Shown here piece by piece: positions 1 to 64,000 of a stretch of DNA of 64,000 nucleotides. A program made the position numbers and the translations under genes. This stretch comes from Fluviicola sp. (lineage in GTDB: Bacteria; Bacteroidota; Bacteroidia; Flavobacteriales_D; Crocinitomicaceae): positions 124,001 through 188,000 of the forward strand of contig NVXV01000002.1 of NCBI GenBank assembly GCA_002734085.1, given 5' to 3'. Positions within the stretch are counted from its first letter, which is position 1. Every line of letters starts with the position of its first letter. The notes beneath the pieces were generated by a model. The model was not told the DNA's origin and searched no databases. It saw nothing but the letters and a program-made list of their open reading frames with translations.

Positions 1-2
1 GG

Positions 3-2936
3 TATAATTTATTTGAAGGCATGTTGTCAGGACCTTTACTAATGAAAAAAGATTCTACAGGAGAAAAAACTGAACCTATTTTAGGTTTTTTAATTTCAGC
101 TACCTTTAATGATACTTATGATCCACGACCATTTGCAGATGGTGCATGGAGGGTTAAAAAAGAAGTGCGTGAGGATTTATTAGAGAACCCACTTAGACCT
201 TCAGCGGGAGGACAGGGTAACTTCTACAACGCTGAATTCTTAAATCAAGACAATTTTGAAAAAACGCCTTGGAGAACAAACTCAAGAAGAACGGTTGTTT
301 CTGCAGCAGGTAAAATTGATGTAAATACGGGTCCAACAGTTAACTTAACGTTTGGTGGTTCTTTAAACTATAACGCTGGTAAAGCTTATAGCTACGCAAA
401 CTCACTTTTTAATTTCAACAACTTCGGAAATCAAAATGTTTTAGATTGGAGGGTTTACGGTCGTTTAACACAACGTTTTAAAAATGATAGAGAAGGTTCA
501 AGTTCAAAAGTGAAAAGTTTCTATTATAACTTGATGGTAGACTATTCTCAAAATACGAACCGTATATTTGATGAAAATCACGAGTTTAATATTTTTAATT
601 ATGGTCACGTTGGTTATTTTGAAACAACTCGTAGACCAACATATTCTTTTAATAATGCTGGAGACAGTTTGATTCACGATGGTTTTCAAGACGTTGTAGT
701 TGATTATACTCCTTCAGAACTTAATCCTTCATTAGCAGCTATTACTAGTCAGTATTACTCTATTTATGAAGATGAGCCAACTGGTAGATATGAAAACTTA
801 ACTCAAATATTACAAGGTAATGCATTAAGAAATGGAGATGCTCCTGGAAGTATTTATGGATTGTGGGGTAATGTAGGTACTCCTTTTAACCAATTCTTTA
901 AAAGTGAAGCTCAACAATTTAGAATCACAGGTTCTGCATCAATCGTTATTGGTGGACATAATATTTCTCTTGGTGTTGAGTATGAACAACGTCGTGATAG
1001 AGGATGGGGCTCTGGAAATAGAGGTCCTATCGGTATCTGGGAAGTTGCAAGACTTTATATGAACTCTCATATTAGTGAGTTGGATGTGAATAGTGCTGAG
1101 TTTGATTATTTCGGTACTTACCCAAGAGTTACTTATGATAGATTGAATGAAGGTTATGCAGCGAATGCTGGAAACGGTGAATATGGTGGAGTCGCTGAAG
1201 GTGATGAGCAATTCTTCTTTGATTATAATGTGAGAGAAGCTTTAGGATTGAACCCTGGAGGAAATGATTTTGTAGATATCGATATGTATGATCCAAACAT
1301 GTTCACATTAGACATGTTCTCACCAGATGAGTTGTTTAATCAAGGTAATAACTTCGTTGATTATTATGGATACGATCACACGGGTGAAAAAGTAAGAGGA
1401 AACACAGACATTAATTCTTACTTTAATGAATTAGATGAAAATGGAAACTATAGAAGATTCATTGGTGCTTTCCAACCAACTTATGTTGCGGGTTATATAA
1501 TGGACAAGTTCTCATTTGATGATATTGTATTTAACGTGGGTCTTCGTGTAGATGTTTTCGATGCGAATCAGCCTGTACTTAAAGATCAATATTTATTCTT
1601 TAACGCTAGAACAGCTGCTGAAGCTGAAGCTTCTGGTGAGAATTGGGTAGATATCCCTGAAAGTATTGGTGATGATTATATTGTTTATGTGAACGATGTG
1701 AATAATCCTACACAAATTAACGGATTTAGAAATGGTGACACTTGGTATAATGCTGAAGGTGATGTAACTCAAGATCCTTCTACAATTAGAGGTAGTGCTG
1801 GTATTGCTCCTTGGTTATTAAATCCAAATCAAGATACTCCAACAGCAGATGCATTTAAAGACTATGATGTTTCAATTAATGTAATGCCTAGAATTGCATT
1901 CTCTTTCCCAATCTCGGATGAGGCAAGTTTCTCTGCTAATTATGATGTTTTAACGAAAAGACCTACAACAGGTTTGAGGTTTACTCCATTGGACTATCAA
2001 TTTGTACAAGAAAGAAGTAACATTATTAATAATGCAAACTTAAGACCTGAGCGAACTATTGATTATTCGTTTGGTTTCCAGCAAGTGTTAACAAGAACTT
2101 CTTCTATTAAAGTAAATGCATTTTATAGAGAGTTAAGAGATCAAGTACAGGTAAGAAATATATTTGAAGCTTATCCAGCAACTTACAGAACTTATGGAAA
2201 TCGTGATTTTGGTACAGTAAAAGGTATTACAGTTGAATATGACTTGAGAAGAACGGGGAATATTAGAATTAACGCCAACTATACTTTACAGTTTGCAGAA
2301 GGTACAGGATCTGATCCAAATTCTGCATTGAGTTTTGTAAACTCGAATCAACCAGATTTACGTACTGTATATCCATTTAGTTATGATCAAAGACATGCGT
2401 TTGCATTCACTATCGATTACAGATATGGTTCTGGTGCAGATTATAACGGTCCAACAATTAAAGATGTAAACATTTTTGAAAATACAGGTTTAAACTTTAT
2501 TACTCGTATTAACTCTGGGACTCCATATTCTGATCAAAAGAATATTACACCAGCTGCTGCAGGTGAAGGTACTCCTCAGTTACAAGGTGGTTTAAATGGA
2601 TCACGTAAACCATGGACTTACAGATTAGATTTACAGTTAGATAGAACATTTAATCTAGAATTCGGTAAAGAAGAAAATGAACGTAAAAAGCGTGCTTTCT
2701 TAAACGTATATATACGTGTAACCAACCTTCTAAACCAATTTAACGTGATAAATGTATATAGAGCAACTGGAGTTCCTGATGATGATGGTTATTTAGCTGC
2801 GGCTCAATTTCAAGCAACAATTCAAAACCAGTTAGATGAGCAAGCATACAGAGATATGTATGGAATGTTTATGAATAATCCGTTTAATATTAGTCGTCCA
2901 AGAACAATCAGATTAGGTGTTAAATTTGATTTTTAA
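3..2936 (+). CDS. TonB-dependent receptor, C-terminal part (5' end outside window)
   Basis: Outer-membrane beta-barrel of the TonB-dependent receptor class. The reading frame is open from the window edge (it reads YNLFEG before the first ATG at 21), so the N-terminus, plug and probably a carboxypeptidase-like domain lie upstream. The visible 970 residues are rich in alternating aromatic strands and NPNLRPERT-like barrel segments such as NANLRPERTIDYSFGFQ, and end in the aromatic C-terminus GVKFDF expected of a BAM-inserted barrel. The next gene starts 19 bases downstream and a PorV-like barrel follows, so the three are probably one operon. The ligand cannot be told. The family is clear, the substrate unknown; a pure Omp85-type barrel is unlikely from the length. 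Confidence 0.88.
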   Translation, partial: YNLFEGMLSGPLLMKKDSTGEKTEPILGFLISATFNDTYDPRPFADGAWRVKKEVREDLLENPLRPSAGGQGNFYNAEFLNQDNFEKTPWRTNSRRTVVSAAGKIDVNTGPTVNLTFGGSLNYNAGKAYSYANSLFNFNNFGNQNVLDWRVYGRLTQRFKNDREGSSSKVKSFYYNLMVDYSQNTNRIFDENHEFNIFNYGHVGYFETTRRPTYSFNNAGDSLIHDGFQDVVVDYTPSELNPSLAAITSQYYSIYEDEPTGRYENLTQILQGNALRNGDAPGSIYGLWGNVGTPFNQFFKSEAQQFRITGSASIVIGGHNISLGVEYEQRRDRGWGSGNRGPIGIWEVARLYMNSHISELDVNSAEFDYFGTYPRVTYDRLNEGYAANAGNGEYGGVAEGDEQFFFDYNVREALGLNPGGNDFVDIDMYDPNMFTLDMFSPDELFNQGNNFVDYYGYDHTGEKVRGNTDINSYFNELDENGNYRRFIGAFQPTYVAGYIMDKFSFDDIVFNVGLRVDVFDANQPVLKDQYLFFNARTAAEAEASGENWVDIPESIGDDYIVYVNDVNNPTQINGFRNGDTWYNAEGDVTQDPSTIRGSAGIAPWLLNPNQDTPTADAFKDYDVSINVMPRIAFSFPISDEASFSANYDVLTKRPTTGLRFTPLDYQFVQERSNIINNANLRPERTIDYSFGFQQVLTRTSSIKVNAFYRELRDQVQVRNIFEAYPATYRTYGNRDFGTVKGITVEYDLRRTGNIRINANYTLQFAEGTGSDPNSALSFVNSNQPDLRTVYPFSYDQRHAFAFTIDYRYGSGADYNGPTIKDVNIFENTGLNFITRINSGTPYSDQKNITPAAAGEGTPQLQGGLNGSRKPWTYRLDLQLDRTFNLEFGKEENERKKRAFLNVYIRVTNLLNQFNVINVYRATGVPDDDGYLAAAQFQATIQNQLDEQAYRDMYGMFMNNPFNISRPRTIRLGVKFDF

Positions 2937-2955
2937 TAAGTAAAAAATAAAGATT

Positions 2956-5900
2956 ATGAAATTATATTTAGTAACAATATTGGCTTTAACATTTGCATTT
3001 ACAGCAAGTGCGCTTAATATTCCTGATAAAGGATCTAAAGATGGGAATTCTACAATAGCCTACAATAAGGCGAATTGTCCTCCTTCAAATGCGAAGCTGT
3101 TTATGGATTTCAATGATGTAAAAGCATTGATTGAAGTAGGGGGTTCTATGTGGCAAGATAGACAAGCAAACGCTGCGTCTTACGAAGTGCCGATTGACGG
3201 AGGAAATCATGTTATTTATTCAGGTTCGATCTGGATGGGTGGTTTGGATGTTAATGGACAGCTGAAGTTAGCGGCAATTACATTCCGTACAGGAAATGAT
3301 TTTTGGGCTGGACCTTTATCTCAAACTGTAGGTACTGGAACTTATGATCCAACAGGACCAGTAAGTTTTGATGCAACACGTGATTTTGGTGCTGCAACAA
3401 TTGATCCAAGTCAATGTTCAAAATATGACAAGTTTTTCACGATAGCGAAATCTGAAGTAATTGCATGGACACTGAATTGGGAGTGTTCTCAAGACCCTGA
3501 TTGTACCGATGAGGAAATTGAAATCTCAACTGATGCAGTTAACCGTATTTTTAACTGGCCAGCACATGGAGATCCATCTATTGGACAGGATTATTACTTA
3601 GCTCCTTTTTATGATTACCCAACGGAAGAAGGTGGAGCTGGAGACGGAACTTATGACCCTAATCAAGGTGATATCCCTTGGTTTGATGATATTCTAGGTC
3701 GTGATGATGTAGAATGTGGTATTGATAGACGTGTAACTCTATTTGGTGATAAAACAAACTGGTGGGTATTTAATGATAAAGGGAATATTCATACAGAAAC
3801 TGGAGCAGATCCAATTGGTATGGAGATTCGTGCTCAAGCCTTTTCATTCGCTACGAATGATGAAGTGAATAGAATGACATTCTATAACTATGAAATGATT
3901 AATAGAAGTACACAAACTTTGTTTGATACATACTTTACACAGTTTTGTGATGCAGATGTTGGTTTCTCTGAAGATGATTACGTTGGTTGTGATGTTTCTC
4001 GAGGACTAGGTTTTGCATACAATGCAACAAACAATGACCCAGGTGGTAATGGTGCTCCAGGTTATGGAGATAACCCACCAGCTGTTGGTATTGATTTCTT
4101 TGAAGGACCTTACCAAGATGCGGATAACCTTGATAATGTTGGTCCTCGTTTTGAGGAACAACCTGATGGATCTATGGAATATGTTGTTCCATCTGTAAAT
4201 GATGCTATCTCAGGTGGAGGTATTGTTTACGAAGGAATTGGAATTGGTTATTCTGATGGAATTGTAGATAATGAAAGATTTGGTATGAGAAGGTTTAACT
4301 ACTTTAACAGAGGTAGTGCTCCTTCAGCAACATTGGATCCTTCAGCTCCAACTGATTATTATAACTATATGACTGGTTTCTGGAAAGATAATTCGCCATT
4401 TTACTATGGTGGTACTGGTTATACAGGATCAACAGGTATTACTACTACAGAAGCTGCATATTGTTATCCAGGTGATTCAGATCCACTTCATTGGGGGACA
4501 CTAGGGCAAGATATGGGTTGGAACTGGACAGAAACTAACGTAGATGGTTCAGGAAGCTCAAATCCAGCTTTTGATAGAAGATTCCTTCAATCTGCAGGAC
4601 CTTTTACATTAACTCCTGGAGCAATTAACAACTTAACAGTTGGTGTTGTTTATGGTAGAGCATTCGAGGGAGATGGTTCTGCATCAATTCAAGTAGTTAA
4701 GCAAAATGATACAAAAGCGCAGGCTTTATTTGATAACTGTTTTGAAATTTTAGATCCTCCATCTGCTCCTGTTCTTGAAATCGTTGAGTTGGAGAATGAA
4801 TTGGTTCTATTATTAGACAATCCATTCGGTAATAACGTGAATGAAGAATATGCAGAAGAAGATAATATCAATATTGTTGATCCAATCGATGGTTCTCAAA
4901 TTGATAAAGTATATACTTTTGAAGGGTATCAAATTTACCAAATGCGTGACTTAGAAGCAGGTGTTGGTGATATTGGAGATATAGATAGAGCTAGACTTGT
5001 TGCTCAATGTGATATTAAAAATGATATTTCACGTATTATCAACTTTGAGTTTAAAGAAGAACTTGGCTTCTCTGTTCCTGTTGAGAGAGTTGATGGTGAA
5101 AACAGAGGTATTCAACATTCCTTCTCAATTACTGAGGACGCTTTTGCTAGTGGTAGTGCTCCTACTTTAGTAAATCATAAAACGTACTATTATATTGCGA
5201 TTGCATATGCTCATAATGAGTTCAAAGAGTATGATCCAAATGATCCAGAATTATTAGATGGTCAGAAATTACCTTATATAAGCTCGCGTTTATCGGCAGA
5301 TGGTACGGGAATTAAAGCAGTAGCTGGAATTCCACATAACCCAGCACCTCGATTTGACGGAACAATTGCTGGTTTACCTTATGGTTCAAGTCCTCAAATC
5401 ACAACTTTAGATGGGGTTGGTAACGGAAATAGAAGTGTTGATTTAACTGGAGCTACGGAAGACTTCATTGTAGCTAATGGTTCGATTGATGCACCAACTT
5501 ATTTAGAGAGTGCTGGTCCAATCGATGTTAAAGTAATTGACCCACTTAATTTAGAGAGCGGTTATTATACTTTAGAGTTTGACGATTATGACTTGATTGA
5601 TACTGCAAGTTGGACGCTTAAAAGATATAACAGTAAAGGGGGTACTGTTCAGGCTACAGTAACTTCAGATCGATCTATAAAATTCTTAAATGAGCAATTA
5701 ATCCCAGACTGGGGTATATCGGTTCAGATATTCCAAGACAAATACCCTTGTGCTGCAAACGATGTTATAAACTGTGTGGAACGTGAACGACTGTCTGAGC
5801 CAATTGAAGCAACAATCGATTTTGCAGATAGCTCAAAACGATGGTTGATTGGATTGCCAGATAATGATCAATTTACGCCTCAAAACTGGATTTCATCAGG

Positions 5901-7158
5901 GGATTATAGTCCTACTGATCCAGATGATTGTCTTCCAGATGCGGGTATATACGATCCATGTTGTTATGGTGATTTCCAAAATAAAGATCCTAATAAGCTT
6001 TATGCAAACCTTTTAGAAGGTACTATAACGGCAGGTCAATTGGCTAGGTTTAACGGATGTGGATTTAATCCAATTGCACTTCCAGGATCACCAACGGCAA
6101 CGGAGAATAACTATAGAAGTTTTGCTTCATTGGAGCAGCCTACAGTATTTCATCCAAGTGTTGATATAGTATTTACTACAGATAAATCTAAATGGACGCG
6201 TTGTCCAGTAATAGAGTTAAGTAATGATGATAACCTGTCTGTGAGTGGAGGTAAACCAGGTCTTTTACGTCAAAGTCCATCCATTGATAAAAATGGAAAC
6301 CAAGTTGGTGATCCAGGTTATAACGCTGCTGAAGCAAATCCATCAGGTACTACTCCTGTAGGTATGGGTTGGTTCCCTGGTTATGCTATTGATGTTGAGA
6401 CAGGTAGAAGATTGAATATGGCTTATGGTGAGAATTCATTTTTGGCAGGTGAGAATGGTGCCGATATGATTTGGAATCCTACAAGTAACTTTAATAATTC
6501 AGTGGGTAGCCCATTGTTCGGAGGTCAGCATACTATTTATGTATTTGGTGGTGAGTTTAACAGTATGCCAGCTTATGACCAAGGTACATTTGTGTATACT
6601 AATTTGGAATCTGAATCAGGTGCTGATTTTAGAGCTGTGTATGGAAATCTTTCATGGGTTATGCAACCAATGTTAGCTCCTGGTGAATCTTTATTAGCTA
6701 CAGATGTTAGAATTCGTCTAAGAAAAAATAGAGAGTATAAAGATTATAACATGACTGGTGTGAATGGAGGTCGTCCAATGTATGAATGGAATATGGATAA
6801 ATCTAGTACAGTTAAAGGTAGCGATACAACTTTAGCAAGTGTTTTAGACATTATAAATGTTGTGCCAAATCCTTACTATGCATTCTCTGAATATGAGCGT
6901 TCCAAATTGGATACTCGAGTAAAAATCACAAACCTTCCTGAAAGATGTAAAGTTCGTATTTACAATACTTCTGGAAAATTAATCAGAGCATTTGATAAAG
7001 ATAGCCCAATAACTTCGATTGATTGGGATCTTAAGAATGGAGATAACATTCCAGTTTCTGGTGGTGTTTATTTAATACACGTTGAAGTGGAAGGTATTGG
7101 AGAACGCGTTGTTAAGTTCTTCGGCGGAATGCGTCAACCAGATTTAGAGAACTTATAA
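2956..7158 (+). CDS. Large secreted protein with T9SS-type C-terminal domain
   Basis: 1400-residue exported protein. A signal peptide is clear (MKLYLVTILALTFAFTASA). The body has many Asp/Asn/Gly-rich loops and scattered cysteines, and I recognise no enzymatic motif. From about residue 1301 (VVPNPYYAFSEYE) to the end there is a beta-sandwich of the FlgD/T9SS sorting type, with the IYNTSGKLI strand pair and GGVYLIHVEVEG, followed by an atypical tail GGMRQPDLENL rather than the usual short basic end. It sits 19 bases after the TonB-dependent receptor and 23 before a PorV-like barrel. In Bacteroidota such large proteins recur beside PorV/PorQ-family proteins, so an outer-membrane surface partner of the receptor is a reasonable inference. 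No function is assigned. Confidence 0.85.
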   Translation: MKLYLVTILALTFAFTASALNIPDKGSKDGNSTIAYNKANCPPSNAKLFMDFNDVKALIEVGGSMWQDRQANAASYEVPIDGGNHVIYSGSIWMGGLDVNGQLKLAAITFRTGNDFWAGPLSQTVGTGTYDPTGPVSFDATRDFGAATIDPSQCSKYDKFFTIAKSEVIAWTLNWECSQDPDCTDEEIEISTDAVNRIFNWPAHGDPSIGQDYYLAPFYDYPTEEGGAGDGTYDPNQGDIPWFDDILGRDDVECGIDRRVTLFGDKTNWWVFNDKGNIHTETGADPIGMEIRAQAFSFATNDEVNRMTFYNYEMINRSTQTLFDTYFTQFCDADVGFSEDDYVGCDVSRGLGFAYNATNNDPGGNGAPGYGDNPPAVGIDFFEGPYQDADNLDNVGPRFEEQPDGSMEYVVPSVNDAISGGGIVYEGIGIGYSDGIVDNERFGMRRFNYFNRGSAPSATLDPSAPTDYYNYMTGFWKDNSPFYYGGTGYTGSTGITTTEAAYCYPGDSDPLHWGTLGQDMGWNWTETNVDGSGSSNPAFDRRFLQSAGPFTLTPGAINNLTVGVVYGRAFEGDGSASIQVVKQNDTKAQALFDNCFEILDPPSAPVLEIVELENELVLLLDNPFGNNVNEEYAEEDNINIVDPIDGSQIDKVYTFEGYQIYQMRDLEAGVGDIGDIDRARLVAQCDIKNDISRIINFEFKEELGFSVPVERVDGENRGIQHSFSITEDAFASGSAPTLVNHKTYYYIAIAYAHNEFKEYDPNDPELLDGQKLPYISSRLSADGTGIKAVAGIPHNPAPRFDGTIAGLPYGSSPQITTLDGVGNGNRSVDLTGATEDFIVANGSIDAPTYLESAGPIDVKVIDPLNLESGYYTLEFDDYDLIDTASWTLKRYNSKGGTVQATVTSDRSIKFLNEQLIPDWGISVQIFQDKYPCAANDVINCVERERLSEPIEATIDFADSSKRWLIGLPDNDQFTPQNWISSGDYSPTDPDDCLPDAGIYDPCCYGDFQNKDPNKLYANLLEGTITAGQLARFNGCGFNPIALPGSPTATENNYRSFASLEQPTVFHPSVDIVFTTDKSKWTRCPVIELSNDDNLSVSGGKPGLLRQSPSIDKNGNQVGDPGYNAAEANPSGTTPVGMGWFPGYAIDVETGRRLNMAYGENSFLAGENGADMIWNPTSNFNNSVGSPLFGGQHTIYVFGGEFNSMPAYDQGTFVYTNLESESGADFRAVYGNLSWVMQPMLAPGESLLATDVRIRLRKNREYKDYNMTGVNGGRPMYEWNMDKSSTVKGSDTTLASVLDIINVVPNPYYAFSEYERSKLDTRVKITNLPERCKVRIYNTSGKLIRAFDKDSPITSIDWDLKNGDNIPVSGGVYLIHVEVEGIGERVVKFFGGMRQPDLENL

Positions 7159-7181
7159 GATTGATATAAACTAAGAAATTA

Positions 7182-8246
7182 ATGATTATGTTAAAGTCGA
7201 TAATAAAAGGATCAATATTTTTAGGAGTACTCAGTATGAGTCTTCCGACCTTTGCGGGGAATGAAGATAGAATTGGGTCTGCTGGAGCAAGTGAAATGCT
7301 TGTTAATCCATGGGCTCGTTCATCAGCATTCGGAACTGCAGGTATTGCCTCAACAAATGGATTAGAGGCACAATTTGTAAACATTGCTGGTCTTGCTTTT
7401 ACAGACCGTACACAGGTGAAGTTTAACTATACAAATTGGCTTGGTGGTGCTGGGATTTCTTTAAATTCAGCCGGATTGGCTCAAAGAATTTCAGAGTCAA
7501 GTGTTATAGCATTGAGTATCCAAGCTTTTGGTTTTGGTGATATCGACATTACAACTGTTGATTTACCCGAAGGTGGAATTGGACAGTTCTCTCCAAGAAA
7601 GAACATCATCAACCTTGGTTATGCTAGAGAGTTTTCAAACTCTATCTACGCAGGTCTTAATATTAAAGTAGTAAACGAAAATATCGCCAACCTAAAAGCA
7701 ACAGGTGTTGCATTTGATGCAGGTGTTCGTTACGTAACTGGTGAGCAAGATCAAACAAAATTTGGTATTACACTTAAAAATGTTGGTACACCAATGACGT
7801 TCAGAGGTGATGGTTTAAGTCAAGAAATATTTTATCAATCAACAGGAGGTAACGCAACGTTAGAACAACGTTCGGCTTCTTTTGAAATGCCTTCGTTACT
7901 TGCAATTGGTGGGTCTTATGATTTTATTTTTAGTGAGAATAGTAAGTTGACTGCTGCACTTGGGTTTCATGCAAACTCATTTACAAATGATCAATTTAAT
8001 GTAGGACTTGATTATGGATTAGCATTCGACAAAGCAGCATTTAACATTAGAGCAGGTTACGTTGCTGAAAAGCAAATTTGGGATCGTGAAACTTCAACAA
8101 ATAGTTTAACTGGTTTTACTGCTGGTTTCTCTGTTGATGCTTTATTGGGTGATAATAAATCTCCTATGGGCTTCGAATATGCTGTGAGATTGGCAAACCC
8201 ATTTGGTCCAATTCATACTTTTGGGATTACGCTTAGCTTGAAATAA
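7182..8246 (+). CDS. PorV/PorQ-family outer-membrane beta-barrel protein
   Basis: 354-residue barrel protein with a signal peptide (to about PTFAG) followed by the characteristic start IGSAGASEMLVNPWARSSAFGTAGIAST, which matches the N-terminal hatch region of PorV/PorQ/FadL-like proteins. The rest is alternating strands ending IHTFGITLSLK. PorV itself shuttles T9SS cargo to the sorting complex; this one follows a T9SS-type protein and a TonB-dependent receptor, so it may be a dedicated partner of that cargo rather than the general PorV. ATG codons occur at 7182 and 7188; the choice is open. The -33 element of the greA promoter lies inside the last codons of this gene. Confidence 0.85.
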   Translation: MIMLKSIIKGSIFLGVLSMSLPTFAGNEDRIGSAGASEMLVNPWARSSAFGTAGIASTNGLEAQFVNIAGLAFTDRTQVKFNYTNWLGGAGISLNSAGLAQRISESSVIALSIQAFGFGDIDITTVDLPEGGIGQFSPRKNIINLGYAREFSNSIYAGLNIKVVNENIANLKATGVAFDAGVRYVTGEQDQTKFGITLKNVGTPMTFRGDGLSQEIFYQSTGGNATLEQRSASFEMPSLLAIGGSYDFIFSENSKLTAALGFHANSFTNDQFNVGLDYGLAFDKAAFNIRAGYVAEKQIWDRETSTNSLTGFTAGFSVDALLGDNKSPMGFEYAVRLANPFGPIHTFGITLSLK

Positions 8247-8267
8247 GAAAAATTTATTATATCTTTG
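8238..8267 (+). promoter_or_regulatory. Bacteroidota-type promoter for greA
   Basis: TTG at 8238-8240 and TATCTTTG at 8260-8267 with a 19-base spacer fit the TTG-N17-23-TAnnTTTG consensus known for Flavobacteria. The -33 element overlaps the end of the PorV-like gene. Transcription would start near 8272-8275, about 50 bases before the greA ATG and at the foot of a hairpin. Confidence 0.6.
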
Positions 8268-8271
8268 TTAG

Positions 8272-8305
8272 AACAGGAGGGTCTGAATAGGCTCTCTTGT
8301 TTTTT
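8272..8305 (+). terminator. Hairpin with U-tract: operon terminator or greA leader attenuator
   Basis: AACAGGAGGGTC (8272-8283) can pair over its whole length, with three G-U pairs, with GGCTCTCTTGTT (8290-8301) around a TGAATA loop; a run of T follows to 8305. It has the shape of an intrinsic terminator for the upstream barrel operon, but it begins exactly where the greA transcript should begin, so it could also attenuate greA. Confidence 0.55.
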
Positions 8306-8325
8306 GTTATATCAATATTAAGAAT

Positions 8326-8799
8326 ATGTCAAACATTAGTTATTATACCGAGGAAGGGCTTAAAAAGCTGAAAGATGAGCTCCATGAAATGGAAACGGTA
8401 GAACGTCCAAAAATTTCTCAACAAATTGCTGAAGCAAGAGATAAAGGTGATTTATCTGAGAATGCTGAATATGACGCGGCGAAAGAAGCGCAAGGACTTC
8501 TAGAAATGAGAATTTCGAAGCTAAAGAATGTTCTAGCAAATGCCCGTATAATTGATGATTCAGAAATGGATACCTCTAAAGCACTTATTCTTTCTAAAGT
8601 AAAGATTAAAAACTTAAAGAATAATGCGGAAGTTCAATATACGTTAGTGGCAGAAAATGAAGCAGATTTAAAATCAAAAAAGATTTCTGTTGAATCTCCT
8701 ATTGGAAAAGGATTACTTGGTAAGTCTGTTGGGGATACAGCTGATGTACAAACCCCAGGAGGAATCATTCAATTTGAAATTTTAGAAATTACAAGGTAA
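8326..8799 (+). CDS. greA: Transcription elongation factor GreA
   Basis: 157 residues, the usual GreA length. The protein rescues backtracked RNA polymerase by stimulating transcript cleavage through the secondary channel. The N-terminal coiled coil is complete, with the conserved tip DLSENAEYDAAKEAQ carrying the acidic residues that act at the polymerase active site; the C-terminal FKBP-like domain ends with SVGDTADVQTPGG. The stop overlaps the start of the HIT gene by one base (TAATG), so the two are probably translationally coupled. It is preceded by its own promoter and a hairpin leader. Confidence 0.97.
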   Translation: MSNISYYTEEGLKKLKDELHEMETVERPKISQQIAEARDKGDLSENAEYDAAKEAQGLLEMRISKLKNVLANARIIDDSEMDTSKALILSKVKIKNLKNNAEVQYTLVAENEADLKSKKISVESPIGKGLLGKSVGDTADVQTPGGIIQFEILEITR

Positions 8800-9188
8800 T
8801 GGCTAGTATTTTTACTAAAATAATTAACGGTGATATACCAAGTTACAAAGTAGCAGAGAATAATGAATATCTTGCATTTCTTGATATACAACCTCTTGTA
8901 AAGGGACATGTTTTAGTTGTACCAAAAAAAGAAGTAGACTATATTTTTGATTTGGAAAACGATACATTGTCAGGGTTGATGACTTTCGCCAAGACTGTTG
9001 CTAAGAAAATGGACAAAGTGCTAGAATGTAAAAGAATTGGAGTAACTGTTATTGGTCTTGAAGTTCCGCATGCACACATACACCTTATTCCAATTAACGG
9101 TGTAGCTGACATGGATTTTGGAAAAAATAAACTTTCGTTGGAAAATGACGAAATGGAAAAAATCGCTAAATTAATTAAAGAGGCTTAG
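8799..9188 (+). CDS. HIT family nucleotide-binding protein
   Basis: 129-residue Hint-branch histidine-triad protein: nucleotidyl hydrolase or transferase acting on AMP-linked substrates such as aminoacyl adenylates. The start FTKIINGDIPSYKVAENNEYLAFLDI and the triad HAHIHLI (near residues 90-96) are typical. It overlaps greA by one base. The 3' end overlaps the convergent ruvC stop by four bases, the two stop codons sharing TTAG. The same greA-HIT order occurs in other Bacteroidota as far as I know. Confidence 0.95.
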   Translation: MASIFTKIINGDIPSYKVAENNEYLAFLDIQPLVKGHVLVVPKKEVDYIFDLENDTLSGLMTFAKTVAKKMDKVLECKRIGVTVIGLEVPHAHIHLIPINGVADMDFGKNKLSLENDEMEKIAKLIKEA

Positions 9189-9760
9189 TCTTTTTTCTTC
9201 TTAGCAGAAACATCCCTTTTCGGATTTTCATTTATAAAAGCCTTCCAATTGGAAGCTTTCGTTTTATTATATTCTCCCTTCCCTTTAGAATAAAAATGAC
9301 AGACTGCTGCCGCTAGACCATCAGTAGCATCTAAATGCTTAGGTAATTCATCAAGCTTTAAAAGTGTTTTCAACATTCCTGCTACTTGTTCTTTACTAGC
9401 TGCTCCTTTGCCTGTAATAGCCTGTTTTATCCTTCTGGGGGAATATTCCTCAAATGGTACATTTCGACTTAACGAAGCCGCTATACAAACACCTTGAGCA
9501 CGACCCAGCTTCAACATCGATTGTACATTCTTCCCAAAAAATGGAGCTTCAATTGCCATTTCATCAGGTTTATACTCTTTAATGATGGCATCAACACGAT
9601 CAAATATTTTTTTGAGTTTATCTGGATGTGTCGCTAATTTCTGTAAATGAATAACACCGTAGGTTACCAATAACATTTTACCACGTTTTACATGGATAAT
9701 TCCATACCCCATGATTGTAGTACCAGGATCAATTCCGAGAATTATTTTATCTTCAACCAT
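9185..9760 (-). CDS. ruvC: Crossover junction endodeoxyribonuclease RuvC
   Basis: 191 residues; resolves Holliday junctions with RuvAB by paired nicks. RNase H-like fold with the acidic residues visible: Asp11 in LGIDPGTT, Glu71 in AIEAPFFGKN, and Asp144/Asp147 in LDATDGLAAAVCH. The conserved KQAITGKGAASKEQV stretch is present. A basic tail (SAKKKKD) extends a little beyond the usual end. It is convergent with and overlaps the HIT gene, and is divergent from the membrane protein that follows, so the intergenic space at 9761-9770 is very short. Confidence 0.96.
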   Translation of the reverse strand: MVEDKIILGIDPGTTIMGYGIIHVKRGKMLLVTYGVIHLQKLATHPDKLKKIFDRVDAIIKEYKPDEMAIEAPFFGKNVQSMLKLGRAQGVCIAASLSRNVPFEEYSPRRIKQAITGKGAASKEQVAGMLKTLLKLDELPKHLDATDGLAAAVCHFYSKGKGEYNKTKASNWKAFINENPKRDVSAKKKKD

Positions 9761-9770
9761 TAAATTAAAT

Positions 9771-10718
9771 GTGGTGTTTCAAAACTTAAAGGTAAGAAAG
9801 TCTTTGTTGTGGTCAGTTAAAATTCTGGTCTTTCTTCTCATACTCTATATTTTCATTATTCAGCTCACTAAAATATCCTACGATAACATCACAGATCTTA
9901 CTATTCAAAACTTTTGGTATATCATTTTCGCAATCCTTTTAGTACCAATAAATTTGGGGTTGGAATTTTTGAAATGGTTTTATACTGTCAAATCAATAGA
10001 TCCAAATATTCATACTTCTCGAGTTACGCAATCACTTTTAGCTGGAATCTCAACGGGATTTGTTACCCCTAATCGATTGGGGAATTTTATTGGTAGAATG
10101 CTTTATTTCAAAGGCAGAAAAGGTGCTCTATTAATTCTAGGAACGCTTTATGGTAATTTGGCTCAGTTTATTGCTTCTTTAATTTTTGGTACAATTGGAT
10201 TCCTGCTCATTGGTTCTGTTGTTTTTGATATTGATAAAGAATCATATTTCTCTTTCGTTGCTATGATTATTGGAGGAATTGCTGTTGTCTTATTTGTGCT
10301 TTATCCATTAATTCCAATTGAAAGACTTAATTGGTTCAAACGTTACCTAAATGTTCTTGCGAAGTTTAGAGTTAAAGCAAAGAAAATTGCTTTGTCTTTA
10401 TTAATTTTAAGTCTAGTAAGATACTTGGTGTTTGTCCTTCAGTTTTGTTTGTTACTTATCGCTTTTGGGGCCAGTTATTCTCACGAATTGATTTATGGAA
10501 TTTACTTACATTACTTAATTGTGACTTTAACACCGACACTTATTTTCGGCAAGTTGGTTGTGCGGGAAACTATTGGTTTACTTGTTTTGGGCTCTTTTGT
10601 TTTGAACCCTACAGTGATAATTGTAGCGTCTTTATTTTTATGGCTTATTAATCTCGGTATTCCTGCATTAACTGGCCTTTATTTTCTTTTGAGGGTCAAA
10701 TACGCGAAACATGATTGA
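9771..10718 (+). CDS. Polytopic membrane protein, LPG-synthase transmembrane (UPF0104-like) family
   Basis: About 315 residues with seven or eight membrane helices. The motif STGFVTPNRLGNFIGRMLYF corresponds to the TP(N/G)R-G signature of the lysylphosphatidylglycerol-synthase transmembrane family, the flippase-like part without the synthase domain. The open frame reaches back to 9711 inside ruvC, but that part reads as antisense of ruvC; GTG at 9771 or 9774 is the better start, giving VVFQNLKVRKSLLW before the first helix. The next gene, a glycosyltransferase, overlaps by eight bases, so a joint role in lipid or glycolipid handling is inferred. Substrate unknown. Confidence 0.8.
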   Translation: MVFQNLKVRKSLLWSVKILVFLLILYIFIIQLTKISYDNITDLTIQNFWYIIFAILLVPINLGLEFLKWFYTVKSIDPNIHTSRVTQSLLAGISTGFVTPNRLGNFIGRMLYFKGRKGALLILGTLYGNLAQFIASLIFGTIGFLLIGSVVFDIDKESYFSFVAMIIGGIAVVLFVLYPLIPIERLNWFKRYLNVLAKFRVKAKKIALSLLILSLVRYLVFVLQFCLLLIAFGASYSHELIYGIYLHYLIVTLTPTLIFGKLVVRETIGLLVLGSFVLNPTVIIVASLFLWLINLGIPALTGLYFLLRVKYAKHD

Positions 10719-11793
10719 TTTTTACTTTTATTTTACAGCGACGACAGGGCTCTTTGTTTTGGTGATGATTTTAGTGAAAAACTTCTCAAAGCCAAAAGGA
10801 CTTAATAATTGTTCTGCAGATGAAATAACTGTTATTATTCCATTCAGAAACGAAGCCACTAAACTTCAACCACTCATCAAATCCTTATTAAATCAATCCA
10901 TTTTACCTTCATCTATAATCTTTGTCGATGATCATTCTTCAGATCATTCTTGTGAGATTATTAGTACAAGCCTAAACGAGAAAAAAGAAGTTAGTTTGAT
11001 TCATCTACCAAAAGATCTCAATGGAAAAAAACAGGCAATCCGTTTTGCAATTAGAAAAGTAAATACGAAATATTGCTTAACAATTGATGCAGATACATGG
11101 TTCAAAGAACAATTCTTTCAGAAATTGACAGTTTCAGAAAATATTGATATGCAAATTCGCCCTATTATAATGAAAGGTGATTCTATAATTGGTCATTTTG
11201 CTGGCACCGAGTATACTTTTTTTAATGCACTGAATAAATTGCTCTCTCCAATTTATATTCTTTCTTCAAGTGGGGCGAATCTTTTATTTAAAAAGTCAAC
11301 ATTTGATGAACTGGATAATTTTGAATCTCATCGTCATATTGCTTCGGGAGACGATCATTATTTGCTTAGGGCTTTTCAACATGGAAAAACAAAAATCACA
11401 GTTTCAGATGCTAAAAACGATTTAGTTTTTACTGATTCTACCAATTCTCTCAATGATTATTTTAACCAGCGAATGAGATGGCTCGGTAAGACAAAAGTGA
11501 AAACAACAGTTTCTGAACTATTTATCGGTTTATTAATTGTAATTTATTTAATTGGAGGATTTCTATCCATAACTTATTTATTGTTTATTGGTCGAGTGGA
11601 TTTATTCCTAATTCTATTTTTTGGAAGATGGATTATTGATTCACTTTCCTTTCTCAATTATACTATTCCTTTAAGACAGTCGTCTCATTGGTGGTGGCTA
11701 CCGTTCTTTCAATTGCTTTACCCAATCCTTTTTATTTCAGTTCTGTTGGGGAGTTTATTCTTCAAACCTAAATGGAAGGACAGAAAAACATAA
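10711..11793 (+). CDS. Membrane-anchored family 2 glycosyltransferase
   Basis: 360 residues: one N-terminal membrane helix, a GT-A catalytic domain starting ITVIIPFRNEATK (about residue 35), a DxD-type metal site in LTIDADTW, an acceptor-side GDDHYLL, and the processive-type QRMRWLGK (Q-x-x-R-W); then two or three C-terminal helices. This is the layout of membrane GT2 enzymes that build polysaccharide or glycolipid at the inner leaflet. It overlaps the preceding UPF0104-like gene by eight bases, suggesting one transcript and coupled translation. Donor and acceptor cannot be inferred. Confidence 0.88.
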   Translation: MIDFYFYFTATTGLFVLVMILVKNFSKPKGLNNCSADEITVIIPFRNEATKLQPLIKSLLNQSILPSSIIFVDDHSSDHSCEIISTSLNEKKEVSLIHLPKDLNGKKQAIRFAIRKVNTKYCLTIDADTWFKEQFFQKLTVSENIDMQIRPIIMKGDSIIGHFAGTEYTFFNALNKLLSPIYILSSSGANLLFKKSTFDELDNFESHRHIASGDDHYLLRAFQHGKTKITVSDAKNDLVFTDSTNSLNDYFNQRMRWLGKTKVKTTVSELFIGLLIVIYLIGGFLSITYLLFIGRVDLFLILFFGRWIIDSLSFLNYTIPLRQSSHWWWLPFFQLLYPILFISVLLGSLFFKPKWKDRKT

Positions 11794-11801
11794 TATTTCC
11801 A

Positions 11802-12356
11802 CTATAACCATTCGAATAGTGTTGCGATTCCCAAGAAAATCAATAATATAGCTGAAAATAAATCTGTACTTTTCTTAAATCGTTCTTTTAAGTATTTTCC
11901 TGTGTTCAGTCCGATGAAAGTAAAAATCACGGAAGAAACTGCAATTACTGAGGCGGTTGTTACTGGATGGAAATTCTGTAAACCAATACTAAATCCTACA
12001 ATTAGATTATCTAAACTCAAACCAGCAGCCAAAGAAATAATTCCTGTCCAACTCGTTACTTTTTTTAATAAGTACTCCTCGTCCTCCAAGGAGGAATTAA
12101 AACTTTTATAAACCATAAATAAACCAAACAGTAGTAGAATACTTCCGCCAATATAAGCTACATAGTCTGCAATAAATTCGGAAAATTGCTGACCAATAAA
12201 AACACCAACAAGAGGAATCACAAATTCAAATACTCCGAAAATAGCAATGATTCGCCACCAAAAATATCTAATATTTAATGCACCAAGAGAAAATGCTACA
12301 GCTAGATTGTTACTACCGATTACAACACCAAGAAGAAATAGTTTCCAAACTTCCAT
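11802..12356 (-). CDS. MntP-like six-helix membrane protein (probable manganese efflux)
   Basis: 184 residues, six predicted helices in two homologous halves. Each half has the motif seen in MntP/YebN: NNLAVAFSLGA (residues about 16-26) and SLDNLIVGFSIGLQ (about 114-127), where acidic or polar residues in helices 1 and 4 should line the ion path. In E. coli MntP exports Mn2+; the first half here carries Asn-Asn where MntP has Asp, so specificity may differ. Stands alone between convergent and same-strand neighbours with an 81-base gap upstream. Confidence 0.78.
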   Translation of the reverse strand: MEVWKLFLLGVVIGSNNLAVAFSLGALNIRYFWWRIIAIFGVFEFVIPLVGVFIGQQFSEFIADYVAYIGGSILLLFGLFMVYKSFNSSLEDEEYLLKKVTSWTGIISLAAGLSLDNLIVGFSIGLQNFHPVTTASVIAVSSVIFTFIGLNTGKYLKERFKKSTDLFSAILLIFLGIATLFEWL

Positions 12357-12437
12357 ATTCGATAATCAAAAATATAATTTAATAGCATACTCATCCTCTA
12401 CATTCTTAGCTCCTTCTTTGCAACTTAGCGGTTATGT

Positions 12438-13838
12438 TCACCAAATCAAAAGTACCCCTCCAAACAAAATGACTCCTAGAACAAACAATAAAAAGGTATA
12501 AGGCAAGATTTGATAAGGTTTTAATTTTGTAATACCAAGTAACGGTAAAGCCCAAAATGGCTGCAACATATTGGTCAACTGGTCTCCATAAGACATCGCC
12601 AAAACGGTCTTCGGTAAATCTGCACCCAGCTGAGTAGCAGCTTCAATTAAAATTGGACCTTGGATTGCCCATTGTCCACCTCCACTTGGAACGAAGAAAT
12701 TAACGACTCCTGCACTGATAAATGTATAAATAGGTAAAGAATAATCCGTTGCAATGGCGATGATAGAATCTGAAAACAAGGTGATCAAGCCACTACTTTT
12801 CATGATTCCTAGTATTCCGAAATAGAGTGGAAACTGAATTAGAATTCCTGAGATATCTCCTATAGATAATTGTACTGCATTTATAAAATTATTAATAGAT
12901 CGATGAAAGAAGATGGACATTCCCAAAAGTGAGAGATTAATGAAGTTTAAATTGATGAATCCAAGAGTACTTTCTCCTTGGTAATTCATGGCTTTGATGA
13001 CTACAAGCACTAATATTCCTAAACCGAGAAATGTACCAACGAGTTTACTGTAGTCCAATCGCTCGGCCCCTTTCATTTTTCCAATGGGGTCTTCAGCTGT
13101 TTTTCCAAACTGTTTTGAGAATTTTGGGACAAAACCATCACCAGATTTACGCGCAATGAAATACAGGAATAAAGGGATGAGTACAACACAAAGTACCGCT
13201 ACCAAAATGTTCATTCCTGACCCAATGGTGGAGTCAAAAGGAAGAAATTCAGGATAGCTCCCTGTTCCTCCCATACGTTCCATCATAGCTGGAATGCAGC
13301 CTTCTTCCATCGCTTTTGTGGTGGCACTGCCCGAAAGTCCTCCGTGCCAAACCATCATTGTGGAATAAGCGGCAGCTCCAACGAGTCCATAATTGATTGT
13401 TTTTCCTTGATGTGCGAATTTCTCACCAACTTTTCGGGCTAGTATCGCTCCAAAGATCAACCCTAAGCCCCAATTGAATAATCCCATCACAATCGCTCCA
13501 ATAGCAACAACAAATACACTCGAAGCAGTATTTCGACAATATACAAGCAATGCTTTAATCAGTCTATCTACAGGTCCTGTCAATGCAAGTACATGCCCTA
13601 ATACCAAAACCAGCATCATTTGAAAGGCAAAGTAAAGTCCACCTGCGGAGTCGTCCCAAAGCCCTTCCTCCCAAGACGAAAAGAGATAAATTAAATAGTC
13701 GCCATGCGATGATTCTGGGGGCTTTGTCAAAAATAGAGCTAACAAAACCGTTAAAATCGTCAATAAAATCGCAATTGTAAACGGACTCGGAAGAATGCGT
13801 TTAAAAATTGATATAAGTTGTTTTGATCTTTTTGACAT
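12438..13838 (-). CDS. atoE: Short-chain fatty acid transporter family (AtoE-like)
   Basis: 466 residues with about twelve membrane helices. The segments MGLFNWGLGLIFGAILARKVG, AAYSTMMVWHGGLSGSATT and FVPSGGGQWAIQGPI are hallmarks of the AtoE/TIGR00366 family, proposed to take up short-chain fatty acids such as acetoacetate or butyrate. There is no ato operon around it, so the link to acetoacetate catabolism is by family only. The ORF runs cleanly from MSKRSKQLISIFKR with a basic cytoplasmic N-terminus. Confidence 0.85.
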   Translation of the reverse strand: MSKRSKQLISIFKRILPSPFTIAILLTILTVLLALFLTKPPESSHGDYLIYLFSSWEEGLWDDSAGGLYFAFQMMLVLVLGHVLALTGPVDRLIKALLVYCRNTASSVFVVAIGAIVMGLFNWGLGLIFGAILARKVGEKFAHQGKTINYGLVGAAAYSTMMVWHGGLSGSATTKAMEEGCIPAMMERMGGTGSYPEFLPFDSTIGSGMNILVAVLCVVLIPLFLYFIARKSGDGFVPKFSKQFGKTAEDPIGKMKGAERLDYSKLVGTFLGLGILVLVVIKAMNYQGESTLGFINLNFINLSLLGMSIFFHRSINNFINAVQLSIGDISGILIQFPLYFGILGIMKSSGLITLFSDSIIAIATDYSLPIYTFISAGVVNFFVPSGGGQWAIQGPILIEAATQLGADLPKTVLAMSYGDQLTNMLQPFWALPLLGITKLKPYQILPYTFLLFVLGVILFGGVLLIW

Positions 13839-13874
13839 AATACAATAAGTAAGCTCTAAATTAGAAATAACTAA

Positions 13875-14507
13875 TTACTTTAAAAACCCTCTTTTTCTCA
13901 AATCCTTTTGTAAAAACGCTATATTTTCAGGTATATCTCTTTCCAACAACCAGTCTATATCAAACCCATGATATTTACAAGTCTGAACAATACCGTTATT
14001 CTTTTTGAAATGCTTTCCAAGTTTTGTGAGATCTTCTTTAAAATCAATGTATAAATCGGGATCAAGTTTATTTATTGCGACGCGCAAATTAAACGTTTTA
14101 TTTACAATGTAAACAGCTAACTTCCTTCCCTTATCAGTTCCAGAAAATGTATCAATTTCTACTGAAAAGTATTCGAAAGCCTTGTTCATAAGGTATAGAT
14201 TCAGTAATGCATCCCCATATTTATCTTTGGTTGTAAAGAGATAACTGGCGATTTCACTACTCAACTTTCTTAAAGCTCTAGATAAATTTACAGGCTTAAA
14301 ACCAGATTGTTTAACATTATCAAAAGCAAGAGTAACATTTTCATAAAAGTCATTTTGAAGATCCTCTTTTGTAAAATCGCCTATTAATTCATAGTGTAAT
14401 CGTTTTGCCAGTTTTTTATCTCGCCTCACTAACATGGCGATTAACTTATCTTTTTCTCGATCGGGTAATTCGCTCAAAGCTCTTTTGAATTCTTTATCGA
14501 TTTTCAT
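13875..14507 (-). CDS. Conserved cytoplasmic protein of unknown function
   Basis: 210 residues, no signal peptide or membrane helix. Highly charged and mostly helical; begins MKIDKEFKRALSELPDREKD and contains a run of Lys/Arg at LVRRDKKLAKRLHYELIG. It resembles Bacteroidota proteins annotated as DUF6155, but I am not certain of that family. It lies 36 bases upstream (in transcription sense) of the AtoE-like gene, close enough for one transcript. No catalytic pattern recognised. Confidence 0.7.
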   Translation of the reverse strand: MKIDKEFKRALSELPDREKDKLIAMLVRRDKKLAKRLHYELIGDFTKEDLQNDFYENVTLAFDNVKQSGFKPVNLSRALRKLSSEIASYLFTTKDKYGDALLNLYLMNKAFEYFSVEIDTFSGTDKGRKLAVYIVNKTFNLRVAINKLDPDLYIDFKEDLTKLGKHFKKNNGIVQTCKYHGFDIDWLLERDIPENIAFLQKDLRKRGFLK

Positions 14508-14539
14508 AAGGTAAAATTAGCATAAAGTTGGTTATAGCA

Positions 14540-14665
14540 CAGAGTTCCACAAAGGAATTCACAGAGGTTCACAGAGAAAATCTCAGTGTTCTCCCTGCTA
14601 CAAATCACGTCCTATCAATTCGTCACTAAGACAAGCGAAGCGCAGTCGATGGCACTAGTCACTAA
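14540..14665. repeat. Dispersed intergenic repeat remnants (cacagag and gcgaagcgcagtcga types)
   Basis: The gap before lhgO holds a string of CACAGAG/TTCACAGAG words (14540-14578) and then CAAGCGAAGCGCAGTCGATG (14631-14650). Both resemble short sequences scattered between genes in many Bacteroidota genomes. Further copies of the first type occur at about 15963 and 52806. Confidence 0.5.
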
Positions 14666-14713
14666 AACTCTCCTTTTAATGCTTTTTTCCCCTCATTCCA
14701 GCAACTCTTTTAT

Positions 14714-14721
14714 TACTTTTG
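14714..14721 (+). promoter_or_regulatory. -7 promoter element of lhgO
   Basis: TACTTTTG matches TAnnTTTG and ends 16 bases before the GTG start, giving a very short leader. I see no clear TTG at -33. Confidence 0.4.
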
Positions 14722-14737
14722 CCTAAAATTTATAAAA

Positions 14738-15958
14738 GTGGACGATCAAACATACGACGTAGCGATTATTGGAGGTGGAATTGTTGGAGCAGCAACTTTT
14801 TACAAACTGCAAAAACGAAACCCTAATCTAAATATCATCCTCATTGAAAAGGAAGATAAGTTTGCAGATCATCAAACAGGACATAATTCAGGTGTGATTC
14901 ATTCAGGTCTATATTATACCCCTGGTTCTTTAAAGGCCGAAAACTGTGTGAAGGGTAGAAGAGAATTGGTTGAATTTGCAAAAGAACATAAAGTGCCACA
15001 CGATGTATGTGGTAAAGTGGTTGTCGCTACAAGAAAAGAAGAACTTCCATTTATGGATAAAATTTTCAATAACGGTTTAGAAAACGGAATTGAAGGAATT
15101 GAGAAGATAGACGCGAAACAAATTAAAGAGCATGAACCTCACGTAGAGGGCATTGCTGGAATTTGGGTGCCTTGTACAGGAATCATTGATTACCGTAAAG
15201 CAACGGAGAAAATGATTGAAATTGCAAAAGGATACAATGCAAATTCAAAGACAGTTCTCGGTGAAGAAGTGATTGGTGTAGAAAAAGATGGAGAGTTAAA
15301 TACTGTTGTTGGTGCTACTCAAAAATTCAAAGCAAAACACCTTATTTTCTGTGCTGGCTTGCAAGCCGATCGTCTCGCAAGAAAAGATGGAGTTGATTTA
15401 AAAGAACAAGTTGTTGGATTCCGTGGCGACTATTACGAACTAACAGAACAGGCAAAATATAAAGTTAAAAACCTTATTTATCCAGTTCCAAATCCAGACT
15501 TCCCATTCTTAGGTGTACATTTTACACGTATGACAGACGGAGAAATTGAATGTGGGCCTAACGCTGTTTTTACTTTTAAACGAGAAGGATACGGTAAAAC
15601 AGATTTCAACTGGAAAGATACTTGGGACGCTTTGACTTATAAAGGGACATGGAAGTTATTCTTTAGTAATATTAAATTTGGAATCAACGAATATCGTAGA
15701 GCATTCTCAAAGAAACTATTCTTAAAAACACTTCAAGGAATGATTCCATCGTTAACAATGGATGATATCAAGCCTGGTAGAGCAGGGGTTAGAGCATTGT
15801 TACTCGGAACTGATGGCGATACAAGAGACGATTTCAGAATTGAATACCACGGTCATTCAATCCACGTATTAAATGCACCATCTCCCGCAGCAACAGCATC
15901 GTTGGCAATTGGAGATTATATTGCGGATGAAGCGGAGAAACATTTTTCTCTGAAGTAA
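14738..15958 (+). CDS. lhgO: L-2-hydroxyglutarate oxidase
   Basis: 406 residues; FAD enzyme oxidising L-2-hydroxyglutarate to 2-oxoglutarate, usually membrane-associated and feeding electrons to quinone. The dinucleotide-binding motif VAIIGGGIVGAATFYKL is at residues 8-24, followed by the family segments HQTGHNSGVIHSGLYYTPGS and GRAGVRALLLG near the end. The start is GTG at 14738, supported by the -7 element 16 bases upstream and by the position of the FAD motif. Monocistronic, as the neighbour upstream is divergent. Confidence 0.93.
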   Translation: MDDQTYDVAIIGGGIVGAATFYKLQKRNPNLNIILIEKEDKFADHQTGHNSGVIHSGLYYTPGSLKAENCVKGRRELVEFAKEHKVPHDVCGKVVVATRKEELPFMDKIFNNGLENGIEGIEKIDAKQIKEHEPHVEGIAGIWVPCTGIIDYRKATEKMIEIAKGYNANSKTVLGEEVIGVEKDGELNTVVGATQKFKAKHLIFCAGLQADRLARKDGVDLKEQVVGFRGDYYELTEQAKYKVKNLIYPVPNPDFPFLGVHFTRMTDGEIECGPNAVFTFKREGYGKTDFNWKDTWDALTYKGTWKLFFSNIKFGINEYRRAFSKKLFLKTLQGMIPSLTMDDIKPGRAGVRALLLGTDGDTRDDFRIEYHGHSIHVLNAPSPAATASLAIGDYIADEAEKHFSLK

Positions 15959-16035
15959 ACAACTCAGTGAACTTTGCGCCTTCTTTGCGTTCCTCTGCGG
16001 TTAAAACTCACAATGAATGATTTGTAACTAGGGGT
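15959..16035. repeat. Intergenic repeat remnant between convergent lhgO and dnaE
   Basis: Contains CTCAGTGAACTTTGCG and CTTTGCGTTCCTCTGCGGTT, the same style of repeat seen in inverse orientation near 14540. No terminator hairpin is evident between the two convergent genes. Confidence 0.45.
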
Positions 16036-19000
16036 TTACTCCAAGGCATACGCCACATCAAACCCTTTTAAAGAATCCAGTAAAGTATCATTAATATCCA
16101 CCTTCACAAATCGCGAAGGCAAATCAACTTCCAAATTATTCACTGTATCAAAGACATTAAACCGAACCTGATATTTTCCTTGGTTTTCTTTAAAAACCTG
16201 ATCGATATCTTCAATAAATCGCTGATTAACCTGGCTCAATGCCACTTTGATTTTAAGCGCTTGTGTTTTCTGCTCTCTTAAGCTCGATAGAAAATCTATT
16301 TTCTGAACTTTGAATTCGAATTCATCGTTTTTCCAACGTTTAGGTTGTACTTTACCTACCAGATAAATGAATGCTCCTTCAGACATGTAGTCTTTAAACT
16401 TTCCATAATCTTCACGGAATAAAAACAGTTTCGTAGAGTCGCTATAATCTTCAATCACAATTGTTCCAAACGGATCTCCTTTCCTTGTATGACGATGCTC
16501 GACCTCTGTGATTATCGCAGCGATTGTGAATTCACGGTTTTGATTTTTGTCTAACTGAATTATGTCTTGGATAGTACCCGAACAAAAAGATTCAATGTCA
16601 ATCTTATAATCATCAAGTGGGTGACCAGAAATATAAATCCCAACCACTTCTTTTTCTTTATTCAATTCTTGAAGCGAGGACCATTCAGGCACTTGAGGAA
16701 TCGTTGGAGCAGGAGTAGCTACACCAGAAGATTCTCCAAATAAACTTGCTTGACTTGAATTAATACTTTCCTGATGACTCGCTCCAAACTTAATAGCACT
16801 TGCTAGGAACGTACGATTGTTGTCTTCCGCAAAATATTGAGCACGGTGTATATTTGTAAATGAATCAAATCCACCACCTAGCGCTAAACCTTCAAATGCT
16901 TTTTTATTACATTTTCTTAAATCAACACGTTTTGTGATATCGAAAATATCGCGGAAAGGACCGTTTTCATTCCTTTCATTAACTAGAGCTTCAACAGGTG
17001 CATGACCAACACCTTTTATCGCTCCAAGCCCAAAACGGATAGCGCCTTCCTTGTTTACGGTAAATTTAAAGTTGGATTCATTGACATCAGGTCCTAATAC
17101 TGGAACTCCCATTCGCTTACATTCTTCCATAAAGAAAGAAACTTGTTTGATGTCGTTCATGTTATTACTTAATACGGAAGCCATGTATTCCGCAGGATAG
17201 TTTGCCTTTAAATATGCTGTCTGATATGCAATCCAAGCGTAACAGGTTGAGTGAGACTTGTTAAACGCATAAGATGCAAATGCCTCCCAATCACGCCAGA
17301 TTTTCTCTAATTTATCTTTAGAATGGCCCCTTTCATTTCCTTGATTTAAAAACTTAGGTTTTAGCTTCTCAAGTAAATCAAACTTCTTTTTACCCATTGC
17401 TTTACGTAAGGTATCTGCTTCACCTTTAGTAAATCCAGCGAGTTTTTGAGAAAGTAACATCACCTGCTCTTGGTAAACTGTAATTCCGTAGGTTTCCTCT
17501 AAATATTCTTTGGTTGCTTCTAAGTCGTAAATAATTTCTTCATCACCGTGTTTACGCTTAATGAAGGAAGGAATATATTCTAAAGGCCCTGGACGGTAAA
17601 GTGCGTTCATGGCAATGAGATCGGCAAAGACAGTAGGCTTTAATTCGCGCATGTACTTCTGCATTCCTGGCGATTCGTACTGGAAAACCCCAACCGTTTC
17701 TCCACGCTGGAATAATTCGTAAGTAGGAACATCATCCAATGGAAACTCATCCGGAATTAAGTCTATATCATGTCTGTCTTTCACAAAAGCAACGGCGTCT
17801 TTGATTAAAGTCAACGTTTTTAATCCAAGAAAATCCATTTTTAACAGACCAGCCTCTTCAACTACCGAGTTGTCAAACTGTGTACAATACATGTCTGAAT
17901 CTTTTGCTAAGGCTACGGGAACGTATTCTGTAATATCACTCGGTGTAATGATTACACCGCAAGCGTGAATTCCAGTATTACGAACATTTCCTTCGAGTCG
18001 TTGAGCTTTCTGTATTACCTGGGCTGGCAAATCACTTCCTGCACCAATCTGCTTAAGTTGATTCGCGCGAACAATATTTTCTTGATTGTTTTTAAGGACA
18101 TCTGCCAAATCAGCATCACCCAAACCAAATATTTTCTTTAAAGAGATATCTGGAATCAATTTCGCTAAACGATCTGCTTCAAACAACGGTAAGTTTAATA
18201 CTCTCGCTGTATCTCGCACAGAAGATTTTGCGGCCATCGTACCGTAAGTTATAATTTGCGCTACTTGATTTGCACCGTATTTCTCAATTACCCAATCGAT
18301 AATTCTGCTTCGACCTTCATCGTCAAAATCAATATCAATATCGGGCATTGATACACGATCTGGATTTAGGAAACGCTCAAAAAGTAGATCGTACTCGATG
18401 GGATCAATGTTTGTAATTCCATTACAATAAGCTACTGCAGAGCCAGCGGCTGAACCACGACCCGGACCAACAATGACACCCATTTCCCGCGCAGCATTAC
18501 AGAAATCTTGAACGATCAAGAAATAACCTGGATAACCAGTATTTGCAATAATCTCTAATTCAAAATCGAGTCGTTCACGAATTTCATCTGTAATCTCAGG
18601 ATAACGCTTTTTAGCTCCCTCGTAAGTAAGGTGACGGAGATAATTATTCTCCCCGTTTTTTCCTCCATTCTTTTCATCCTCAATGTCTCTAAATTTTTCT
18701 GGAATATCGAAAGCGGGGAGGAGAATATCGCTGGCAAGTGTATAGTATTCACATTTATTTGCGATTTCTATAGTGTTTTCAATCGCTTCAGGAATGTCAG
18801 CAAACAACTCCTTCATTTCATTTGGCGATTTGAAATAGTAATTTTCATTCGCTAAACCAAAACGAAATCCTCGGCCTTTTCCCTTTGGTGTTTCCACCAT
18901 TTCACCATCTTTGATACAAAGCAAAATATCGTGAACAATGGCATCTTCCTGATCGATGTAAAAAGTGTTGTTTGTTGCTACTAATTTAACTTCATGTTTC

Positions 19001-20400
19001 TTAGCAAACTTCAATATTGTTTCATTCACACGGCGCTCATCCTCTTGGTCGTGACGCATTATTTCGAGATAGAAATCATCTCCAAACTGTTCTTTCCACC
19101 AAATAAGTGCTTCTTCTGCTTGATTTTCTCCAACATTTAGAATTTTAGATGGAATCTCACCATACATATTCCCAGAAAGCACAATGATATCTTCCTTGTA
19201 TTTTTCTACAATTGTTTTGTCAATCCGTGGTACGTAATATTTCCCATCTGTAAATGCGATGGACGACATCTTTGCCAAATTGTGATACCCACGCTTATTT
19301 TTTGCCAATAATACGACTTGAAAACCGTTGTCTTTTACTGTTTTATTCGTGTGATCCTCGCAAATATTAAATTCACAACCAATAATTGGTGTGATTTCTT
19401 TTTTCGTAAACTTTTCTCCTTTCTCTTCTGCAACAGTACGTTCAGCTTGAATCGATTTGTTGTGTTGGGTGATAAACTTCTCAAAGTGAAAAGCGGCCAT
19501 CATATTCCCAGTATCGGTTAAAGCAACTGCAGGCATATTGTATTCTGCCGCTTTGTCAATTAACGCTTTGACATTAGAGGTAGATTGCAAAACTGAAAAC
19601 TGCGTGTGATTATGTAAGTGTACAAATGAAGTGTCCTTTAATTGCGCTAATCCTTCATCAATTTCCTCCTGCGAAACACCTTGGTCTTCAGAATGCTCTT
19701 CTTTTAATTCGGCACTCTTGGCTTTAAGATTCTCGTGTTCTAGTCCAACTGGAGCTATAACATCTGGATTTTCGCGCAAGAATGCATCGAAATAACTTTC
19801 ATCTGTTTGAAGTTCTTCAACCGTAAAGATTCTACGACGAACCAATTCAAAGAAACAACGTGTAGTCGCTTCAACATCGGCTGTAGCGTTATGCGCTTCA
19901 GCGAAAGGAGTTTTAAATAAAAAGTCGTGTAATTCAGTTAGTGTCGGAAGCTTAAATTTACCTCCACGTCCACCGGGAATCTGACATAAATTCGCTGTCA
20001 CTTCAGTACACGTATCCAAAACAGGCATTTTGTGCATTGCGGTTTCTGTGTTTTCCCGCACAAACTCACAACCCATCACATTAATATCAAAACCAACGTT
20101 TTGTCCAACGACAAACTTAGACTTATCCAGCGCTTCATTAAACTCCTTGAGCACATCACTTAAAGGAACTCCTTCTTTTTCAGCAAGTAAAGTGGAGATT
20201 CCATGAATTCGTTCAGCATCGTAAGGAATATCAAACCCATCTGGCTTCACCAAATAATCCTTCGCCTCAATCAGTTTCCCTGTATCATCGTGTAATTGCC
20301 AAGCAATCTGAATGCACCTCGGCCAGTTATCCGTGTCCGTATAAGGAGCGTTCCAGTTCTTAGGTAAACCCGTTGTTTCCGTATCAAAAATGATGTACAT
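16036..20400 (-). CDS. dnaE: DNA polymerase III alpha with fused N-terminal 3'-5' exonuclease
   Basis: 1454 residues, about 290 longer than E. coli DnaE. Residues 1-190 are a DEDDh exonuclease of the epsilon/DnaQ type: Asp6 and Glu8 in FDTETTG, VGQNVGFDINV, and the His/Asp pair in HNATADVEAT. After a charged linker, a PHP domain starts near 258 (LHNHTQFS), then the C-family palm with PGRGSAAGSAVAYC and the metal-binding PDIDIDFDDEGR near residues 683-695, the RPGPLEYIP segment, an HhH region and an OB fold near 1300 (FTIAAIITEVEHRHTRKGD). Proofreading and synthesis are thus on one chain, as known for several Bacteroidota. No frameshift seen. Confidence 0.96.
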   Translation of the reverse strand: MYIIFDTETTGLPKNWNAPYTDTDNWPRCIQIAWQLHDDTGKLIEAKDYLVKPDGFDIPYDAERIHGISTLLAEKEGVPLSDVLKEFNEALDKSKFVVGQNVGFDINVMGCEFVRENTETAMHKMPVLDTCTEVTANLCQIPGGRGGKFKLPTLTELHDFLFKTPFAEAHNATADVEATTRCFFELVRRRIFTVEELQTDESYFDAFLRENPDVIAPVGLEHENLKAKSAELKEEHSEDQGVSQEEIDEGLAQLKDTSFVHLHNHTQFSVLQSTSNVKALIDKAAEYNMPAVALTDTGNMMAAFHFEKFITQHNKSIQAERTVAEEKGEKFTKKEITPIIGCEFNICEDHTNKTVKDNGFQVVLLAKNKRGYHNLAKMSSIAFTDGKYYVPRIDKTIVEKYKEDIIVLSGNMYGEIPSKILNVGENQAEEALIWWKEQFGDDFYLEIMRHDQEDERRVNETILKFAKKHEVKLVATNNTFYIDQEDAIVHDILLCIKDGEMVETPKGKGRGFRFGLANENYYFKSPNEMKELFADIPEAIENTIEIANKCEYYTLASDILLPAFDIPEKFRDIEDEKNGGKNGENNYLRHLTYEGAKKRYPEITDEIRERLDFELEIIANTGYPGYFLIVQDFCNAAREMGVIVGPGRGSAAGSAVAYCNGITNIDPIEYDLLFERFLNPDRVSMPDIDIDFDDEGRSRIIDWVIEKYGANQVAQIITYGTMAAKSSVRDTARVLNLPLFEADRLAKLIPDISLKKIFGLGDADLADVLKNNQENIVRANQLKQIGAGSDLPAQVIQKAQRLEGNVRNTGIHACGVIITPSDITEYVPVALAKDSDMYCTQFDNSVVEEAGLLKMDFLGLKTLTLIKDAVAFVKDRHDIDLIPDEFPLDDVPTYELFQRGETVGVFQYESPGMQKYMRELKPTVFADLIAMNALYRPGPLEYIPSFIKRKHGDEEIIYDLEATKEYLEETYGITVYQEQVMLLSQKLAGFTKGEADTLRKAMGKKKFDLLEKLKPKFLNQGNERGHSKDKLEKIWRDWEAFASYAFNKSHSTCYAWIAYQTAYLKANYPAEYMASVLSNNMNDIKQVSFFMEECKRMGVPVLGPDVNESNFKFTVNKEGAIRFGLGAIKGVGHAPVEALVNERNENGPFRDIFDITKRVDLRKCNKKAFEGLALGGGFDSFTNIHRAQYFAEDNNRTFLASAIKFGASHQESINSSQASLFGESSGVATPAPTIPQVPEWSSLQELNKEKEVVGIYISGHPLDDYKIDIESFCSGTIQDIIQLDKNQNREFTIAAIITEVEHRHTRKGDPFGTIVIEDYSDSTKLFLFREDYGKFKDYMSEGAFIYLVGKVQPKRWKNDEFEFKVQKIDFLSSLREQKTQALKIKVALSQVNQRFIEDIDQVFKENQGKYQVRFNVFDTVNNLEVDLPSRFVKVDINDTLLDSLKGFDVAYALE

Positions 20401-20419
20401 GCGCTGCTGAATTTATATC

Positions 20420-20427
20420 CAAAAATA
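20420..20427 (-). promoter_or_regulatory. -7 promoter element of dnaE
   Basis: Read on the minus strand, TATTTTTG matches TAnnTTTG and lies about 20 bases upstream of the dnaE ATG. No clear -33 TTG. Confidence 0.4.
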
Positions 20428-20535
20428 CGAATTAAATGGATGTTTTTTGGTGGTGGATTTGGGGTAGTTTTTAGAAGTTTTGAACAAATTGAAGGCTCTC
20501 CACAGATTTTTTTGTTTGCGGTCGCTCATGGGTTT

Positions 20536-20693
20536 GTCCACAGATTACACAGATTTATAGGATTATTTTTTGGTTCGTTTCCCGAATACTCGAGACTTAT
20601 CACTCACTGTGTTGCTTTAAACTTGCTAATATGAATATGATTCACACCCTATCCACGCCTTACAATTTGTTGAAATCTGTGTAATTTGTGGAC
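20536..20693. repeat. Long inverted repeat with 21-base arms
   Basis: GTCCACAGATTACACAGATT at 20536 (21 bases with the next T) and its near-exact complement at 20673-20693 (20 of 21 positions) flank about 116 bases. The arms belong to the CCACAGATTACACAGAT style of dispersed intergenic repeat. Confidence 0.75.
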
Positions 20694-20767
20694 TGATTCA
20701 CGCCCTACACACGCCCTACAATCTAACTAATCCAATAAATCTGTGGACAATACCACGCCCTACAATC
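20654..20767 (+). repeat. Four copies of CACGCCyTACA(AT)
   Basis: Copies begin at 20654 (with T for the third C of the CCC), 20699 (short), 20710 and 20754. Spacing is irregular (45, 11 and 44 bases), so this is neither a CRISPR array nor a regular iteron set. Confidence 0.6.
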
Positions 20768-20793
20768 AATTTAATACCTGTGGACACATACCA

Positions 20794-21423
20794 CTAAAAG
20801 TAGTACGAATACCCAAACCCAATCGTAAAGTACGTTGATAATGCATCCAGTTTATCTGGATTTAAGCCTGAGAAATCTTCTAGACCAATGTGTTCAGGTT
20901 TGAATATGAAAGCATGGAAAGCGTATGAAAGTGCAAGGCGGAATGAACTATTTTCTGTGGACATTAACGATAAACCTAGAGTTGGTTCTACAAAGCCTCC
21001 ATCCGAAATGTAAGGTCCACCTATTGAATCCTGGATGGCATTTGTTGTTGATAAATTCATTGCATAACCAATTCGAATGCCATAATCCACACCGAAGTTA
21101 CCATAAAATTTTTCCACCCCAATTTTACCGAAAACCCCAGTCATGTGCATTCCTCCTGAAATACCTGCATTGTTTTTAAATTGATTTACATTAAAATAAG
21201 AATAACGCAATCCTCCACCGATGGAAAAGGTATTGTCAAAAGTGTGCTGATAAGATGGGGTGACTACAACTAAACCTTGCATCAATTCTCTGTATGCATT
21301 GTTTGTTGCAATGTTGGGTAAACCTAGTTCCACTTTAAATGAACCCGTTGGAGCAAAATCTGTCTGGGCACTATTGGTGAATGAGAGTAATATAATCGAT
21401 ACGATCAGCAAGCAATTTTTCAT
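20794..21423 (-). CDS. Outer-membrane beta-barrel protein, unknown function
   Basis: 209 residues. Signal peptide MKNCLLIVSIILLSFTNSAQ, then about eight to ten amphipathic strands separated by short turns, ending with the aromatic FGYSYYF typical of proteins inserted by the BAM complex. No known ligand motif; resembles the small generic outer-membrane barrel proteins common in Flavobacteriia. It lies 65 bases after the 131-residue membrane protein gene on the same strand; the gap holds an A/T-rich TATACAAGTATA palindrome. Confidence 0.8.
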   Translation of the reverse strand: MKNCLLIVSIILLSFTNSAQTDFAPTGSFKVELGLPNIATNNAYRELMQGLVVVTPSYQHTFDNTFSIGGGLRYSYFNVNQFKNNAGISGGMHMTGVFGKIGVEKFYGNFGVDYGIRIGYAMNLSTTNAIQDSIGGPYISDGGFVEPTLGLSLMSTENSSFRLALSYAFHAFIFKPEHIGLEDFSGLNPDKLDALSTYFTIGFGYSYYF

Positions 21424-21488
21424 AATACGATTTTATAATTGGGTTATATACAAGTATAAACAATTTTTTTGAATGATTATTTTATCAT

Positions 21489-21884
21489 TTAATTCTTTAT
21501 TTCGAATTTTTTGCTCGTCTTTTGGACGTCTGTTTTTGCTTCGTAATAGTAAGTGCCGTTCTCGAGTTGAGTGGTGTCGAAAGGAATAATGTTTCCACCT
21601 TTGGTGAGCAGTTCGTCTTTAACGATTTTTTGCATCGTGTTCGCTGTGTCGTAAATGGTTAGCTTTACGTGCAAATCGTTGCTCAATTCCATGTAGAATT
21701 TCACCTCACCTCTAGCAGGATCTTCCTCCAAACTATGCAGTACTAAAAATCCTTCTGTACTCATTCGACCTTTTTTCATTCGGCGAATCAACAAGCGATA
21801 AAGAATAATAAAAACGATCAGGATTAGTGTCCCCCATGCAAAGTTGGCGATCGTTCTCGATAAATTAATTGCTAAAAAGACCAT
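21489..21884 (-). CDS. Small membrane protein with an N-terminal helix and a sorting-domain-like beta-sandwich
   Basis: 131 residues: one membrane helix (about 14-32, FAWGTLILIVFIILYRLLI) followed by basic residues, then a beta-rich domain. The order of strands (VKFYMELSNDLHVKLTIYD, then IIPFDTTQLENGTYYYEA) resembles the FlgD-like or T9SS type A C-terminal domain, but here it hangs from a membrane anchor. The start overlaps the DUF493 stop by one base, so translation is likely coupled. Function unknown. Confidence 0.75.
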   Translation of the reverse strand: MVFLAINLSRTIANFAWGTLILIVFIILYRLLIRRMKKGRMSTEGFLVLHSLEEDPARGEVKFYMELSNDLHVKLTIYDTANTMQKIVKDELLTKGGNIIPFDTTQLENGTYYYEAKTDVQKTSKKFEIKN

Positions 21885-22156
21885 TATAATGAAATTACAC
21901 CTTTGATTTTAGCAGCTTCTTCATATATCTCAATCACAGCAGCTGCACTGACCATGACTTCTTTAATATTGATACTCGTATAATTTCCTTTTCGTGAAGG
22001 ACGCATATTGATGTCCGAGTCACTGTTAAAAAGCGCAGTCACTAAAGCAATTGTTTTTGGCTCATTTGGAGCGATAAACTTGAAATAATAAACTGCTGGC
22101 CACTCCAGTTCCTCCAGCTGTTCATTTAATTTTACGAATCTTGAATCCATTGTCAA
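21884..22156 (-). CDS. DUF493 (YbeD-like) ACT-fold small protein
   Basis: 90 residues. The central RKGNYTSINIKEVMVSAA matches the SKGNYHSVSI signature of E. coli YbeD, with the N-terminal W-P-x-x-Y-Y-F-K segment also in place. The family has a ferredoxin-like/ACT-type fold and a suspected regulatory or ligand-binding role. It begins 56 bases after the stop of the upstream 198-residue gene, with a hairpin-forming repeat in that gap, and overlaps the following membrane protein gene by one base. Confidence 0.85.
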   Translation of the reverse strand: MTMDSRFVKLNEQLEELEWPAVYYFKFIAPNEPKTIALVTALFNSDSDINMRPSRKGNYTSINIKEVMVSAAAVIEIYEEAAKIKGVISL

Positions 22157-22163
22157 CCATTTT

Positions 22164-22236
22164 AGACTTTAGATGATTAGATGTTAGATATTAGACTTTT
22201 CTTGTCTAACATCTATTGTCTAAAATCTAACGTCTC
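22164..22236. repeat. TTAGATGTTAGA-type inverted repeat
   Basis: AGATGTTAGA (22179-22188) pairs exactly with TCTAACATCT (22205-22214); around this, further TAGAC/TTAGAT words make two imperfect inverse arms of about 26 bases. The right arm contains the stop codon and the last five codons of the upstream minus-strand gene. It looks like a dispersed repeat that landed at the gene end; it may also act as a weak RNA hairpin. Confidence 0.7.
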
Positions 22237-22809
22237 CTTTTCAGAAAGCAAAGTTAATCTTTTCACTTCATTTTGCAGGATTTCTGGCAATAAAGCATAT
22301 CGCGAATGTAAATCACTGAACACTAATTCCTCACCGCCCACTTCCTTGATCGCTTTTAACACTTCCATCGGGTCTGGTTCCTTGGAAAGGGTGACTTGGA
22401 CTTCGTTCATTTTACTTTCCTCATTGCTCCAAAGTTTGTGGTATTCCTTTTCCATCGCTGTCCAAGCTTCAATGACTTGGGATAGATTTTCTGGATGCTG
22501 TACTTGCAATACTTTCGACTTAAATGCATTTCTATAATTGTGAAACAATCGATAAGAAGCCAAAACGGATTCACTAAAGACAATTTTTTCCTCCAAATTG
22601 ACAGGTGCATTCTTGACCGCTTCTCCACCCAGCAACAAATAGGCGTCGTATTGTTTTAAAAGCTTTGCAATACGCGATTTAAATACTTTCTCCATCGGCG
22701 GCCGTGTCAAAAAGAACTGTTTCTGCTCAAAAAACCGCTGCTCCCAGAGTTCCTCCAGGTCGTCTCCTTCGGTAAAAGGAAAGAATATTTTAGCTTCGGA
22801 TTTTGTCAT
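22213..22809 (-). CDS. Conserved helical protein of unknown function
   Basis: 198 residues, no signal peptide or membrane helix, mostly charged helices (EELWEQRFFEQKQFFLTRPPMEKVFKSRI and similar). I do not recognise the family. The final residues LDFRQ and the TAG stop are encoded by a TTAGAT/TAGAC repeat, so the ancestral C-terminus may have differed. A TACCTTTG -7 element lies six bases upstream of the ATG, implying an almost leaderless transcript. It heads the minus-strand series DUF493, anchored beta-sandwich protein, barrel. Confidence 0.7.
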   Translation of the reverse strand: MTKSEAKIFFPFTEGDDLEELWEQRFFEQKQFFLTRPPMEKVFKSRIAKLLKQYDAYLLLGGEAVKNAPVNLEEKIVFSESVLASYRLFHNYRNAFKSKVLQVQHPENLSQVIEAWTAMEKEYHKLWSNEESKMNEVQVTLSKEPDPMEVLKAIKEVGGEELVFSDLHSRYALLPEILQNEVKRLTLLSEKETLDFRQ

Positions 22810-22814
22810 GGGGG

Positions 22815-22822
22815 CAAAGGTA
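22815..22822 (-). promoter_or_regulatory. -7 promoter element directly before the 198-residue gene
   Basis: TACCTTTG on the minus strand, ending six bases before the ATG at 22809. A start site five to seven bases downstream would make the mRNA leaderless or nearly so. No -33 TTG found. Confidence 0.4.
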
Positions 22823-22941
22823 GTGATTGTGGGTGGGAATAATGATAAGTAAATTAAGTGATAAATTTTTTATCACTATTTTTATAAAACGAATAAAACA
22901 CCAAAACGCATCTTTGTTGTTCAACACCAAGTAATAAAAGC

Positions 22942-24057
22942 ATGAAAAAATCAATCACAATATTGTTTGTTCTACTTTTTAGCATAGTAGAAAGTAATGC
23001 TTGTTTGAACGATTATTATTCAGTAGACAGTCAAGGGCATTTGCATTCTCATGATGACTTTGCGACGGCATTCAATAAGAACTTTAATCTAAAGCTAATA
23101 GAAAGCAAATTAATAAAACTTGAGAAGCAGTTAGAGACAGAAAAGGATTATAAGTTATTATCGAATTATGCAGTGTTATTGCTTAAAGCTGGGAAAACGA
23201 GTGAAGCGTTGGCTATCTTGGAACAACTTTCAGTACACCATCCCGATGAATATCAAATAACCGCAAATTTGGGAACGGCTTATGAATTGAATGGGGAAGT
23301 TGATAAAGCGCTTGAGTATATTAAAAAGGGAATTGAGTTGAATCCAGATTCACATGGGGGGAGTGAATGGGTACATGTGAAGGTGTTGGAAGCAAAACAA
23401 CAGTTGGAAAAAGGTAGCTTGTATTTATCGAGAAATTCAGTTTTAAATCTAACGGAGGATCAAAAAAATGATACGTTGGTTCGGAATCAAATCCTTATTC
23501 AAGTAAGAGAAAGATTTCCATTTTCACCAGGACCGAATCAAATTATGTCGAGTTTGTGCATTGATCTGGGTGACTGTTTTGCCAATACGGAGTCCATTGA
23601 ATTTGCAAAAGTTCTCTATACGATTGCTAAACTGTATTATGGAGCAAATGATGAATTGGTGGATGAAAAGATTAGTAAAATGGTTGAGTTAAGAAGTGAG
23701 CATGCTAATGTTAGACCCGAAAGAAGGACAGATCATGTTAATAACATTAAAATAGGCGGAATTACTTACGGGAGTATGCTAGACGATAATAATCGTTCAA
23801 ATCACAAAATTGTCTGGGAGAAAATCTTAACGAATGTAGATGAATTGTTGAATTTGGTAAATCTTGAAAGAATCGACTTGTCAAGTAAGGAATTGAGTAC
23901 TCAAAAAACGAAAGCGGAATCAGAATTAATGGATGTTAATGAACAGGAGAGCAACAAGTCAAAAGATGCTGACTACATGATTTATTTTCTTTTCGGAGGA
24001 GGATTAGCGTTATTGATTATTGCTCTTTTAATCTTTAAGAAACGAGCAAAAAAATAA
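22942..24057 (+). CDS. Exported TPR protein with C-terminal membrane helix
   Basis: 371 residues. Signal peptide to about SNA, then a His/Asp-rich stretch (SQGHLHSHDDFA), two or three tetratricopeptide repeats (for example YALL.KAGKTSEALAILEQL and AYELNGEVDKALEYIKKGIELNP), a polar region, and a C-terminal helix YFLFGGGLALLIIALLIF followed by KKRAKK. It is therefore probably anchored in the inner membrane with the TPRs in the periplasm. The next gene begins 12 bases later in the same frame, so the two are likely cotranscribed. Partner unknown. Confidence 0.8.
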   Translation: MKKSITILFVLLFSIVESNACLNDYYSVDSQGHLHSHDDFATAFNKNFNLKLIESKLIKLEKQLETEKDYKLLSNYAVLLLKAGKTSEALAILEQLSVHHPDEYQITANLGTAYELNGEVDKALEYIKKGIELNPDSHGGSEWVHVKVLEAKQQLEKGSLYLSRNSVLNLTEDQKNDTLVRNQILIQVRERFPFSPGPNQIMSSLCIDLGDCFANTESIEFAKVLYTIAKLYYGANDELVDEKISKMVELRSEHANVRPERRTDHVNNIKIGGITYGSMLDDNNRSNHKIVWEKILTNVDELLNLVNLERIDLSSKELSTQKTKAESELMDVNEQESNKSKDADYMIYFLFGGGLALLIIALLIFKKRAKK

Positions 24058-24069
24058 CTGAGAAATATA

Positions 24070-24588
24070 TTGGAAACTGCAGAAGTAATATTTGATCTTA
24101 AAAGGACTAAAGCAATTTACGCACGATACTTTAATTTCGAGCGAAGTCGTGAATTGAAAAAAGTTCACCCGAGAATACTTTTTGTAGTAAGCGGACTATT
24201 GATTTTCCTGGGCTTATTCTTAGAGGTTGATATTCTTTGGATTATCGGATCGATAGCAGCGATTTTAACTGGAATTTTTCTACTCTTTTTTGTTCTTCGA
24301 TTTGAAATAGCGTACAATAAATACATAAAAGAGTTAGAGCGTCACAAAGAATCACCAAATAGAAATTTCCAATTCTCGTTTGACATGGAATTCTTAAGGT
24401 ATGTTTCGAAAAACAGTAATACTGAAATAAAATGGGGAATGATCAAAAACTATATGGAAAATGGAACAGATCTTTATTTGTTTGGAGAGAATAGAGTATT
24501 ACTCGATATAATATCAGCTGGTATAATTGGTAAAGAAAGGTTTGAAAAGTTTAGGGAGTTATTAAATGAAAAAGTAAATGCAAATTAG
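24070..24588 (+). CDS. Two-helix membrane protein, unknown
   Basis: 172 residues from a TTG start at 24070; no ATG is available before the membrane helices at about 37-78, so TTG is preferred. The C-terminal half (FQFSFDMEFLRYVSKNSNTEIKWGMIKNYMENGTDLYLFG) looks like the YcxB-type or PH-like membrane-protein fold in which a cytoplasmic beta domain follows two helices. It follows the TPR gene by 12 bases. Function unknown. Confidence 0.68.
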   Translation: METAEVIFDLKRTKAIYARYFNFERSRELKKVHPRILFVVSGLLIFLGLFLEVDILWIIGSIAAILTGIFLLFFVLRFEIAYNKYIKELERHKESPNRNFQFSFDMEFLRYVSKNSNTEIKWGMIKNYMENGTDLYLFGENRVLLDIISAGIIGKERFEKFRELLNEKVNAN

Positions 24589-24599
24589 GCTTAAATGAA

Positions 24600-24628
24600 T
24601 TTTAATTGATTCTCTTAAATCAATAAAA
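24600..24628. terminator. Bidirectional terminator-like hairpin
   Basis: TTTTAATTGAT (24600-24610) pairs, with one bulged A, with ATCAATAAAA (24619-24628). The T- and A-ends give a T-tract in both directions, fitting the convergent genes ending at 24588 and 24629. Confidence 0.45.
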
Positions 24629-25060
24629 CTAAGCATCCAAAAGCTCCTCGTCTTCAGAAACGGGCTTATCCTTTTTGACCTCTTCCTTTTTAACGGCAGT
24701 GTCATTATCAATTATCGATGAAACAAAAGCGATCATCTCATCCATCTCACCTTTATTTACTCTGATTGGAGAAATGGCAATTTTCTTTCCTTTTGAATAA
24801 ATACGATTATTTTCTACAGTAATTTGATCCGTATCGAATTTATAGGTCTTCATCGTCATACCTAATAAATTTTTAAGTTCAATTTTAGAAGAAGAGTAAA
24901 CAATTGCGGGATTTGAAAAGTGAAGAATTCCTAGCAAAACAAGCATGCCTCCTAAGACCATGCTGATCACTCTGTCAATCTGAAATCCTAAGTATAAATT
25001 TACGAGACCAAGGAGGAGTAGTAAAAAACCCCATACCGGAAGATAATTTACTTTTTTCAT
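24629..25060 (-). CDS. Two-helix membrane protein with PH-like domain
   Basis: 143 residues: two N-terminal helices (about 8-25 and 30-46), then a beta-rich region (IVYSSSKIELKNLLGMTMKTYKFDTDQITVENNRIY) of the kind seen in small bacterial PH-like membrane proteins, and an acidic/lysine-rich tail ending EDEELLDA. Similar in plan to the convergent gene at 24070. Function unknown; stands alone. Confidence 0.7.
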   Translation of the reverse strand: MKKVNYLPVWGFLLLLLGLVNLYLGFQIDRVISMVLGGMLVLLGILHFSNPAIVYSSSKIELKNLLGMTMKTYKFDTDQITVENNRIYSKGKKIAISPIRVNKGEMDEMIAFVSSIIDNDTAVKKEEVKKDKPVSEDEELLDA

Positions 25061-25354
25061 AACCTAAACGATTTACTGTTAATTAATAGCTTTTGATAAA
25101 TATAGTGTTTCTGAATGGGTTGAGTAATAAATCTAAGTTTAATTTGAATATGAAATTTTCAGATAACGATCACTTTTTCATGTTTTTTCAGCTATTTAAT
25201 TATATGGGATTTCTTGATTTAGTTTGAAGAAGAAATAAACTTAAACCATTAGATTAAATGATAATTATTCTAAGATACACCTTATATTTGATTTAAATTT
25301 AAAAGAACTTGGAAACTATTTTTTAAAGTGGAGTCAAGTAATAATAGAGAATGA
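25061..25354. other. AT-rich 294-base intergenic region between divergent genes
   Basis: No coding ORF, RNA gene or strong hairpin seen. Near its right end is TATATTTG (25283-25290), a good -7 element for the SDR gene. Confidence 0.5.
25283..25290 (+). promoter_or_regulatory. -7 promoter element of the SDR gene
   Basis: TATATTTG fits TAnnTTTG, 64 bases before the ATG at 25355. No TTG at the expected -33 spacing. Confidence 0.4.
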
Positions 25355-26902
25355 ATGAAAAACGACACTAAAAAAGAGAAGCTTAGTCAAGAGCAAATTG
25401 ATGAATGTATTTCCATTTTGAAAACATTGAATGAAGACACAGACCAAATATTTGAGATTCTTAAAGATCAAAGGATTGTTTTACTGACGGAAGCTGGACG
25501 ATTATCTCGACCACAAAGAGATGAGTTTGCCAGACGTAAAAAAGATGCTAAGAAAGCAGCGAAAAGGAAAGCAGCAGAACGAGATAAACGTGCGCGTAAT
25601 ACCACTGGAATACGAAGTGCTCGAGATGCGTCTGTTTTTGTTGCACCTAAAATGATTGCGCTTACTGGTGAAGAAGGAAACACAGAGGAAAGACATGTTG
25701 CTCCGCGTAATTGTTATGTATGTAAAGCAGTGTTTACTAAACTACATCACTTCTATGACACAATGTGTGAGTCTTGTGGTGACTTCAATTACGCCAAGCG
25801 ATTTCAAACCGCAGATCTTACAGGGCAAGTTGCATTGGTAACTGGATCTCGACTTAAAATAGGATATCACATTACATTGATGATGTTGCGCGCTGGAGCG
25901 ACTGTAGTAGCCACGACAAGGTTTCCTGTTGATTCAGCCTTACGTTATGCAAAAGAATCAGACTTTGATAAATGGGGACACCGACTTAAAATTCATGGAT
26001 TAGATTTGCGACATATTCCAAGTGTTGAAATTTTTTGCAATTATATAGAACAAGAATATGATCGATTAGATGTATTAATCAATAATGCAGCACAAACAGT
26101 TAGACGTCCTGCAGGGTTTTACGCTCACTTGCTTGAAAACGAAGAAAAAGACATTTCTGAATTACCTAAATCGGTTCAGGGTATGCTCTCAGATCACGAA
26201 GACTGCTTGAAAGAAATCGAGGAATTTAGTCAGCAAGCAGAAGTTGAGCATAAGAATTTACCAGTGAGTTGGCATGGAAAGCAAGTTGGAATCGGACTTA
26301 GCTCTTCTGCTAAATTATCTCAAGTCCCTTATTCAATTGATCAAAATTTAGCAACCGAAGAAGTTTTTCCAACAGGTAAATTAGATGCAGATTTACAACA
26401 AGTTGATTTGAGGAAAACAAATAGCTGGAGATTAAAACTTGGAGAGATTCATACGAACGAAATGTTAGAAGTGCAATTGGTTAACTCAGTAGCTCCTTTT
26501 GTATTGTGTAATCGTTTGGTCAATTTGATGAAAAGGGAAAATACAGGCATGAAACATGTTATCAATGTCTCTGCAATGGAAGGAAAGTTTCATAAATATC
26601 ACAAGGAATCTCGTCATCCACATACAAATATGGCGAAAGCTGCATTAAATATGATGACACTTACATCATCTGCAGAATTTGCAAAATTTGGAATTTATAC
26701 CAACGCAGTGGATACAGGTTGGGTAACTGATGAAGACCCTATTGAACTGGCGAAAAAGAAAGAAGAAATCCACGATTTTCAACCTCCACTCGATATAGTT
26801 GACGGAGCGGCAAGAGTAATGGATCCTTTATTCGATGGAATTAACACAGGTAAACATTGGTGTGGTAAATTTTTAAAAGATTACAACCCTATTAGCTGGT
26901 AG
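25355..26902 (+). CDS. Unusual SDR-family protein with N-terminal zinc-ribbon-like region
   Basis: 515 residues, twice the size of a classical short-chain dehydrogenase. Residues 1-100 are charged and partly coiled (an Arg/Lys/Ala-rich stretch at about 59-82). Cys120, Cys123, Cys138 and Cys141 form two CxxC knuckles. A Rossmann domain follows: [11 protein letters not shown] at 162-172 for the nucleotide and LINNAAQ near 245. At the active site Ser406 is present, but the usual Y-x-x-x-K reads T424-N-M-A-K428, so the catalytic Tyr is Thr. About 130 residues are inserted between the NNA motif and the active site. Dehydrogenase activity is therefore doubtful; binding or regulation is possible. 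Alone in its transcript. Confidence 0.82.
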
Positions 26903-27130
26903 TAATTTACTTAGGGTTTTACTTGAGATGATAAACTTTTTTATGTGAGTCTTCAATGTTAACTAAATATTTTTTATTGTTTAAAAAGAAGTTAAGCTTA
27001 TTAAATATGAATTAACCCATTGTTGAGGGGTTCAGCAATATTTATTAATATTTTTTAAGTTTACGTTTTGGTTAAGAATAACCTAAGACCTTGATGAATT
27101 AATAGAAGCATACCATATTTGCAACCAAAT

Positions 27131-27140
27131 AAAGGAGGAG
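27131..27140 (+). promoter_or_regulatory. Strong Shine-Dalgarno sequence of the porin gene
   Basis: AAAGGAGGAG with six bases between GGAGG and the ATG at 27145. Classical spacing and near-perfect anti-SD match are rare in Bacteroidota, and I found none ahead of the other genes I checked here. Confidence 0.7.
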
Positions 27141-27144
27141 TATT

Positions 27145-28347
27145 ATGAGGTTTATTTTGACTATTTTATTCGCATGTTTGACGAGTATTTTCACTAACGC
27201 TCAGTTTGGAGATTATTCTTTTGGGGAAGGGTTTAGGTACAAAGCAAAAGATACAACCTTCTCAATAAAAGCGGCTTTCCGTTTTCAATTACTTTCAAGA
27301 AGTGATTGGGATGTTAGAAACGATGATGTAGGCGATATTGGTGGTTTAGAAACTAATTTTTTAGTGCATAGAGCACGTTTGAAATTTAATGGTTTTGCTT
27401 TTTCTCCCCGTTTAGAGTATAAGTTTGAATTGGGACTTACAAATTGCGATATTAATAATCCAAACGCTTCTTATTTTGGTGGTGGTTCCAATGTAGTTCT
27501 TGATGCGTTTGTAGATTGGAACTTTTATGGTGGATTTACTTTACGTGCGGGACAGACAAAGTTGCCTGGTAACCGAGAACGCGTGCTTTCCTCTGCTAAC
27601 ATGCAATTTGTAAATCGATCTGTACTAAATAGTAAGTTTAATCTGGATCGAGATGTAGGGTTAAGTCTCTCTTATGCCAAAACACTTGGTAAACAATTCG
27701 GTGTGGAGATTATCGGGGCATTTTCTCAAGGGGAAGGTAGAAATATAATTGCGGGAAACCAAGGAGGTTATCAATATACTGTCCGCGCTGAATTCCTGCC
27801 TTTAGGTAAATTCCATAAAAAAGGGGATTATGTTGGTTCAGCAATGTATCGTGAAGAAAAACCAAAACTATCTATTGGAGTTTCGGTAGATCAAAACACA
27901 AATGCTGCGCGATCCAGAGGGAATTTAGGCGATTTCCTTCCTGCCGATGCTCGATTCAAATCACTTCAGTCGATTTTTGTAGATTTTATGTTTAAATACA
28001 GTGGTTTTTCAATGATGGGAGAGTATGTAATCCGTGATACAGATGACAGAAATTCATTTTATTTAGATGAGTCAGGACAAAATATTGCGGGATATTATTA
28101 TACAGGTGCAGCACTAAACCTTCAGGCGGGTTGGATGTTTAAGAATAATGTAGAAATAGCAGGTAGATATGCAAGATTAGCACCTACACACGATCTGATT
28201 GGAGTAGATGAAAACCATTATTTTCTTGCACTTTCAAAGTTTATTGTTGGACATAAACTCAAGATACAAACCGATGTTGGTTATATGCAAAAAGATGTTG
28301 TAGACGACGGTTTGATGTGGAGAGTTCAGTTTGACTTGCATTTATAG
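27145..28347 (+). CDS. Phosphate-selective porin O/P family protein
   Basis: 400 residues. Signal peptide to SIFTNAQ, then the OprO/OprP-type layout: FSIKAAFRFQLLSR, FLVHRARLKFNGFAFSPRLEYKFEL, and LRAGQTKLPGNRERVLSS near residue 145, which corresponds to the loop 3 region, ending WRVQFDLHL. Such porins form trimers that favour anions such as phosphate, but specificity cannot be inferred from sequence here. It is monocistronic with 242 upstream bases that contain an AATATTtattAATATT palindrome, and it has an unusual Shine-Dalgarno. Confidence 0.9.
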   Translation: MRFILTILFACLTSIFTNAQFGDYSFGEGFRYKAKDTTFSIKAAFRFQLLSRSDWDVRNDDVGDIGGLETNFLVHRARLKFNGFAFSPRLEYKFELGLTNCDINNPNASYFGGGSNVVLDAFVDWNFYGGFTLRAGQTKLPGNRERVLSSANMQFVNRSVLNSKFNLDRDVGLSLSYAKTLGKQFGVEIIGAFSQGEGRNIIAGNQGGYQYTVRAEFLPLGKFHKKGDYVGSAMYREEKPKLSIGVSVDQNTNAARSRGNLGDFLPADARFKSLQSIFVDFMFKYSGFSMMGEYVIRDTDDRNSFYLDESGQNIAGYYYTGAALNLQAGWMFKNNVEIAGRYARLAPTHDLIGVDENHYFLALSKFIVGHKLKIQTDVGYMQKDVVDDGLMWRVQFDLHL

Positions 28348-28598
28348 ACAGAATCGAAACAGATAGTAAAGTTTAGGAACTACTGATTTTAACAATGTTT
28401 TTGCCATTCTGAAGTTCTATTACTCCTTTAAAATATTAAATTTTCTTAAATCTATTGATTTTCCGAGGTTTATCTTGGAATTCTAGTAGATCATTTATAT
28501 GTTATAAGTGTTCGCGTTTGAGATAGTAACCAATGGTTTCTTGCAACTTGAACTGCGGATTCTAACTAAATTATGAATTGAAAATTATAAATTGAAAA

Positions 28599-29198
28599 AT
28601 GAAAACTATTAGAATTGTACTTACGTGTTGTTTACTATTATTATTGACTGCTTGTGCTACAAATGTGCAGACAATTAATCCTAGTGGGAATGATTTAAGT
28701 AACTACGAGACTTTCGCATATCTGCCTAACACTAATGTTGAGGTAGAAGGAAAAAATTATTCGGATACGGCAGTGAATAAAGTGATTGTTGAGTCTGTTA
28801 AAATGAACTTAGAAGAGCACGGATTAGATATTGATCGAAAGGAACCAGATTTACTTGTACTGATCAGCACTTCAACTGATGTTGAATTAAAAGCAGATAC
28901 AAGACCAGTCTATGCAACTTATCCCTATCAATACGGAATCGGAAGAGTGAGTCCTTGGTACAACCCTTACTACTTTTATGGGTATACTTCCTACTCACCA
29001 GTTATTGGATATAACACAACCACTTATAGTTACAAGGAAGGTACATTGGTAATAGACATTATTGACCGAGTGACAAAAAAAACGGTTTGGAAAGGAATTG
29101 CTAATGATCAGATTTATAGCCAACCAACAACAGAAGCAATTCAAGACTTGGTGAGTGATATCTTTAGAGAGTTTCCTATAGAGGAGAAAGATGCCTAA
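28599..29198 (+). CDS. DUF4136-family lipoprotein
   Basis: 199 residues. Lipoprotein signal with lipobox LTAC (Cys19), then the DUF4136 pattern: YETFAYLPNTNVEV at the first strand, EHGLDIDRKEPDLLVLISTS, a Tyr/Pro-rich loop (YPYQYGIGRVSPWYNPYYFYGY) and LVIDIIDRVTKKTVWKGIAN near the end. Likely outer-membrane anchored; molecular role unknown. A strong terminator lies 26 bases after the stop. The leader contains two tandem AATTGAAAA-type words just before the ATG. Confidence 0.88.
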   Translation: MKTIRIVLTCCLLLLLTACATNVQTINPSGNDLSNYETFAYLPNTNVEVEGKNYSDTAVNKVIVESVKMNLEEHGLDIDRKEPDLLVLISTSTDVELKADTRPVYATYPYQYGIGRVSPWYNPYYFYGYTSYSPVIGYNTTTYSYKEGTLVIDIIDRVTKKTVWKGIANDQIYSQPTTEAIQDLVSDIFREFPIEEKDA

Positions 29199-29223
29199 TC
29201 ACTTTTAATAAATGTAATTTTGG

Positions 29224-29257
29224 TTGCACAAAGGGTAAGACCTTTGTGCAATTTTTT
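29224..29257 (+). terminator. Intrinsic terminator after the DUF4136 gene
   Basis: Perfect 11-base-pair stem TTGCACAAAGG/CCTTTGTGCAA with a six-base loop, followed by TTTTTT. The clearest terminator in the window. Confidence 0.9.
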
Positions 29258-29295
29258 AATTCTAGGAACTTGATAAACGTTTTTTAGACTTTTTC

Positions 29296-29317
29296 ACTAA
29301 ATTTAGTGCTACTAAAT
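29296..29317 (+). promoter_or_regulatory. Palindromic operator candidate (three ACTAAA half-sites)
   Basis: CACTAAATTTAGTG (29296-29309) is a perfect 14-base palindrome; its right half forms a second dyad with ACTAAA at 29312-29317 (TTTAGTgctACTAAA). It lies 30 to 50 bases upstream of the YjdI-like gene, where a promoter must be. Confidence 0.5.
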
Positions 29318-29346
29318 AAAGTAAAAAAATAAAAATTTATGATAAT

Positions 29347-29553
29347 ATGATAACAAAAGAATATTCGAACGGAGAGGTTACTATTTTATGGAAACTAGAA
29401 AAATGCATCCATGCTGGAGTATGTGTAAAAACTTTACCTAAAGTGTATAACCCTAAAGAAAAACCCTGGATTAAACCTGAAAATGCAACTTCAGCTGAAT
29501 TGATAGATCAAGTTTCGAAATGTCCGTCAGGAGCATTAAGCATTAAATCGTAA
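29347..29553 (+). CDS. YjdI-like Fe-S protein (Fer4_19 family)
   Basis: 68 residues. Cys20 and Cys26 in KCIHAGVCVKTLP and Cys59 in KCPSGAL fit the YjdI/divergent 4Fe-4S mono-cluster family, which has fewer cysteines than a classical ferredoxin. The WIKPENATSAELIDQV segment is also typical. Only four bases separate it from a YjdJ-like acetyltransferase, the same order as yjdI-yjdJ in E. coli. Role unknown; stress or redox functions have been suggested for such pairs. Confidence 0.88.
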   Translation: MITKEYSNGEVTILWKLEKCIHAGVCVKTLPKVYNPKEKPWIKPENATSAELIDQVSKCPSGALSIKS

Positions 29554-29557
29554 ACTG

Positions 29558-29839
29558 ATGTCTAGAATTGAAATAGAAGATAACGGAAAAAAAGGACGAT
29601 TTGTCATTTATGAGAATAATGAGTTTGCTGGCGAAATGACCTTTACTTGGGCCGCTGCAACTCGAATTATAATCGATCATACTGCTGTAGAGGATAAATT
29701 TAAAGGTGAAGGAATGGGTAAGAAAATGGTATTAGAATCTGTTCGTTTTGCAAGAGAACGAGAAATAAAAATTATCCCGCTTTGTCCTTTCGCGAAACAT
29801 GTTTTTGATAAAGAAGAAGGTATTCAAGATGTGCTTTGA
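29558..29839 (+). CDS. YjdJ-like minimal GNAT acetyltransferase
   Basis: 93 residues, the short GNAT form of the YjdJ/Gcn5-related family. The acetyl-CoA signature is visible as VEDKFKGEGMGKKMVLESV, and the conserved C-terminal IIPLCPFAKHVFD with its Cys is typical of the family. Coupled with the YjdI-like Fe-S protein just upstream. Substrate unknown. Confidence 0.9.
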   Translation: MSRIEIEDNGKKGRFVIYENNEFAGEMTFTWAAATRIIIDHTAVEDKFKGEGMGKKMVLESVRFAREREIKIIPLCPFAKHVFDKEEGIQDVL

Positions 29840-29891
29840 AAGTTCTTAGTTAAAACAAAATAAATGATAAATATTTTGTATATTAGTTAGC

Positions 29892-30389
29892 ATGGATCAA
29901 GAAAGGAATTACTCAATACCCGATGGAGCACAAATAGGTCATGTACATTTAAAAGTATCCGACCTAGAAAGATCTCTTAGGTTTTATTGTGACCTTCTTG
30001 GATTTAAAATCACAATGCGTTACGGCACTGACGCCGCCTTTATTTCTGCCGGAGGGTATCACCACCACATCGGGTTAAATGTTTGGTTTAGTAAGAATGG
30101 TTCTCCAGCACCTAAAAACTCGACGGGTTTATTTCATACAGCAATTGTATATCCAACAAGGAAAAGTCTCGCAGAAATTTTACATCGCCTTCAAAGTAAA
30201 GAATACAGAATTAATGGAGCTTCGGATCATGGTGTTTCAGAAGCTATATACCTCGACGATCCTGATGAAAATGGTGTAGAGTTGTATTGGGACAAACCAA
30301 TTGAAAAATGGCCAAAGCAAGAGGATGGATCACTTGATATGTGGACACGTGTTCTGGATACTGAGGATTTACTATCAGAGTTAGATTGA
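29892..30389 (+). CDS. VOC-family metalloenzyme (CatE-like glyoxalase/dioxygenase fold)
   Basis: 165 residues, one pair of beta-alpha-beta-beta-beta modules: IGHVHLKVSDLERSLRFYCDLLGF with the first metal His, a GGYHHHIGLNVW strand, GLFHTAIVYPT with the second-module His, and DPDENGVELYWDKP with the metal-binding Glu. This pattern is that of single-chain VOC proteins annotated as catechol-2,3-dioxygenase or CatE-like. It lies 52 bases after the YjdJ-like gene and could share its transcript. Substrate unknown. Confidence 0.87.
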   Translation: MDQERNYSIPDGAQIGHVHLKVSDLERSLRFYCDLLGFKITMRYGTDAAFISAGGYHHHIGLNVWFSKNGSPAPKNSTGLFHTAIVYPTRKSLAEILHRLQSKEYRINGASDHGVSEAIYLDDPDENGVELYWDKPIEKWPKQEDGSLDMWTRVLDTEDLLSELD

Positions 30390-30721
30390 ATTAGTATTCA
30401 ATAGAAACTCCTTCTTTGAATAATCATGTTTTAAGAAATTTTAGAGGTTGTAATGAAAATCATACTGTACCTCGAGTGTTTTCAAGGTACTAACACTTGG
30501 AATTTCGTGAAAAAATAATTATTTTATGGGGGAGGCTGTTTTGATAATTATATAGCCATTCACCTTTCATGTCTAGAGGTTAGACTGAAAGTTTTTTAAA
30601 AGTTAAAATTAACTATATGCAATTCGAGAATACCATACTTATTAAAAGGAATAAATACTAAGCATGCTAAAACAGCATGAATCAAACAGAAGTTTATTAA
30701 CTAAAAACAAATTAAAAGATT
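30390..30721. other. 332-base intergenic region, no gene seen
   Basis: No coding ORF or RNA gene. It holds a weak ATTCAA/TTGAAT stem just after the VOC stop, an AAAATAATTATTTT palindrome near 30512, and a CATGCT/AGCATG hairpin near 30664-30680, none followed by a convincing T-tract. Confidence 0.45.
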
Positions 30722-31882
30722 ATGAAAATGATAAAGAAGACAGAAGTAAAAGAATTAGCAAACGTAGAAAATCAATATTGTGTATCCTTGTTTATCCCAA
30801 CACATCGTGGTGGACAGGAAACATTGGATGGAGAAGATAGTATCAATCTCAAAACTCAATTGAAGGAAGTAAAATCAAAGCTTGAAGAACGGGGAATGAG
30901 AGAAGATAAAATTGAAGACTTCGTTAAACCAATTAAAAATCTTGTTGATGATAGCGATTTTTGGAGAAATCAATCTGATGGATTGGCGATATTTTTAACG
31001 AAAGATATTTTTGAGAAATATACAGTTCCAGTTCACTTTGAAGCGTTTAACTACGTATCACATGAATTCTATTTAAAACCACTTATGCCTTTGTTCAATG
31101 GAAATGGAATGTTCTACATCCTTGCATTGAAAAATGATAAAGTCGCGTTTTATGAAGCGACCAGACATAGTATTGTTGAACTTGAGATGCCAGATGAGGC
31201 ACCGGGACAGTTGGAAGATAGAGTTGGATATGATCATGAGCAGAATAGCCTAAAAGATAGATCTGATAAGCATGGTGGACAGACAAAATCAGCATTTCAT
31301 GGTTATGGGGAAGAAAGTACAGAAGAGCAAAACGAACTTAAAAGATACTTTAAGGCCATTAATGATGGATTAATGACGATGTTGCACGGTGATCAAAACC
31401 CTCCACTAATCTTATGCTGTCAAGATTTTCAATATGCCTTGTATAAGGAAGTTAATACGTATAAAAGTCTTTACGAAGAGCATATCTCTGGTAACTCCTC
31501 AGATAAGGATGATGCACTTTTGCATGAGGAGGCATGGAATCTTGTTGAACCTTATTTCAATCAAAAACGAAAGGAAAAGATGGAAGATTTTAAAGAACTT
31601 CACGGATCTGGTAAAGCGACTTCTGATCCAGAAAAGATTATGAAGTCTGCTGTTCAAGGTAAAGTTGATTCTTTATTTATTGAAAATGGGGAAGATATCT
31701 ATGGAAACTATGACTCTTCTAAAATGAAGATTGAGATTAAAGAGGAACGAAATCCATCTAATATTTCTTTAATGAACCTTGTGGCTATGAAAGTATTTAA
31801 ACTCGGAGGAGATGTTTACTTAACAGAAAAAGAAGATATTCCTGATGGTTCATCCAAAATGAATGCGGTACTAAGATTCTAG
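30722..31882 (+). CDS. baeRF-like protein (bacterial release-factor-like family 7)
   Basis: 386 residues. The start QYCVSLFIPTHRGGQETLDG, the middle SDGLAIFLTKDIFEKYTVPV and PLMPLFNGNGMFYILALKNDKVAFYEA, and the end KLGGDVYLTEKEDIPDGSSKMNAVLRF follow the plan of bacterial archaeo-eukaryotic release-factor (baeRF) proteins. Residues 185-187 read Gly-Gly-Gln, just before a conserved-looking FHGYGEE loop. Relatives are proposed to act on ribosomes, perhaps in rescue, but this is untested as far as I know. A long-loop terminator follows. Confidence 0.82.
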   Translation: MKMIKKTEVKELANVENQYCVSLFIPTHRGGQETLDGEDSINLKTQLKEVKSKLEERGMREDKIEDFVKPIKNLVDDSDFWRNQSDGLAIFLTKDIFEKYTVPVHFEAFNYVSHEFYLKPLMPLFNGNGMFYILALKNDKVAFYEATRHSIVELEMPDEAPGQLEDRVGYDHEQNSLKDRSDKHGGQTKSAFHGYGEESTEEQNELKRYFKAINDGLMTMLHGDQNPPLILCCQDFQYALYKEVNTYKSLYEEHISGNSSDKDDALLHEEAWNLVEPYFNQKRKEKMEDFKELHGSGKATSDPEKIMKSAVQGKVDSLFIENGEDIYGNYDSSKMKIEIKEERNPSNISLMNLVAMKVFKLGGDVYLTEKEDIPDGSSKMNAVLRF

Positions 31883-31905
31883 AAAAATCAGTACACGATT
31901 TTTGT

Positions 31906-31964
31906 ATGACGAGCAGTTGAGTTGGTAAGTTTCACTCTTGTCCTCTCAGGTGCTCGTCATTTTT
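31906..31964 (+). terminator. Terminator-like hairpin with long loop
   Basis: ATGACGAGCA (31906-31915) pairs perfectly with TGCTCGTCAT (31951-31960) around 35 bases, followed by T's to 31964. It sits 24 bases after the baeRF-like gene. Confidence 0.6.
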
Positions 31965-31986
31965 AATTCCATTAACATTTGGTGTT

Positions 31987-32118
31987 ATGAAGATTATTTT
32001 TGAAAATACTCAAGGGTTAGAACCTTCAGGACATTTAATCGGATATGAAAGTTTAGTTGTTAAAAGGATTATGTTTGATAGGTTGAGGAATAAACTAAAA
32101 GGCACTAAAGTAGATTAA
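31987..32118 (+). CDS. Small ORF, 43 residues
   Basis: ATG at 31987, begins MKIIFENTQGLEPSGHLI, ends KLKGTKVD. It lies just after a terminator and 24 bases before the permease gene, so it may be the first gene of that transcript. Codon use looks native and the frame is open across most of the gap. No membrane helix, no recognised motif; it could be chance. Confidence 0.4.
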   Translation: MKIIFENTQGLEPSGHLIGYESLVVKRIMFDRLRNKLKGTKVD

Positions 32119-32142
32119 GTCGTTTAAATTTTAAATAGAAGG

Positions 32143-33363
32143 ATGGAGAATTTTTTAAAACATTGGGCCGACGCTGCTCATACAAGTTTAAGTTTTTTCT
32201 GGATGGCTTTATGGGCATTTGTACTCGGCTACATTATTAGCTCAATGATTCAAATTTTTGTTACCGAAAAACGGATGCAAAAAACGATGGGAGATCAAGG
32301 TAGAAGGAGTGTTTTGCTGGGAACTTTCTTTGGCTTTATAAGTAGTTCATGTAGTTTTTCTGCGTTAGCTACGTCAAAATCTTTATTTCAAAAAGGTGCC
32401 AGCTTTGTTTCGTCTATAGCTTTTTTACTGGCCTCCACTAACTTAGTTGTCGAACTTGGAATTATAATCTCCATTTTTTTAGGATGGCAATTTGTTGTTG
32501 GAGAATATGTTGGAGGTATTGTACTAATCCTCTTCAGTTGGCTTCTTATACGTTTAATTAATCCCAAGAAATTGATAGAGAAGGCTAGAAAAAGACTCGG
32601 TGAATCAAACGATGATAAAATTGAAAAAACGCCATTCAGTGAAAGAGTTAAATCTTCTGAAAACTGGGCAAAGGTTGGAAAACAGTACGCCATGGAGTGG
32701 AAAATGGTTTGGAAAGACGTGACTGTAGGATTTACTATCGCTGGTATTGTTGCTGCTTTTATACCCGATACTTTTTTTCAAACACTCTTTATTAATTCTG
32801 GTGAAGGACAAGAATCGTTTGGATTTTTTACTTTGCTCGAACATGTAGTTGTAGGGCCAGTAGCTGCGTTCCTTACTTTCATCGGTTCTATGGGAAACAT
32901 TCCGTTAGCAGCTCTGCTTTTTGGTAAAGGAGTGAGTTTTGCAGGTGTGATGGCTTTTATTTTTAGCGATCTAGTCGTGTTTCCCGTACTCCGTATCAAC
33001 GCAAAATATTATGGATGGAAGATGTCACTGTTTATATTATTTCTGCTCTTCTCCTCTTTAATTGCTACTTCACTAATCCTTCATTATGCGTTTGATTTTT
33101 TTGACATGATACCCAAAGCTTCTGCGGTAAGTATTACTGAAAAGAGCCACTTTGCAATTGATTACACTTTCTTCATGAATATAGGGTTCTTAATAGTATC
33201 CGGAGTACTGATTTATTTAGGATTCTTCAAAGGGAAAGATGTCAAGCATCACAAAGAGATGGCTCCTAAGAGTCCTTTGCTTGAGAAAGTGTTGAAGTGG
33301 TTGGCAATGGGTTGTTATGTTTGGCTGACAATAGGTATTGTTTTGAAATACATGGCGCTGTAA
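32143..33363 (+). CDS. Predicted permease of the ArsP/YraQ type (PF03773-like)
   Basis: 406 residues with about eight to ten membrane helices. The signature SSCSFSALATSKSLFQKGASF is in the place of the conserved SCS-P-gas motif of these permeases, and TNLVVELGIIISIFLGW fits the next helix; the second half has GNIPLAALLFGKGVSFAGVMAFIFSDL, the expected internal duplication. The usual Pro after SCS is replaced. Family members move arsenical compounds or other unknown substrates. A lone gene apart from two flanking small ORFs. Confidence 0.83.
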   Translation: MENFLKHWADAAHTSLSFFWMALWAFVLGYIISSMIQIFVTEKRMQKTMGDQGRRSVLLGTFFGFISSSCSFSALATSKSLFQKGASFVSSIAFLLASTNLVVELGIIISIFLGWQFVVGEYVGGIVLILFSWLLIRLINPKKLIEKARKRLGESNDDKIEKTPFSERVKSSENWAKVGKQYAMEWKMVWKDVTVGFTIAGIVAAFIPDTFFQTLFINSGEGQESFGFFTLLEHVVVGPVAAFLTFIGSMGNIPLAALLFGKGVSFAGVMAFIFSDLVVFPVLRINAKYYGWKMSLFILFLLFSSLIATSLILHYAFDFFDMIPKASAVSITEKSHFAIDYTFFMNIGFLIVSGVLIYLGFFKGKDVKHHKEMAPKSPLLEKVLKWLAMGCYVWLTIGIVLKYMAL

Positions 33364-33400
33364 AAACTATATATTTCCAGAAAATTCTATTCGCATAAGG

Positions 33401-33538
33401 ATGAAACATTTGATAGAGAAAATTGCAAAATTTGAAGTTGGTGCATTAATAGAAGAAGAACTGATTTCAAAGAATTACGAAAAAGTAACGTATGGATCAA
33501 GTGGTTTTGAAAATAATAATGAAGTATCCGCGCTTTAG
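33401..33538 (+). CDS. Small ORF, 45 residues
   Basis: ATG at 33401, begins MKHLIEKIAKFEVGALIEEE, ends NNEVSAL. It starts 37 bases after the permease stop. Acidic, helical N-terminal half, no membrane segment. Below usual gene-calling size; support is the open frame and native-like codons only. Confidence 0.35.
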   Translation: MKHLIEKIAKFEVGALIEEELISKNYEKVTYGSSGFENNNEVSAL

Positions 33539-33645
33539 TTACTTAAACATAATCGATTATTTTTGAATGATTAAGCAATATTTGACTGTTTGATTCACAA
33601 TAAATTTCATAACTTTCCAATAGAAGGCTATGATATTCATCTTAT

Positions 33646-34461
33646 ATGACGAACATTAATAAACCAATACAACGTAGTTCAATGAGGCGACTTTTGGGTA
33701 AAGAATACTTTATCCTCAAAAGAAGATTCAACTGGGTTTTGGGAAGTCAAAAATGGGCACGACAACAAAAACATGAAATTGATGGTCATTCCGTTTTTAA
33801 ACATCAATCAATGATTTTAAGACCACTGAAAGATGTTGATATGTACTTGCAAGAGAATAAAAGAACCAACCTCAAACTTGCTGTTAAAAGATTGAATAAT
33901 ACACTCATCAAGCCAGGAGAAACATTCTCAATATGGAAACAAGTTGGAAGACCAACAAAAACCAAAGGATATTTAGAAGGTTTAGTCTTGAACCAAGGAA
34001 AAATAGATAAAGATACGGGAGGAGGATTATGCCAACTTGGAAATCTTTTGTTTTGGGTTTTTGCACACTCTCCTTTAACAGTGGTAGAGAGACATAGACA
34101 TGGCTTTGACGTGTTTCCAGATGTTAACAGGAAAGTTCCTTTTGGTGCAGGCGCAACCCTTTCTTACAATTACATTGATCTTCAAGTAAGAAATGAGACT
34201 GATAACCAATTTCAAATTAAACTTTGGATGGACGAAACACATTTACACGGAGAATTAATCTCTGCAGAAAAGACAACTTCAACATTTAAAGTGGAAGAGC
34301 GAAATCACCTCATGGATCAATAAATATGGGGCGGTTATACGAGACATAATCAAATTGTAAAAATTGAAATTGATGAGTTTAAAAATGAAACCGAATCTCT
34401 GCTCGTCGAAAATCATGCTATAATGATGTATAGCCCATTCTTAGAAGAAAAGAAAAATTAG
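33646..34461 (+). pseudogene. VanW-family gene interrupted by one in-frame TAA
   Basis: The first 225 residues match VanW-like proteins: KLAVKRLNNTLIKPGETFSIWK, then GYLEGLVLNQGKI and DTGGGLCQLGNLLFW, then VERHRHGFDVFPDVN and PFGAGATLSYNYIDLQ. A TAA at 34321 stops the frame. The same frame then goes on for 45 codons, IWGGYTRHNQIVKIEIDEF and LLVENHAIMMYSPFLEE, which is the normal C-terminus of the family, to TAG at 34459. There is no frameshift. Either a recent nonsense mutation, a sequencing error or readthrough. VanW function is unknown; it occurs with glycopeptide resistance in some species. Confidence 0.82.
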
Positions 34462-34587
34462 TAGGTTGCTTTATTATTATTTACAAATAACTGAATCTCT
34501 CATTAAATAGCAATGCTCCCTTAATCTTTACTATATTTTTTCCCAAACGAAACTTATCTCTTATCTTCGTAACATAGAAATAAATAT

Positions 34588-36984
34588 ATGAAACAAATAG
34601 GTGTAATTTTTTTGGCGATATTTTCTTTGTTTAATAACGCTTTCTCTCAGCACAATTATAAAAATCTCGAAAACAACAAACGTAGTGATACTATAGATGT
34701 GCTTGATTATAAAATGAACCTCGACTTTACTGAAATGTCTAATCAAATCATTTCGGGTGAATGTCGTGTTAAGTTTGAAAGCAAAATGGATAACATTGAC
34801 GGTATTTCATTGGATTTACTACAATTTACAATTGACTCTGTCAAACAAGGGAATGATGTAATCACATATTCATACAACGATACATTGTTGCGAGCGAATC
34901 TTGGTTCTACATTAATGCAAAATGATTTAGATTCCGTTACCGTTTATTATTCAGGTGAACCACAAACAGATCCTTCTGGGTTTGGAGGTTTTTATTTTCA
35001 AGGAAGTTATGCTTACAATTTAGGTGTGGGTTTTCAAGCAGACCCCCACAACTATGGTAGAACATGGCACCCTTGCTTTGATAATTTTGTAGAGCGTGCA
35101 ACGTATGATATTACAATGATCACACCTGACGGGATTACTGGATACAGCAATGGCTATATCAAAAGTGAATCTGTAGGGTCAAATAATGAAAACATACGAC
35201 GTTGGGTTTTAGAGGATAATATCCCTACTTATCTGGCTTGCGTTGGAGCGGCTCCATATACACATGTGAATCAGGAGTATTTGAGTAGTTTAACGAGTAA
35301 TCAAATCCCCGTTATGCTAATAGCGGAACCGGAGGATACTACAAACTTTAAAAGTTCTTTTGCTAACCTATTTGGAGCGATGGATGCATTTGAAACGAAT
35401 TATGGGCCTTACGTTTGGAATAAAGTAGCCTTTACCCTTGTTCCTTTTAATGGTGGGGCGATGGAGCATGCAACCTGTATTATGTATCCAAAAGTTACGG
35501 CAAACGGTACTTTACAATACGAAACATTAATGGCGCATGAATTGGCTCATCATTGGTGGGGGAACCTTGTGACTTGTCGTACGTCGGGTGATATGTGGAT
35601 TAACGAAGGAATTGCGTCATATTCTGAATCATTGTTTTTAGAACATGTATACGATTACGATCGATATATCAGTGAGTTGAAAAGTGTTCATTGGGATGTA
35701 ATTCAAAAGGCGCATCAAAACGATGGTGCGTTTTATGCTTTATCTGGAGTCCCGCATAATGCGACTTATGGAGACCACTCTTACAGTAAAGGCGCTACAA
35801 TGATGCATAATTTAAGGACGCAAATGGGAGATTCAGATTTCTTTGATGGATTAAACTATATTCAAACCAATTTTGCGTTTCAGGATATCGATGCTTTGGA
35901 GTTTCGTGATGCTTTAGAAACTGCTACAGGTCAAAATTTAACTCCATTTTTTGATGGCTATGTTCTAAATCCAGGGTTTAATGGTTTTGAAATAGACTCT
36001 TTTACTGTTCAGCCTAATGGAAGTGAATATGACGTGGAGTTGTTTATTCAGCAAAAACTTTTTGAAGCTCCTGATTACTTTATGGATATTCCAATGGAAG
36101 TGACTTTTGTAGATGGAGATAAATCAACATTTTCCAGCCAAATTATAGTAGGCAATCAATTATCTACAGCAAGTGTAACGGTTCCTTTCAACCCTGAAAT
36201 GATATATTTAAATGGAGATCACGGTTTGTTGAACGCTGTGACCGGTGAAAATATGTGGCTGACGGAGTCAGGAATGCATCAAATGAGTTATCCTTATTTC
36301 TTTATGAATGTTCAAAATGCAACAGATAGTAATTTGTTCCGAGTAGATCATTTCCGAGTAGCGCCAGACGCAATCGGAAGCGCGTACCTTAGTCATCAAT
36401 TTGCGATTTCTGAAGATCGATATTGGAAAATTGACGGTATATGGTCAGAAGACTTAGAAATTAAAGGACGATTTACATTTGATGCGAGAAACACAAGTGG
36501 TGGAAATCTTGATTTGAGTCTTTTTGATTCACACGATGGAGTCAATTTCAATGAAGACAGTATCGTTGTGCTTTATCGTACCAATCAATATTGTCAATGG
36601 GAGGAGGTAATCAATATTGAATATAATTCCTTAGGGAGTAAAACTGACGGTTATGCTCGTTTTGAAATCCCAGAATTGAAGAAAGGAGAATACACATTTG
36701 GGTTTAGAAAGAGCTTGGCAAACCTATCGAAAGAATTGAAAAAGCAACAATTGATTAGCATTTACCCGAATCCAACAAGTCATCAGGCTACTATTGATTT
36801 TAAAGAGTTAAAAGGAAAGAAAGTGATAGTTATTCAGGATATGGAAGGAAAAATAATAGACGAGTTTCAAACAGATCATACGAAACATATTTTAAATACA
36901 AGCGCGTACCCAGAAGGTACTTATCATTTAATATTTATGCAAAATGATGAATTAATTGGGGCTCAAAAACTAGTTAAACAGTAA
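34588..36984 (+). CDS. Secreted M1-family zinc aminopeptidase with T9SS sorting domain
   Basis: 798 residues. Signal peptide to NAFSQ. M1 catalytic elements: GGAMEH at about 290-294 (canonical GAMEN, here ending in His), zinc site H317-E-L-A-H321 with E340 eighteen residues later (NEGIASYSE), and the fold before and after as expected. The C-terminal 75 residues (ISIYPNPTSHQATIDF to AQKLVKQ) are a type A T9SS sorting domain, so the enzyme should be exported to the surface or medium and act in peptide nutrition. ruvX follows after 23 bases on the same strand. Confidence 0.93.
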   Translation: MKQIGVIFLAIFSLFNNAFSQHNYKNLENNKRSDTIDVLDYKMNLDFTEMSNQIISGECRVKFESKMDNIDGISLDLLQFTIDSVKQGNDVITYSYNDTLLRANLGSTLMQNDLDSVTVYYSGEPQTDPSGFGGFYFQGSYAYNLGVGFQADPHNYGRTWHPCFDNFVERATYDITMITPDGITGYSNGYIKSESVGSNNENIRRWVLEDNIPTYLACVGAAPYTHVNQEYLSSLTSNQIPVMLIAEPEDTTNFKSSFANLFGAMDAFETNYGPYVWNKVAFTLVPFNGGAMEHATCIMYPKVTANGTLQYETLMAHELAHHWWGNLVTCRTSGDMWINEGIASYSESLFLEHVYDYDRYISELKSVHWDVIQKAHQNDGAFYALSGVPHNATYGDHSYSKGATMMHNLRTQMGDSDFFDGLNYIQTNFAFQDIDALEFRDALETATGQNLTPFFDGYVLNPGFNGFEIDSFTVQPNGSEYDVELFIQQKLFEAPDYFMDIPMEVTFVDGDKSTFSSQIIVGNQLSTASVTVPFNPEMIYLNGDHGLLNAVTGENMWLTESGMHQMSYPYFFMNVQNATDSNLFRVDHFRVAPDAIGSAYLSHQFAISEDRYWKIDGIWSEDLEIKGRFTFDARNTSGGNLDLSLFDSHDGVNFNEDSIVVLYRTNQYCQWEEVINIEYNSLGSKTDGYARFEIPELKKGEYTFGFRKSLANLSKELKKQQLISIYPNPTSHQATIDFKELKGKKVIVIQDMEGKIIDEFQTDHTKHILNTSAYPEGTYHLIFMQNDELIGAQKLVKQ

Positions 36985-37007
36985 TAAACACATAAATCAC
37001 ACTTCTT

Positions 37008-37412
37008 ATGAAACGGATTTTAGCATTAGATTTTGGACTAAAAAGAACAGGAGTTGCAGTTTCAGATGAAAACAATATTATAGCATCTGGATTAACCACA
37101 GTGCAGTCTAAAGAACTCATGGATTACTTAGCAGATATAGTTCCCGAAAAAAATATTGGAACAATCGTTTTGGGAGAACCCAAGCAGCTCAATACAGAGG
37201 ATACTCATAGCTCTGCAAATGTTCGTCATTTGAGAGAAGCACTGGAAAAACGATTCATCGATCTTGAAATTGTAATGCTGGATGAGCGATTCACCTCTAA
37301 AATGGCGATGCAATCTCTTGTCGATGGTGGAGTATCGAAGAAAAAACGTCGAAATAAAGAATTAGTTGATGAGGTGAGTGCTACAATAATATTACAATCT
37401 TTTATGGGGTGA
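37008..37412 (+). CDS. ruvX: Putative Holliday junction resolvase RuvX (YqgF)
   Basis: 134 residues, RNase H-like. LALDFGLKRTGVAVSD carries the first Asp, IGTIVLGEP the middle strand, and VMLDERFTSKMA the conserved DER(F/L)T motif. In other bacteria YqgF/RuvX is linked to 16S rRNA 5' processing or to junction resolution. It follows the M1 peptidase by 23 bases and is convergent with the EEP gene. RuvC is also in this window, 27 kb away. Confidence 0.94.
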   Translation: MKRILALDFGLKRTGVAVSDENNIIASGLTTVQSKELMDYLADIVPEKNIGTIVLGEPKQLNTEDTHSSANVRHLREALEKRFIDLEIVMLDERFTSKMAMQSLVDGGVSKKKRRNKELVDEVSATIILQSFMG

Positions 37413-37435
37413 AAGTTGTCTTTACTCCGTGATCT

Positions 37436-38572
37436 TTATTTAACAATCTCCAGCTCTGACCAAATCGCATAATGGTCAGAAATAATCTCTCTTTGACGTT
37501 GGAAATTTAGGGCGTTCAATCCATCGTTATAGAATATATAGTCGATACGTCCAGCTGGAATTTTACCTGCATAAGTTTTACCGATTCCGAAAGATGTTTC
37601 TCGAAAAGCATCGCTGAATATACTATTAAATTGGGCATAAATATAAGATAGGGGTGGTTCATTAAAGTCGCCTGCAACTATGGTAGGTAAATGTGTTTTC
37701 TGTGTATGAGCTAGAATGTCTTCAGTCTCAATAATTCGCTGGGGATACGCATTTTTTAATTTTTGAAATAAGCCAAAAACTTTCTCTGTACTTGATTTTG
37801 TAGTGGGGGCATTTTCATCAAAGATGGAGTATTCATCTTGTTGGAATCGTATACTTTGTAAATGCGTATTGTATACTCTTATTGTATCACCATCTTTAAC
37901 GACATCAACAAAAATGCAAGACATGTTTGAGTCGGTAGTTTTCAATTCACCTTTGTTAACGATAGGGTATTTAGAGAATATAGCTAATCCAAAATTTACA
38001 TTTCTAGATTGAGCAGTGAGGGTCTGAGTCAAGTGAGAAAAACCACCAGATTTTTTAATCTCATCGATTGAAATATGTGGAGTAGGACGATTGTCTTCAA
38101 TGTACTCTTGCAAACACAATACATCGGGACCTTGCGTTTTGAAGAAACTTAAAAAAGCCTTTTTACTGTCATCTAGATCATTGTGAACCCATTTGTACAT
38201 ATCGAAAAGTCTTACGTTATAAGACATAACCTTTATGGTATTTGAACTTTCACTCGTTTTTTCTTGGCTCATTCCAGTTCCAAAAAAGCGCAAATGAACG
38301 GGGATTCCTATAAGAATCACAATCCATAGGAGGAGTGCTTTTCTTCTGTTGAAAAACAGGAGTCCAACCGATAGGATAAATGTTATAGTTAGAATAATAG
38401 GGTAAGCAAGACCAAAAAGTTGAATCCACCAAGCTGTTTTGGGAGAGATGTACGGACTTAGGTAGCTCAATAACAACCCAATAATGAGGAGGTAAAAGCA
38501 AATTAAAAAAAGCCACTTCAAAGGCTTTAGTAAACGCACACCTAGTTTACCCATTGTTTTTACTTTGATCAA
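37436..38572 (-). CDS. Membrane-anchored endonuclease/exonuclease/phosphatase family protein
   Basis: 378 residues. Three helices in the first 95 residues, then an EEP catalytic domain: VMSYNVRLFDMY (Asn), DVLCLQEYIED (Glu metal ligand), VYNTHLQS (His), VAGDFNEPP (Asp/Asn) and a C-terminal RIDYIFYND with SDHYAIW. All catalytic residues of the DNase I-like fold appear present. It could act on nucleic acid or on phospho-lipids; the side of the membrane is unknown. Start ATG at 38572 or 38554; both overlap the rhomboid stop, so it is the last gene of the mutL-rhomboid operon. Confidence 0.88.
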   Translation of the reverse strand: MIKVKTMGKLGVRLLKPLKWLFLICFYLLIIGLLLSYLSPYISPKTAWWIQLFGLAYPIILTITFILSVGLLFFNRRKALLLWIVILIGIPVHLRFFGTGMSQEKTSESSNTIKVMSYNVRLFDMYKWVHNDLDDSKKAFLSFFKTQGPDVLCLQEYIEDNRPTPHISIDEIKKSGGFSHLTQTLTAQSRNVNFGLAIFSKYPIVNKGELKTTDSNMSCIFVDVVKDGDTIRVYNTHLQSIRFQQDEYSIFDENAPTTKSSTEKVFGLFQKLKNAYPQRIIETEDILAHTQKTHLPTIVAGDFNEPPLSYIYAQFNSIFSDAFRETSFGIGKTYAGKIPAGRIDYIFYNDGLNALNFQRQREIISDHYAIWSELEIVK

Positions 38573-39464
38573 ACAAAATTTGCTTTTCTTTCTTTGTTAG
38601 GCTATCATAACCGGATTTTGAAATTTTGTCTAGAATTGCATCTATTTCCTTTTGACGTTCTTTCTTGAAACGATTATAATCTTCATCAGAAGCGGTATCG
38701 TATTTTTTCTTTTTTGTACCTCCTTTTTTAACTTTTAGTTGAGGTTCGCCTTTTAAACTTTTCTTTATGTTTTGCACCGTTGTTTGTGTCCAATTGACGA
38801 TATTATTTTTAGAATGAATCTTTTGTATCGATAAAATACCAAACGCAATTCCGCCTAAGTGAGCAAAATGAGCAACGTTATCCATTGAACCCATTCTAAT
38901 AATATCTAACAGAATAAAAACGCCAGCGATAATAATCATTTTAACTCGAATCGTCCCGAAAAGCATTACTTCAGCCATGGGTCTGAAAAAAGCTGCCGCC
39001 ATAAAGATGGCCATTACAGACCCTGAAGCACCAACCACAAATGTTTGAGTTCCTTGTAGCGCAGGGAATGTACTATATGCTATGATCTGAAATATCCCTC
39101 CAAACAATCCACCTAGGACATAGGTGTATAGCATCCGATCATTTGAAAAATATTGAAAAAAGAAAGGAGCGATAAAATACAGAAAGAGCATATTGAAAAA
39201 GAAATGCAGCAGCTCAAAATGTGAGAAAATACTGGTAAACAACCCCCATGGATGTGTTAAAAACCCCTTTATATCGCCATGTAATGTAAATACTTCCTGA
39301 ATAAAAGGCAGTACCGGATTTTCAGGTCCTTTCACAGCAAGATTACCAAAAACAGCGAGTATAGAAATGAAGAGAAAAACAGCTAGATTGACACCAATTA
39401 ATTTGATGTGCATACCACCGTATTTCCATTGATACTTTATTTCATCTGTAAACGAACGCGCCAT
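38547..39464 (-). CDS. Rhomboid intramembrane serine protease
   Basis: 305 residues, six-helix rhomboid core. Catalytic Ser148 in VVGASGSVMA and His202 in HFAHLGGIAFG are present, as is the FFFNMLFLYFIA helix with its Asn. The last 60 residues are a charged helical tail (EDYNRFKKERQKEIDAIL) known from Bacteroidota rhomboids. Three bases after the other rhomboid in transcription order and overlapping the EEP gene by 26. Confidence 0.94.
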   Translation of the reverse strand: MARSFTDEIKYQWKYGGMHIKLIGVNLAVFLFISILAVFGNLAVKGPENPVLPFIQEVFTLHGDIKGFLTHPWGLFTSIFSHFELLHFFFNMLFLYFIAPFFFQYFSNDRMLYTYVLGGLFGGIFQIIAYSTFPALQGTQTFVVGASGSVMAIFMAAAFFRPMAEVMLFGTIRVKMIIIAGVFILLDIIRMGSMDNVAHFAHLGGIAFGILSIQKIHSKNNIVNWTQTTVQNIKKSLKGEPQLKVKKGGTKKKKYDTASDEDYNRFKKERQKEIDAILDKISKSGYDSLTKKEKQILFDQSKNNG

Positions 39465-39467
39465 ATT

Positions 39468-40220
39468 TTAATAAAATTTACGTTTATTTTTTTGCCAAAA
39501 GTACACTATTATAAAACCAACAAGAGCACCACCTAAATGGGCGAGATGAGCTATGTTGTCACCAGGATTTCTTTGGATAGAAAACAAGAATGCCGCCCCA
39601 ACGAGTATGATAACCAACCATTTCGCTTTTATAGGGATAGGTGGAAAGAGTAGCATTAGTTGTGTGTTAGGGAAAAGATAACCGAATCCAACTAAAACAC
39701 CGTAAACAGCGCCAGAAGCCCCAACTACTGGGGCTGTTACACCATCTGCATAAGACTGTAATAAGGCATTACTCATTGGAACTTTGTATTTGGGATTCTT
39801 CGAAACAAAATCCGTTATTTCGTTATTAATTTGATTGATATTATACCCCAGTTCTGTGAGCTCATTTTTAATACTCACTAATTCAATATACCCTACCAAT
39901 TGATGAAGTACAAATGCGCCAAGTGCTGTTGCAACATAAAAAATAAAAAACCTTTTTGGACCCCATACTTGTTCCAGCGCAGACCCAAAAATCACAAGTG
40001 CGAACATGTTAAAGAAAATATGGAATAAGCCTCCATGCATGAAGAAGTGGCTAACCATTTGATATGGTTCGAAAAGTGGAGAACTAAATACATATCCTCC
40101 TAACAAGGTTGTCATGGGTATACCTTGCATTTCACCGAGATATGTTACAACGAACATGATTACATTTAAAATCAGTAGGTTTTTTACTACTGGGGGCATA
40201 TTTCCTAAAATGTTATTCAT
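39468..40220 (-). CDS. Second rhomboid intramembrane serine protease
   Basis: 250 residues. Catalytic Ser169 in VVGASGAVYGV and His228 in HLAHLGGALVG; conserved HFFMHGGLFHIFFNMF at residues 58-73. Between the third and fourth helices there is an insertion of about 45 residues (YIELVSIKNELTELGYN onwards), absent in its neighbour. The ATG overlaps the mutL stop by four bases (ATGA), indicating coupled translation. The two rhomboids are clearly diverged, not a recent duplication. Confidence 0.94.
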   Translation of the reverse strand: MNNILGNMPPVVKNLLILNVIMFVVTYLGEMQGIPMTTLLGGYVFSSPLFEPYQMVSHFFMHGGLFHIFFNMFALVIFGSALEQVWGPKRFFIFYVATALGAFVLHQLVGYIELVSIKNELTELGYNINQINNEITDFVSKNPKYKVPMSNALLQSYADGVTAPVVGASGAVYGVLVGFGYLFPNTQLMLLFPPIPIKAKWLVIILVGAAFLFSIQRNPGDNIAHLAHLGGALVGFIIVYFWQKNKRKFY

Positions 40221-42046
40221 ACAAAATAATTATTCAATTCTTCTATTGATATTGTGTTTAAAATACGCTTGCCGTTTGCCGTATATTGATGATCACTTCT
40301 TTGAAACAATTCATTGATCACGTGGTTCAGTTCTTCTTCAGATAATTTATGTGGATTGCTTTTTGAAGCTGCACTTGCCAATGATTGAATCAACTCATGT
40401 GCTAATTCACCTTTGTCAATTTCTTCGTGTGTGACTTTTTCTACAATACTATCCAAGCTAGTCGTAACCTGCTCTACTTCTAGGAAAGAAGGTATTCCGC
40501 TCAGTACGATGGTTTTACCCTTCCATTCCCACTCATATCCTAATCGTTTGAGAGAAGTAGAATTGTTTTCCCATTCCAATTTTTGTGTCGATTGCATTTC
40601 GTACTCAAAAGGGAACATCAGCTGTTGTGACGATATGGGAGAAAGCATAAATTGTTCCATTAACTGATCGTAAAGAATGCGTTCTTTCGCACGATTTAGA
40701 TGAATCAGCATTAATCCAGATTTTACTTGGACAATGACGTATTTACCGTGAACCTGTATCTTTTTTGAGCTTTTATTTTCTTCTTCACCTTGATGTTCTT
40801 CATATTCGATTTCTTCAGAGGCAGAAGATTTCTCTTCCGCTACTTCATAGAAATTTTCCCAATCTTCTTTGTTTGGTTTTAAAGACTTGAATCCACTACT
40901 AGATTTCCCTGAACTCGGAGTAGAAGCCCTATTTGAAGAAGCAAAAGGATTGTAGGATGGATCCACTTTGATTTCTGGAGCTTGAATAGGTTGTTTTTGT
41001 TTATCCTGTGTTAAATCAAATTGAGGTTCTCGTTCAAAGTCTAAACTTGGAGCGATATTATATTTACCCAATGCCAATTTAATTGTACTTCGAAGAATAC
41101 TATATATGTTTCGATCTTCTTCAAACTTAATTTCTGTTTTGGTGGGATGAATATTCACATCAATTGAAGAAGAAGGGACTTCAAAATAAATGAAATATGC
41201 TGGGTATGTTTTGGGTTGTATTAAGTTCTCGTAAGCTTTTAAAACCGCGTGATTCAAATAATTATCTTTAAAATATCGGTTATTTACAAAAAAGTATTGT
41301 TCACCTCTTGTCTTTCGAGCAAATTCAGGCTTACCAATAAACCCAGTGATTTTCACAAGGTCTGTTTCTTCTTCTATCGGTACTAATTTATCGTTGAAAT
41401 TCATTCCAAAGAGATCGACAATTCGTTTTCTGAGCCCAGAACTGTTTAAGTCGTGAAGTACATTTCCGTTGTGAGAAAATTTAAAGCCAACCTCAGGATG
41501 TGTCAGTGCAATTCGATTGAATTCCTCAACGATATGTTTCGTTTCAACCTGATCTGATTTAAGGAAATTTCTTCGTGCGGGCACATTGAAAAACAAATTC
41601 TTTACTGATATACTTGTTCCTGCTCTTCTTGCTGCTGGTTCTTGTGTTTCAAGTTTACTTCCAGCAATATTGATTTTCGTACCAATACTCGCTTCTGATT
41701 CAATAGTTTCCAGTTCAACATGAGCGATGGCAGCAATAGAAGCTAAGGCTTCACCACGAAATCCTTTTGTTTTTAAGTTAAAAAGATCGTCTGCTGTAGA
41801 AAGTTTACTTGTAGCATGACGTTCAAAACACATACGTGCATCCGTGTCTGACATACCATTACCGTTATCTATAATTTGAATAGAAGTTTTTCCAGCGTCT
41901 TTAATGTGAAGTTCAATTTTTGTCGCTTTAGCATCGACAGCATTTTCAATAAGTTCTTTAACCACTGATGCAGGGCGTTGAATAACTTCGCCTGCAGCAA
42001 TTTGATTTGCAATGTTGTCGGGGAGTAATCTTATGACTTCACTCAT
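40217..42046 (-). CDS. mutL: DNA mismatch repair protein MutL
   Basis: 609 residues. GHKL ATPase motifs are intact: ELIENAVDAKATKI, IIDNGNGMSD, FRGEALASIAA and the NVHPTKTEIKF region. An acidic, Ser-rich linker (about 375-440) leads to the dimerisation domain. There the DQHA-x2-E-x4-E endonuclease signature is not seen; the matching place reads LIHLNRAKERILYD, so nicking activity is doubtful and a strand-discrimination mechanism not based on MutL nicking is implied. Followed by two rhomboids and an EEP gene in one tight operon. Confidence 0.95.
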   Translation of the reverse strand: MSEVIRLLPDNIANQIAAGEVIQRPASVVKELIENAVDAKATKIELHIKDAGKTSIQIIDNGNGMSDTDARMCFERHATSKLSTADDLFNLKTKGFRGEALASIAAIAHVELETIESEASIGTKINIAGSKLETQEPAARRAGTSISVKNLFFNVPARRNFLKSDQVETKHIVEEFNRIALTHPEVGFKFSHNGNVLHDLNSSGLRKRIVDLFGMNFNDKLVPIEEETDLVKITGFIGKPEFARKTRGEQYFFVNNRYFKDNYLNHAVLKAYENLIQPKTYPAYFIYFEVPSSSIDVNIHPTKTEIKFEEDRNIYSILRSTIKLALGKYNIAPSLDFEREPQFDLTQDKQKQPIQAPEIKVDPSYNPFASSNRASTPSSGKSSSGFKSLKPNKEDWENFYEVAEEKSSASEEIEYEEHQGEEENKSSKKIQVHGKYVIVQVKSGLMLIHLNRAKERILYDQLMEQFMLSPISSQQLMFPFEYEMQSTQKLEWENNSTSLKRLGYEWEWKGKTIVLSGIPSFLEVEQVTTSLDSIVEKVTHEEIDKGELAHELIQSLASAASKSNPHKLSEEELNHVINELFQRSDHQYTANGKRILNTISIEELNNYFV

Positions 42047-42067
42047 GCTTTTTTACGGCGTTTTTAA

Positions 42068-42397
42068 TTATTCAATAATCGTTACTTCAGAAGAAAATAA
42101 ATCGATGTAGTTCAACAAAAGGTAAGTTCCTAGAAGCAATGCAGTCAGAATAATAATCAAACGAATATTGGCAGCACGTGATTTTGTCGCATGAGCATTC
42201 TGTAAATTCCAGGAACTAGCCATTCGTTCTTTCATTCTTGCTCGGTGCTCGGTGCTTCCTTCCACAAAGTTGGCATCTTCTGCTTCGTATTTGCTTTTGA
42301 GTTTTTCTAAACGTTCCTTGCGCTCATCGTAATAACGAGGAGTATAATCGAATTGTTTATTTCTGTTCACTTTCATGAACTTTATTCTTTCCAGCAT
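42068..42397 (-). CDS. Small membrane protein upstream of mutL
   Basis: 109 residues. Basic and acidic helical N-terminal 75 residues, one membrane helix (about 78-98, IRLIIILTALLLGTYLLLNYI). It looks like the short riboflavin-synthase-unrelated hypothetical found in front of Bacteroidota mutL-rhomboid clusters, but I cannot name the family. First gene of the five-gene minus-strand operon, 21 bases before mutL. A second ATG at residue 8 is also possible. Confidence 0.68.
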   Translation of the reverse strand: MLERIKFMKVNRNKQFDYTPRYYDERKERLEKLKSKYEAEDANFVEGSTEHRARMKERMASSWNLQNAHATKSRAANIRLIIILTALLLGTYLLLNYIDLFSSEVTIIE

Positions 42398-42525
42398 AAT
42401 TCTTCCTAATTCTTAATTTTTCCGCAAAACATAAAGGTACATCAAAAAAAGTATTTTTGAAATCAATTCACAATACATTCTTTATAACACACGCTTTTAA
42501 TTAACGTTAAAATCGTCACTTTCAT

Positions 42526-42533
42526 TATCTTTG
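42526..42533 (+). promoter_or_regulatory. -7 promoter element of the GH3 fusion gene
   Basis: TATCTTTG, identical to the greA -7 element, 100 bases before the ATG at 42634. The -33 region has no exact TTG. Confidence 0.4.
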
Positions 42534-42633
42534 TTTTCAATATTTGTTCCAAATAGAAAATGGTGACACTTCGGCAGTAAATTTGCTGTAAAGACTTCCA
42601 AAGTAAAGTGTTTCAAATAGTAATTTGTCGTAA

Positions 42634-45558
42634 ATGAGGTTAAGTATCGTGGTTTTCATTAGTGCAGTTTTGTTGAGCAGCTTAGTAAGTTGGTCTACAC
42701 GCGCTGTAAGTCTTGAACGTTTTAACACGAATGCTGATCGCGATTTACCCTATTTTTTGCGTGTTTCTCCTGAATGGGCAAAAGAAAGGCTGGATTCACT
42801 TTCACTTGAAGAAAAAATTGCACAGAGTTTCATGGTGGCTGTTACCCCAAATAAAGGAGAGGACCACTTGTTAGAAATTGATTCCTTGATTTTAAACCAT
42901 AAAATTGGTGGAATAATAATGTTTCAAGGTGATAAGCAGAACACAACTGCTGCAATTAAAAGACTTCAAGACAAATCAGATATTCCTCTCCTTGTGGGAA
43001 TGGATGCCGAATGGGGTAGTGCGATGCGTTTGTGGAAAGAAAAAAAATATCCATTTCAACTCACAATGGGAGCAGCAGATGATGTCAAAAGCACTGAAAT
43101 AATAGCAAAAGCCATTGGGAAAGAGCTAAGAGATTTAGGAGTTCATATCAATTTTTCACCCGTTGTTGATGTGAACAGTAATCCTGACAATCCAGTAATT
43201 GGATTTCGGTCTTTCGGAGAATCACCTTCAATTGTGGCGAATCATTCACGTGCGATGATTCTAGGAATGGAAAGCTATAATGTCTTGACCTGTATGAAGC
43301 ATTTTCCCGGTCATGGGGATACAGATGTGGACTCACACAAAGATTTACCAACTATAAATAAATCTAAAGAAGAACTAAAATTAATTGACTGGGTGACTTA
43401 TAGAATGGGACGCCTGGCAGGAGCTTCAGCCGTTATGATGGCGCATTTAAATGTGCCCGCTTTAGATAGCACTGGTACACCAACGAGTTTATCGCGTACT
43501 GTGATTCAAGATGTTTTGCGAGGAGAGTTAAAATTTACGGGATTGGTGATTAGTGATGCACTAAACATGAAAGCGGTAAGTGAACGCTACGGAAAAGTAG
43601 AGGTTGTTAAAAAGGCTTATTTGGCTGGAAATGATATTTTACTTTATCCTGAAAATATCGGAGATGCAATTTCAGCTATTAAGTCTGCAGTTGAAGCAGG
43701 GGAAATATCGATGAACGAGGTGAATGAAAAATGTCTAAAGGTACTGCGTGCAAAGTATTATGCGCAAAAAGTTGAAAAAGACTTTTTAGATGTTGACCAA
43801 GAATTATTTGAATTTGCTGAAATGTCAATTTATGAAAAAGCATTAACTGTAATAAAAAATGATTCTGTGATCCCTGTAAAAGGAGCCGAAAGCAAAAATC
43901 TTACGTTGAACATTGGTGTGAAGGCTGAAGGATTTTCAGAGCGTGTTAGAAGTTATGCAAAAACCGATGAATTGAATGCTTTTACTGGAAATGAAGCTGT
44001 CATTCGCTATGGTGATATTTGGACCAACTATGACAATATTTTTGTGAACTTACTTGCAAGTTCTGTTCTGCCAAACAATGACTATAATTATCCGTTAGGA
44101 TGGAGAGAATTAATAAAATCGCTACCTGAAGAAGTCAATGTAATCGTGACTTTATTTGGAAATCCTTACGTGGTTAAAGAACGATTTGATTTTGAAAATG
44201 CAGATGGAGTAATTCTAGCTTTTGAAAATCATCCACGTTCACAAGAAAGAGCGGCACAGCTTATTTTTGGAGGATTTCAATCGCAGAGTACTCTACCGAT
44301 AACATTAAGTGTTGATTATCAAGAAGGGTTTGCGGCAGAAACACCAAAGGCTTCGCGGTTGAAATATACAGTTCCTTTAGATGTAGGTGTGAGAAGTGAG
44401 CAACTCAAAAAAATTGACTCGCTGGCGCAAAATGGAATTATCGAAGCGGCTTATCCTGGATGTCAAATTGTTGCCGCAAAAGACGGTAAAGTTTTTTATC
44501 AACGCTCTTTTGGGTACCAGACCTACGACTCAATCCTGCCAGTGAATGATGAAACAATTTATGATATTGCCTCGATTACTAAAATTGCAGCCTCAACATT
44601 GAGTTTAATGCACCTACAAGATCAGTCGTTATTTTCATTGGATAAGCGTTTAGGTGAATATTTACCTGAGTTGACAGGCGGTTCTGCTTATAGGGCTATT
44701 CTTTTACGTGATATGATGACACATCAAGCTCGACTATCTCCTTGGATTCCGTTCTATACACAAACATTGTTGGATGGAAAACCTGATCCATCGCTTTATT
44801 CAGTAGAACCAAATGATTCAATGCAGCTTCAGGTTACGAGTAATATGTATTTATTGAATAGTTACGAAGATGAGATTTACAAGCGAATATTGAATACGTC
44901 TTTACGACGTTACAAGAAGTACAAATATTCAGATTTAGGTTATTACTTCGTGAAAAAGATTGTTGAAGAGCAGTCAGGTACTACACTAGATAATTATGTC
45001 ATGCAAAATTTTTATCAACCCATGGGATTGAAAACAATGGGATATCACCCTTTAGATCGATTTGATATCTCGCGCATAGCGCCAACAGAAGTAGACACAT
45101 ATTTTCGATATCAGACTGTTCACGGATATGTTCACGATATGGGAGCAGCCATGACAGATGGAGTAGGAGGCCATGCGGGAGTGTTTAGTAACGCACATGA
45201 TTTGGCAGCAATGATGCAAATGTTTCTCAATGGCGGAGTTTATGGAGGTGAACGTTATTTGTCTGAAGCTGTTGTCAATGAATATACGAGTTGTCAGTTT
45301 TGTCCAAGTAATAGAAGAGGAGTTGGATTTGATAAGCCTGTAACGTCATTGGATGGAGGTCCAACTTGTGATAAAGTGTCACTAAGTTCTTATGGACACT
45401 CAGGTTTTACAGGAACACAGACATGGGCAGATCCGAAACATGGAATCAATTATGTTTTTATTTCAAATCGTGTTTATCCAGATGCAGAAAATTGGAAAAT
45501 TTTAAAAATGGACATCAGAACAAATATTCAAGCAGCGATATATGAACTTTTTGAATAA
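42634..45558 (+). CDS. GH3 beta-N-acetylhexosaminidase fused to a beta-lactamase-fold serine hydrolase
   Basis: 974 residues, exported (helix at the N-terminus). Residues about 55-390 are a NagZ-like GH3 domain with KHFPGHGDTDVDSHKDLP near 221-238, whose Asp-His pair acts as acid/base, and the nucleophile context VISDALNMKAV. After a GH3 C-terminal domain, residues about 590-960 are a class C beta-lactamase/PBP-like domain: Ser647-x-x-Lys650 in IASITKIA, Tyr in KYSDLGYY and HSGFTGT. The pairing suggests cell-wall muropeptide turnover, glycan plus peptide side, in the periplasm. This fusion is known in Bacteroidota. Confidence 0.92.
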   Translation: MRLSIVVFISAVLLSSLVSWSTRAVSLERFNTNADRDLPYFLRVSPEWAKERLDSLSLEEKIAQSFMVAVTPNKGEDHLLEIDSLILNHKIGGIIMFQGDKQNTTAAIKRLQDKSDIPLLVGMDAEWGSAMRLWKEKKYPFQLTMGAADDVKSTEIIAKAIGKELRDLGVHINFSPVVDVNSNPDNPVIGFRSFGESPSIVANHSRAMILGMESYNVLTCMKHFPGHGDTDVDSHKDLPTINKSKEELKLIDWVTYRMGRLAGASAVMMAHLNVPALDSTGTPTSLSRTVIQDVLRGELKFTGLVISDALNMKAVSERYGKVEVVKKAYLAGNDILLYPENIGDAISAIKSAVEAGEISMNEVNEKCLKVLRAKYYAQKVEKDFLDVDQELFEFAEMSIYEKALTVIKNDSVIPVKGAESKNLTLNIGVKAEGFSERVRSYAKTDELNAFTGNEAVIRYGDIWTNYDNIFVNLLASSVLPNNDYNYPLGWRELIKSLPEEVNVIVTLFGNPYVVKERFDFENADGVILAFENHPRSQERAAQLIFGGFQSQSTLPITLSVDYQEGFAAETPKASRLKYTVPLDVGVRSEQLKKIDSLAQNGIIEAAYPGCQIVAAKDGKVFYQRSFGYQTYDSILPVNDETIYDIASITKIAASTLSLMHLQDQSLFSLDKRLGEYLPELTGGSAYRAILLRDMMTHQARLSPWIPFYTQTLLDGKPDPSLYSVEPNDSMQLQVTSNMYLLNSYEDEIYKRILNTSLRRYKKYKYSDLGYYFVKKIVEEQSGTTLDNYVMQNFYQPMGLKTMGYHPLDRFDISRIAPTEVDTYFRYQTVHGYVHDMGAAMTDGVGGHAGVFSNAHDLAAMMQMFLNGGVYGGERYLSEAVVNEYTSCQFCPSNRRGVGFDKPVTSLDGGPTCDKVSLSSYGHSGFTGTQTWADPKHGINYVFISNRVYPDAENWKILKMDIRTNIQAAIYELFE

Positions 45559-45658
45559 TTAATTTTTTTGTGCTTCCTTTAGAACAACTATAAAGTATCT
45601 GTGTTTTTAAGGGTAAGTATTGAAAGTTTATACTGTCTAAAAAAAGAAAATAAATAAA

Positions 45659-46801
45659 ATGAAAATAGGAATTGTATTGTACCCAACCTATGGAGGTAGT
45701 GGGGTTGTAGCAACGGAGTTAGGCAAGGCTTTGGCAGAGAAAGGGCATGAAATTCATTTTATTACATATTCTCAACCAGTACGACTTGGATCGTTTAGAG
45801 ATAATATTTATTACCATGAGGTGGCTGTAAGTAATTATCCTTTATTTGAATTTCAACCTTACGAAACAGAATTAGCCAGTAAAATGGTAGACGTTGTTCT
45901 TCATGAAAAATTAGACTTGTTGCATGTACATTATGCAATCCCGCATGCCTCTGCAGCCTTTATGGCGCAGCAGATTTTAAAAACGAAAGGCGTTTACATT
46001 CCTTTTATTACAACACTTCATGGTACGGATATAACTTTAGTTGGTAAAGACAAATCATTTGAACCTGTAATTACATTTTGTATCAATCAATCTGACGGTG
46101 TTACTGCTGTGTCTGAAAGTTTGAAAAAAGATACTTATGAGCATTTTGATACAGATCGAGAGATCCAGGTAATTCCTAATTTCATTCATAATTTGGATGA
46201 GAAAACTCCTTTTGACTTAGAGAAAAGAAGGAAATATGCTGCTGATAACGAACGTATTATTTGTCATGTTTCAAACTTTAGGCCAGTAAAAAGAGTAGAG
46301 GATGTTGTACGTGTTTTTCATAAAATAAATCAAGAAGTTCCATCGAGATTGTTATTAATTGGTGATGGTCCTGAGCGATATAATGTTGAACTTTTGTGTC
46401 GTGAACTTGGAAGTTGTGACCGTGTTATGACCGTTGGAAAAATCAGAAATGCAGCTGATTTGATGAAATTATCAGATTTGTTTTTACTGCCGTCTCAAAC
46501 AGAAAGTTTTGGTCTGGCGGCGTTAGAAGCAATGGCTGTTGGAGTTCCAGTGATCAGCTCAAACACTGGTGGAATTCCAGAAGTTAATGAACATGGTTAC
46601 TCTGGATTTATGTCTGATGTTGGAGATATTAATGATATGGCTTCAAACGGAATAGCTTTATTGAAAGATGAAGAAAAACTTAAATTATTTAAACAACAAG
46701 CTAGAAAGCAAGCAGAAAAATTTTGCATCACCAAAGTACTTCCACAGTATGAAGAGTTATATGAAAGCGTAGTTGCTAATCACAAGAAGTTAATTGTTTA
46801 A
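45659..46801 (+). CDS. bshA: N-acetyl-alpha-D-glucosaminyl L-malate synthase
   Basis: 380 residues, GT4 family. Catalyses the first step of bacillithiol synthesis, joining GlcNAc from UDP-GlcNAc to L-malate. The start IGIVLYPTYGGSGVVATELGKAL, HVHYAIPHA, FITTLHGTDITLVGKD, HVSNFRPVKRVEDVVRVF and the E-x7-E region QTESFGLAALEAMAVGVPVI are diagnostic. Its presence implies a bacillithiol-based thiol pool. No other bsh gene is in the window. Monocistronic by spacing (100 bases upstream, 113 downstream). Confidence 0.95.
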   Translation: MKIGIVLYPTYGGSGVVATELGKALAEKGHEIHFITYSQPVRLGSFRDNIYYHEVAVSNYPLFEFQPYETELASKMVDVVLHEKLDLLHVHYAIPHASAAFMAQQILKTKGVYIPFITTLHGTDITLVGKDKSFEPVITFCINQSDGVTAVSESLKKDTYEHFDTDREIQVIPNFIHNLDEKTPFDLEKRRKYAADNERIICHVSNFRPVKRVEDVVRVFHKINQEVPSRLLLIGDGPERYNVELLCRELGSCDRVMTVGKIRNAADLMKLSDLFLLPSQTESFGLAALEAMAVGVPVISSNTGGIPEVNEHGYSGFMSDVGDINDMASNGIALLKDEEKLKLFKQQARKQAEKFCITKVLPQYEELYESVVANHKKLIV

Positions 46802-46914
46802 GTGATTGTCTTGAGACCTGCAATCAGAATAGATAATATCATAATTTGTGATAGAACATTTCTCTATTGCTAGGAAAACATTATTTTAGCCAACTCAACA
46901 ATAACTTTACTCGT

Positions 46915-47490
46915 ATGGCTAACAAGAAAAATAACAATTGGCACTGGTCTTTTACCGTAACTCTTATAGCTGGATTTATCGGCACATTTATAACCTTATA
47001 TTTATGGTCGGTAACTGAAATTTCGTTTTTAGTGTTTTTACTATTTATACTTGGTATTGGTGGTTTAGCAGCACTGATTCAGTGGAAAACATTTTTCTCT
47101 CCTAAATTCATTGAAAAGAATGGAAAGATGGGGTTAGGTTTGTATTTTTTATACAATATTGCCGGTATAGGTATTGGGATAACTTCGCTGCTTTTATTAG
47201 TAAATTGGGTCGGTCGCACAGATGAGTCTATTTATGAAACGTATGAAGTTGCCGGACCTGATAGAAATTATGTAGTTGATCAGAGTGGAGCTCTAGTATT
47301 ATTACTTGAAGATGATAAGTTTGATGGTGATGTCAACAAAAGAGCATTTTTAAGTTCTGATGCCGCTAAAGTAAATGACTATCCTTTTGTTACGTTTGAA
47401 TTTCAGGAAGGCTTGTTAGGTTTTAAAATCTATAAAGACAGGTTTATCAAAAATGAAGAAGGAGAAAGAATTCACATCGATAAGTTTTAG
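46915..47490 (+). CDS. Three-helix membrane protein abutting a PrsW-like gene
   Basis: 191 residues from ATG 46915 (the frame is open back to a TTG at 46867, but the first helix and local context favour the ATG). Helices at about 11-30, 35-53 and 74-95, then a soluble C-terminal half with no known motif (VAGPDRNYVVDQSGALVLLLEDD). The TAG stop touches the ATG of the next gene with no base between, so the two are translated together. Function unknown; a partner or substrate of the protease is possible. Confidence 0.68.
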   Translation: MANKKNNNWHWSFTVTLIAGFIGTFITLYLWSVTEISFLVFLLFILGIGGLAALIQWKTFFSPKFIEKNGKMGLGLYFLYNIAGIGIGITSLLLLVNWVGRTDESIYETYEVAGPDRNYVVDQSGALVLLLEDDKFDGDVNKRAFLSSDAAKVNDYPFVTFEFQEGLLGFKIYKDRFIKNEEGERIHIDKF

Positions 47491-49419
47491 ATGAGGAATA
47501 TTCCTTCACCACTTAGAATATTTTTTTTTATTGTTGTTCCGATTTTTGCGGTACTGTTCTTTGTTTCTGATCAATTCAGTAAGAACCTGAATTTTACTTC
47601 AGAAGTTGAGGAGTTCAATTACTATAAAGCAACAAATCAAGATAAACTTGCTACGGAGAAGGCATTATCTATTTTGGTTGATCAACCTGATGATGTGGAG
47701 AGTTATATCGTCTTTTTGAACCAGTATTTAGAATTAAACGATAAAAACAAAAATTTAATTCGCAATAAATTTGAAAGAGTATTTAATGCTTCACTTCTTG
47801 ATTATTTCAAAGATCTCAGCAAATTAAAAAATAAGAAACAGCAGTCGTTGGGGTATTATGGGTTGGCTAAGACCTCATTGTCCAAAAGACATTTTTCTGA
47901 GGAGAAAGTACTTATTTACATTAACAATATTTATGAGCAATTCACAGGTCTAAATGAGTTGCGAGGAGATTATTTTTTTGCTATCGAGTCATTTGATATA
48001 GCAGGAAAATATTACAAAACAGAATTGCTGAATGGTACTGAATCGGGAGAACTGAAAGAGAAGATAGCGAGAATCTATATCCGTAATAATAAGTATGAAG
48101 AAGCCTTCAATTTAATTGGTTTAGATGAAAATATTGATTCTTCACTGCGATACTTTGTCGCAAAAGAGAACGGGATTTTCTCTGTGATTCAGTTCGTTTA
48201 TTATAATGACTGGAAACAACTTTTGAAGTGGTCCACCATTAGTAGCTTGTTAATTCTGTTGTTTTGGCTCGTTTTTCTTTCAATCTTATCTAAGGCACTT
48301 AGCAAGTATTTTTTAGCAGCATTAATTATCACCATTGTAATATTCTTGTTCAATCCATTTGTATTTTTTGTAAATTATGGTTTTGTTGAGCTTTTCGATG
48401 GTATTTCTAACCCATTTGTTTATCATTTCTTCAGTGTTGCATTTCCAGAAGAACTGTTGAAAATTTTTGCGGTAATAGTCATTTATTACCTCTTTAAAAT
48501 TAGAAAGAAATCGTTGAATTACGTTGACCTTATAGTCTTAGGTATATACTCTGCCGCGGTTTTTGCATTTTTTGAAAACAACCTTTATTTCAATTTATAT
48601 GCGGATAGTTCTGTTGTATTTGGAAGGTTTGTAAATTCTTCGTTCATACATGTTTTATGTACTTCAACTTTTATTGTAGGTATCTTTTATGGAAAGTTCT
48701 TCAAAGAGAAAAATTATTTCTACAGCGTTGCATTAATTCTTATTCCATTTTTAATGCATGCGGTTTATAATACGTGTCTTGAAACAATAGCACCATTAGC
48801 GAAGGTTGTAGTTATTGTATTTTTTATTTTGTGGATCTTCTTACTCAATAGGATCTTAAAGGTGAATAAAGCAAATATTCTTAATACAGACTTCAATATA
48901 AAGATGTCCAACCTTATTTTGTTAAGTCTGCCAAGTGTTATACTCGTCCAATATGTCTTAAGTTTTCATGAATTTGGTGCAATAGCTGGTAAGAAAGTAA
49001 TGTATGGCTCAATTATGGATTATGGATTTACGTTGCTCATAGCCGCCGTGGCTGTATTGAAATTAAACGACTTTAAGTTCTTTAGGAGCGAGATATTTTC
49101 AAAAGTAGAGAAATCGAAAGTATCTTCATTGCGATTAAAGCCTTTTGACCCTGTTTCAAGAAACTTTTTTACAGAAGAAATTCTAGTTCAAATAGAGCAA
49201 AAAATAAAAGATGATAAAGAGCGCAATTGGTATCTCGTTCATGATGATGATAAAAAATTTCTTATAAGAATCAAAGATAAATATATTGACCTTGATGAGT
49301 ACAGGATTAAAATGATTTGTCTCGAAATCAATGAACACCTTCCTGAACAGGGCTTTGTCATGAAGGATTTTACCTATTTAGGAATAGTATTGAGTAGTCC
49401 CGATTATAATAATCAATGA
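47491..49419 (+). CDS. PrsW-like glutamic intramembrane protease with N-terminal helical region
   Basis: 642 residues. After one N-terminal helix, residues 45-235 form a TPR-like helical region; helices follow from about 245. The PrsW signature is visible: FPEELLKIF with Glu320/Glu321 and Lys324 (EExxK), AVFAFFEN with Glu362 and Asn363, His387 in SSFIHVLCTST, and His423 in FLMHAVYN. A soluble C-terminal 110 residues ends the chain. PrsW relatives cleave anti-sigma factors or other membrane proteins. The large N-terminal extension and C-terminal tail are not typical of the roughly 220-residue form. Confidence 0.82.
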   Translation: MRNIPSPLRIFFFIVVPIFAVLFFVSDQFSKNLNFTSEVEEFNYYKATNQDKLATEKALSILVDQPDDVESYIVFLNQYLELNDKNKNLIRNKFERVFNASLLDYFKDLSKLKNKKQQSLGYYGLAKTSLSKRHFSEEKVLIYINNIYEQFTGLNELRGDYFFAIESFDIAGKYYKTELLNGTESGELKEKIARIYIRNNKYEEAFNLIGLDENIDSSLRYFVAKENGIFSVIQFVYYNDWKQLLKWSTISSLLILLFWLVFLSILSKALSKYFLAALIITIVIFLFNPFVFFVNYGFVELFDGISNPFVYHFFSVAFPEELLKIFAVIVIYYLFKIRKKSLNYVDLIVLGIYSAAVFAFFENNLYFNLYADSSVVFGRFVNSSFIHVLCTSTFIVGIFYGKFFKEKNYFYSVALILIPFLMHAVYNTCLETIAPLAKVVVIVFFILWIFLLNRILKVNKANILNTDFNIKMSNLILLSLPSVILVQYVLSFHEFGAIAGKKVMYGSIMDYGFTLLIAAVAVLKLNDFKFFRSEIFSKVEKSKVSSLRLKPFDPVSRNFFTEEILVQIEQKIKDDKERNWYLVHDDDKKFLIRIKDKYIDLDEYRIKMICLEINEHLPEQGFVMKDFTYLGIVLSSPDYNNQ

Positions 49420-49475
49420 GAAAGGGATTAGTATGTCAAACTGAAAAATAAATTGTAAAGAGAAGATGAAAGAAA

Positions 49476-51170
49476 CTAGATTGAAGTGTTGAGATCTGCC
49501 CATTCATTCTTTAACTCTTGTATGCGAAGTTGTTTGCCTCTCTCTCTAATATTCTTTGCCGTTTCTGTATAGAATTCGTGCACATTTTCCAGATAATTCA
49601 ATTGAAAATCAATCCATTCTTTATCTGTCATTTTTCTGTTTTGAGCTTCAAGTTCGATTCTTAGTCGATTGGCAACAACATGGTAGTCCGCTCTTCCAAG
49701 GTAATCATGATCAGCGTCACACATGATTTTTTCAAGCAATGTTTTGGGCTCCACTTCTCTAGTGGTAGACATAATGATCTTAGTTATTTCTTTAATTTGT
49801 TCATTAGAATACCCAAAATGAGGAAGTTCTTTTTCAATTAATTTTATGGCAAGTTCTTCGTTCTTTTCATAAGTAAAGATGAAACCAGCATCATGGAATA
49901 ATACAGCTGTCTTCAATAAAATCAATGCTTCACCTTCAACTCCTTCTAAACCAGCTATTCGTTCAGCGGATCTTTCGACATTTAAAGTGTGTTTAATGTC
50001 ATGATAAACCAACTCATCGGGAAGTGAAGATTTAAGTTTATTGAGAATAAACCTTCTCGCGAAATCAAAATCCATCGTCACTAAATCACATGCTTTACGG
50101 AGTTTGCTATTCGCTAACTTACCTTCTTCAAATAATGAGAATTTTGATTTTAGTTGTTCCAAAAAGAACATATCAACCTGTCCACCATATTTAATTTCTA
50201 TCTCGCCTCGGTGTGTTAATTCAAAGTAAGGCAAAACATGACCTGCAATCCGGTCGGTAATTGAAATGTTGTTTGCCTCTGAATTTTGTTCAGCTCTGGC
50301 GGCGATGTTTACCGTGTCTCCCCAAACATCAAAACTGATTTTTTTAGAACCAATGATTCCTGCGACAAGTGGACCAGAGTGAATACCAATACGAATTTCC
50401 CAGAAATCTTTATTTGTAGCCAAAGCTAATTGCTTGCGATTGATTATATAGTCACGCATTTCAACTGCTGCAAGACAGGCTCTAACCGCTGGTTTTTTGT
50501 TAGACTCATTTACACCAGCTAAAGCCATGTAAGCATCACCAATCGTTTTTACCTTCTCGAGTTCATAGCGTTCAACGATCTCATCAAATTTATTGAAATA
50601 CTCTTCTAGTTGATGAAGTAATTCCATTGGTTTTTGATGCTTCGCAATTTTAGAGAAAGCTACAAAATCAGTAAATAGCACAACGCCTTCTTCAATACGT
50701 TTGGGAGAAAATTTTCCTGTCGTATTTAAATCATTCAATACATTTTGTGGAAAAATATTGCCCAATAACTGATTGATTCGTCGGTCTTTGAAATACAATG
50801 TTTTAAAGACTTCAATTTTCGCCTTCACTAAATTTGGATTAAACGGACTGGATAAGTAATCAACAGCTCCTTCTCGTAAACCCTTTACTAATCGCGCACC
50901 ACTTGAAGTACTTTCACTGATAACGATTTTATAGGCTTCTTCAGAGTTAGGGTTTGATTTTAATCGTTGAAGCAATTCAAAACCATTAACAGATTTTCTT
51001 TCAATATTTATAAGAATAATACCGATTTTGCGCTTTTCTAAAATAGGTAAAGCTGAATCTTCATTTTCGCAAAAAATCAAATTATTTCCTCCACCAATAA
51101 GCATTGCACGTAGGCCATTAATATTAATGGGGTTATTGTCTATGACTAAAATATTGATAAACCTCTCCAC
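49476..51170 (-). CDS. Pseudo-receiver / class III adenylate cyclase / HD-domain protein
   Basis: 564 residues in three parts. Residues 5-125: receiver fold, but the phospho-acceptor is Asn55 (LINIE), the second acidic residue is Asn12 and the Lys of the KP motif is Ser, so it is likely not phosphorylated. Residues 155-340: class III cyclase with metal Asp168 and Asp212, adenine-selecting Lys208 and Asp281, and transition-state Asn288/Arg292; all are present, so cAMP synthesis is predicted. Residues 385-510: HD domain with His394, His426-Asp427 and Asp487, a possible phosphohydrolase. Cytosolic, monocistronic. Confidence 0.9.
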   Translation of the reverse strand: MERFINILVIDNNPININGLRAMLIGGGNNLIFCENEDSALPILEKRKIGIILINIERKSVNGFELLQRLKSNPNSEEAYKIVISESTSSGARLVKGLREGAVDYLSSPFNPNLVKAKIEVFKTLYFKDRRINQLLGNIFPQNVLNDLNTTGKFSPKRIEEGVVLFTDFVAFSKIAKHQKPMELLHQLEEYFNKFDEIVERYELEKVKTIGDAYMALAGVNESNKKPAVRACLAAVEMRDYIINRKQLALATNKDFWEIRIGIHSGPLVAGIIGSKKISFDVWGDTVNIAARAEQNSEANNISITDRIAGHVLPYFELTHRGEIEIKYGGQVDMFFLEQLKSKFSLFEEGKLANSKLRKACDLVTMDFDFARRFILNKLKSSLPDELVYHDIKHTLNVERSAERIAGLEGVEGEALILLKTAVLFHDAGFIFTYEKNEELAIKLIEKELPHFGYSNEQIKEITKIIMSTTREVEPKTLLEKIMCDADHDYLGRADYHVVANRLRIELEAQNRKMTDKEWIDFQLNYLENVHEFYTETAKNIRERGKQLRIQELKNEWADLNTSI

Positions 51171-51292
51171 AGTGAAATAACTTATATGGCTAAGTTAAGA
51201 TTTTTTAAAAATTTAAGCACTTATTGTTGAAACTTTAAAATAACTTTAGCAATCACATTTTAAAGTGGACACTACTTAAACTGAGGCTCTAA

Positions 51293-51640
51293 TTACAGAT
51301 GCATGAAATCTTTTTTTGCAAGGAGTTCATCCTCAGATTCTCTATAGTCTGGATCGTCAACACAACAATCAACTGGACAAACTGCCGCACATTGGGGCTC
51401 ATCGTGGAAGCCTACACATTCTGTACATTTGTCTGTAACAATGTAGTAAACATCCATATCTACGGGTTCATGCTCTTCTTGAGCATCTTTTTCATCTCCA
51501 TCTAGTGTGGTAATCATTCCTTTTAGAGTCGTTCCATCAGAATATGACCACTCAGCACCTCCTTCATATATCGCGTTGTTCGGACATTCTGGCTCACACG
51601 CACCACAATTGATACATTCGTCCGTAATCATTATAGCCAT
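51293..51640 (-). CDS. 2[4Fe-4S] ferredoxin
   Basis: 115 residues. First cluster [12 protein letters not shown] at residues 9-20, second [18 protein letters not shown] with the expanded spacing of the Alvin/C. vinosum-type ferredoxins, and a C-terminal acidic tail. A 40-residue insertion between the clusters ([20 protein letters not shown]) is typical of the Bacteroidota form. Divergent from an acyl-CoA reductase gene across about 100 bases; this pair recurs in the phylum as far as I know. Confidence 0.94.
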
Positions 51641-51668
51641 TCCTACTACTTTTTAGATGTTTGTTCTT

Positions 51669-51684
51669 TACATTTGCAAATATA
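51669..51684. promoter_or_regulatory. Back-to-back divergent -7 elements
   Basis: TACATTTG (51669-51676, plus strand, for the acyl-CoA reductase) directly abuts CAAATATA (51677-51684), which reads TATATTTG on the minus strand for the ferredoxin. Together they form an ATTTGCAAAT palindrome. Neither has a TTG at ideal -33 spacing. Confidence 0.45.
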
Positions 51685-51740
51685 CTAAACGTTGAGCAGC
51701 TAAAAATGTTCAATACGTATAATTAAAAATTTATTTTAAA

Positions 51741-52784
51741 TTGAAAACAGAAAAAGAAAGATTAATTACTACATTTTCTACTTTAGGAGATGCAATGATA
51801 AAGTGGGGAGAGAATGCAGAGAAGGAGGATTTTAGTTCATTTGTTTCTGAATACTATGATCGTGTAAATGAAATTATAAAAAGAGAAAAATCGTATAATG
51901 GCTGGTTCACCGAAGATGCAGTTCGTTCAAGTTTGTATCACCTTGGAATACGATTGAATAAAGAGGAGTTGAGTTCTTGGCTATCAAATGTTGAGCTTAC
52001 AACTAAACCAAAGAAAGTAGGAATCATAATGGCAGGAAATTTACCTCTTGTTGGATTTCACGACTTTTTATCTGTTGTAATGAGTGGGAATATCGCAGTT
52101 GTCAAAATGTCGAGCGATGATAGTCGACTTTTACCGGTGTTCATAGAAATATTGAAAGCCCTTCAACCCAACCTAGAAGAACGTATTCAAATAGTTGATC
52201 GAGTAAATGGTATTGATGCAGTTGTTGCTACAGGAAGTAATAATTCTGCACGATATTTTGAGAAGTATTTTGGACATTTACCAAATATTATCCGAAAAAA
52301 CAGGACCTCTCTTGCCGTAATTGAAGGTGACGAATCGAAAGAGGAATTAGAAGGATTGGGGAAAGATATATTTACTTACTTTGGAATGGGTTGCAGAAAT
52401 GTATCTCAACTATTAATCCCGAGAGACTTTGATTTAGATCGTTTTTTTGCTGCGATTGTTGATTTTGGAGATGTTGTAAATCATCATAAATACGCAAATA
52501 ACTATGACTATTACAAAGCAATTTACTTGATGAATCAGGAGAAGTTAATTGAAAATGGATTTCTTTTAACAAAAGAAGATGACTGTCTATTTGCTCCGAT
52601 TAGTGTGCTGCTTTATTACCGGTATGAAGATGCATCAGAGGTTAAAAAATATATTGAAAACCGTGGAGAAGAAATCCAAGTGGTTGTAGGTAGAAATTAC
52701 ACACCATTTGGTAAAGCACAAAGTCCGAAATTAGATGATTATGCTGATGGAGTGAATACGTTGGAGTTCTTAATGGGGCTATAA
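51741..52784 (+). CDS. Acyl-CoA reductase (LuxC-like)
   Basis: 347 residues, aldehyde-dehydrogenase superfamily, LuxC branch: reduces acyl-CoA or acyl-enzyme to aldehyde with NADPH. KKVGIIMAGNLPLVGFHDFLSV is the nucleotide region, VATGSNNSARYFEKYF a conserved turn, and Cys218 in FGMGCRNVSQL the expected acyl-binding Cys. The start is TTG at 51741, the first start codon in frame ahead of conserved sequence. No lux genes are near; the divergent ferredoxin is the only linked redox partner. Confidence 0.9.
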   Translation: MKTEKERLITTFSTLGDAMIKWGENAEKEDFSSFVSEYYDRVNEIIKREKSYNGWFTEDAVRSSLYHLGIRLNKEELSSWLSNVELTTKPKKVGIIMAGNLPLVGFHDFLSVVMSGNIAVVKMSSDDSRLLPVFIEILKALQPNLEERIQIVDRVNGIDAVVATGSNNSARYFEKYFGHLPNIIRKNRTSLAVIEGDESKEELEGLGKDIFTYFGMGCRNVSQLLIPRDFDLDRFFAAIVDFGDVVNHHKYANNYDYYKAIYLMNQEKLIENGFLLTKEDDCLFAPISVLLYYRYEDASEVKKYIENRGEEIQVVVGRNYTPFGKAQSPKLDDYADGVNTLEFLMGL

Positions 52785-52802
52785 TAGAAAATAGATTTTA
52801 CT

Positions 52803-52845
52803 TGGGGATCTCTGTGAAACCCTGTGCTAAAACTCAGCCTTTAAG
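52803..52845. repeat. Dispersed repeat remnant (ctctgtgaaaccctgtg)
   Basis: GGGATCTCTGTGAAACCCTG followed by TGCTAAAACTCAGCC. Same style as the copies around 14540 and 15963. Confidence 0.4.
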
Positions 52846-52888
52846 CTTATATTTTGAGATGTAACAAAGATTAATTAGAGAGAAAAGT

Positions 52889-52929
52889 GTTCGCGAACTT
52901 ATCACTTTTATGAGATAAAGTTATATTTG
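52889..52929 (+). promoter_or_regulatory. fabG promoter region with GTTCGCGAAC palindrome
   Basis: TATATTTG at 52922-52929 is a good -7 element, 17 bases before the fabG ATG. Upstream, at the -33 to -40 position, lies the perfect 10-base palindrome GTTCGCGAAC (52889-52898), a possible operator. The word AAGTGTTCGCG also occurs upstream of the DUF4136 gene near 28506. Confidence 0.45.
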
Positions 52930-52946
52930 TTTTAAAATTATCAAGA

Positions 52947-53693
52947 ATGAAATTATTAGACGGTAAAGTTGTATTAATTACAGGAGCTTCAAGAGGAATT
53001 GGAAAGGCAATTGCACAAAAGTGTGCTGAGCAAGGTGCAAAAATCGCATTCACTTACCTTTCTTCTGAGGAAAAGGCAAATGCTTTAGCAAAAGAACTAT
53101 CAGCAAACGGAGGAGAAGCAAAAGGTTTCAAATCAAATGCTGCAGATTTTGATGCTGCTCAAACTTTAGTGGATGACGTAATCGCAGCGTTTGGAACTGT
53201 TGATGTACTTGTCAATAATGCAGGTATTACACGTGATACCTTATTGATGAGGATGTCTGAAGAACAATGGGATGAAGTGATCAACACAAATCTTAAATCT
53301 GCATTTAACTTGACGAAAGCAGTTCAACGTCCTATGTTAAAAGCAAGAATCGGTTCTATTATTAATATGTCATCTGTAGTTGGTGTTTCAGGAAATGCGG
53401 GACAAGCAAATTATGCAGCTTCGAAAGCAGGTATGATTGGGTTTACGAAATCTGTAGCGCAGGAATTGGGCTCTAGAAATATCAGATGTAATGCAATTGC
53501 ACCTGGTTTTATTGAAACAGAAATGACAGAAGCCTTAGACGAAAAAGTAGTTCAAGAATGGAGGAATAGTATCCCTTTAAAAAGAGGTGGAGCTCCAGAA
53601 GATGTTGCTAATGCAGTTGTTTTCTTGGCATCTGAAATGTCTAGTTATGTGACCGGCCAAACACTAAACGTTTGCGGTGGAATGTTGATGTAG
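52947..53693 (+). CDS. fabG: 3-oxoacyl-ACP reductase
   Basis: 248 residues, classical SDR of fatty acid elongation (NADPH-dependent reduction of 3-oxoacyl-ACP). TGASRGIGKAIA at residues 12-23, VNNAG at 89-93, Ser142/143, and Tyr156-x-x-x-Lys160 in NYAASKAG; the C-terminal YVTGQTLNVCGGMLM is diagnostic for FabG. Not in a fab cluster here; its own promoter and palindrome are upstream, and a small ORF lies downstream. Confidence 0.95.
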   Translation: MKLLDGKVVLITGASRGIGKAIAQKCAEQGAKIAFTYLSSEEKANALAKELSANGGEAKGFKSNAADFDAAQTLVDDVIAAFGTVDVLVNNAGITRDTLLMRMSEEQWDEVINTNLKSAFNLTKAVQRPMLKARIGSIINMSSVVGVSGNAGQANYAASKAGMIGFTKSVAQELGSRNIRCNAIAPGFIETEMTEALDEKVVQEWRNSIPLKRGGAPEDVANAVVFLASEMSSYVTGQTLNVCGGMLM

Positions 53694-53769
53694 TTTAAAA
53701 CTTTTTTGATGTATTCAAAATAAACGCGAATTATATCCGTTTTAAAACTGAACATCAAAAATATAATCT

Positions 53770-53919
53770 ATGGCAAATCGCTACGAAACAATTGCTCCAA
53801 AGGCCAAGGAGTTTAAAAATGGTCCATCACTAAATACACTTAAAAACATCCTCAACTTCTCGAGGAGTGTAGAAGTGAAAAACACGAAACGAGAATCTTT
53901 ATTGATTCATTTAAATTAA
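53770..53919 (+). CDS. Small basic protein, 49 residues
   Basis: ATG at 53770, begins MANRYETIAPKAKEFKNGPS, ends with the hydrophobic-alternating SLLIHLN just before a strong terminator (53929). The middle (LNTLKNILNFSRSVEVK) is helical. The combination of a clean start, native codons and a terminator ten bases after the stop supports a real gene. Family not recognised with certainty. Confidence 0.6.
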   Translation: MANRYETIAPKAKEFKNGPSLNTLKNILNFSRSVEVKNTKRESLLIHLN

Positions 53920-53928
53920 AATATAAAT

Positions 53929-53956
53929 CGTCCCGAAATTTTGGGACGGTTTTTTT
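53929..53956 (+). terminator. Intrinsic terminator after the 49-residue gene
   Basis: CGTCCC and GGGACG (53929-53934 and 53943-53948) around GAAATTTT, followed by seven T's. The A-rich upstream side allows weaker use by the convergent E1 gene as well. Confidence 0.8.
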
Positions 53957-53975
53957 ATTTAAATAAGAGTTAGTT

Positions 53976-56423
53976 TTACATCAACTCCGGATACTCCTCT
54001 GGATTTGCCTCATGCATTATCTGATAAGCTGCATCAAAAATATCATCAATACTCGGTTTTGAGAAGTAGTCTCCATCTGTACTGTATGCTGGACGGTGAT
54101 CTTGTGCACTCACTGTCACCGGTTCGCTATCCAATAAATAATATCCTTTTTGCTTTACCAAGATTTGATCTAATATAAATCCTGATGCCCCGCTTGAAAC
54201 GTCTTCATCAACGATAATTAAACGGTTTGTTTTTTCTAATGAAGCTGAAATTACGTGATCTACATCAAAAGGCAACAATGTTTGTACATCGATTAATTCT
54301 ACCGATACGCCTGCTTGTTCTAGTAGTTTTACAGACTCTTGACACAAGTTAAACGTCGAGCCGTAACTCACCATTGTAAGGTCTGTTCCTTCTTTTACGA
54401 TGTCTGGCTGACCTAAAGCGACTTTAAATTCGCCTAAGTTTGTTGGGATTGGCTCTTTTGTTCTGTATCCGTTTAACGGTTCAATAACTAATGCTGGTTC
54501 GTCTGCTGCAATTAATGTATTATACATTCCAGCTGCTTGTGTCATATTTCTTGGAACACAAACATGAATACCTCGAATGGCATTAATAATCATTCCCATA
54601 GGACTTCCAGAGTGCCAGATACCTTCTAAACGATGTCCGCGTGTACGGATGATTAATGGCGCCTTTTGACCTCCTTTCGTTCTGTACTGAAGTGTTGCCA
54701 AGTCATCAGATAATACCTGAATAGCGTATAGCAAGTAATCCAAATATTGAATTTCAGCAATTGGTCTTAAACCGCGCATTGCCATACCAATTCCTTGACC
54801 AATGATTGTATTCTCTCTAATCCCAGTATCTGAAACACGGAGCTTACCAAATTTTTCCTGCATTCCTTCCATCGACTGGTTTACACCACCGATTTTCCCT
54901 GTATCCTCACCAAAAGTGATGATTTCAGGATGTTTAGTGAAAAGTACTTCGAAATTATCTCGTAAGATTACACGACCATCTTCTTGTGGCGCTTCATCAT
55001 CATAAGTTGCAGCAATAGGGTCAATATTAAGTGCTGCTTGCTCAGAAGCTGAATATAAATGTGAACTATAGCGTTCAAAGTTTTCTTGTCTTCGTGTTTT
55101 GAACCAATTGATTAAAGCTGTTCTCGCTTGAGAGTCTTCGCCTCTTACCAATCGGATGACACTACGAACCGTATTAAAAATATCTTTTCTGATTGGCTCA
55201 AAAGCATTTTCAAGCTTATCAATCTCTTTTTCAATAAAAGTTTTATTGGGGCTTTCAGCAGCAACATTTTTCATCAACTGAATAGAAGTAGCTAAATCGT
55301 TCTTGATATCTGCTGTAAACGCTTGCCAAGCAGCTCTTTTTTGCTCGCGAACTGTTTTCTTTGCTGCATCTTCAATAGTCTCTAATTCTTTTTCATTAGA
55401 AATCTTTTCACCATTTTCTCCTTCAAATGAGAGGATAAACTCTTTGAATTTAGTGACACAATCAAAGTCTTTTTCCCACTGCATACGTTCTTCTGACTTA
55501 TATCTTTCGTGAGAACCAGAGGTAGAGTGACCTTGTGGCTGGTTTACTTCTTCCACATGGACAAGTACAGGAATATGTTCTTCTCTAGCGAGTTTTACCG
55601 CTTTTTCATACGTAGCACAAAGGTGTGGATAGTCCCATCCTTTGGTCTTGAAAATTTCGAATCCTGGCATTTCTTCCGTTCTTTGGAAACCAGCCAATGC
55701 TTCAGAAATACTTTGTTTTATCGTTTGATATTTTTTCGAAACTGAAATTCCATAACCATCATCCCAAATAGACATTACCATCGGAACCTGCAATACACCA
55801 GCTGCGTTCATTGTTTCCCAAAAAGGACCTTCCGAAGTTGAAGCATCTCCTATTGTTCCAAAAGCGACTTCATTTCCTTTGTTAGTGAATTTTTTAAATT
55901 TCTCAATAGAGTGCAAGTCCGTATGCTCACGATATACTTTTGAAGCTTGTGCCAATCCTAAAAGCCGTGCCATCTGTCCGGCTGTTGGCGAAATGTCAGC
56001 AGAACTGTTTTTTTGCTTCATTAAATCTTTCCATTCTCCGTTCTCGTCAATACTTCGTGTAGCATAATGTCCACCCATTTGACGACCACCAGAGGCAGGC
56101 TCTTGTTCAAGATCAGTGTGTGCATACAAAGCAGCAAAATATTGCTGAACATTCAGATTGTCAGTAGCCATCATGATTGTTTGATCTCGATAATAACCAG
56201 ACCTAAAATCACCATCTTTAAATTGCTTAGCCAATGCGATTTGGGCGATCTCTTTCCCATCGCCAAAGATTCCGAATTTTGCTTTTCCCGTAAGTACCTC
56301 TCGTCTTCCCAGTAGTGAAGCTTCCCTTGAAACGCAAGCAAGCTCATAATCAGCAATAACTTCCTTTTTGAAGTTCTCAAAATCTATTTTGTTATCTTCT
56401 TGTACGACTGTTTCTTTTGACAT
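53976..56423 (-). CDS. 2-oxoacid dehydrogenase E1, fused alpha and beta subunits
   Basis: 815 residues. Thiamine-diphosphate E1 of a branched-chain-type 2-oxoacid dehydrogenase. The alpha half has the ThDP motif GDASTSEGPFWETMNAAG and onwards to IWDDGYGISV (about 190-225), and the conserved HSTSGSHERYKS phosphorylation-loop region. The beta half starts near 470 with FEVLFTKHPEIITFGEDTG, then RVSDTGIRENTIIGQGIGMA and KAPLIIRTRGHR, and ends with the transketolase C-domain VSSGASGFILDQILV. Single-chain alpha/beta E1s are known in Bacteroidota. E2/E3 genes are not in the window. Confidence 0.93.
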   Translation of the reverse strand: MSKETVVQEDNKIDFENFKKEVIADYELACVSREASLLGRREVLTGKAKFGIFGDGKEIAQIALAKQFKDGDFRSGYYRDQTIMMATDNLNVQQYFAALYAHTDLEQEPASGGRQMGGHYATRSIDENGEWKDLMKQKNSSADISPTAGQMARLLGLAQASKVYREHTDLHSIEKFKKFTNKGNEVAFGTIGDASTSEGPFWETMNAAGVLQVPMVMSIWDDGYGISVSKKYQTIKQSISEALAGFQRTEEMPGFEIFKTKGWDYPHLCATYEKAVKLAREEHIPVLVHVEEVNQPQGHSTSGSHERYKSEERMQWEKDFDCVTKFKEFILSFEGENGEKISNEKELETIEDAAKKTVREQKRAAWQAFTADIKNDLATSIQLMKNVAAESPNKTFIEKEIDKLENAFEPIRKDIFNTVRSVIRLVRGEDSQARTALINWFKTRRQENFERYSSHLYSASEQAALNIDPIAATYDDEAPQEDGRVILRDNFEVLFTKHPEIITFGEDTGKIGGVNQSMEGMQEKFGKLRVSDTGIRENTIIGQGIGMAMRGLRPIAEIQYLDYLLYAIQVLSDDLATLQYRTKGGQKAPLIIRTRGHRLEGIWHSGSPMGMIINAIRGIHVCVPRNMTQAAGMYNTLIAADEPALVIEPLNGYRTKEPIPTNLGEFKVALGQPDIVKEGTDLTMVSYGSTFNLCQESVKLLEQAGVSVELIDVQTLLPFDVDHVISASLEKTNRLIIVDEDVSSGASGFILDQILVKQKGYYLLDSEPVTVSAQDHRPAYSTDGDYFSKPSIDDIFDAAYQIMHEANPEEYPELM

Positions 56424-56443
56424 GAACGGAAAATTTAGTGGTG

Positions 56444-56451
56444 CAAAAGTA
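56444..56451 (-). promoter_or_regulatory. -7 promoter element of the E1 gene
   Basis: TACTTTTG on the minus strand, 20 bases before the ATG at 56423. No -33 TTG found. Confidence 0.4.
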
Positions 56452-56607
56452 CGAAATTTAAGTGAATTTTCCGCGTATTTTTGGGAATGATATTTCAGAG
56501 TACATCAAAAGCAGACAAACGTAATCGTTACAGTTAGTAAGCTTAAAAGTTTTAAGTAGCGTTTTTTGAAGAAGAAATTTAAAACTGTTTATGGTAAAGT
56601 ACTTATC

Positions 56608-56684
56608 AAAAAGGGGCAAGAAAAATTGATAATAGACCTTATTAATGAACTGTTAGTTTTTTCTCTTTTAGATCTCCCCTTTTG
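56608..56684 (-). terminator. Possible long-loop terminator of the ATP-grasp operon
   Basis: On the minus strand AAAAGGGG (56683-56676) can pair with CCCCTTTTT (56616-56608); an inner AGAAAAA/TTTTTCT pairing shortens the loop. It follows the ATP-grasp stop by about 20 bases. Confidence 0.35.
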
Positions 56685-56704
56685 TTGTACAATCGTATTT
56701 ATTA

Positions 56705-57580
56705 TTAATGAGTTTCTTTTAAAGAAGGATGTTTGATGAAAAAATCAATCATATCATCGTATATATTAATCTCACTTTTTAATCCTTCTCTCCAAAAATT
56801 TGCTGGTAAATTTACTTCTAATACTTTAGGTTCTTTTGTCTTTCTGTCAATCACAATATCAACTCCAGCCATATATAAGTTGGCTCTCTTGACAGCAAGA
56901 ATAAGAATATCTTTGATTGATTGAGGTATATTCTTTTTTATAACAACTTTACCATTAACTGCATTTGATCTGAATTCGTTGGGATTATCTAAGAGTCTGC
57001 AATATCCAGGGAAAACTATTTCATCAATAACAGTATATCGATCAACACTTTCGGAGTAAATAAACTCCTTTAATAGAAAGTCTATGTCTAATTTGAATAA
57101 ATAATCTGCAGTACTGAATAAACCCTGAAACGAATCTAATTGAATAGTGCCTATTCCTCCGCTTCCTCCATAAGTCTTCAGAATAATTGGAAATCCCCCT
57201 AGATAATCAACGTATGATTTTAATAGCTCTTTATTATTGTTACAATAGTGAATCGTTTTAGGTGTTGGAATATTATATTTATCAAATATAATGTTAATCT
57301 GGTTAGGGTCTCTAAAAACGGATGTACCTGGGAACTTTCTATACAAAGTACGAACATTTTTATTAATCATGGAACATTCAAGTAGTCTACTTCCTCTAGC
57401 ACAATTGTATAATCCATCTTCTGAATCGGGAACTGGCAGGCTTGAAAAATTTGCATTTTGCTGATTAATAGCGTGAAAGTTTACACCACGTTTTACACAG
57501 GAATTATTTAATGCTGAGATCCTTTCATGTAAATCATGACTATCTGACTTTGAATTATATAAACAATAAAAATTATTCAT
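56705..57580 (-). CDS. ATP-grasp ligase (RimK-like)
   Basis: 291 residues. ATP-grasp core: VFRDPNQINIIFDKYNIPTPKTI (about 88-110), Lys135 in FPIILKTYGGSGGIGTI with the flexible Gly loop, hinge Glu172, Arg204, and metal ligands Asp241, Glu255 and Asn257 in KVLEVNLPANF. The first 85 residues are a pre-grasp region of their own. Such enzymes make an amide or peptide bond through an acyl phosphate. It overlaps the PQ-loop gene by eight bases and ends a tight cassette with two GNATs. No precursor peptide ORF was seen beside it, so a free amino acid or metabolite substrate seems more likely than a ribosomal peptide. Confidence 0.85.
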   Translation of the reverse strand: MNNFYCLYNSKSDSHDLHERISALNNSCVKRGVNFHAINQQNANFSSLPVPDSEDGLYNCARGSRLLECSMINKNVRTLYRKFPGTSVFRDPNQINIIFDKYNIPTPKTIHYCNNNKELLKSYVDYLGGFPIILKTYGGSGGIGTIQLDSFQGLFSTADYLFKLDIDFLLKEFIYSESVDRYTVIDEIVFPGYCRLLDNPNEFRSNAVNGKVVIKKNIPQSIKDILILAVKRANLYMAGVDIVIDRKTKEPKVLEVNLPANFWREGLKSEINIYDDMIDFFIKHPSLKETH

Positions 57581-57857
57581 GATGATAAATAAACTTAAAA
57601 TAAAAAATGATACTTAGTAAAACTGTAGATACCAATACACCGATTCCTTGACTAATAATAATGGCAATATCATCTTCTAATATACCATGAATAATCCAAA
57701 GAAGGTATGTTACCCAAATAATTGAATAATGTAGAAAAGAGAGATTATGAACTGTTTTTGTCCTAAGAATTAAACTAATTTGATGTGGGACACCAATTAC
57801 TTTAGTGCTTAGACTCGTAATAATTACTAACATGCTTATGATTCCTTCAAATGTCAT
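57573..57857 (-). CDS. PQ-loop (SemiSWEET-like) three-helix membrane protein
   Basis: 94 residues, three membrane helices and one PQ-loop-like motif, GVPHQISLILRTKTVHNLSF, in which His separates Pro and Gln. This is the half-transporter size that dimerises. Relatives move sugars or other small molecules. Overlaps the GNAT gene upstream by 11 bases and the ATP-grasp gene downstream by eight, so its transport substrate may be the cassette's product or precursor. Confidence 0.75.
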   Translation of the reverse strand: MTFEGIISMLVIITSLSTKVIGVPHQISLILRTKTVHNLSFLHYSIIWVTYLLWIIHGILEDDIAIIISQGIGVLVSTVLLSIIFYFKFIYHHE

Positions 57858-58389
57858 TGTTTATATTATAAATCAATATATATGTTTTTTCTTTATTTGA
57901 AAATGGATAATAAGTATCAGCAGAAAAGTCGACCATATTGACTTCTAAACATCCTTTTGATTCTAATTCCTTTTTTCTCCATTCTTTAGCAGTCATCAGT
58001 GCAAATGTTTTATATTCAGATGAATTAAGAAATTCAAACCTTTTTTGATCTATTTTACTTCTTAATCCCAGTCCCTTATAATCTGGTGACACAACCATTT
58101 TAGAGAAAAACCAAAATGGTTTTATATTTGGAATACCAGAGTCACTAAAAATATTGGAGTAGGGAAGCTCTGATAAAGAGTGGACTAAAGTGAGTCTAGC
58201 GGCAGCAATAATAGTCTTTTGTTTTTCAATAACAAAATGAACACTTCTTCCATCCAGTTTATCTGAAAAACCATTTGGATATGAATCTATATTTATAAAC
58301 TCTGAATATTTAGACTTTGCATAAGCAAGAACTCTTAGTTTCTTAATTTCATCTAATCTTTCTACAGACTTCAAAATCTCTACCTTCAT
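57847..58389 (-). CDS. GNAT-fold acyltransferase (first type)
   Basis: 180 residues. The order of elements, LRVLAYAKSKY near the start, Asp/Gly region (SYPNGFSDKLDGRSVHFVIEK), AAARLTLVHS, then FFSKMVVSPDYKGLGLRSKI for acyl-CoA binding, recalls GNATs related to LuxI/FeeM N-acyl transferases more than plain acetyltransferases, but this is by eye only. It overlaps the PQ-loop gene and lies 22 bases after the second GNAT gene. Confidence 0.78.
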   Translation of the reverse strand: MKVEILKSVERLDEIKKLRVLAYAKSKYSEFINIDSYPNGFSDKLDGRSVHFVIEKQKTIIAAARLTLVHSLSELPYSNIFSDSGIPNIKPFWFFSKMVVSPDYKGLGLRSKIDQKRFEFLNSSEYKTFALMTAKEWRKKELESKGCLEVNMVDFSADTYYPFSNKEKTYILIYNINNDI

Positions 58390-58411
58390 TTAAAAATAAT
58401 TTTATTGAAGC

Positions 58412-58924
58412 CTATTTGTTTTTTGGAACATTATAAACATACAATACAAGTTCATTATTTAATGATTCTTTGTTTGAAATAGGGATTACTCCAATTTTTT
58501 TAAATCCTAGCTTTTTACCTACACTTATCATGGTTGTGTTACTTGTTTGAGTTTGACCGAAAAATAGAGTGATATTAGAATCGGGCAAATGTTTAAGCAT
58601 TCTTTTTAGTAGATTATATCCGGTTCCACCTGATTGATATTTTTTCTTAACAAAGGTGGATGAAACTGCATGTTCTCTCCAGAAAAGAGGATTGTTTCGT
58701 ATAGGTAAAGCACTTTGATAGCCTATAACTTCATTATTCAAAACAGCGACAAATATTTCAAAGCTTCCATCTACATATTGAAGTAAATGATTAAACGTAT
58801 CACGATATTGTTCTATCTCTGCTTCATCTGAGATTTGGTTTTGGTTGTTTTCATACCATATCTCAAAAAGATGTTCTTTGTCTGTTTTCGGGTTGTATTT
58901 TCTTATTGTTACTTCATCTTTCAT
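58412..58924 (-). CDS. GNAT N-acetyltransferase (second type)
   Basis: 170 residues, standard GNAT plan: VTIRKYNPKTDKEHLFEIWYEN start, FEIFVAVLNNEVIGYQSALPI core strands, SSTFVKKKYQSGGTGYNLLKRML acyl-CoA loop, and SVGKKLGFKKIGVIP at the end. Sequence clearly different from the adjacent GNAT. The ATG is only four bases after the stop of the secreted WG-like gene, so it is probably on the same transcript. Substrate unknown. Confidence 0.85.
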   Translation of the reverse strand: MKDEVTIRKYNPKTDKEHLFEIWYENNQNQISDEAEIEQYRDTFNHLLQYVDGSFEIFVAVLNNEVIGYQSALPIRNNPLFWREHAVSSTFVKKKYQSGGTGYNLLKRMLKHLPDSNITLFFGQTQTSNTTMISVGKKLGFKKIGVIPISNKESLNNELVLYVYNVPKNK

Positions 58925-58928
58925 AATT

Positions 58929-60638
58929 TCACCTGTTCCACCACAGTTCTTTTACTTCTTCAATGGTTTTGGCTTTGCCTACCACGTGTTTTTCAGGGTT
59001 GTTCATATAATAGAGTTCCCAGTATCCATCTTTCTTTACGGCACAACCTCTCGTATAATCTAAATGAATGAACCTAAAGTCATCATATTCACAAGGGAGT
59101 ATTTTTCGAATATCTTCTCCATTGTAGAAATAATAACCGACTTTGTCATCGCACCACGTTTCTACAACTACTTCGTTTCCGTATTTGTGTAATTTTATAG
59201 CATTAGTGGCGACAGGGAGTTCCGTTTCTGAACGAAAACCACTTGGTATTTGTATAGACCAACGCTCTGTTGTAGCATGACGAACCAGTAAGATAGTACG
59301 TTTTTCGTTTTCTGAATAGGTGTAATATCCAAAGAATGTGGCAATGTCTACCTCCTTGTTTTCTTTCAGAAAATCGCTAACAACTTTCATTTGTTCGTGT
59401 TGACGAAGGCGTGGGTATTCATATTCATAATGGTTATAATGATTGAGCAATGAGTCGGGAAGTGTTTTGGCACTACTAAAATGAAAGCCAGATAATAGGT
59501 GCATTTGATGGGTGTGGTTATCATAATGGGCGAGGGCACATTTATGCTCCCTTTGTATAGCCAGACCATCGTACACTTCAGAGATTTCTTTTTTCCATAC
59601 TATATCGTCTTTTTCCTCATCATAATATTCAAATTCGTTAGTATCTAAACGAGTACGAATTACTAGGCTGTCAAACCACAAGGATCTGTCTAAAGTATAC
59701 TGCCCCTGATCTTCATTAAGTAATAGGACATATTTTTTGTCTTTTTCTTTTGCAACCGAAAAACCGAGTTTGTTTGGGAAGTCAATCGACACATTGTTCC
59801 AGCCAATAAAGACCCCACTTTTGTCACCCAGTCCCCAGTGTCCCTTTTTGTGTTTTATTTTAAAAGGGTAGTCTGAATACACGTCGGGATTAAAAATGAT
59901 TTTTGTGTAATTATCTTCGGAAGCAAGGCGGTCTATACCCTGGAAAATATCGGTTCTTTCATCTAAAAGACCTTTTGCAACCAAGTCGTTTGCTTCACAA
60001 ATTAAACGAGAAATACTTGCTAAGGGTAAATCGTCATAATTACCATAACCAAACGGAGTTAATTGATATAAGTCACCTGAAATGCTGGATACATATTCAT
60101 CTCTTGCGATATAAACCATTCCCCACTTTCCTTTACTTTTCAATGCTATACAAAGATGGTTTTCTATCGTTTCAATGTGTTTTTGTTGGGTTGTGTTGAA
60201 ATAGTATACTGTATCTGTTACTTGATACAGATTCATGTCATCAAATGCAAAATCACTGAGGTATTTTCCTCCAAAAGAATACAGGTATTTCTTACCCTTA
60301 CGAATTGCTACCGTAAAACCAACTTCTTCTAATTCAGTTTGTGGAAAGGTTAAGGAGTACTTTCTTTTGCTGCATACTTCCCAATCCCAACTATCGATCA
60401 GTGCCCAATCTCCGGAATTGTACTGAACTCGAAAGGAATATATAGAACTTGTATCCGGATTGAACTCAATGGTTTTTAGCTCATTTAGTTCTAAATACTT
60501 GTCGATTATTTTCTTGGGTGTGTCTTTTGTGATTTTGTATTCCTTCTCGGCTTTATCATAATAAAAAGGATCTTGTGCTTTTGAAAGTGTGCTGCAAAGC
60601 AGGGTGAGGATAAATAATAGTTGCGTTGTATTTTTCAT
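58929..60638 (-). CDS. Secreted WG-like repeat protein
   Basis: 569 residues from ATG 60638, which gives a clean signal peptide MKNTTQLLFILTLLCSTLSKAQ; the frame also opens at 60671, overlapping the RCC1 gene by four bases, but that adds 11 residues in front of the signal. The body has degenerate WG-type units (SGDWALIDSW, KGKWGMVYI, KGHWGLGDKSG, DGYWELYYM), each followed by strand-rich stretches. No C-terminal sorting domain. Probably periplasmic or outer-membrane associated. Function unknown. Confidence 0.78.
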   Translation of the reverse strand: MKNTTQLLFILTLLCSTLSKAQDPFYYDKAEKEYKITKDTPKKIIDKYLELNELKTIEFNPDTSSIYSFRVQYNSGDWALIDSWDWEVCSKRKYSLTFPQTELEEVGFTVAIRKGKKYLYSFGGKYLSDFAFDDMNLYQVTDTVYYFNTTQQKHIETIENHLCIALKSKGKWGMVYIARDEYVSSISGDLYQLTPFGYGNYDDLPLASISRLICEANDLVAKGLLDERTDIFQGIDRLASEDNYTKIIFNPDVYSDYPFKIKHKKGHWGLGDKSGVFIGWNNVSIDFPNKLGFSVAKEKDKKYVLLLNEDQGQYTLDRSLWFDSLVIRTRLDTNEFEYYDEEKDDIVWKKEISEVYDGLAIQREHKCALAHYDNHTHQMHLLSGFHFSSAKTLPDSLLNHYNHYEYEYPRLRQHEQMKVVSDFLKENKEVDIATFFGYYTYSENEKRTILLVRHATTERWSIQIPSGFRSETELPVATNAIKLHKYGNEVVVETWCDDKVGYYFYNGEDIRKILPCEYDDFRFIHLDYTRGCAVKKDGYWELYYMNNPEKHVVGKAKTIEEVKELWWNR

Positions 60639-60667
60639 TTTTTGAAGTTTATTCCACCCAAATTCAA

Positions 60668-62821
60668 TCAATTCTTAATGACTTTAATGATGCTTTTCTT
60701 GCCTTGATTATTCGATAGTTCAAGAAAATAAATACCTCTTTCACTTTCAATAGGCAACGTAATATACTGTTGTCCTTTCACAGTTGAAGTATAAACAATT
60801 TGCCCTAGTGCATTGCTTAATTTTAACGTCAATTCATTATATACTTCATTTAAATCAATGTTTATTTCACTTTTTGTCGGGTTTGGATATACAGATGTGT
60901 TATTGCTTAAACTATTTTCTGAAATACCTACATTGGCAACTGTAACACAGGAAGAGGTGTCTGTACAACCATTTTCTGTAACAATTACTGCATAGTTACC
61001 ATTGACAGTTGCTGTAAAACTTTGTGCTGTTTCACCCGATATGGTAGCGTTTCCGTTATCACAATCTATCCATTGGTAAGTAGCTCCCGAAACACTAGCT
61101 GTTAAGGTGGGGGAGTTGTTGGTTACAATAACATTTACTGAATTGATTGTTAAATCCAAAGTTATTACGGAGTCACAGCCTGCAGTATTATTTAGTGTAT
61201 GTGTTGCTGTATTGTTACTCGTAGTGTAGGTGTTTCCGTCAATCCATGTAAAGGAATCACAAGCTGTTTGGGTATCTATTCCTGTGTTGGAGTTGGTAAT
61301 TGTGAGATCAAGGGTTACGATAGAGTCACAAGCAGCAGCGTTTGTCAATGTATGTGTAGCAGTATTGTTATTTGAAGTATAGGTGTTTCCATCGATCCAT
61401 GTAAAGGAATCGCATGTTGTTTGGAAATCTGTTCCAGTTGTGGGAGAGTTGACTATAACTTCTACTGTATTGGTGGTGTTAATAGGGCTGTCAATCAATA
61501 CAGGTATGTCACTATTAGCTGTTGTTCCATTTCCTAATTGTCCATAAGAGTTGAATCCCCAAGACCAAAGTGAGCTATCACTATTTATGGATGAACTATG
61601 CACACTTCCTAGATGTATTTGACTCCAGTTGGTAGCCGTACCAATTTGTACGGGGGTGTGTTTATCGGCTGTTGTACCATCGCCTAATTGACCATTGAAA
61701 TTCCCTCCCCACGCCCAAAGGGTGCTATCACTTTTAATAGCTAAGGAATGATAAGTTCCTGCTGATATTTGAATCCAATTATTAGCTGTCTCAATTTGAG
61801 CAGGTGAAAATTGTATATTTGATGTTACTGATCCATCACCTAATTGACCATAGTAATTCCCCCCCCAAGTCCACAGCGAACTATCATTTTTAATCGCCAG
61901 ACTATGGTCATGGCCTGCAACTATTTGACTCCAATTGGTAGATGTTCCTATTTGAATAGGATTATGCCTAGTGGTGGCAGTACCATCACCTAACTGACCA
62001 TAGCCATTATAACCCCACGCCCATAGTGTGCCATCGTTTTTAATGCCCAAACTGTAACTGTTTCCCGCATCTATTTGATTCCAATTGGTATCCGTGCCGA
62101 TTTGTACGGGGGTGTGTTTATCGGTTGTTGTACCATCACCTAATTGACCATCATAATTATATCCCCATGCCCAGAGCGTGCCATCGTTTTTAATGGCTAA
62201 ACAATGATGATTATTTACAGATATTTGGTTCCAATTTGTATTAGTACCGATTTGTATGGGGGTGTGTTTATCGGTTGTCGTACCATCACCTAATTGACCA
62301 GAGTTATTCCCTCCCCATGCCCAGAGTGTGCCATCGTTTTTAATGCCCAGACTGTGCGCACCTCCTGCAGCTATTTGACTCCAATTGGTAGCTGTGCCGA
62401 TTTGTATAGGGGAGTACCTATCGGTTGTTGTGCCGTCGCCTAATTGACCAGAGTTATTCCATCCCCATGCCCAGAGCGTGCTGTCACTTTTGATTCCCAA
62501 GCTGTGTGATTGTCCTGCAGCTATTTTTACAAAAGCTGTGTTCACTTCGTAGGTTATATTATGATTTCCCGCCCCTGCAGAGGAAGGGTCAAAGGTGGCT
62601 GTTCCGTTACCATTATCCATTACTCCTGGACCACTAAAGATTCCGGAGGCGTTGTTGTCTGCTGTTATTGTAATGGCAGAGGAATTCAAGCAAGTTTCTT
62701 GTCCATCTAAAATACCACTAAAGTCCGCTTCCTGAGTATATGAAAGGCTTGTCCAAATTACCCCTAAAAATAGTAAAACAAATTTTGATTTATTTTCCAT
62801 CATAATAGTTTGATTTTTCAT
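60668..62821 (-). CDS. Secreted seven-repeat RCC1 propeller protein with T9SS tail
   Basis: 717 residues. N-terminal signal region (KFVLLFLGVIWTSLSYTQ), an Ig-like strand region to about 95, then seven RCC1 repeats of about 50 residues, each with a HSLxIKxDxTLWAWGxN and GQLGDGT pair, as expected for one closed propeller. Two copies of a roughly 48-residue unit (CDSFTWIDGNTYT) follow, then an Ig-like domain and a type A T9SS domain (VYPNPTKSEINIDL to KSIIKVIKN). It should be displayed on the cell surface or released. Second of seven apparently linked genes. Confidence 0.9.
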   Translation of the reverse strand: MKNQTIMMENKSKFVLLFLGVIWTSLSYTQEADFSGILDGQETCLNSSAITITADNNASGIFSGPGVMDNGNGTATFDPSSAGAGNHNITYEVNTAFVKIAAGQSHSLGIKSDSTLWAWGWNNSGQLGDGTTTDRYSPIQIGTATNWSQIAAGGAHSLGIKNDGTLWAWGGNNSGQLGDGTTTDKHTPIQIGTNTNWNQISVNNHHCLAIKNDGTLWAWGYNYDGQLGDGTTTDKHTPVQIGTDTNWNQIDAGNSYSLGIKNDGTLWAWGYNGYGQLGDGTATTRHNPIQIGTSTNWSQIVAGHDHSLAIKNDSSLWTWGGNYYGQLGDGSVTSNIQFSPAQIETANNWIQISAGTYHSLAIKSDSTLWAWGGNFNGQLGDGTTADKHTPVQIGTATNWSQIHLGSVHSSSINSDSSLWSWGFNSYGQLGNGTTANSDIPVLIDSPINTTNTVEVIVNSPTTGTDFQTTCDSFTWIDGNTYTSNNNTATHTLTNAAACDSIVTLDLTITNSNTGIDTQTACDSFTWIDGNTYTTSNNTATHTLNNTAGCDSVITLDLTINSVNVIVTNNSPTLTASVSGATYQWIDCDNGNATISGETAQSFTATVNGNYAVIVTENGCTDTSSCVTVANVGISENSLSNNTSVYPNPTKSEINIDLNEVYNELTLKLSNALGQIVYTSTVKGQQYITLPIESERGIYFLELSNNQGKKSIIKVIKN
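61480..62530 (-). repeat. Tandem RCC1 repeats, about 150-base period
   Basis: Seven coding repeats. Three stretches of about 50 bases starting at 61645, 62101 and 62251 are almost identical; the last two are exactly 150 bases apart with two differences. Such similarity permits copy-number change by recombination. Confidence 0.8.
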
Positions 62822-62832
62822 TTTAATGAGGT

Positions 62833-64000
62833 TTATTTAATTCGTTTTCCAGTTTTGTCGATGTAAAAAGTTTTCCCATATATATCGTCCTTATTTTCAT
62901 ATAGCTTTACCATTGCCTTGCCATTTGAAAAATCATACGCGTAATCAAACTTTAAAGGTATAGCTACTTTTCCTGTTTTATCGATATAACCGTATTTCTC
63001 TCCTAGTGTTACAACTGCAAAACCTTCATTAAATTCATTAACATGGTCATATTTTAATGGTGTTATTTCTTTTCCATTTTCATCAAGAAACTGCCATTTG
63101 TTGTTATGTTTTACGTTTACAAGACCATCTGAAAAATAACCTACTTCATCATACTTTACAGGAATTACTTCATTTCCGATATTGTCAATAAAACCCCACT
63201 TATTATTGAGTTTTACATATACAAGTCTATTCCCTGTCTTAAAACCATTTTCTTGAATATAGTCGTATTTTATGGGTATGATTTCTTTTCCTGTGGAATC
63301 TATAAATCCTATTTTACCATTTAGGTTTACTTTTGCCACTCCTCTGTAGAAGTAACTCATACTATTATATTTCAGTGGTATCTTAACCTTTCCTGAAGTG
63401 TTGATTACGCCATAATGAGGAACATATTGAAACTCTTCAACGCCATCATAAACCCCCAAACTTATACTGTCTCCTCTTACTGCTACAATAGCTGTCCCTT
63501 TTAAAAAGGAGTCTGCTTTTATATATCTAACTGGAATTACAATTTTTCCTTTTTTATTGATATAACCATGTTTATATCCCCTTTCTCCATCTAAAACAGA
63601 AACCAATGCTAGGCCATCCGGAAAATATTCCTGCATGCCATTCTCATTGATAGTGCCTTCAATATTATCATAAATTAGAGGTATAATTTCTTTACCATTT
63701 GCGTCTATGATTCCCTTTTTTGACACAGAACTGTATAATTCTTTATCATAATATGGCACACTTGCCACTTTTGTAAAACCGTCGGTAAAGGGAATGTAAA
63801 TTGAACTGTATTTAACTGGAGTTATTCTACCGGATTTGTCCACCAAACCATATTTTTTGAAATTATAATATTTTGGCACATTAGGTAGATTATCAGGGTT
63901 ATTTAATAAACTATCCTTAACAGAGACCATCCATATGTTCTCATCAAAATGTTTTACACCATCATAGCTGATAGCTGTTATTTCTTTTCCTTTTCTATTG
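62833..64000 (-). CDS. WG-repeat protein, N-terminus outside window
   Basis: At least 388 residues; an ATG exists at 63930 but the frame continues upstream with another WG-type unit (NRKGKEITAISYDGVKHFDE) to the window edge, so the gene is partial. About eight to ten WG units are visible, for example GFIDNIGNEVIPVKYDEVGY and GYIDKTGKVAIPLKFDYAYD. WG domains are strand-rich repeats with unknown ligands. It ends 11 bases before the RCC1 gene and probably belongs to the same transcript. Confidence 0.88.
   Translation of the reverse strand, partial: NRKGKEITAISYDGVKHFDENIWMVSVKDSLLNNPDNLPNVPKYYNFKKYGLVDKSGRITPVKYSSIYIPFTDGFTKVASVPYYDKELYSSVSKKGIIDANGKEIIPLIYDNIEGTINENGMQEYFPDGLALVSVLDGERGYKHGYINKKGKIVIPVRYIKADSFLKGTAIVAVRGDSISLGVYDGVEEFQYVPHYGVINTSGKVKIPLKYNSMSYFYRGVAKVNLNGKIGFIDSTGKEIIPIKYDYIQENGFKTGNRLVYVKLNNKWGFIDNIGNEVIPVKYDEVGYFSDGLVNVKHNNKWQFLDENGKEITPLKYDHVNEFNEGFAVVTLGEKYGYIDKTGKVAIPLKFDYAYDFSNGKAMVKLYENKDDIYGKTFYIDKTGKRIK

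Follow-up and report, generated by a model that had tools for sequence, protein, structure and literature searches.

ATP-grasp ligases of the R2K.3 type have been described in operons containing multiple GNATs, for which ligation followed by acyl capping was proposed (PMC4431377, 2015); this work builds on Iyer et al. 2009 (PMC3268129) and also raised protein targets for such operons. An experimental parallel is the synthesis of N-acetylglutaminylglutamine amide (NAGGN), in which a single protein, Ngg, carries out both the N-acetylation of glutamine and its ligation to a second one, and works with AsnO (PMC8070244). More generally, ATP-grasp enzymes are able to join amino acids, carnosine synthase being an example, and none was known for N-acyl aromatic amino acids, according to a review (PMC8762209). 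Concerning transport, a survey of the gene context of SemiSWEETs (PMC5972207) reported that several of them lie in carbohydrate operons and argued from their diverse neighbours that their substrates are diverse. A search of PMC full text, which leaves subscription journals mostly uncovered, returned no paper pairing “ATP-grasp” with “SemiSWEET” or “PQ-loop”.

The locus analyzed here lies in a stretch of 64,000 nucleotides, which as a whole is called the window in what follows. It consists of four genes on the minus strand, read from 58924 to 56705, and the ORF coordinates confirm the tight packing described in the original prediction: in gene order (5' to 3'), a 22-base gap is followed by an 11-base overlap and then by an 8-base overlap. 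The four genes, and the gene that precedes them, are the following:

58412..58924, minus strand, 170 aa: GNAT 1, an ordinary GCN5-related N-acetyltransferase (PF00583, above cut-off)
57847..58389, minus strand, 180 aa: GNAT 2, provisionally a divergent GNAT-like acyltransferase (sub-threshold matches)
57573..57857, minus strand, 94 aa: SemiSWEET-type (MtN3_slv, PQ-loop) transporter (PF03083, above cut-off)
56705..57580, minus strand, 291 aa: RimK-like ATP-grasp carboxylate-amine ligase (PF08443, above cut-off)
58929..60671, minus strand: upstream gene without a confident family, GC 0.369, possibly co-transcribed, outside the putative acquired unit

Curated Pfam cut-offs were passed by three of the four cassette proteins and NCBIfam curated cut-offs by none, so that no precise function can be named for any of them. 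The family assignments hold for three genes, and for GNAT 2 a GNAT-like fold is plausible; read from the families, a set equipped to transfer acyl groups, ligate amides and transport small molecules is a fair description. Neither the four proteins nor the upstream one matched a model of a defence system, and no Rfam match was found within the 64-kb window.

The reading that we favour, and that we hold tentatively, is that the four genes represent one horizontally acquired unit making a small N-acylated amino acid or dipeptide by a non-ribosomal route. The ATP-grasp enzyme, judging from its family and from the catalytic residues that it keeps, would activate a carboxylate with ATP and join it to an amine; one or both GNATs (GNAT 2 only provisionally) might acylate the amine end, most simply with an acetyl group, before or after ligation; and the SemiSWEET-like protein might carry a precursor or the finished product through the inner membrane. 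Since the genomes sampled yielded no further example of the set, the product and the joint function are a guess, which keeps the reading tentative. A bolder version, in which the cassette is a mobile and self-contained pathway whose RimK-derived ligase with a rebuilt acceptor side, two acyltransferases and non-sugar SemiSWEET yield and export acylated dipeptides of a new class, possibly a signal or an inhibitor, is in our opinion a long shot.

The ligase matches PF08443 (RimK) with 58.6 bits, the cut-off being 21, whereas it falls short of the NCBIfam cut-off of rimK_fam (63.7 of 143.4 bits, in spite of an E value of 1.7e-17) and of PRK10446, the RimK S6:glutamate ligase model (46.3 of 331 bits). 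Its Pfam matches up to an E value of 1 comprise RimK and one iron-hydrogenase chance match, and the R2K family is absent from them. Residues K135, G142, G144, N206, D241, E255 and N257 are kept, each being identical in all of the 50 comparators (mostly RimK proteins) with which the ligase was compared; on the basis of work on RimK, we take K135, D241, E255 and N257 to be residues of the ATP/Mg site. The protein can thus be assigned to the RimK-like ATP-grasp domain, both by its score and by these four residues. The positions that differ are of another kind: the ligase has V at position 208, where 50/50 comparators have H, K at 211, where 49/50 have G, and A260-N261 after the EVN motif, where P and G are found in 49/50 and 50/50, respectively. 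The motif FRSNLHRGG of the RimK resident in the same genome reads FRSNAVNGK in the cassette protein, the HRGG and SPG positions being changed. Two further differences depend on the alignment and are given no weight: L at position 196, facing R in 50/50 comparators, is directly preceded by an Arg, and S/D at 178/180, facing D/R in 50/50, become D-D and R-R pairs in the PDB alignment. We read the cassette ligase, from its sequence, as a predicted active enzyme with a different acceptor, the ATP chemistry being kept and the acceptor side changed.

The separate ATP-grasp copy of the genome is found on the same contig at a distance of about 76 kb and matches the cassette ligase with 29% identity. 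When it is compared with the other 49 comparators its identity has a median of 63.6% (range 32.4–92.4), whereas that to the cassette ligase is 25.9%, and on this basis we regard the second copy as an ordinary RimK and the cassette ligase as a different protein. The cassette ligase also has the longest terminal branch of the comparator tree (1.77, the next being 0.89).

GNAT 1 is a canonical member of its family, with 33.5 bits against PF00583 (cut-off 20.7), an E value of 1.3e-12 against the acetyltransferase phrog_1249, and an acyl-CoA loop, Q97-S-G-G-T-G102, which we take to be the usual Q/R-x-x-G-x-G/A motif. It scores 17 of 569 bits against the Ngg model TIGR03103, short of the cut-off. 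Generic matches at 22–30% identity were found in 13 of the 58 other relatives' genomes; it also matched six Priestia plasmids, and nothing in phages or viral contigs.

The case of GNAT 2 is different. All its scores are sub-threshold, namely 13.9 of 20.7 bits against PF00583 (E 0.069), 13.5 of 22.4 against PF13444, Acetyltransf_5 (E 0.12), 11.8 of 27 against PF21926, FeeM (E 0.21), and 18.4 of 112 against the NCBIfam exosortase-associated acyltransferase (E 0.0011). It is 30–32% identical to the Runella-type GNAT over residues 10–117 or 10–121. The canonical acyl-CoA motif of GNATs is R/Q-x-x-G-x-G/A; in the alignment the Runella relatives have R-G-R-G-F-A or R-G-Q-G-F-A, and GNAT 2 has K105-G-L-G-L-R110 at the same place, so that its loop is non-canonical. 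A structural model built from a five-row alignment reached a mean pLDDT of 51.8, with residues 1–46, 79–87 and 152–180 below 50, and the single-sequence model was poorer (40.7). The former, low-confidence model has a GNAT-like core, and its best hits were GNATs, both with Foldseek (E 3.6e-4) and in VIA (Z 6.8, rmsd 6.8, 92 residues aligned), which makes a GNAT-like fold plausible as far as such a model can indicate. The resemblance of GNAT 2 to LuxI/FeeM, which the original prediction had pointed to, was not established: the scores are sub-threshold, the model matches generic GNATs, and LuxI/FeeM are absent among the structural and sequence matches listed, a result in which so poor a model excludes nothing.

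The transporter matches PF03083 (MtN3_slv) with 28.4 bits, above the cut-off of 23.7, and can be placed in this family; against the NCBIfam model SemiSWEET_2 it reaches 36.2 of 80 bits (E 5e-9), and among solved structures it matches the SemiSWEET 5uhq (E 2.3e-4), the best row being 4qnc (E 8e-5). The PQ motif and the pocket Trp/Asn are presumably the functional positions of SemiSWEET sugar transporters. In the cassette protein the signature reads P24-H-Q26, with a His between P and Q; Q70 occupies a position that is Asn in 30/30 top-scoring comparators and Thr14 one that is Ala in 30/30, and W54 and G58 are kept as in 30/30. The intact PQ motif with the Trp/Asn pair of a SemiSWEET sugar transporter is therefore not present, the Trp being retained, and the change in the pocket is a hint that something other than a sugar may be transported.

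The four genes were probably acquired as one unit. This is suggested by their base composition, by the lack of GNAT 2 and the transporter in each of the nine congeners (0/9 for both), and by the fact that the single ATP-grasp match found in every congener has 30–31% identity, that is, the level of the genome's own separate RimK (29%). GNAT 1 has weak generic matches in five of the nine (24–29% identity). The GC contents of the cassette genes (0.274, 0.291, 0.306 and 0.306) are the four lowest among 43 ORFs of the window (the 94-aa transporter and 42 ORFs of 150 aa or more). The downstream neighbour has 0.391, and those upstream have 0.369 and 0.398. For the four lowest of 43 to be contiguous, the probability is about 40/123,410, a post hoc figure to be read considering that short genes vary more. 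The pyruvate-dehydrogenase-type gene beside the cassette is present in 9/9 congeners, and in those genomes the stretches around it contain no other ORF from the window comparison (at least 150 aa, the transporter left out), so that the whole neighbourhood is variable and an empty site cannot be defined. No direct repeat of at least 13 bases resembling an insertion mark was found at the cassette ends, a length at which shorter target duplications would escape.

The scan for expression signals returned 21 sites of sigma-70 type, where shuffled sequences gave 15.4 (sd 4.4), and no terminator. A Bacteroidota promoter consensus matched three times in the window against 5.6 expected, and never in the cassette. 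Hence, no promoter or terminator pattern sets the cassette apart as a separate unit. The upstream ORF (58929..60671) stops 4 bases before GNAT 1, and for this reason the cassette may be read from the transcript of that gene; so short a gap to an unrelated gene shows that tight spacing alone has little meaning here. The cassette stands at the 3' end of a long run of minus-strand genes (58929–64000, together with 8669–18947 of locus L066), which includes an RCC1-repeat protein with a type IX secretion tail domain (Pfam) and, by eye, WG-repeat-like proteins and a TPR/SpoIIE-like regulator.

The existence of the same four families in conserved order in other genomes, the gene-neighbourhood check attached to the original prediction, received no support, in that no second example was found in the genomes sampled. 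The search covered samples of the phylum, the class and the order, 58 relatives, GTDB contigs (by peptide pattern), viral contigs, plasmids and phages; the sets overlap and the queries differ by set, for a total of 1994 genomes, repeats included, out of 97,973, and the single-sequence pattern scans recover close relatives only. As no second genome in the sample carries the set, no conserved linkage was seen. This counts against a conserved pathway and is still compatible with a source outside the sampled genomes.

The distribution of the single genes points in the same direction. A relative of GNAT 2 was found in one (G190, a class-level relative) of 394 other genomes of the phylum sample, in 0/398 of the order sample, and in no GTDB contig by the single-sequence pattern scan. 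The search with the first alignment (A1) found six loci, five titled Runella and one belonging to an alphaproteobacterial MAG; the profile from the second (A2) found 10 of 246 others in the phylum sample, namely the same place in G190 plus nine weak matches (E 4.0e-6 to 5.4e-4), and relatives in none of the 405 patterned viral stretches. The only plasmid match of GNAT 2 was in Runella rosea, where it is flanked by a TonB-dependent receptor on one side and an annotated MFS transporter on the other. The G190 GNAT is nearly identical in the alignment to that of Runella, and from this the genome with the cassette is taken to belong to the Bacteroidota. In G190 the genes related to GNAT 2, to the transporter and to the ATP-grasp ligase are on three different contigs. 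In the contig titled Alphaproteobacteria MAG (L067), a GNAT nearly identical to that of the Runella sp. locus lies beside a TonB receptor; the alphaproteobacterial label is probably a binning error.

ATP-grasp matches were obtained in 43 of the 58 other relatives and in 21 of 344 others of the phylum sample (E limit 1e-10), and all those listed begin at query residue 79 or later. The best, in a genome of the same family (G417), has 35% identity over residues 101–283 (E 3.4e-21); its 3.5-kb stretch has no match to a GNAT or to the transporter, and an ORF in it resembles a resolvase by eye. When the first 110 residues of the ligase were searched against 172 other genomes, two weak matches appeared, both with in-frame stops; these loci (L139 and L140, E 0.004 and 0.006) may be broken relatives or chance. 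The ligase had no match in viral contigs and matched 28 plasmid and three phage records, none spanning 80% of the query, and the five of these 31 neighbourhoods that were inspected did not resemble the cassette. On the Aureibacter tunicatorum plasmid pAT1 (L134, 4179–8507), a 458-aa ATP-grasp protein annotated as RimK is followed by three small DUF1843 genes, with radical SAM and methyltransferase genes in the same stretch, a group that looks like a peptide-modification cluster. In the Yersinia phage vB_Yru_GN1 (L136, 4629–6050), a “structural protein” ORF has 32.6% identity to the cassette ligase over 67% of the query and is probably a mislabelled ATP-grasp enzyme.

The transporter was found in none of the 58 other relatives and in no plasmid. 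In the 11 other genomes with both ATP-grasp (E 1e-10) and transporter matches, the two are on different contigs or approximately 500 kb or more apart. An ATP-grasp gene occurs in the short flanks of 0/30 transporter loci and of one of 19 GNAT-2-like loci, which is the window's own; the transporter query found nothing beyond the window's own locus among the ATP-grasp loci, and the GNAT 1 profile, searched against the sequences flanking the ATP-grasp and transporter loci, revealed no GNAT except at L033, the Runella GNAT locus itself.

The original prediction had named two observations that would speak against it, that is, the occurrence of the four families together only in this genome, or the membership of the GNAT and ATP-grasp genes in well-known housekeeping families with unrelated roles. 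The former is what we observed within the sample; the latter does not apply to the ligase, because a separate RimK, 25.9% identical to it, exists elsewhere in the genome. The absence of the set from every other genome sampled would also be expected if the cassette were an accident, that is, four separate foreign genes gathered at one site, or a decaying unit, whose products do not act together, and the lack, in GNAT 2 and the transporter, of residues fixed in the relatives compared fits such a decay; nevertheless, all four frames are open and free of stops, and the two reading-frame overlaps and the uniformly low GC also speak against this explanation, which we regard as somewhat unlikely. The same low GC and absence from congeners would fit an acquired unit for resistance or self-protection, in which the GNATs and the ligase inactivate a toxic small molecule, the transporter expels it and nothing is made. 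Indeed, the solved relatives of GNAT 1 include a phosphinothricin acetyltransferase (E 3.3e-5, the best) and a streptothricin acetyltransferase (E 0.0037), but its score is far under the cut-off of every resistance model listed (at best 28.1 of 210 bits), and to our knowledge an ATP-grasp ligase is not typical of resistance cassettes; we consider this explanation unlikely.

RimK adds amino acids to the ribosomal protein S6. Since RimK is the closest named family of the ligase, and GNAT 1 has similarity to N-alpha and S18-alanine acetyltransferases as well, one might imagine that the ATP-grasp enzyme extends a protein with amino acids, at an end or on a side chain, and that a GNAT caps or counteracts this modification, the transporter being unrelated. 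The changed FRSNLHRGG motif and the changed SPG after EVN argue against this, and a small-molecule transporter inside the unit would be left unexplained, so that protein modification seems quite improbable. Finally, an ATP-grasp gene with a GNAT and a transporter is the shape of some clusters for graspetides, ribosomal peptides cyclised by ATP-grasp enzymes; here, among the ORFs of at least 50 aa beside the cassette, no candidate precursor gene was found, the one minus-strand ORF of this size between the ligase and the next gene (56458..56619) having three Asp/Glu in 53 residues, and a graspetide cluster appears extremely improbable.

If the joint function put forward in the favoured reading is real, a SemiSWEET-type transporter would be tied to amino-acid ligation within a 2.2-kb unit, which is small enough to be cloned in one step and tested; if it is not, unrelated acquired genes would have been packed into something that looks like an operon.

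Compared with the known systems, the cassette ligase shares with the RimK S6:glutamate ligase the ATP-grasp core with the K, D, E and N of the ATP/Mg site, whereas its low identity to the resident RimK, its long branch and its changed acceptor motifs set it apart. The LuxI/FeeM N-acyl transferases are weakly similar to part of GNAT 2, which, however, reaches no curated cut-off. The transporter resembles the SemiSWEET sugar transporters in its PF03083 match and in W54 and G58, and differs from them in PHQ, in Gln for Asn and in Thr14 for Ala. The AsnO/Ngg system (PMC8070244) combines, as is proposed for the cassette, acetyl transfer with a peptide bond on free amino acids, but in the cassette the genes are separate, and no asparagine-synthase-like gene is present among the neighbours scanned. 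With the R2K.3 operons (PMC4431377) the cassette would have in common an ATP-grasp peptide ligase in one putative operon with more than one GNAT, and a patchy spread suggestive of transfer; gene order and spacing fit an ATP-grasp gene near more than one GNAT on one strand, with GNAT 2 counted provisionally, whereas the ligase is RimK-like and a SemiSWEET-like gene sits between. The original prediction did not know the combination as a described pathway; its acylated amino acid or dipeptide had, in kind, already been predicted in PMC4431377. Ligation and acyl capping were thus predicted before, and the new element with respect to these precedents is the SemiSWEET-like gene.
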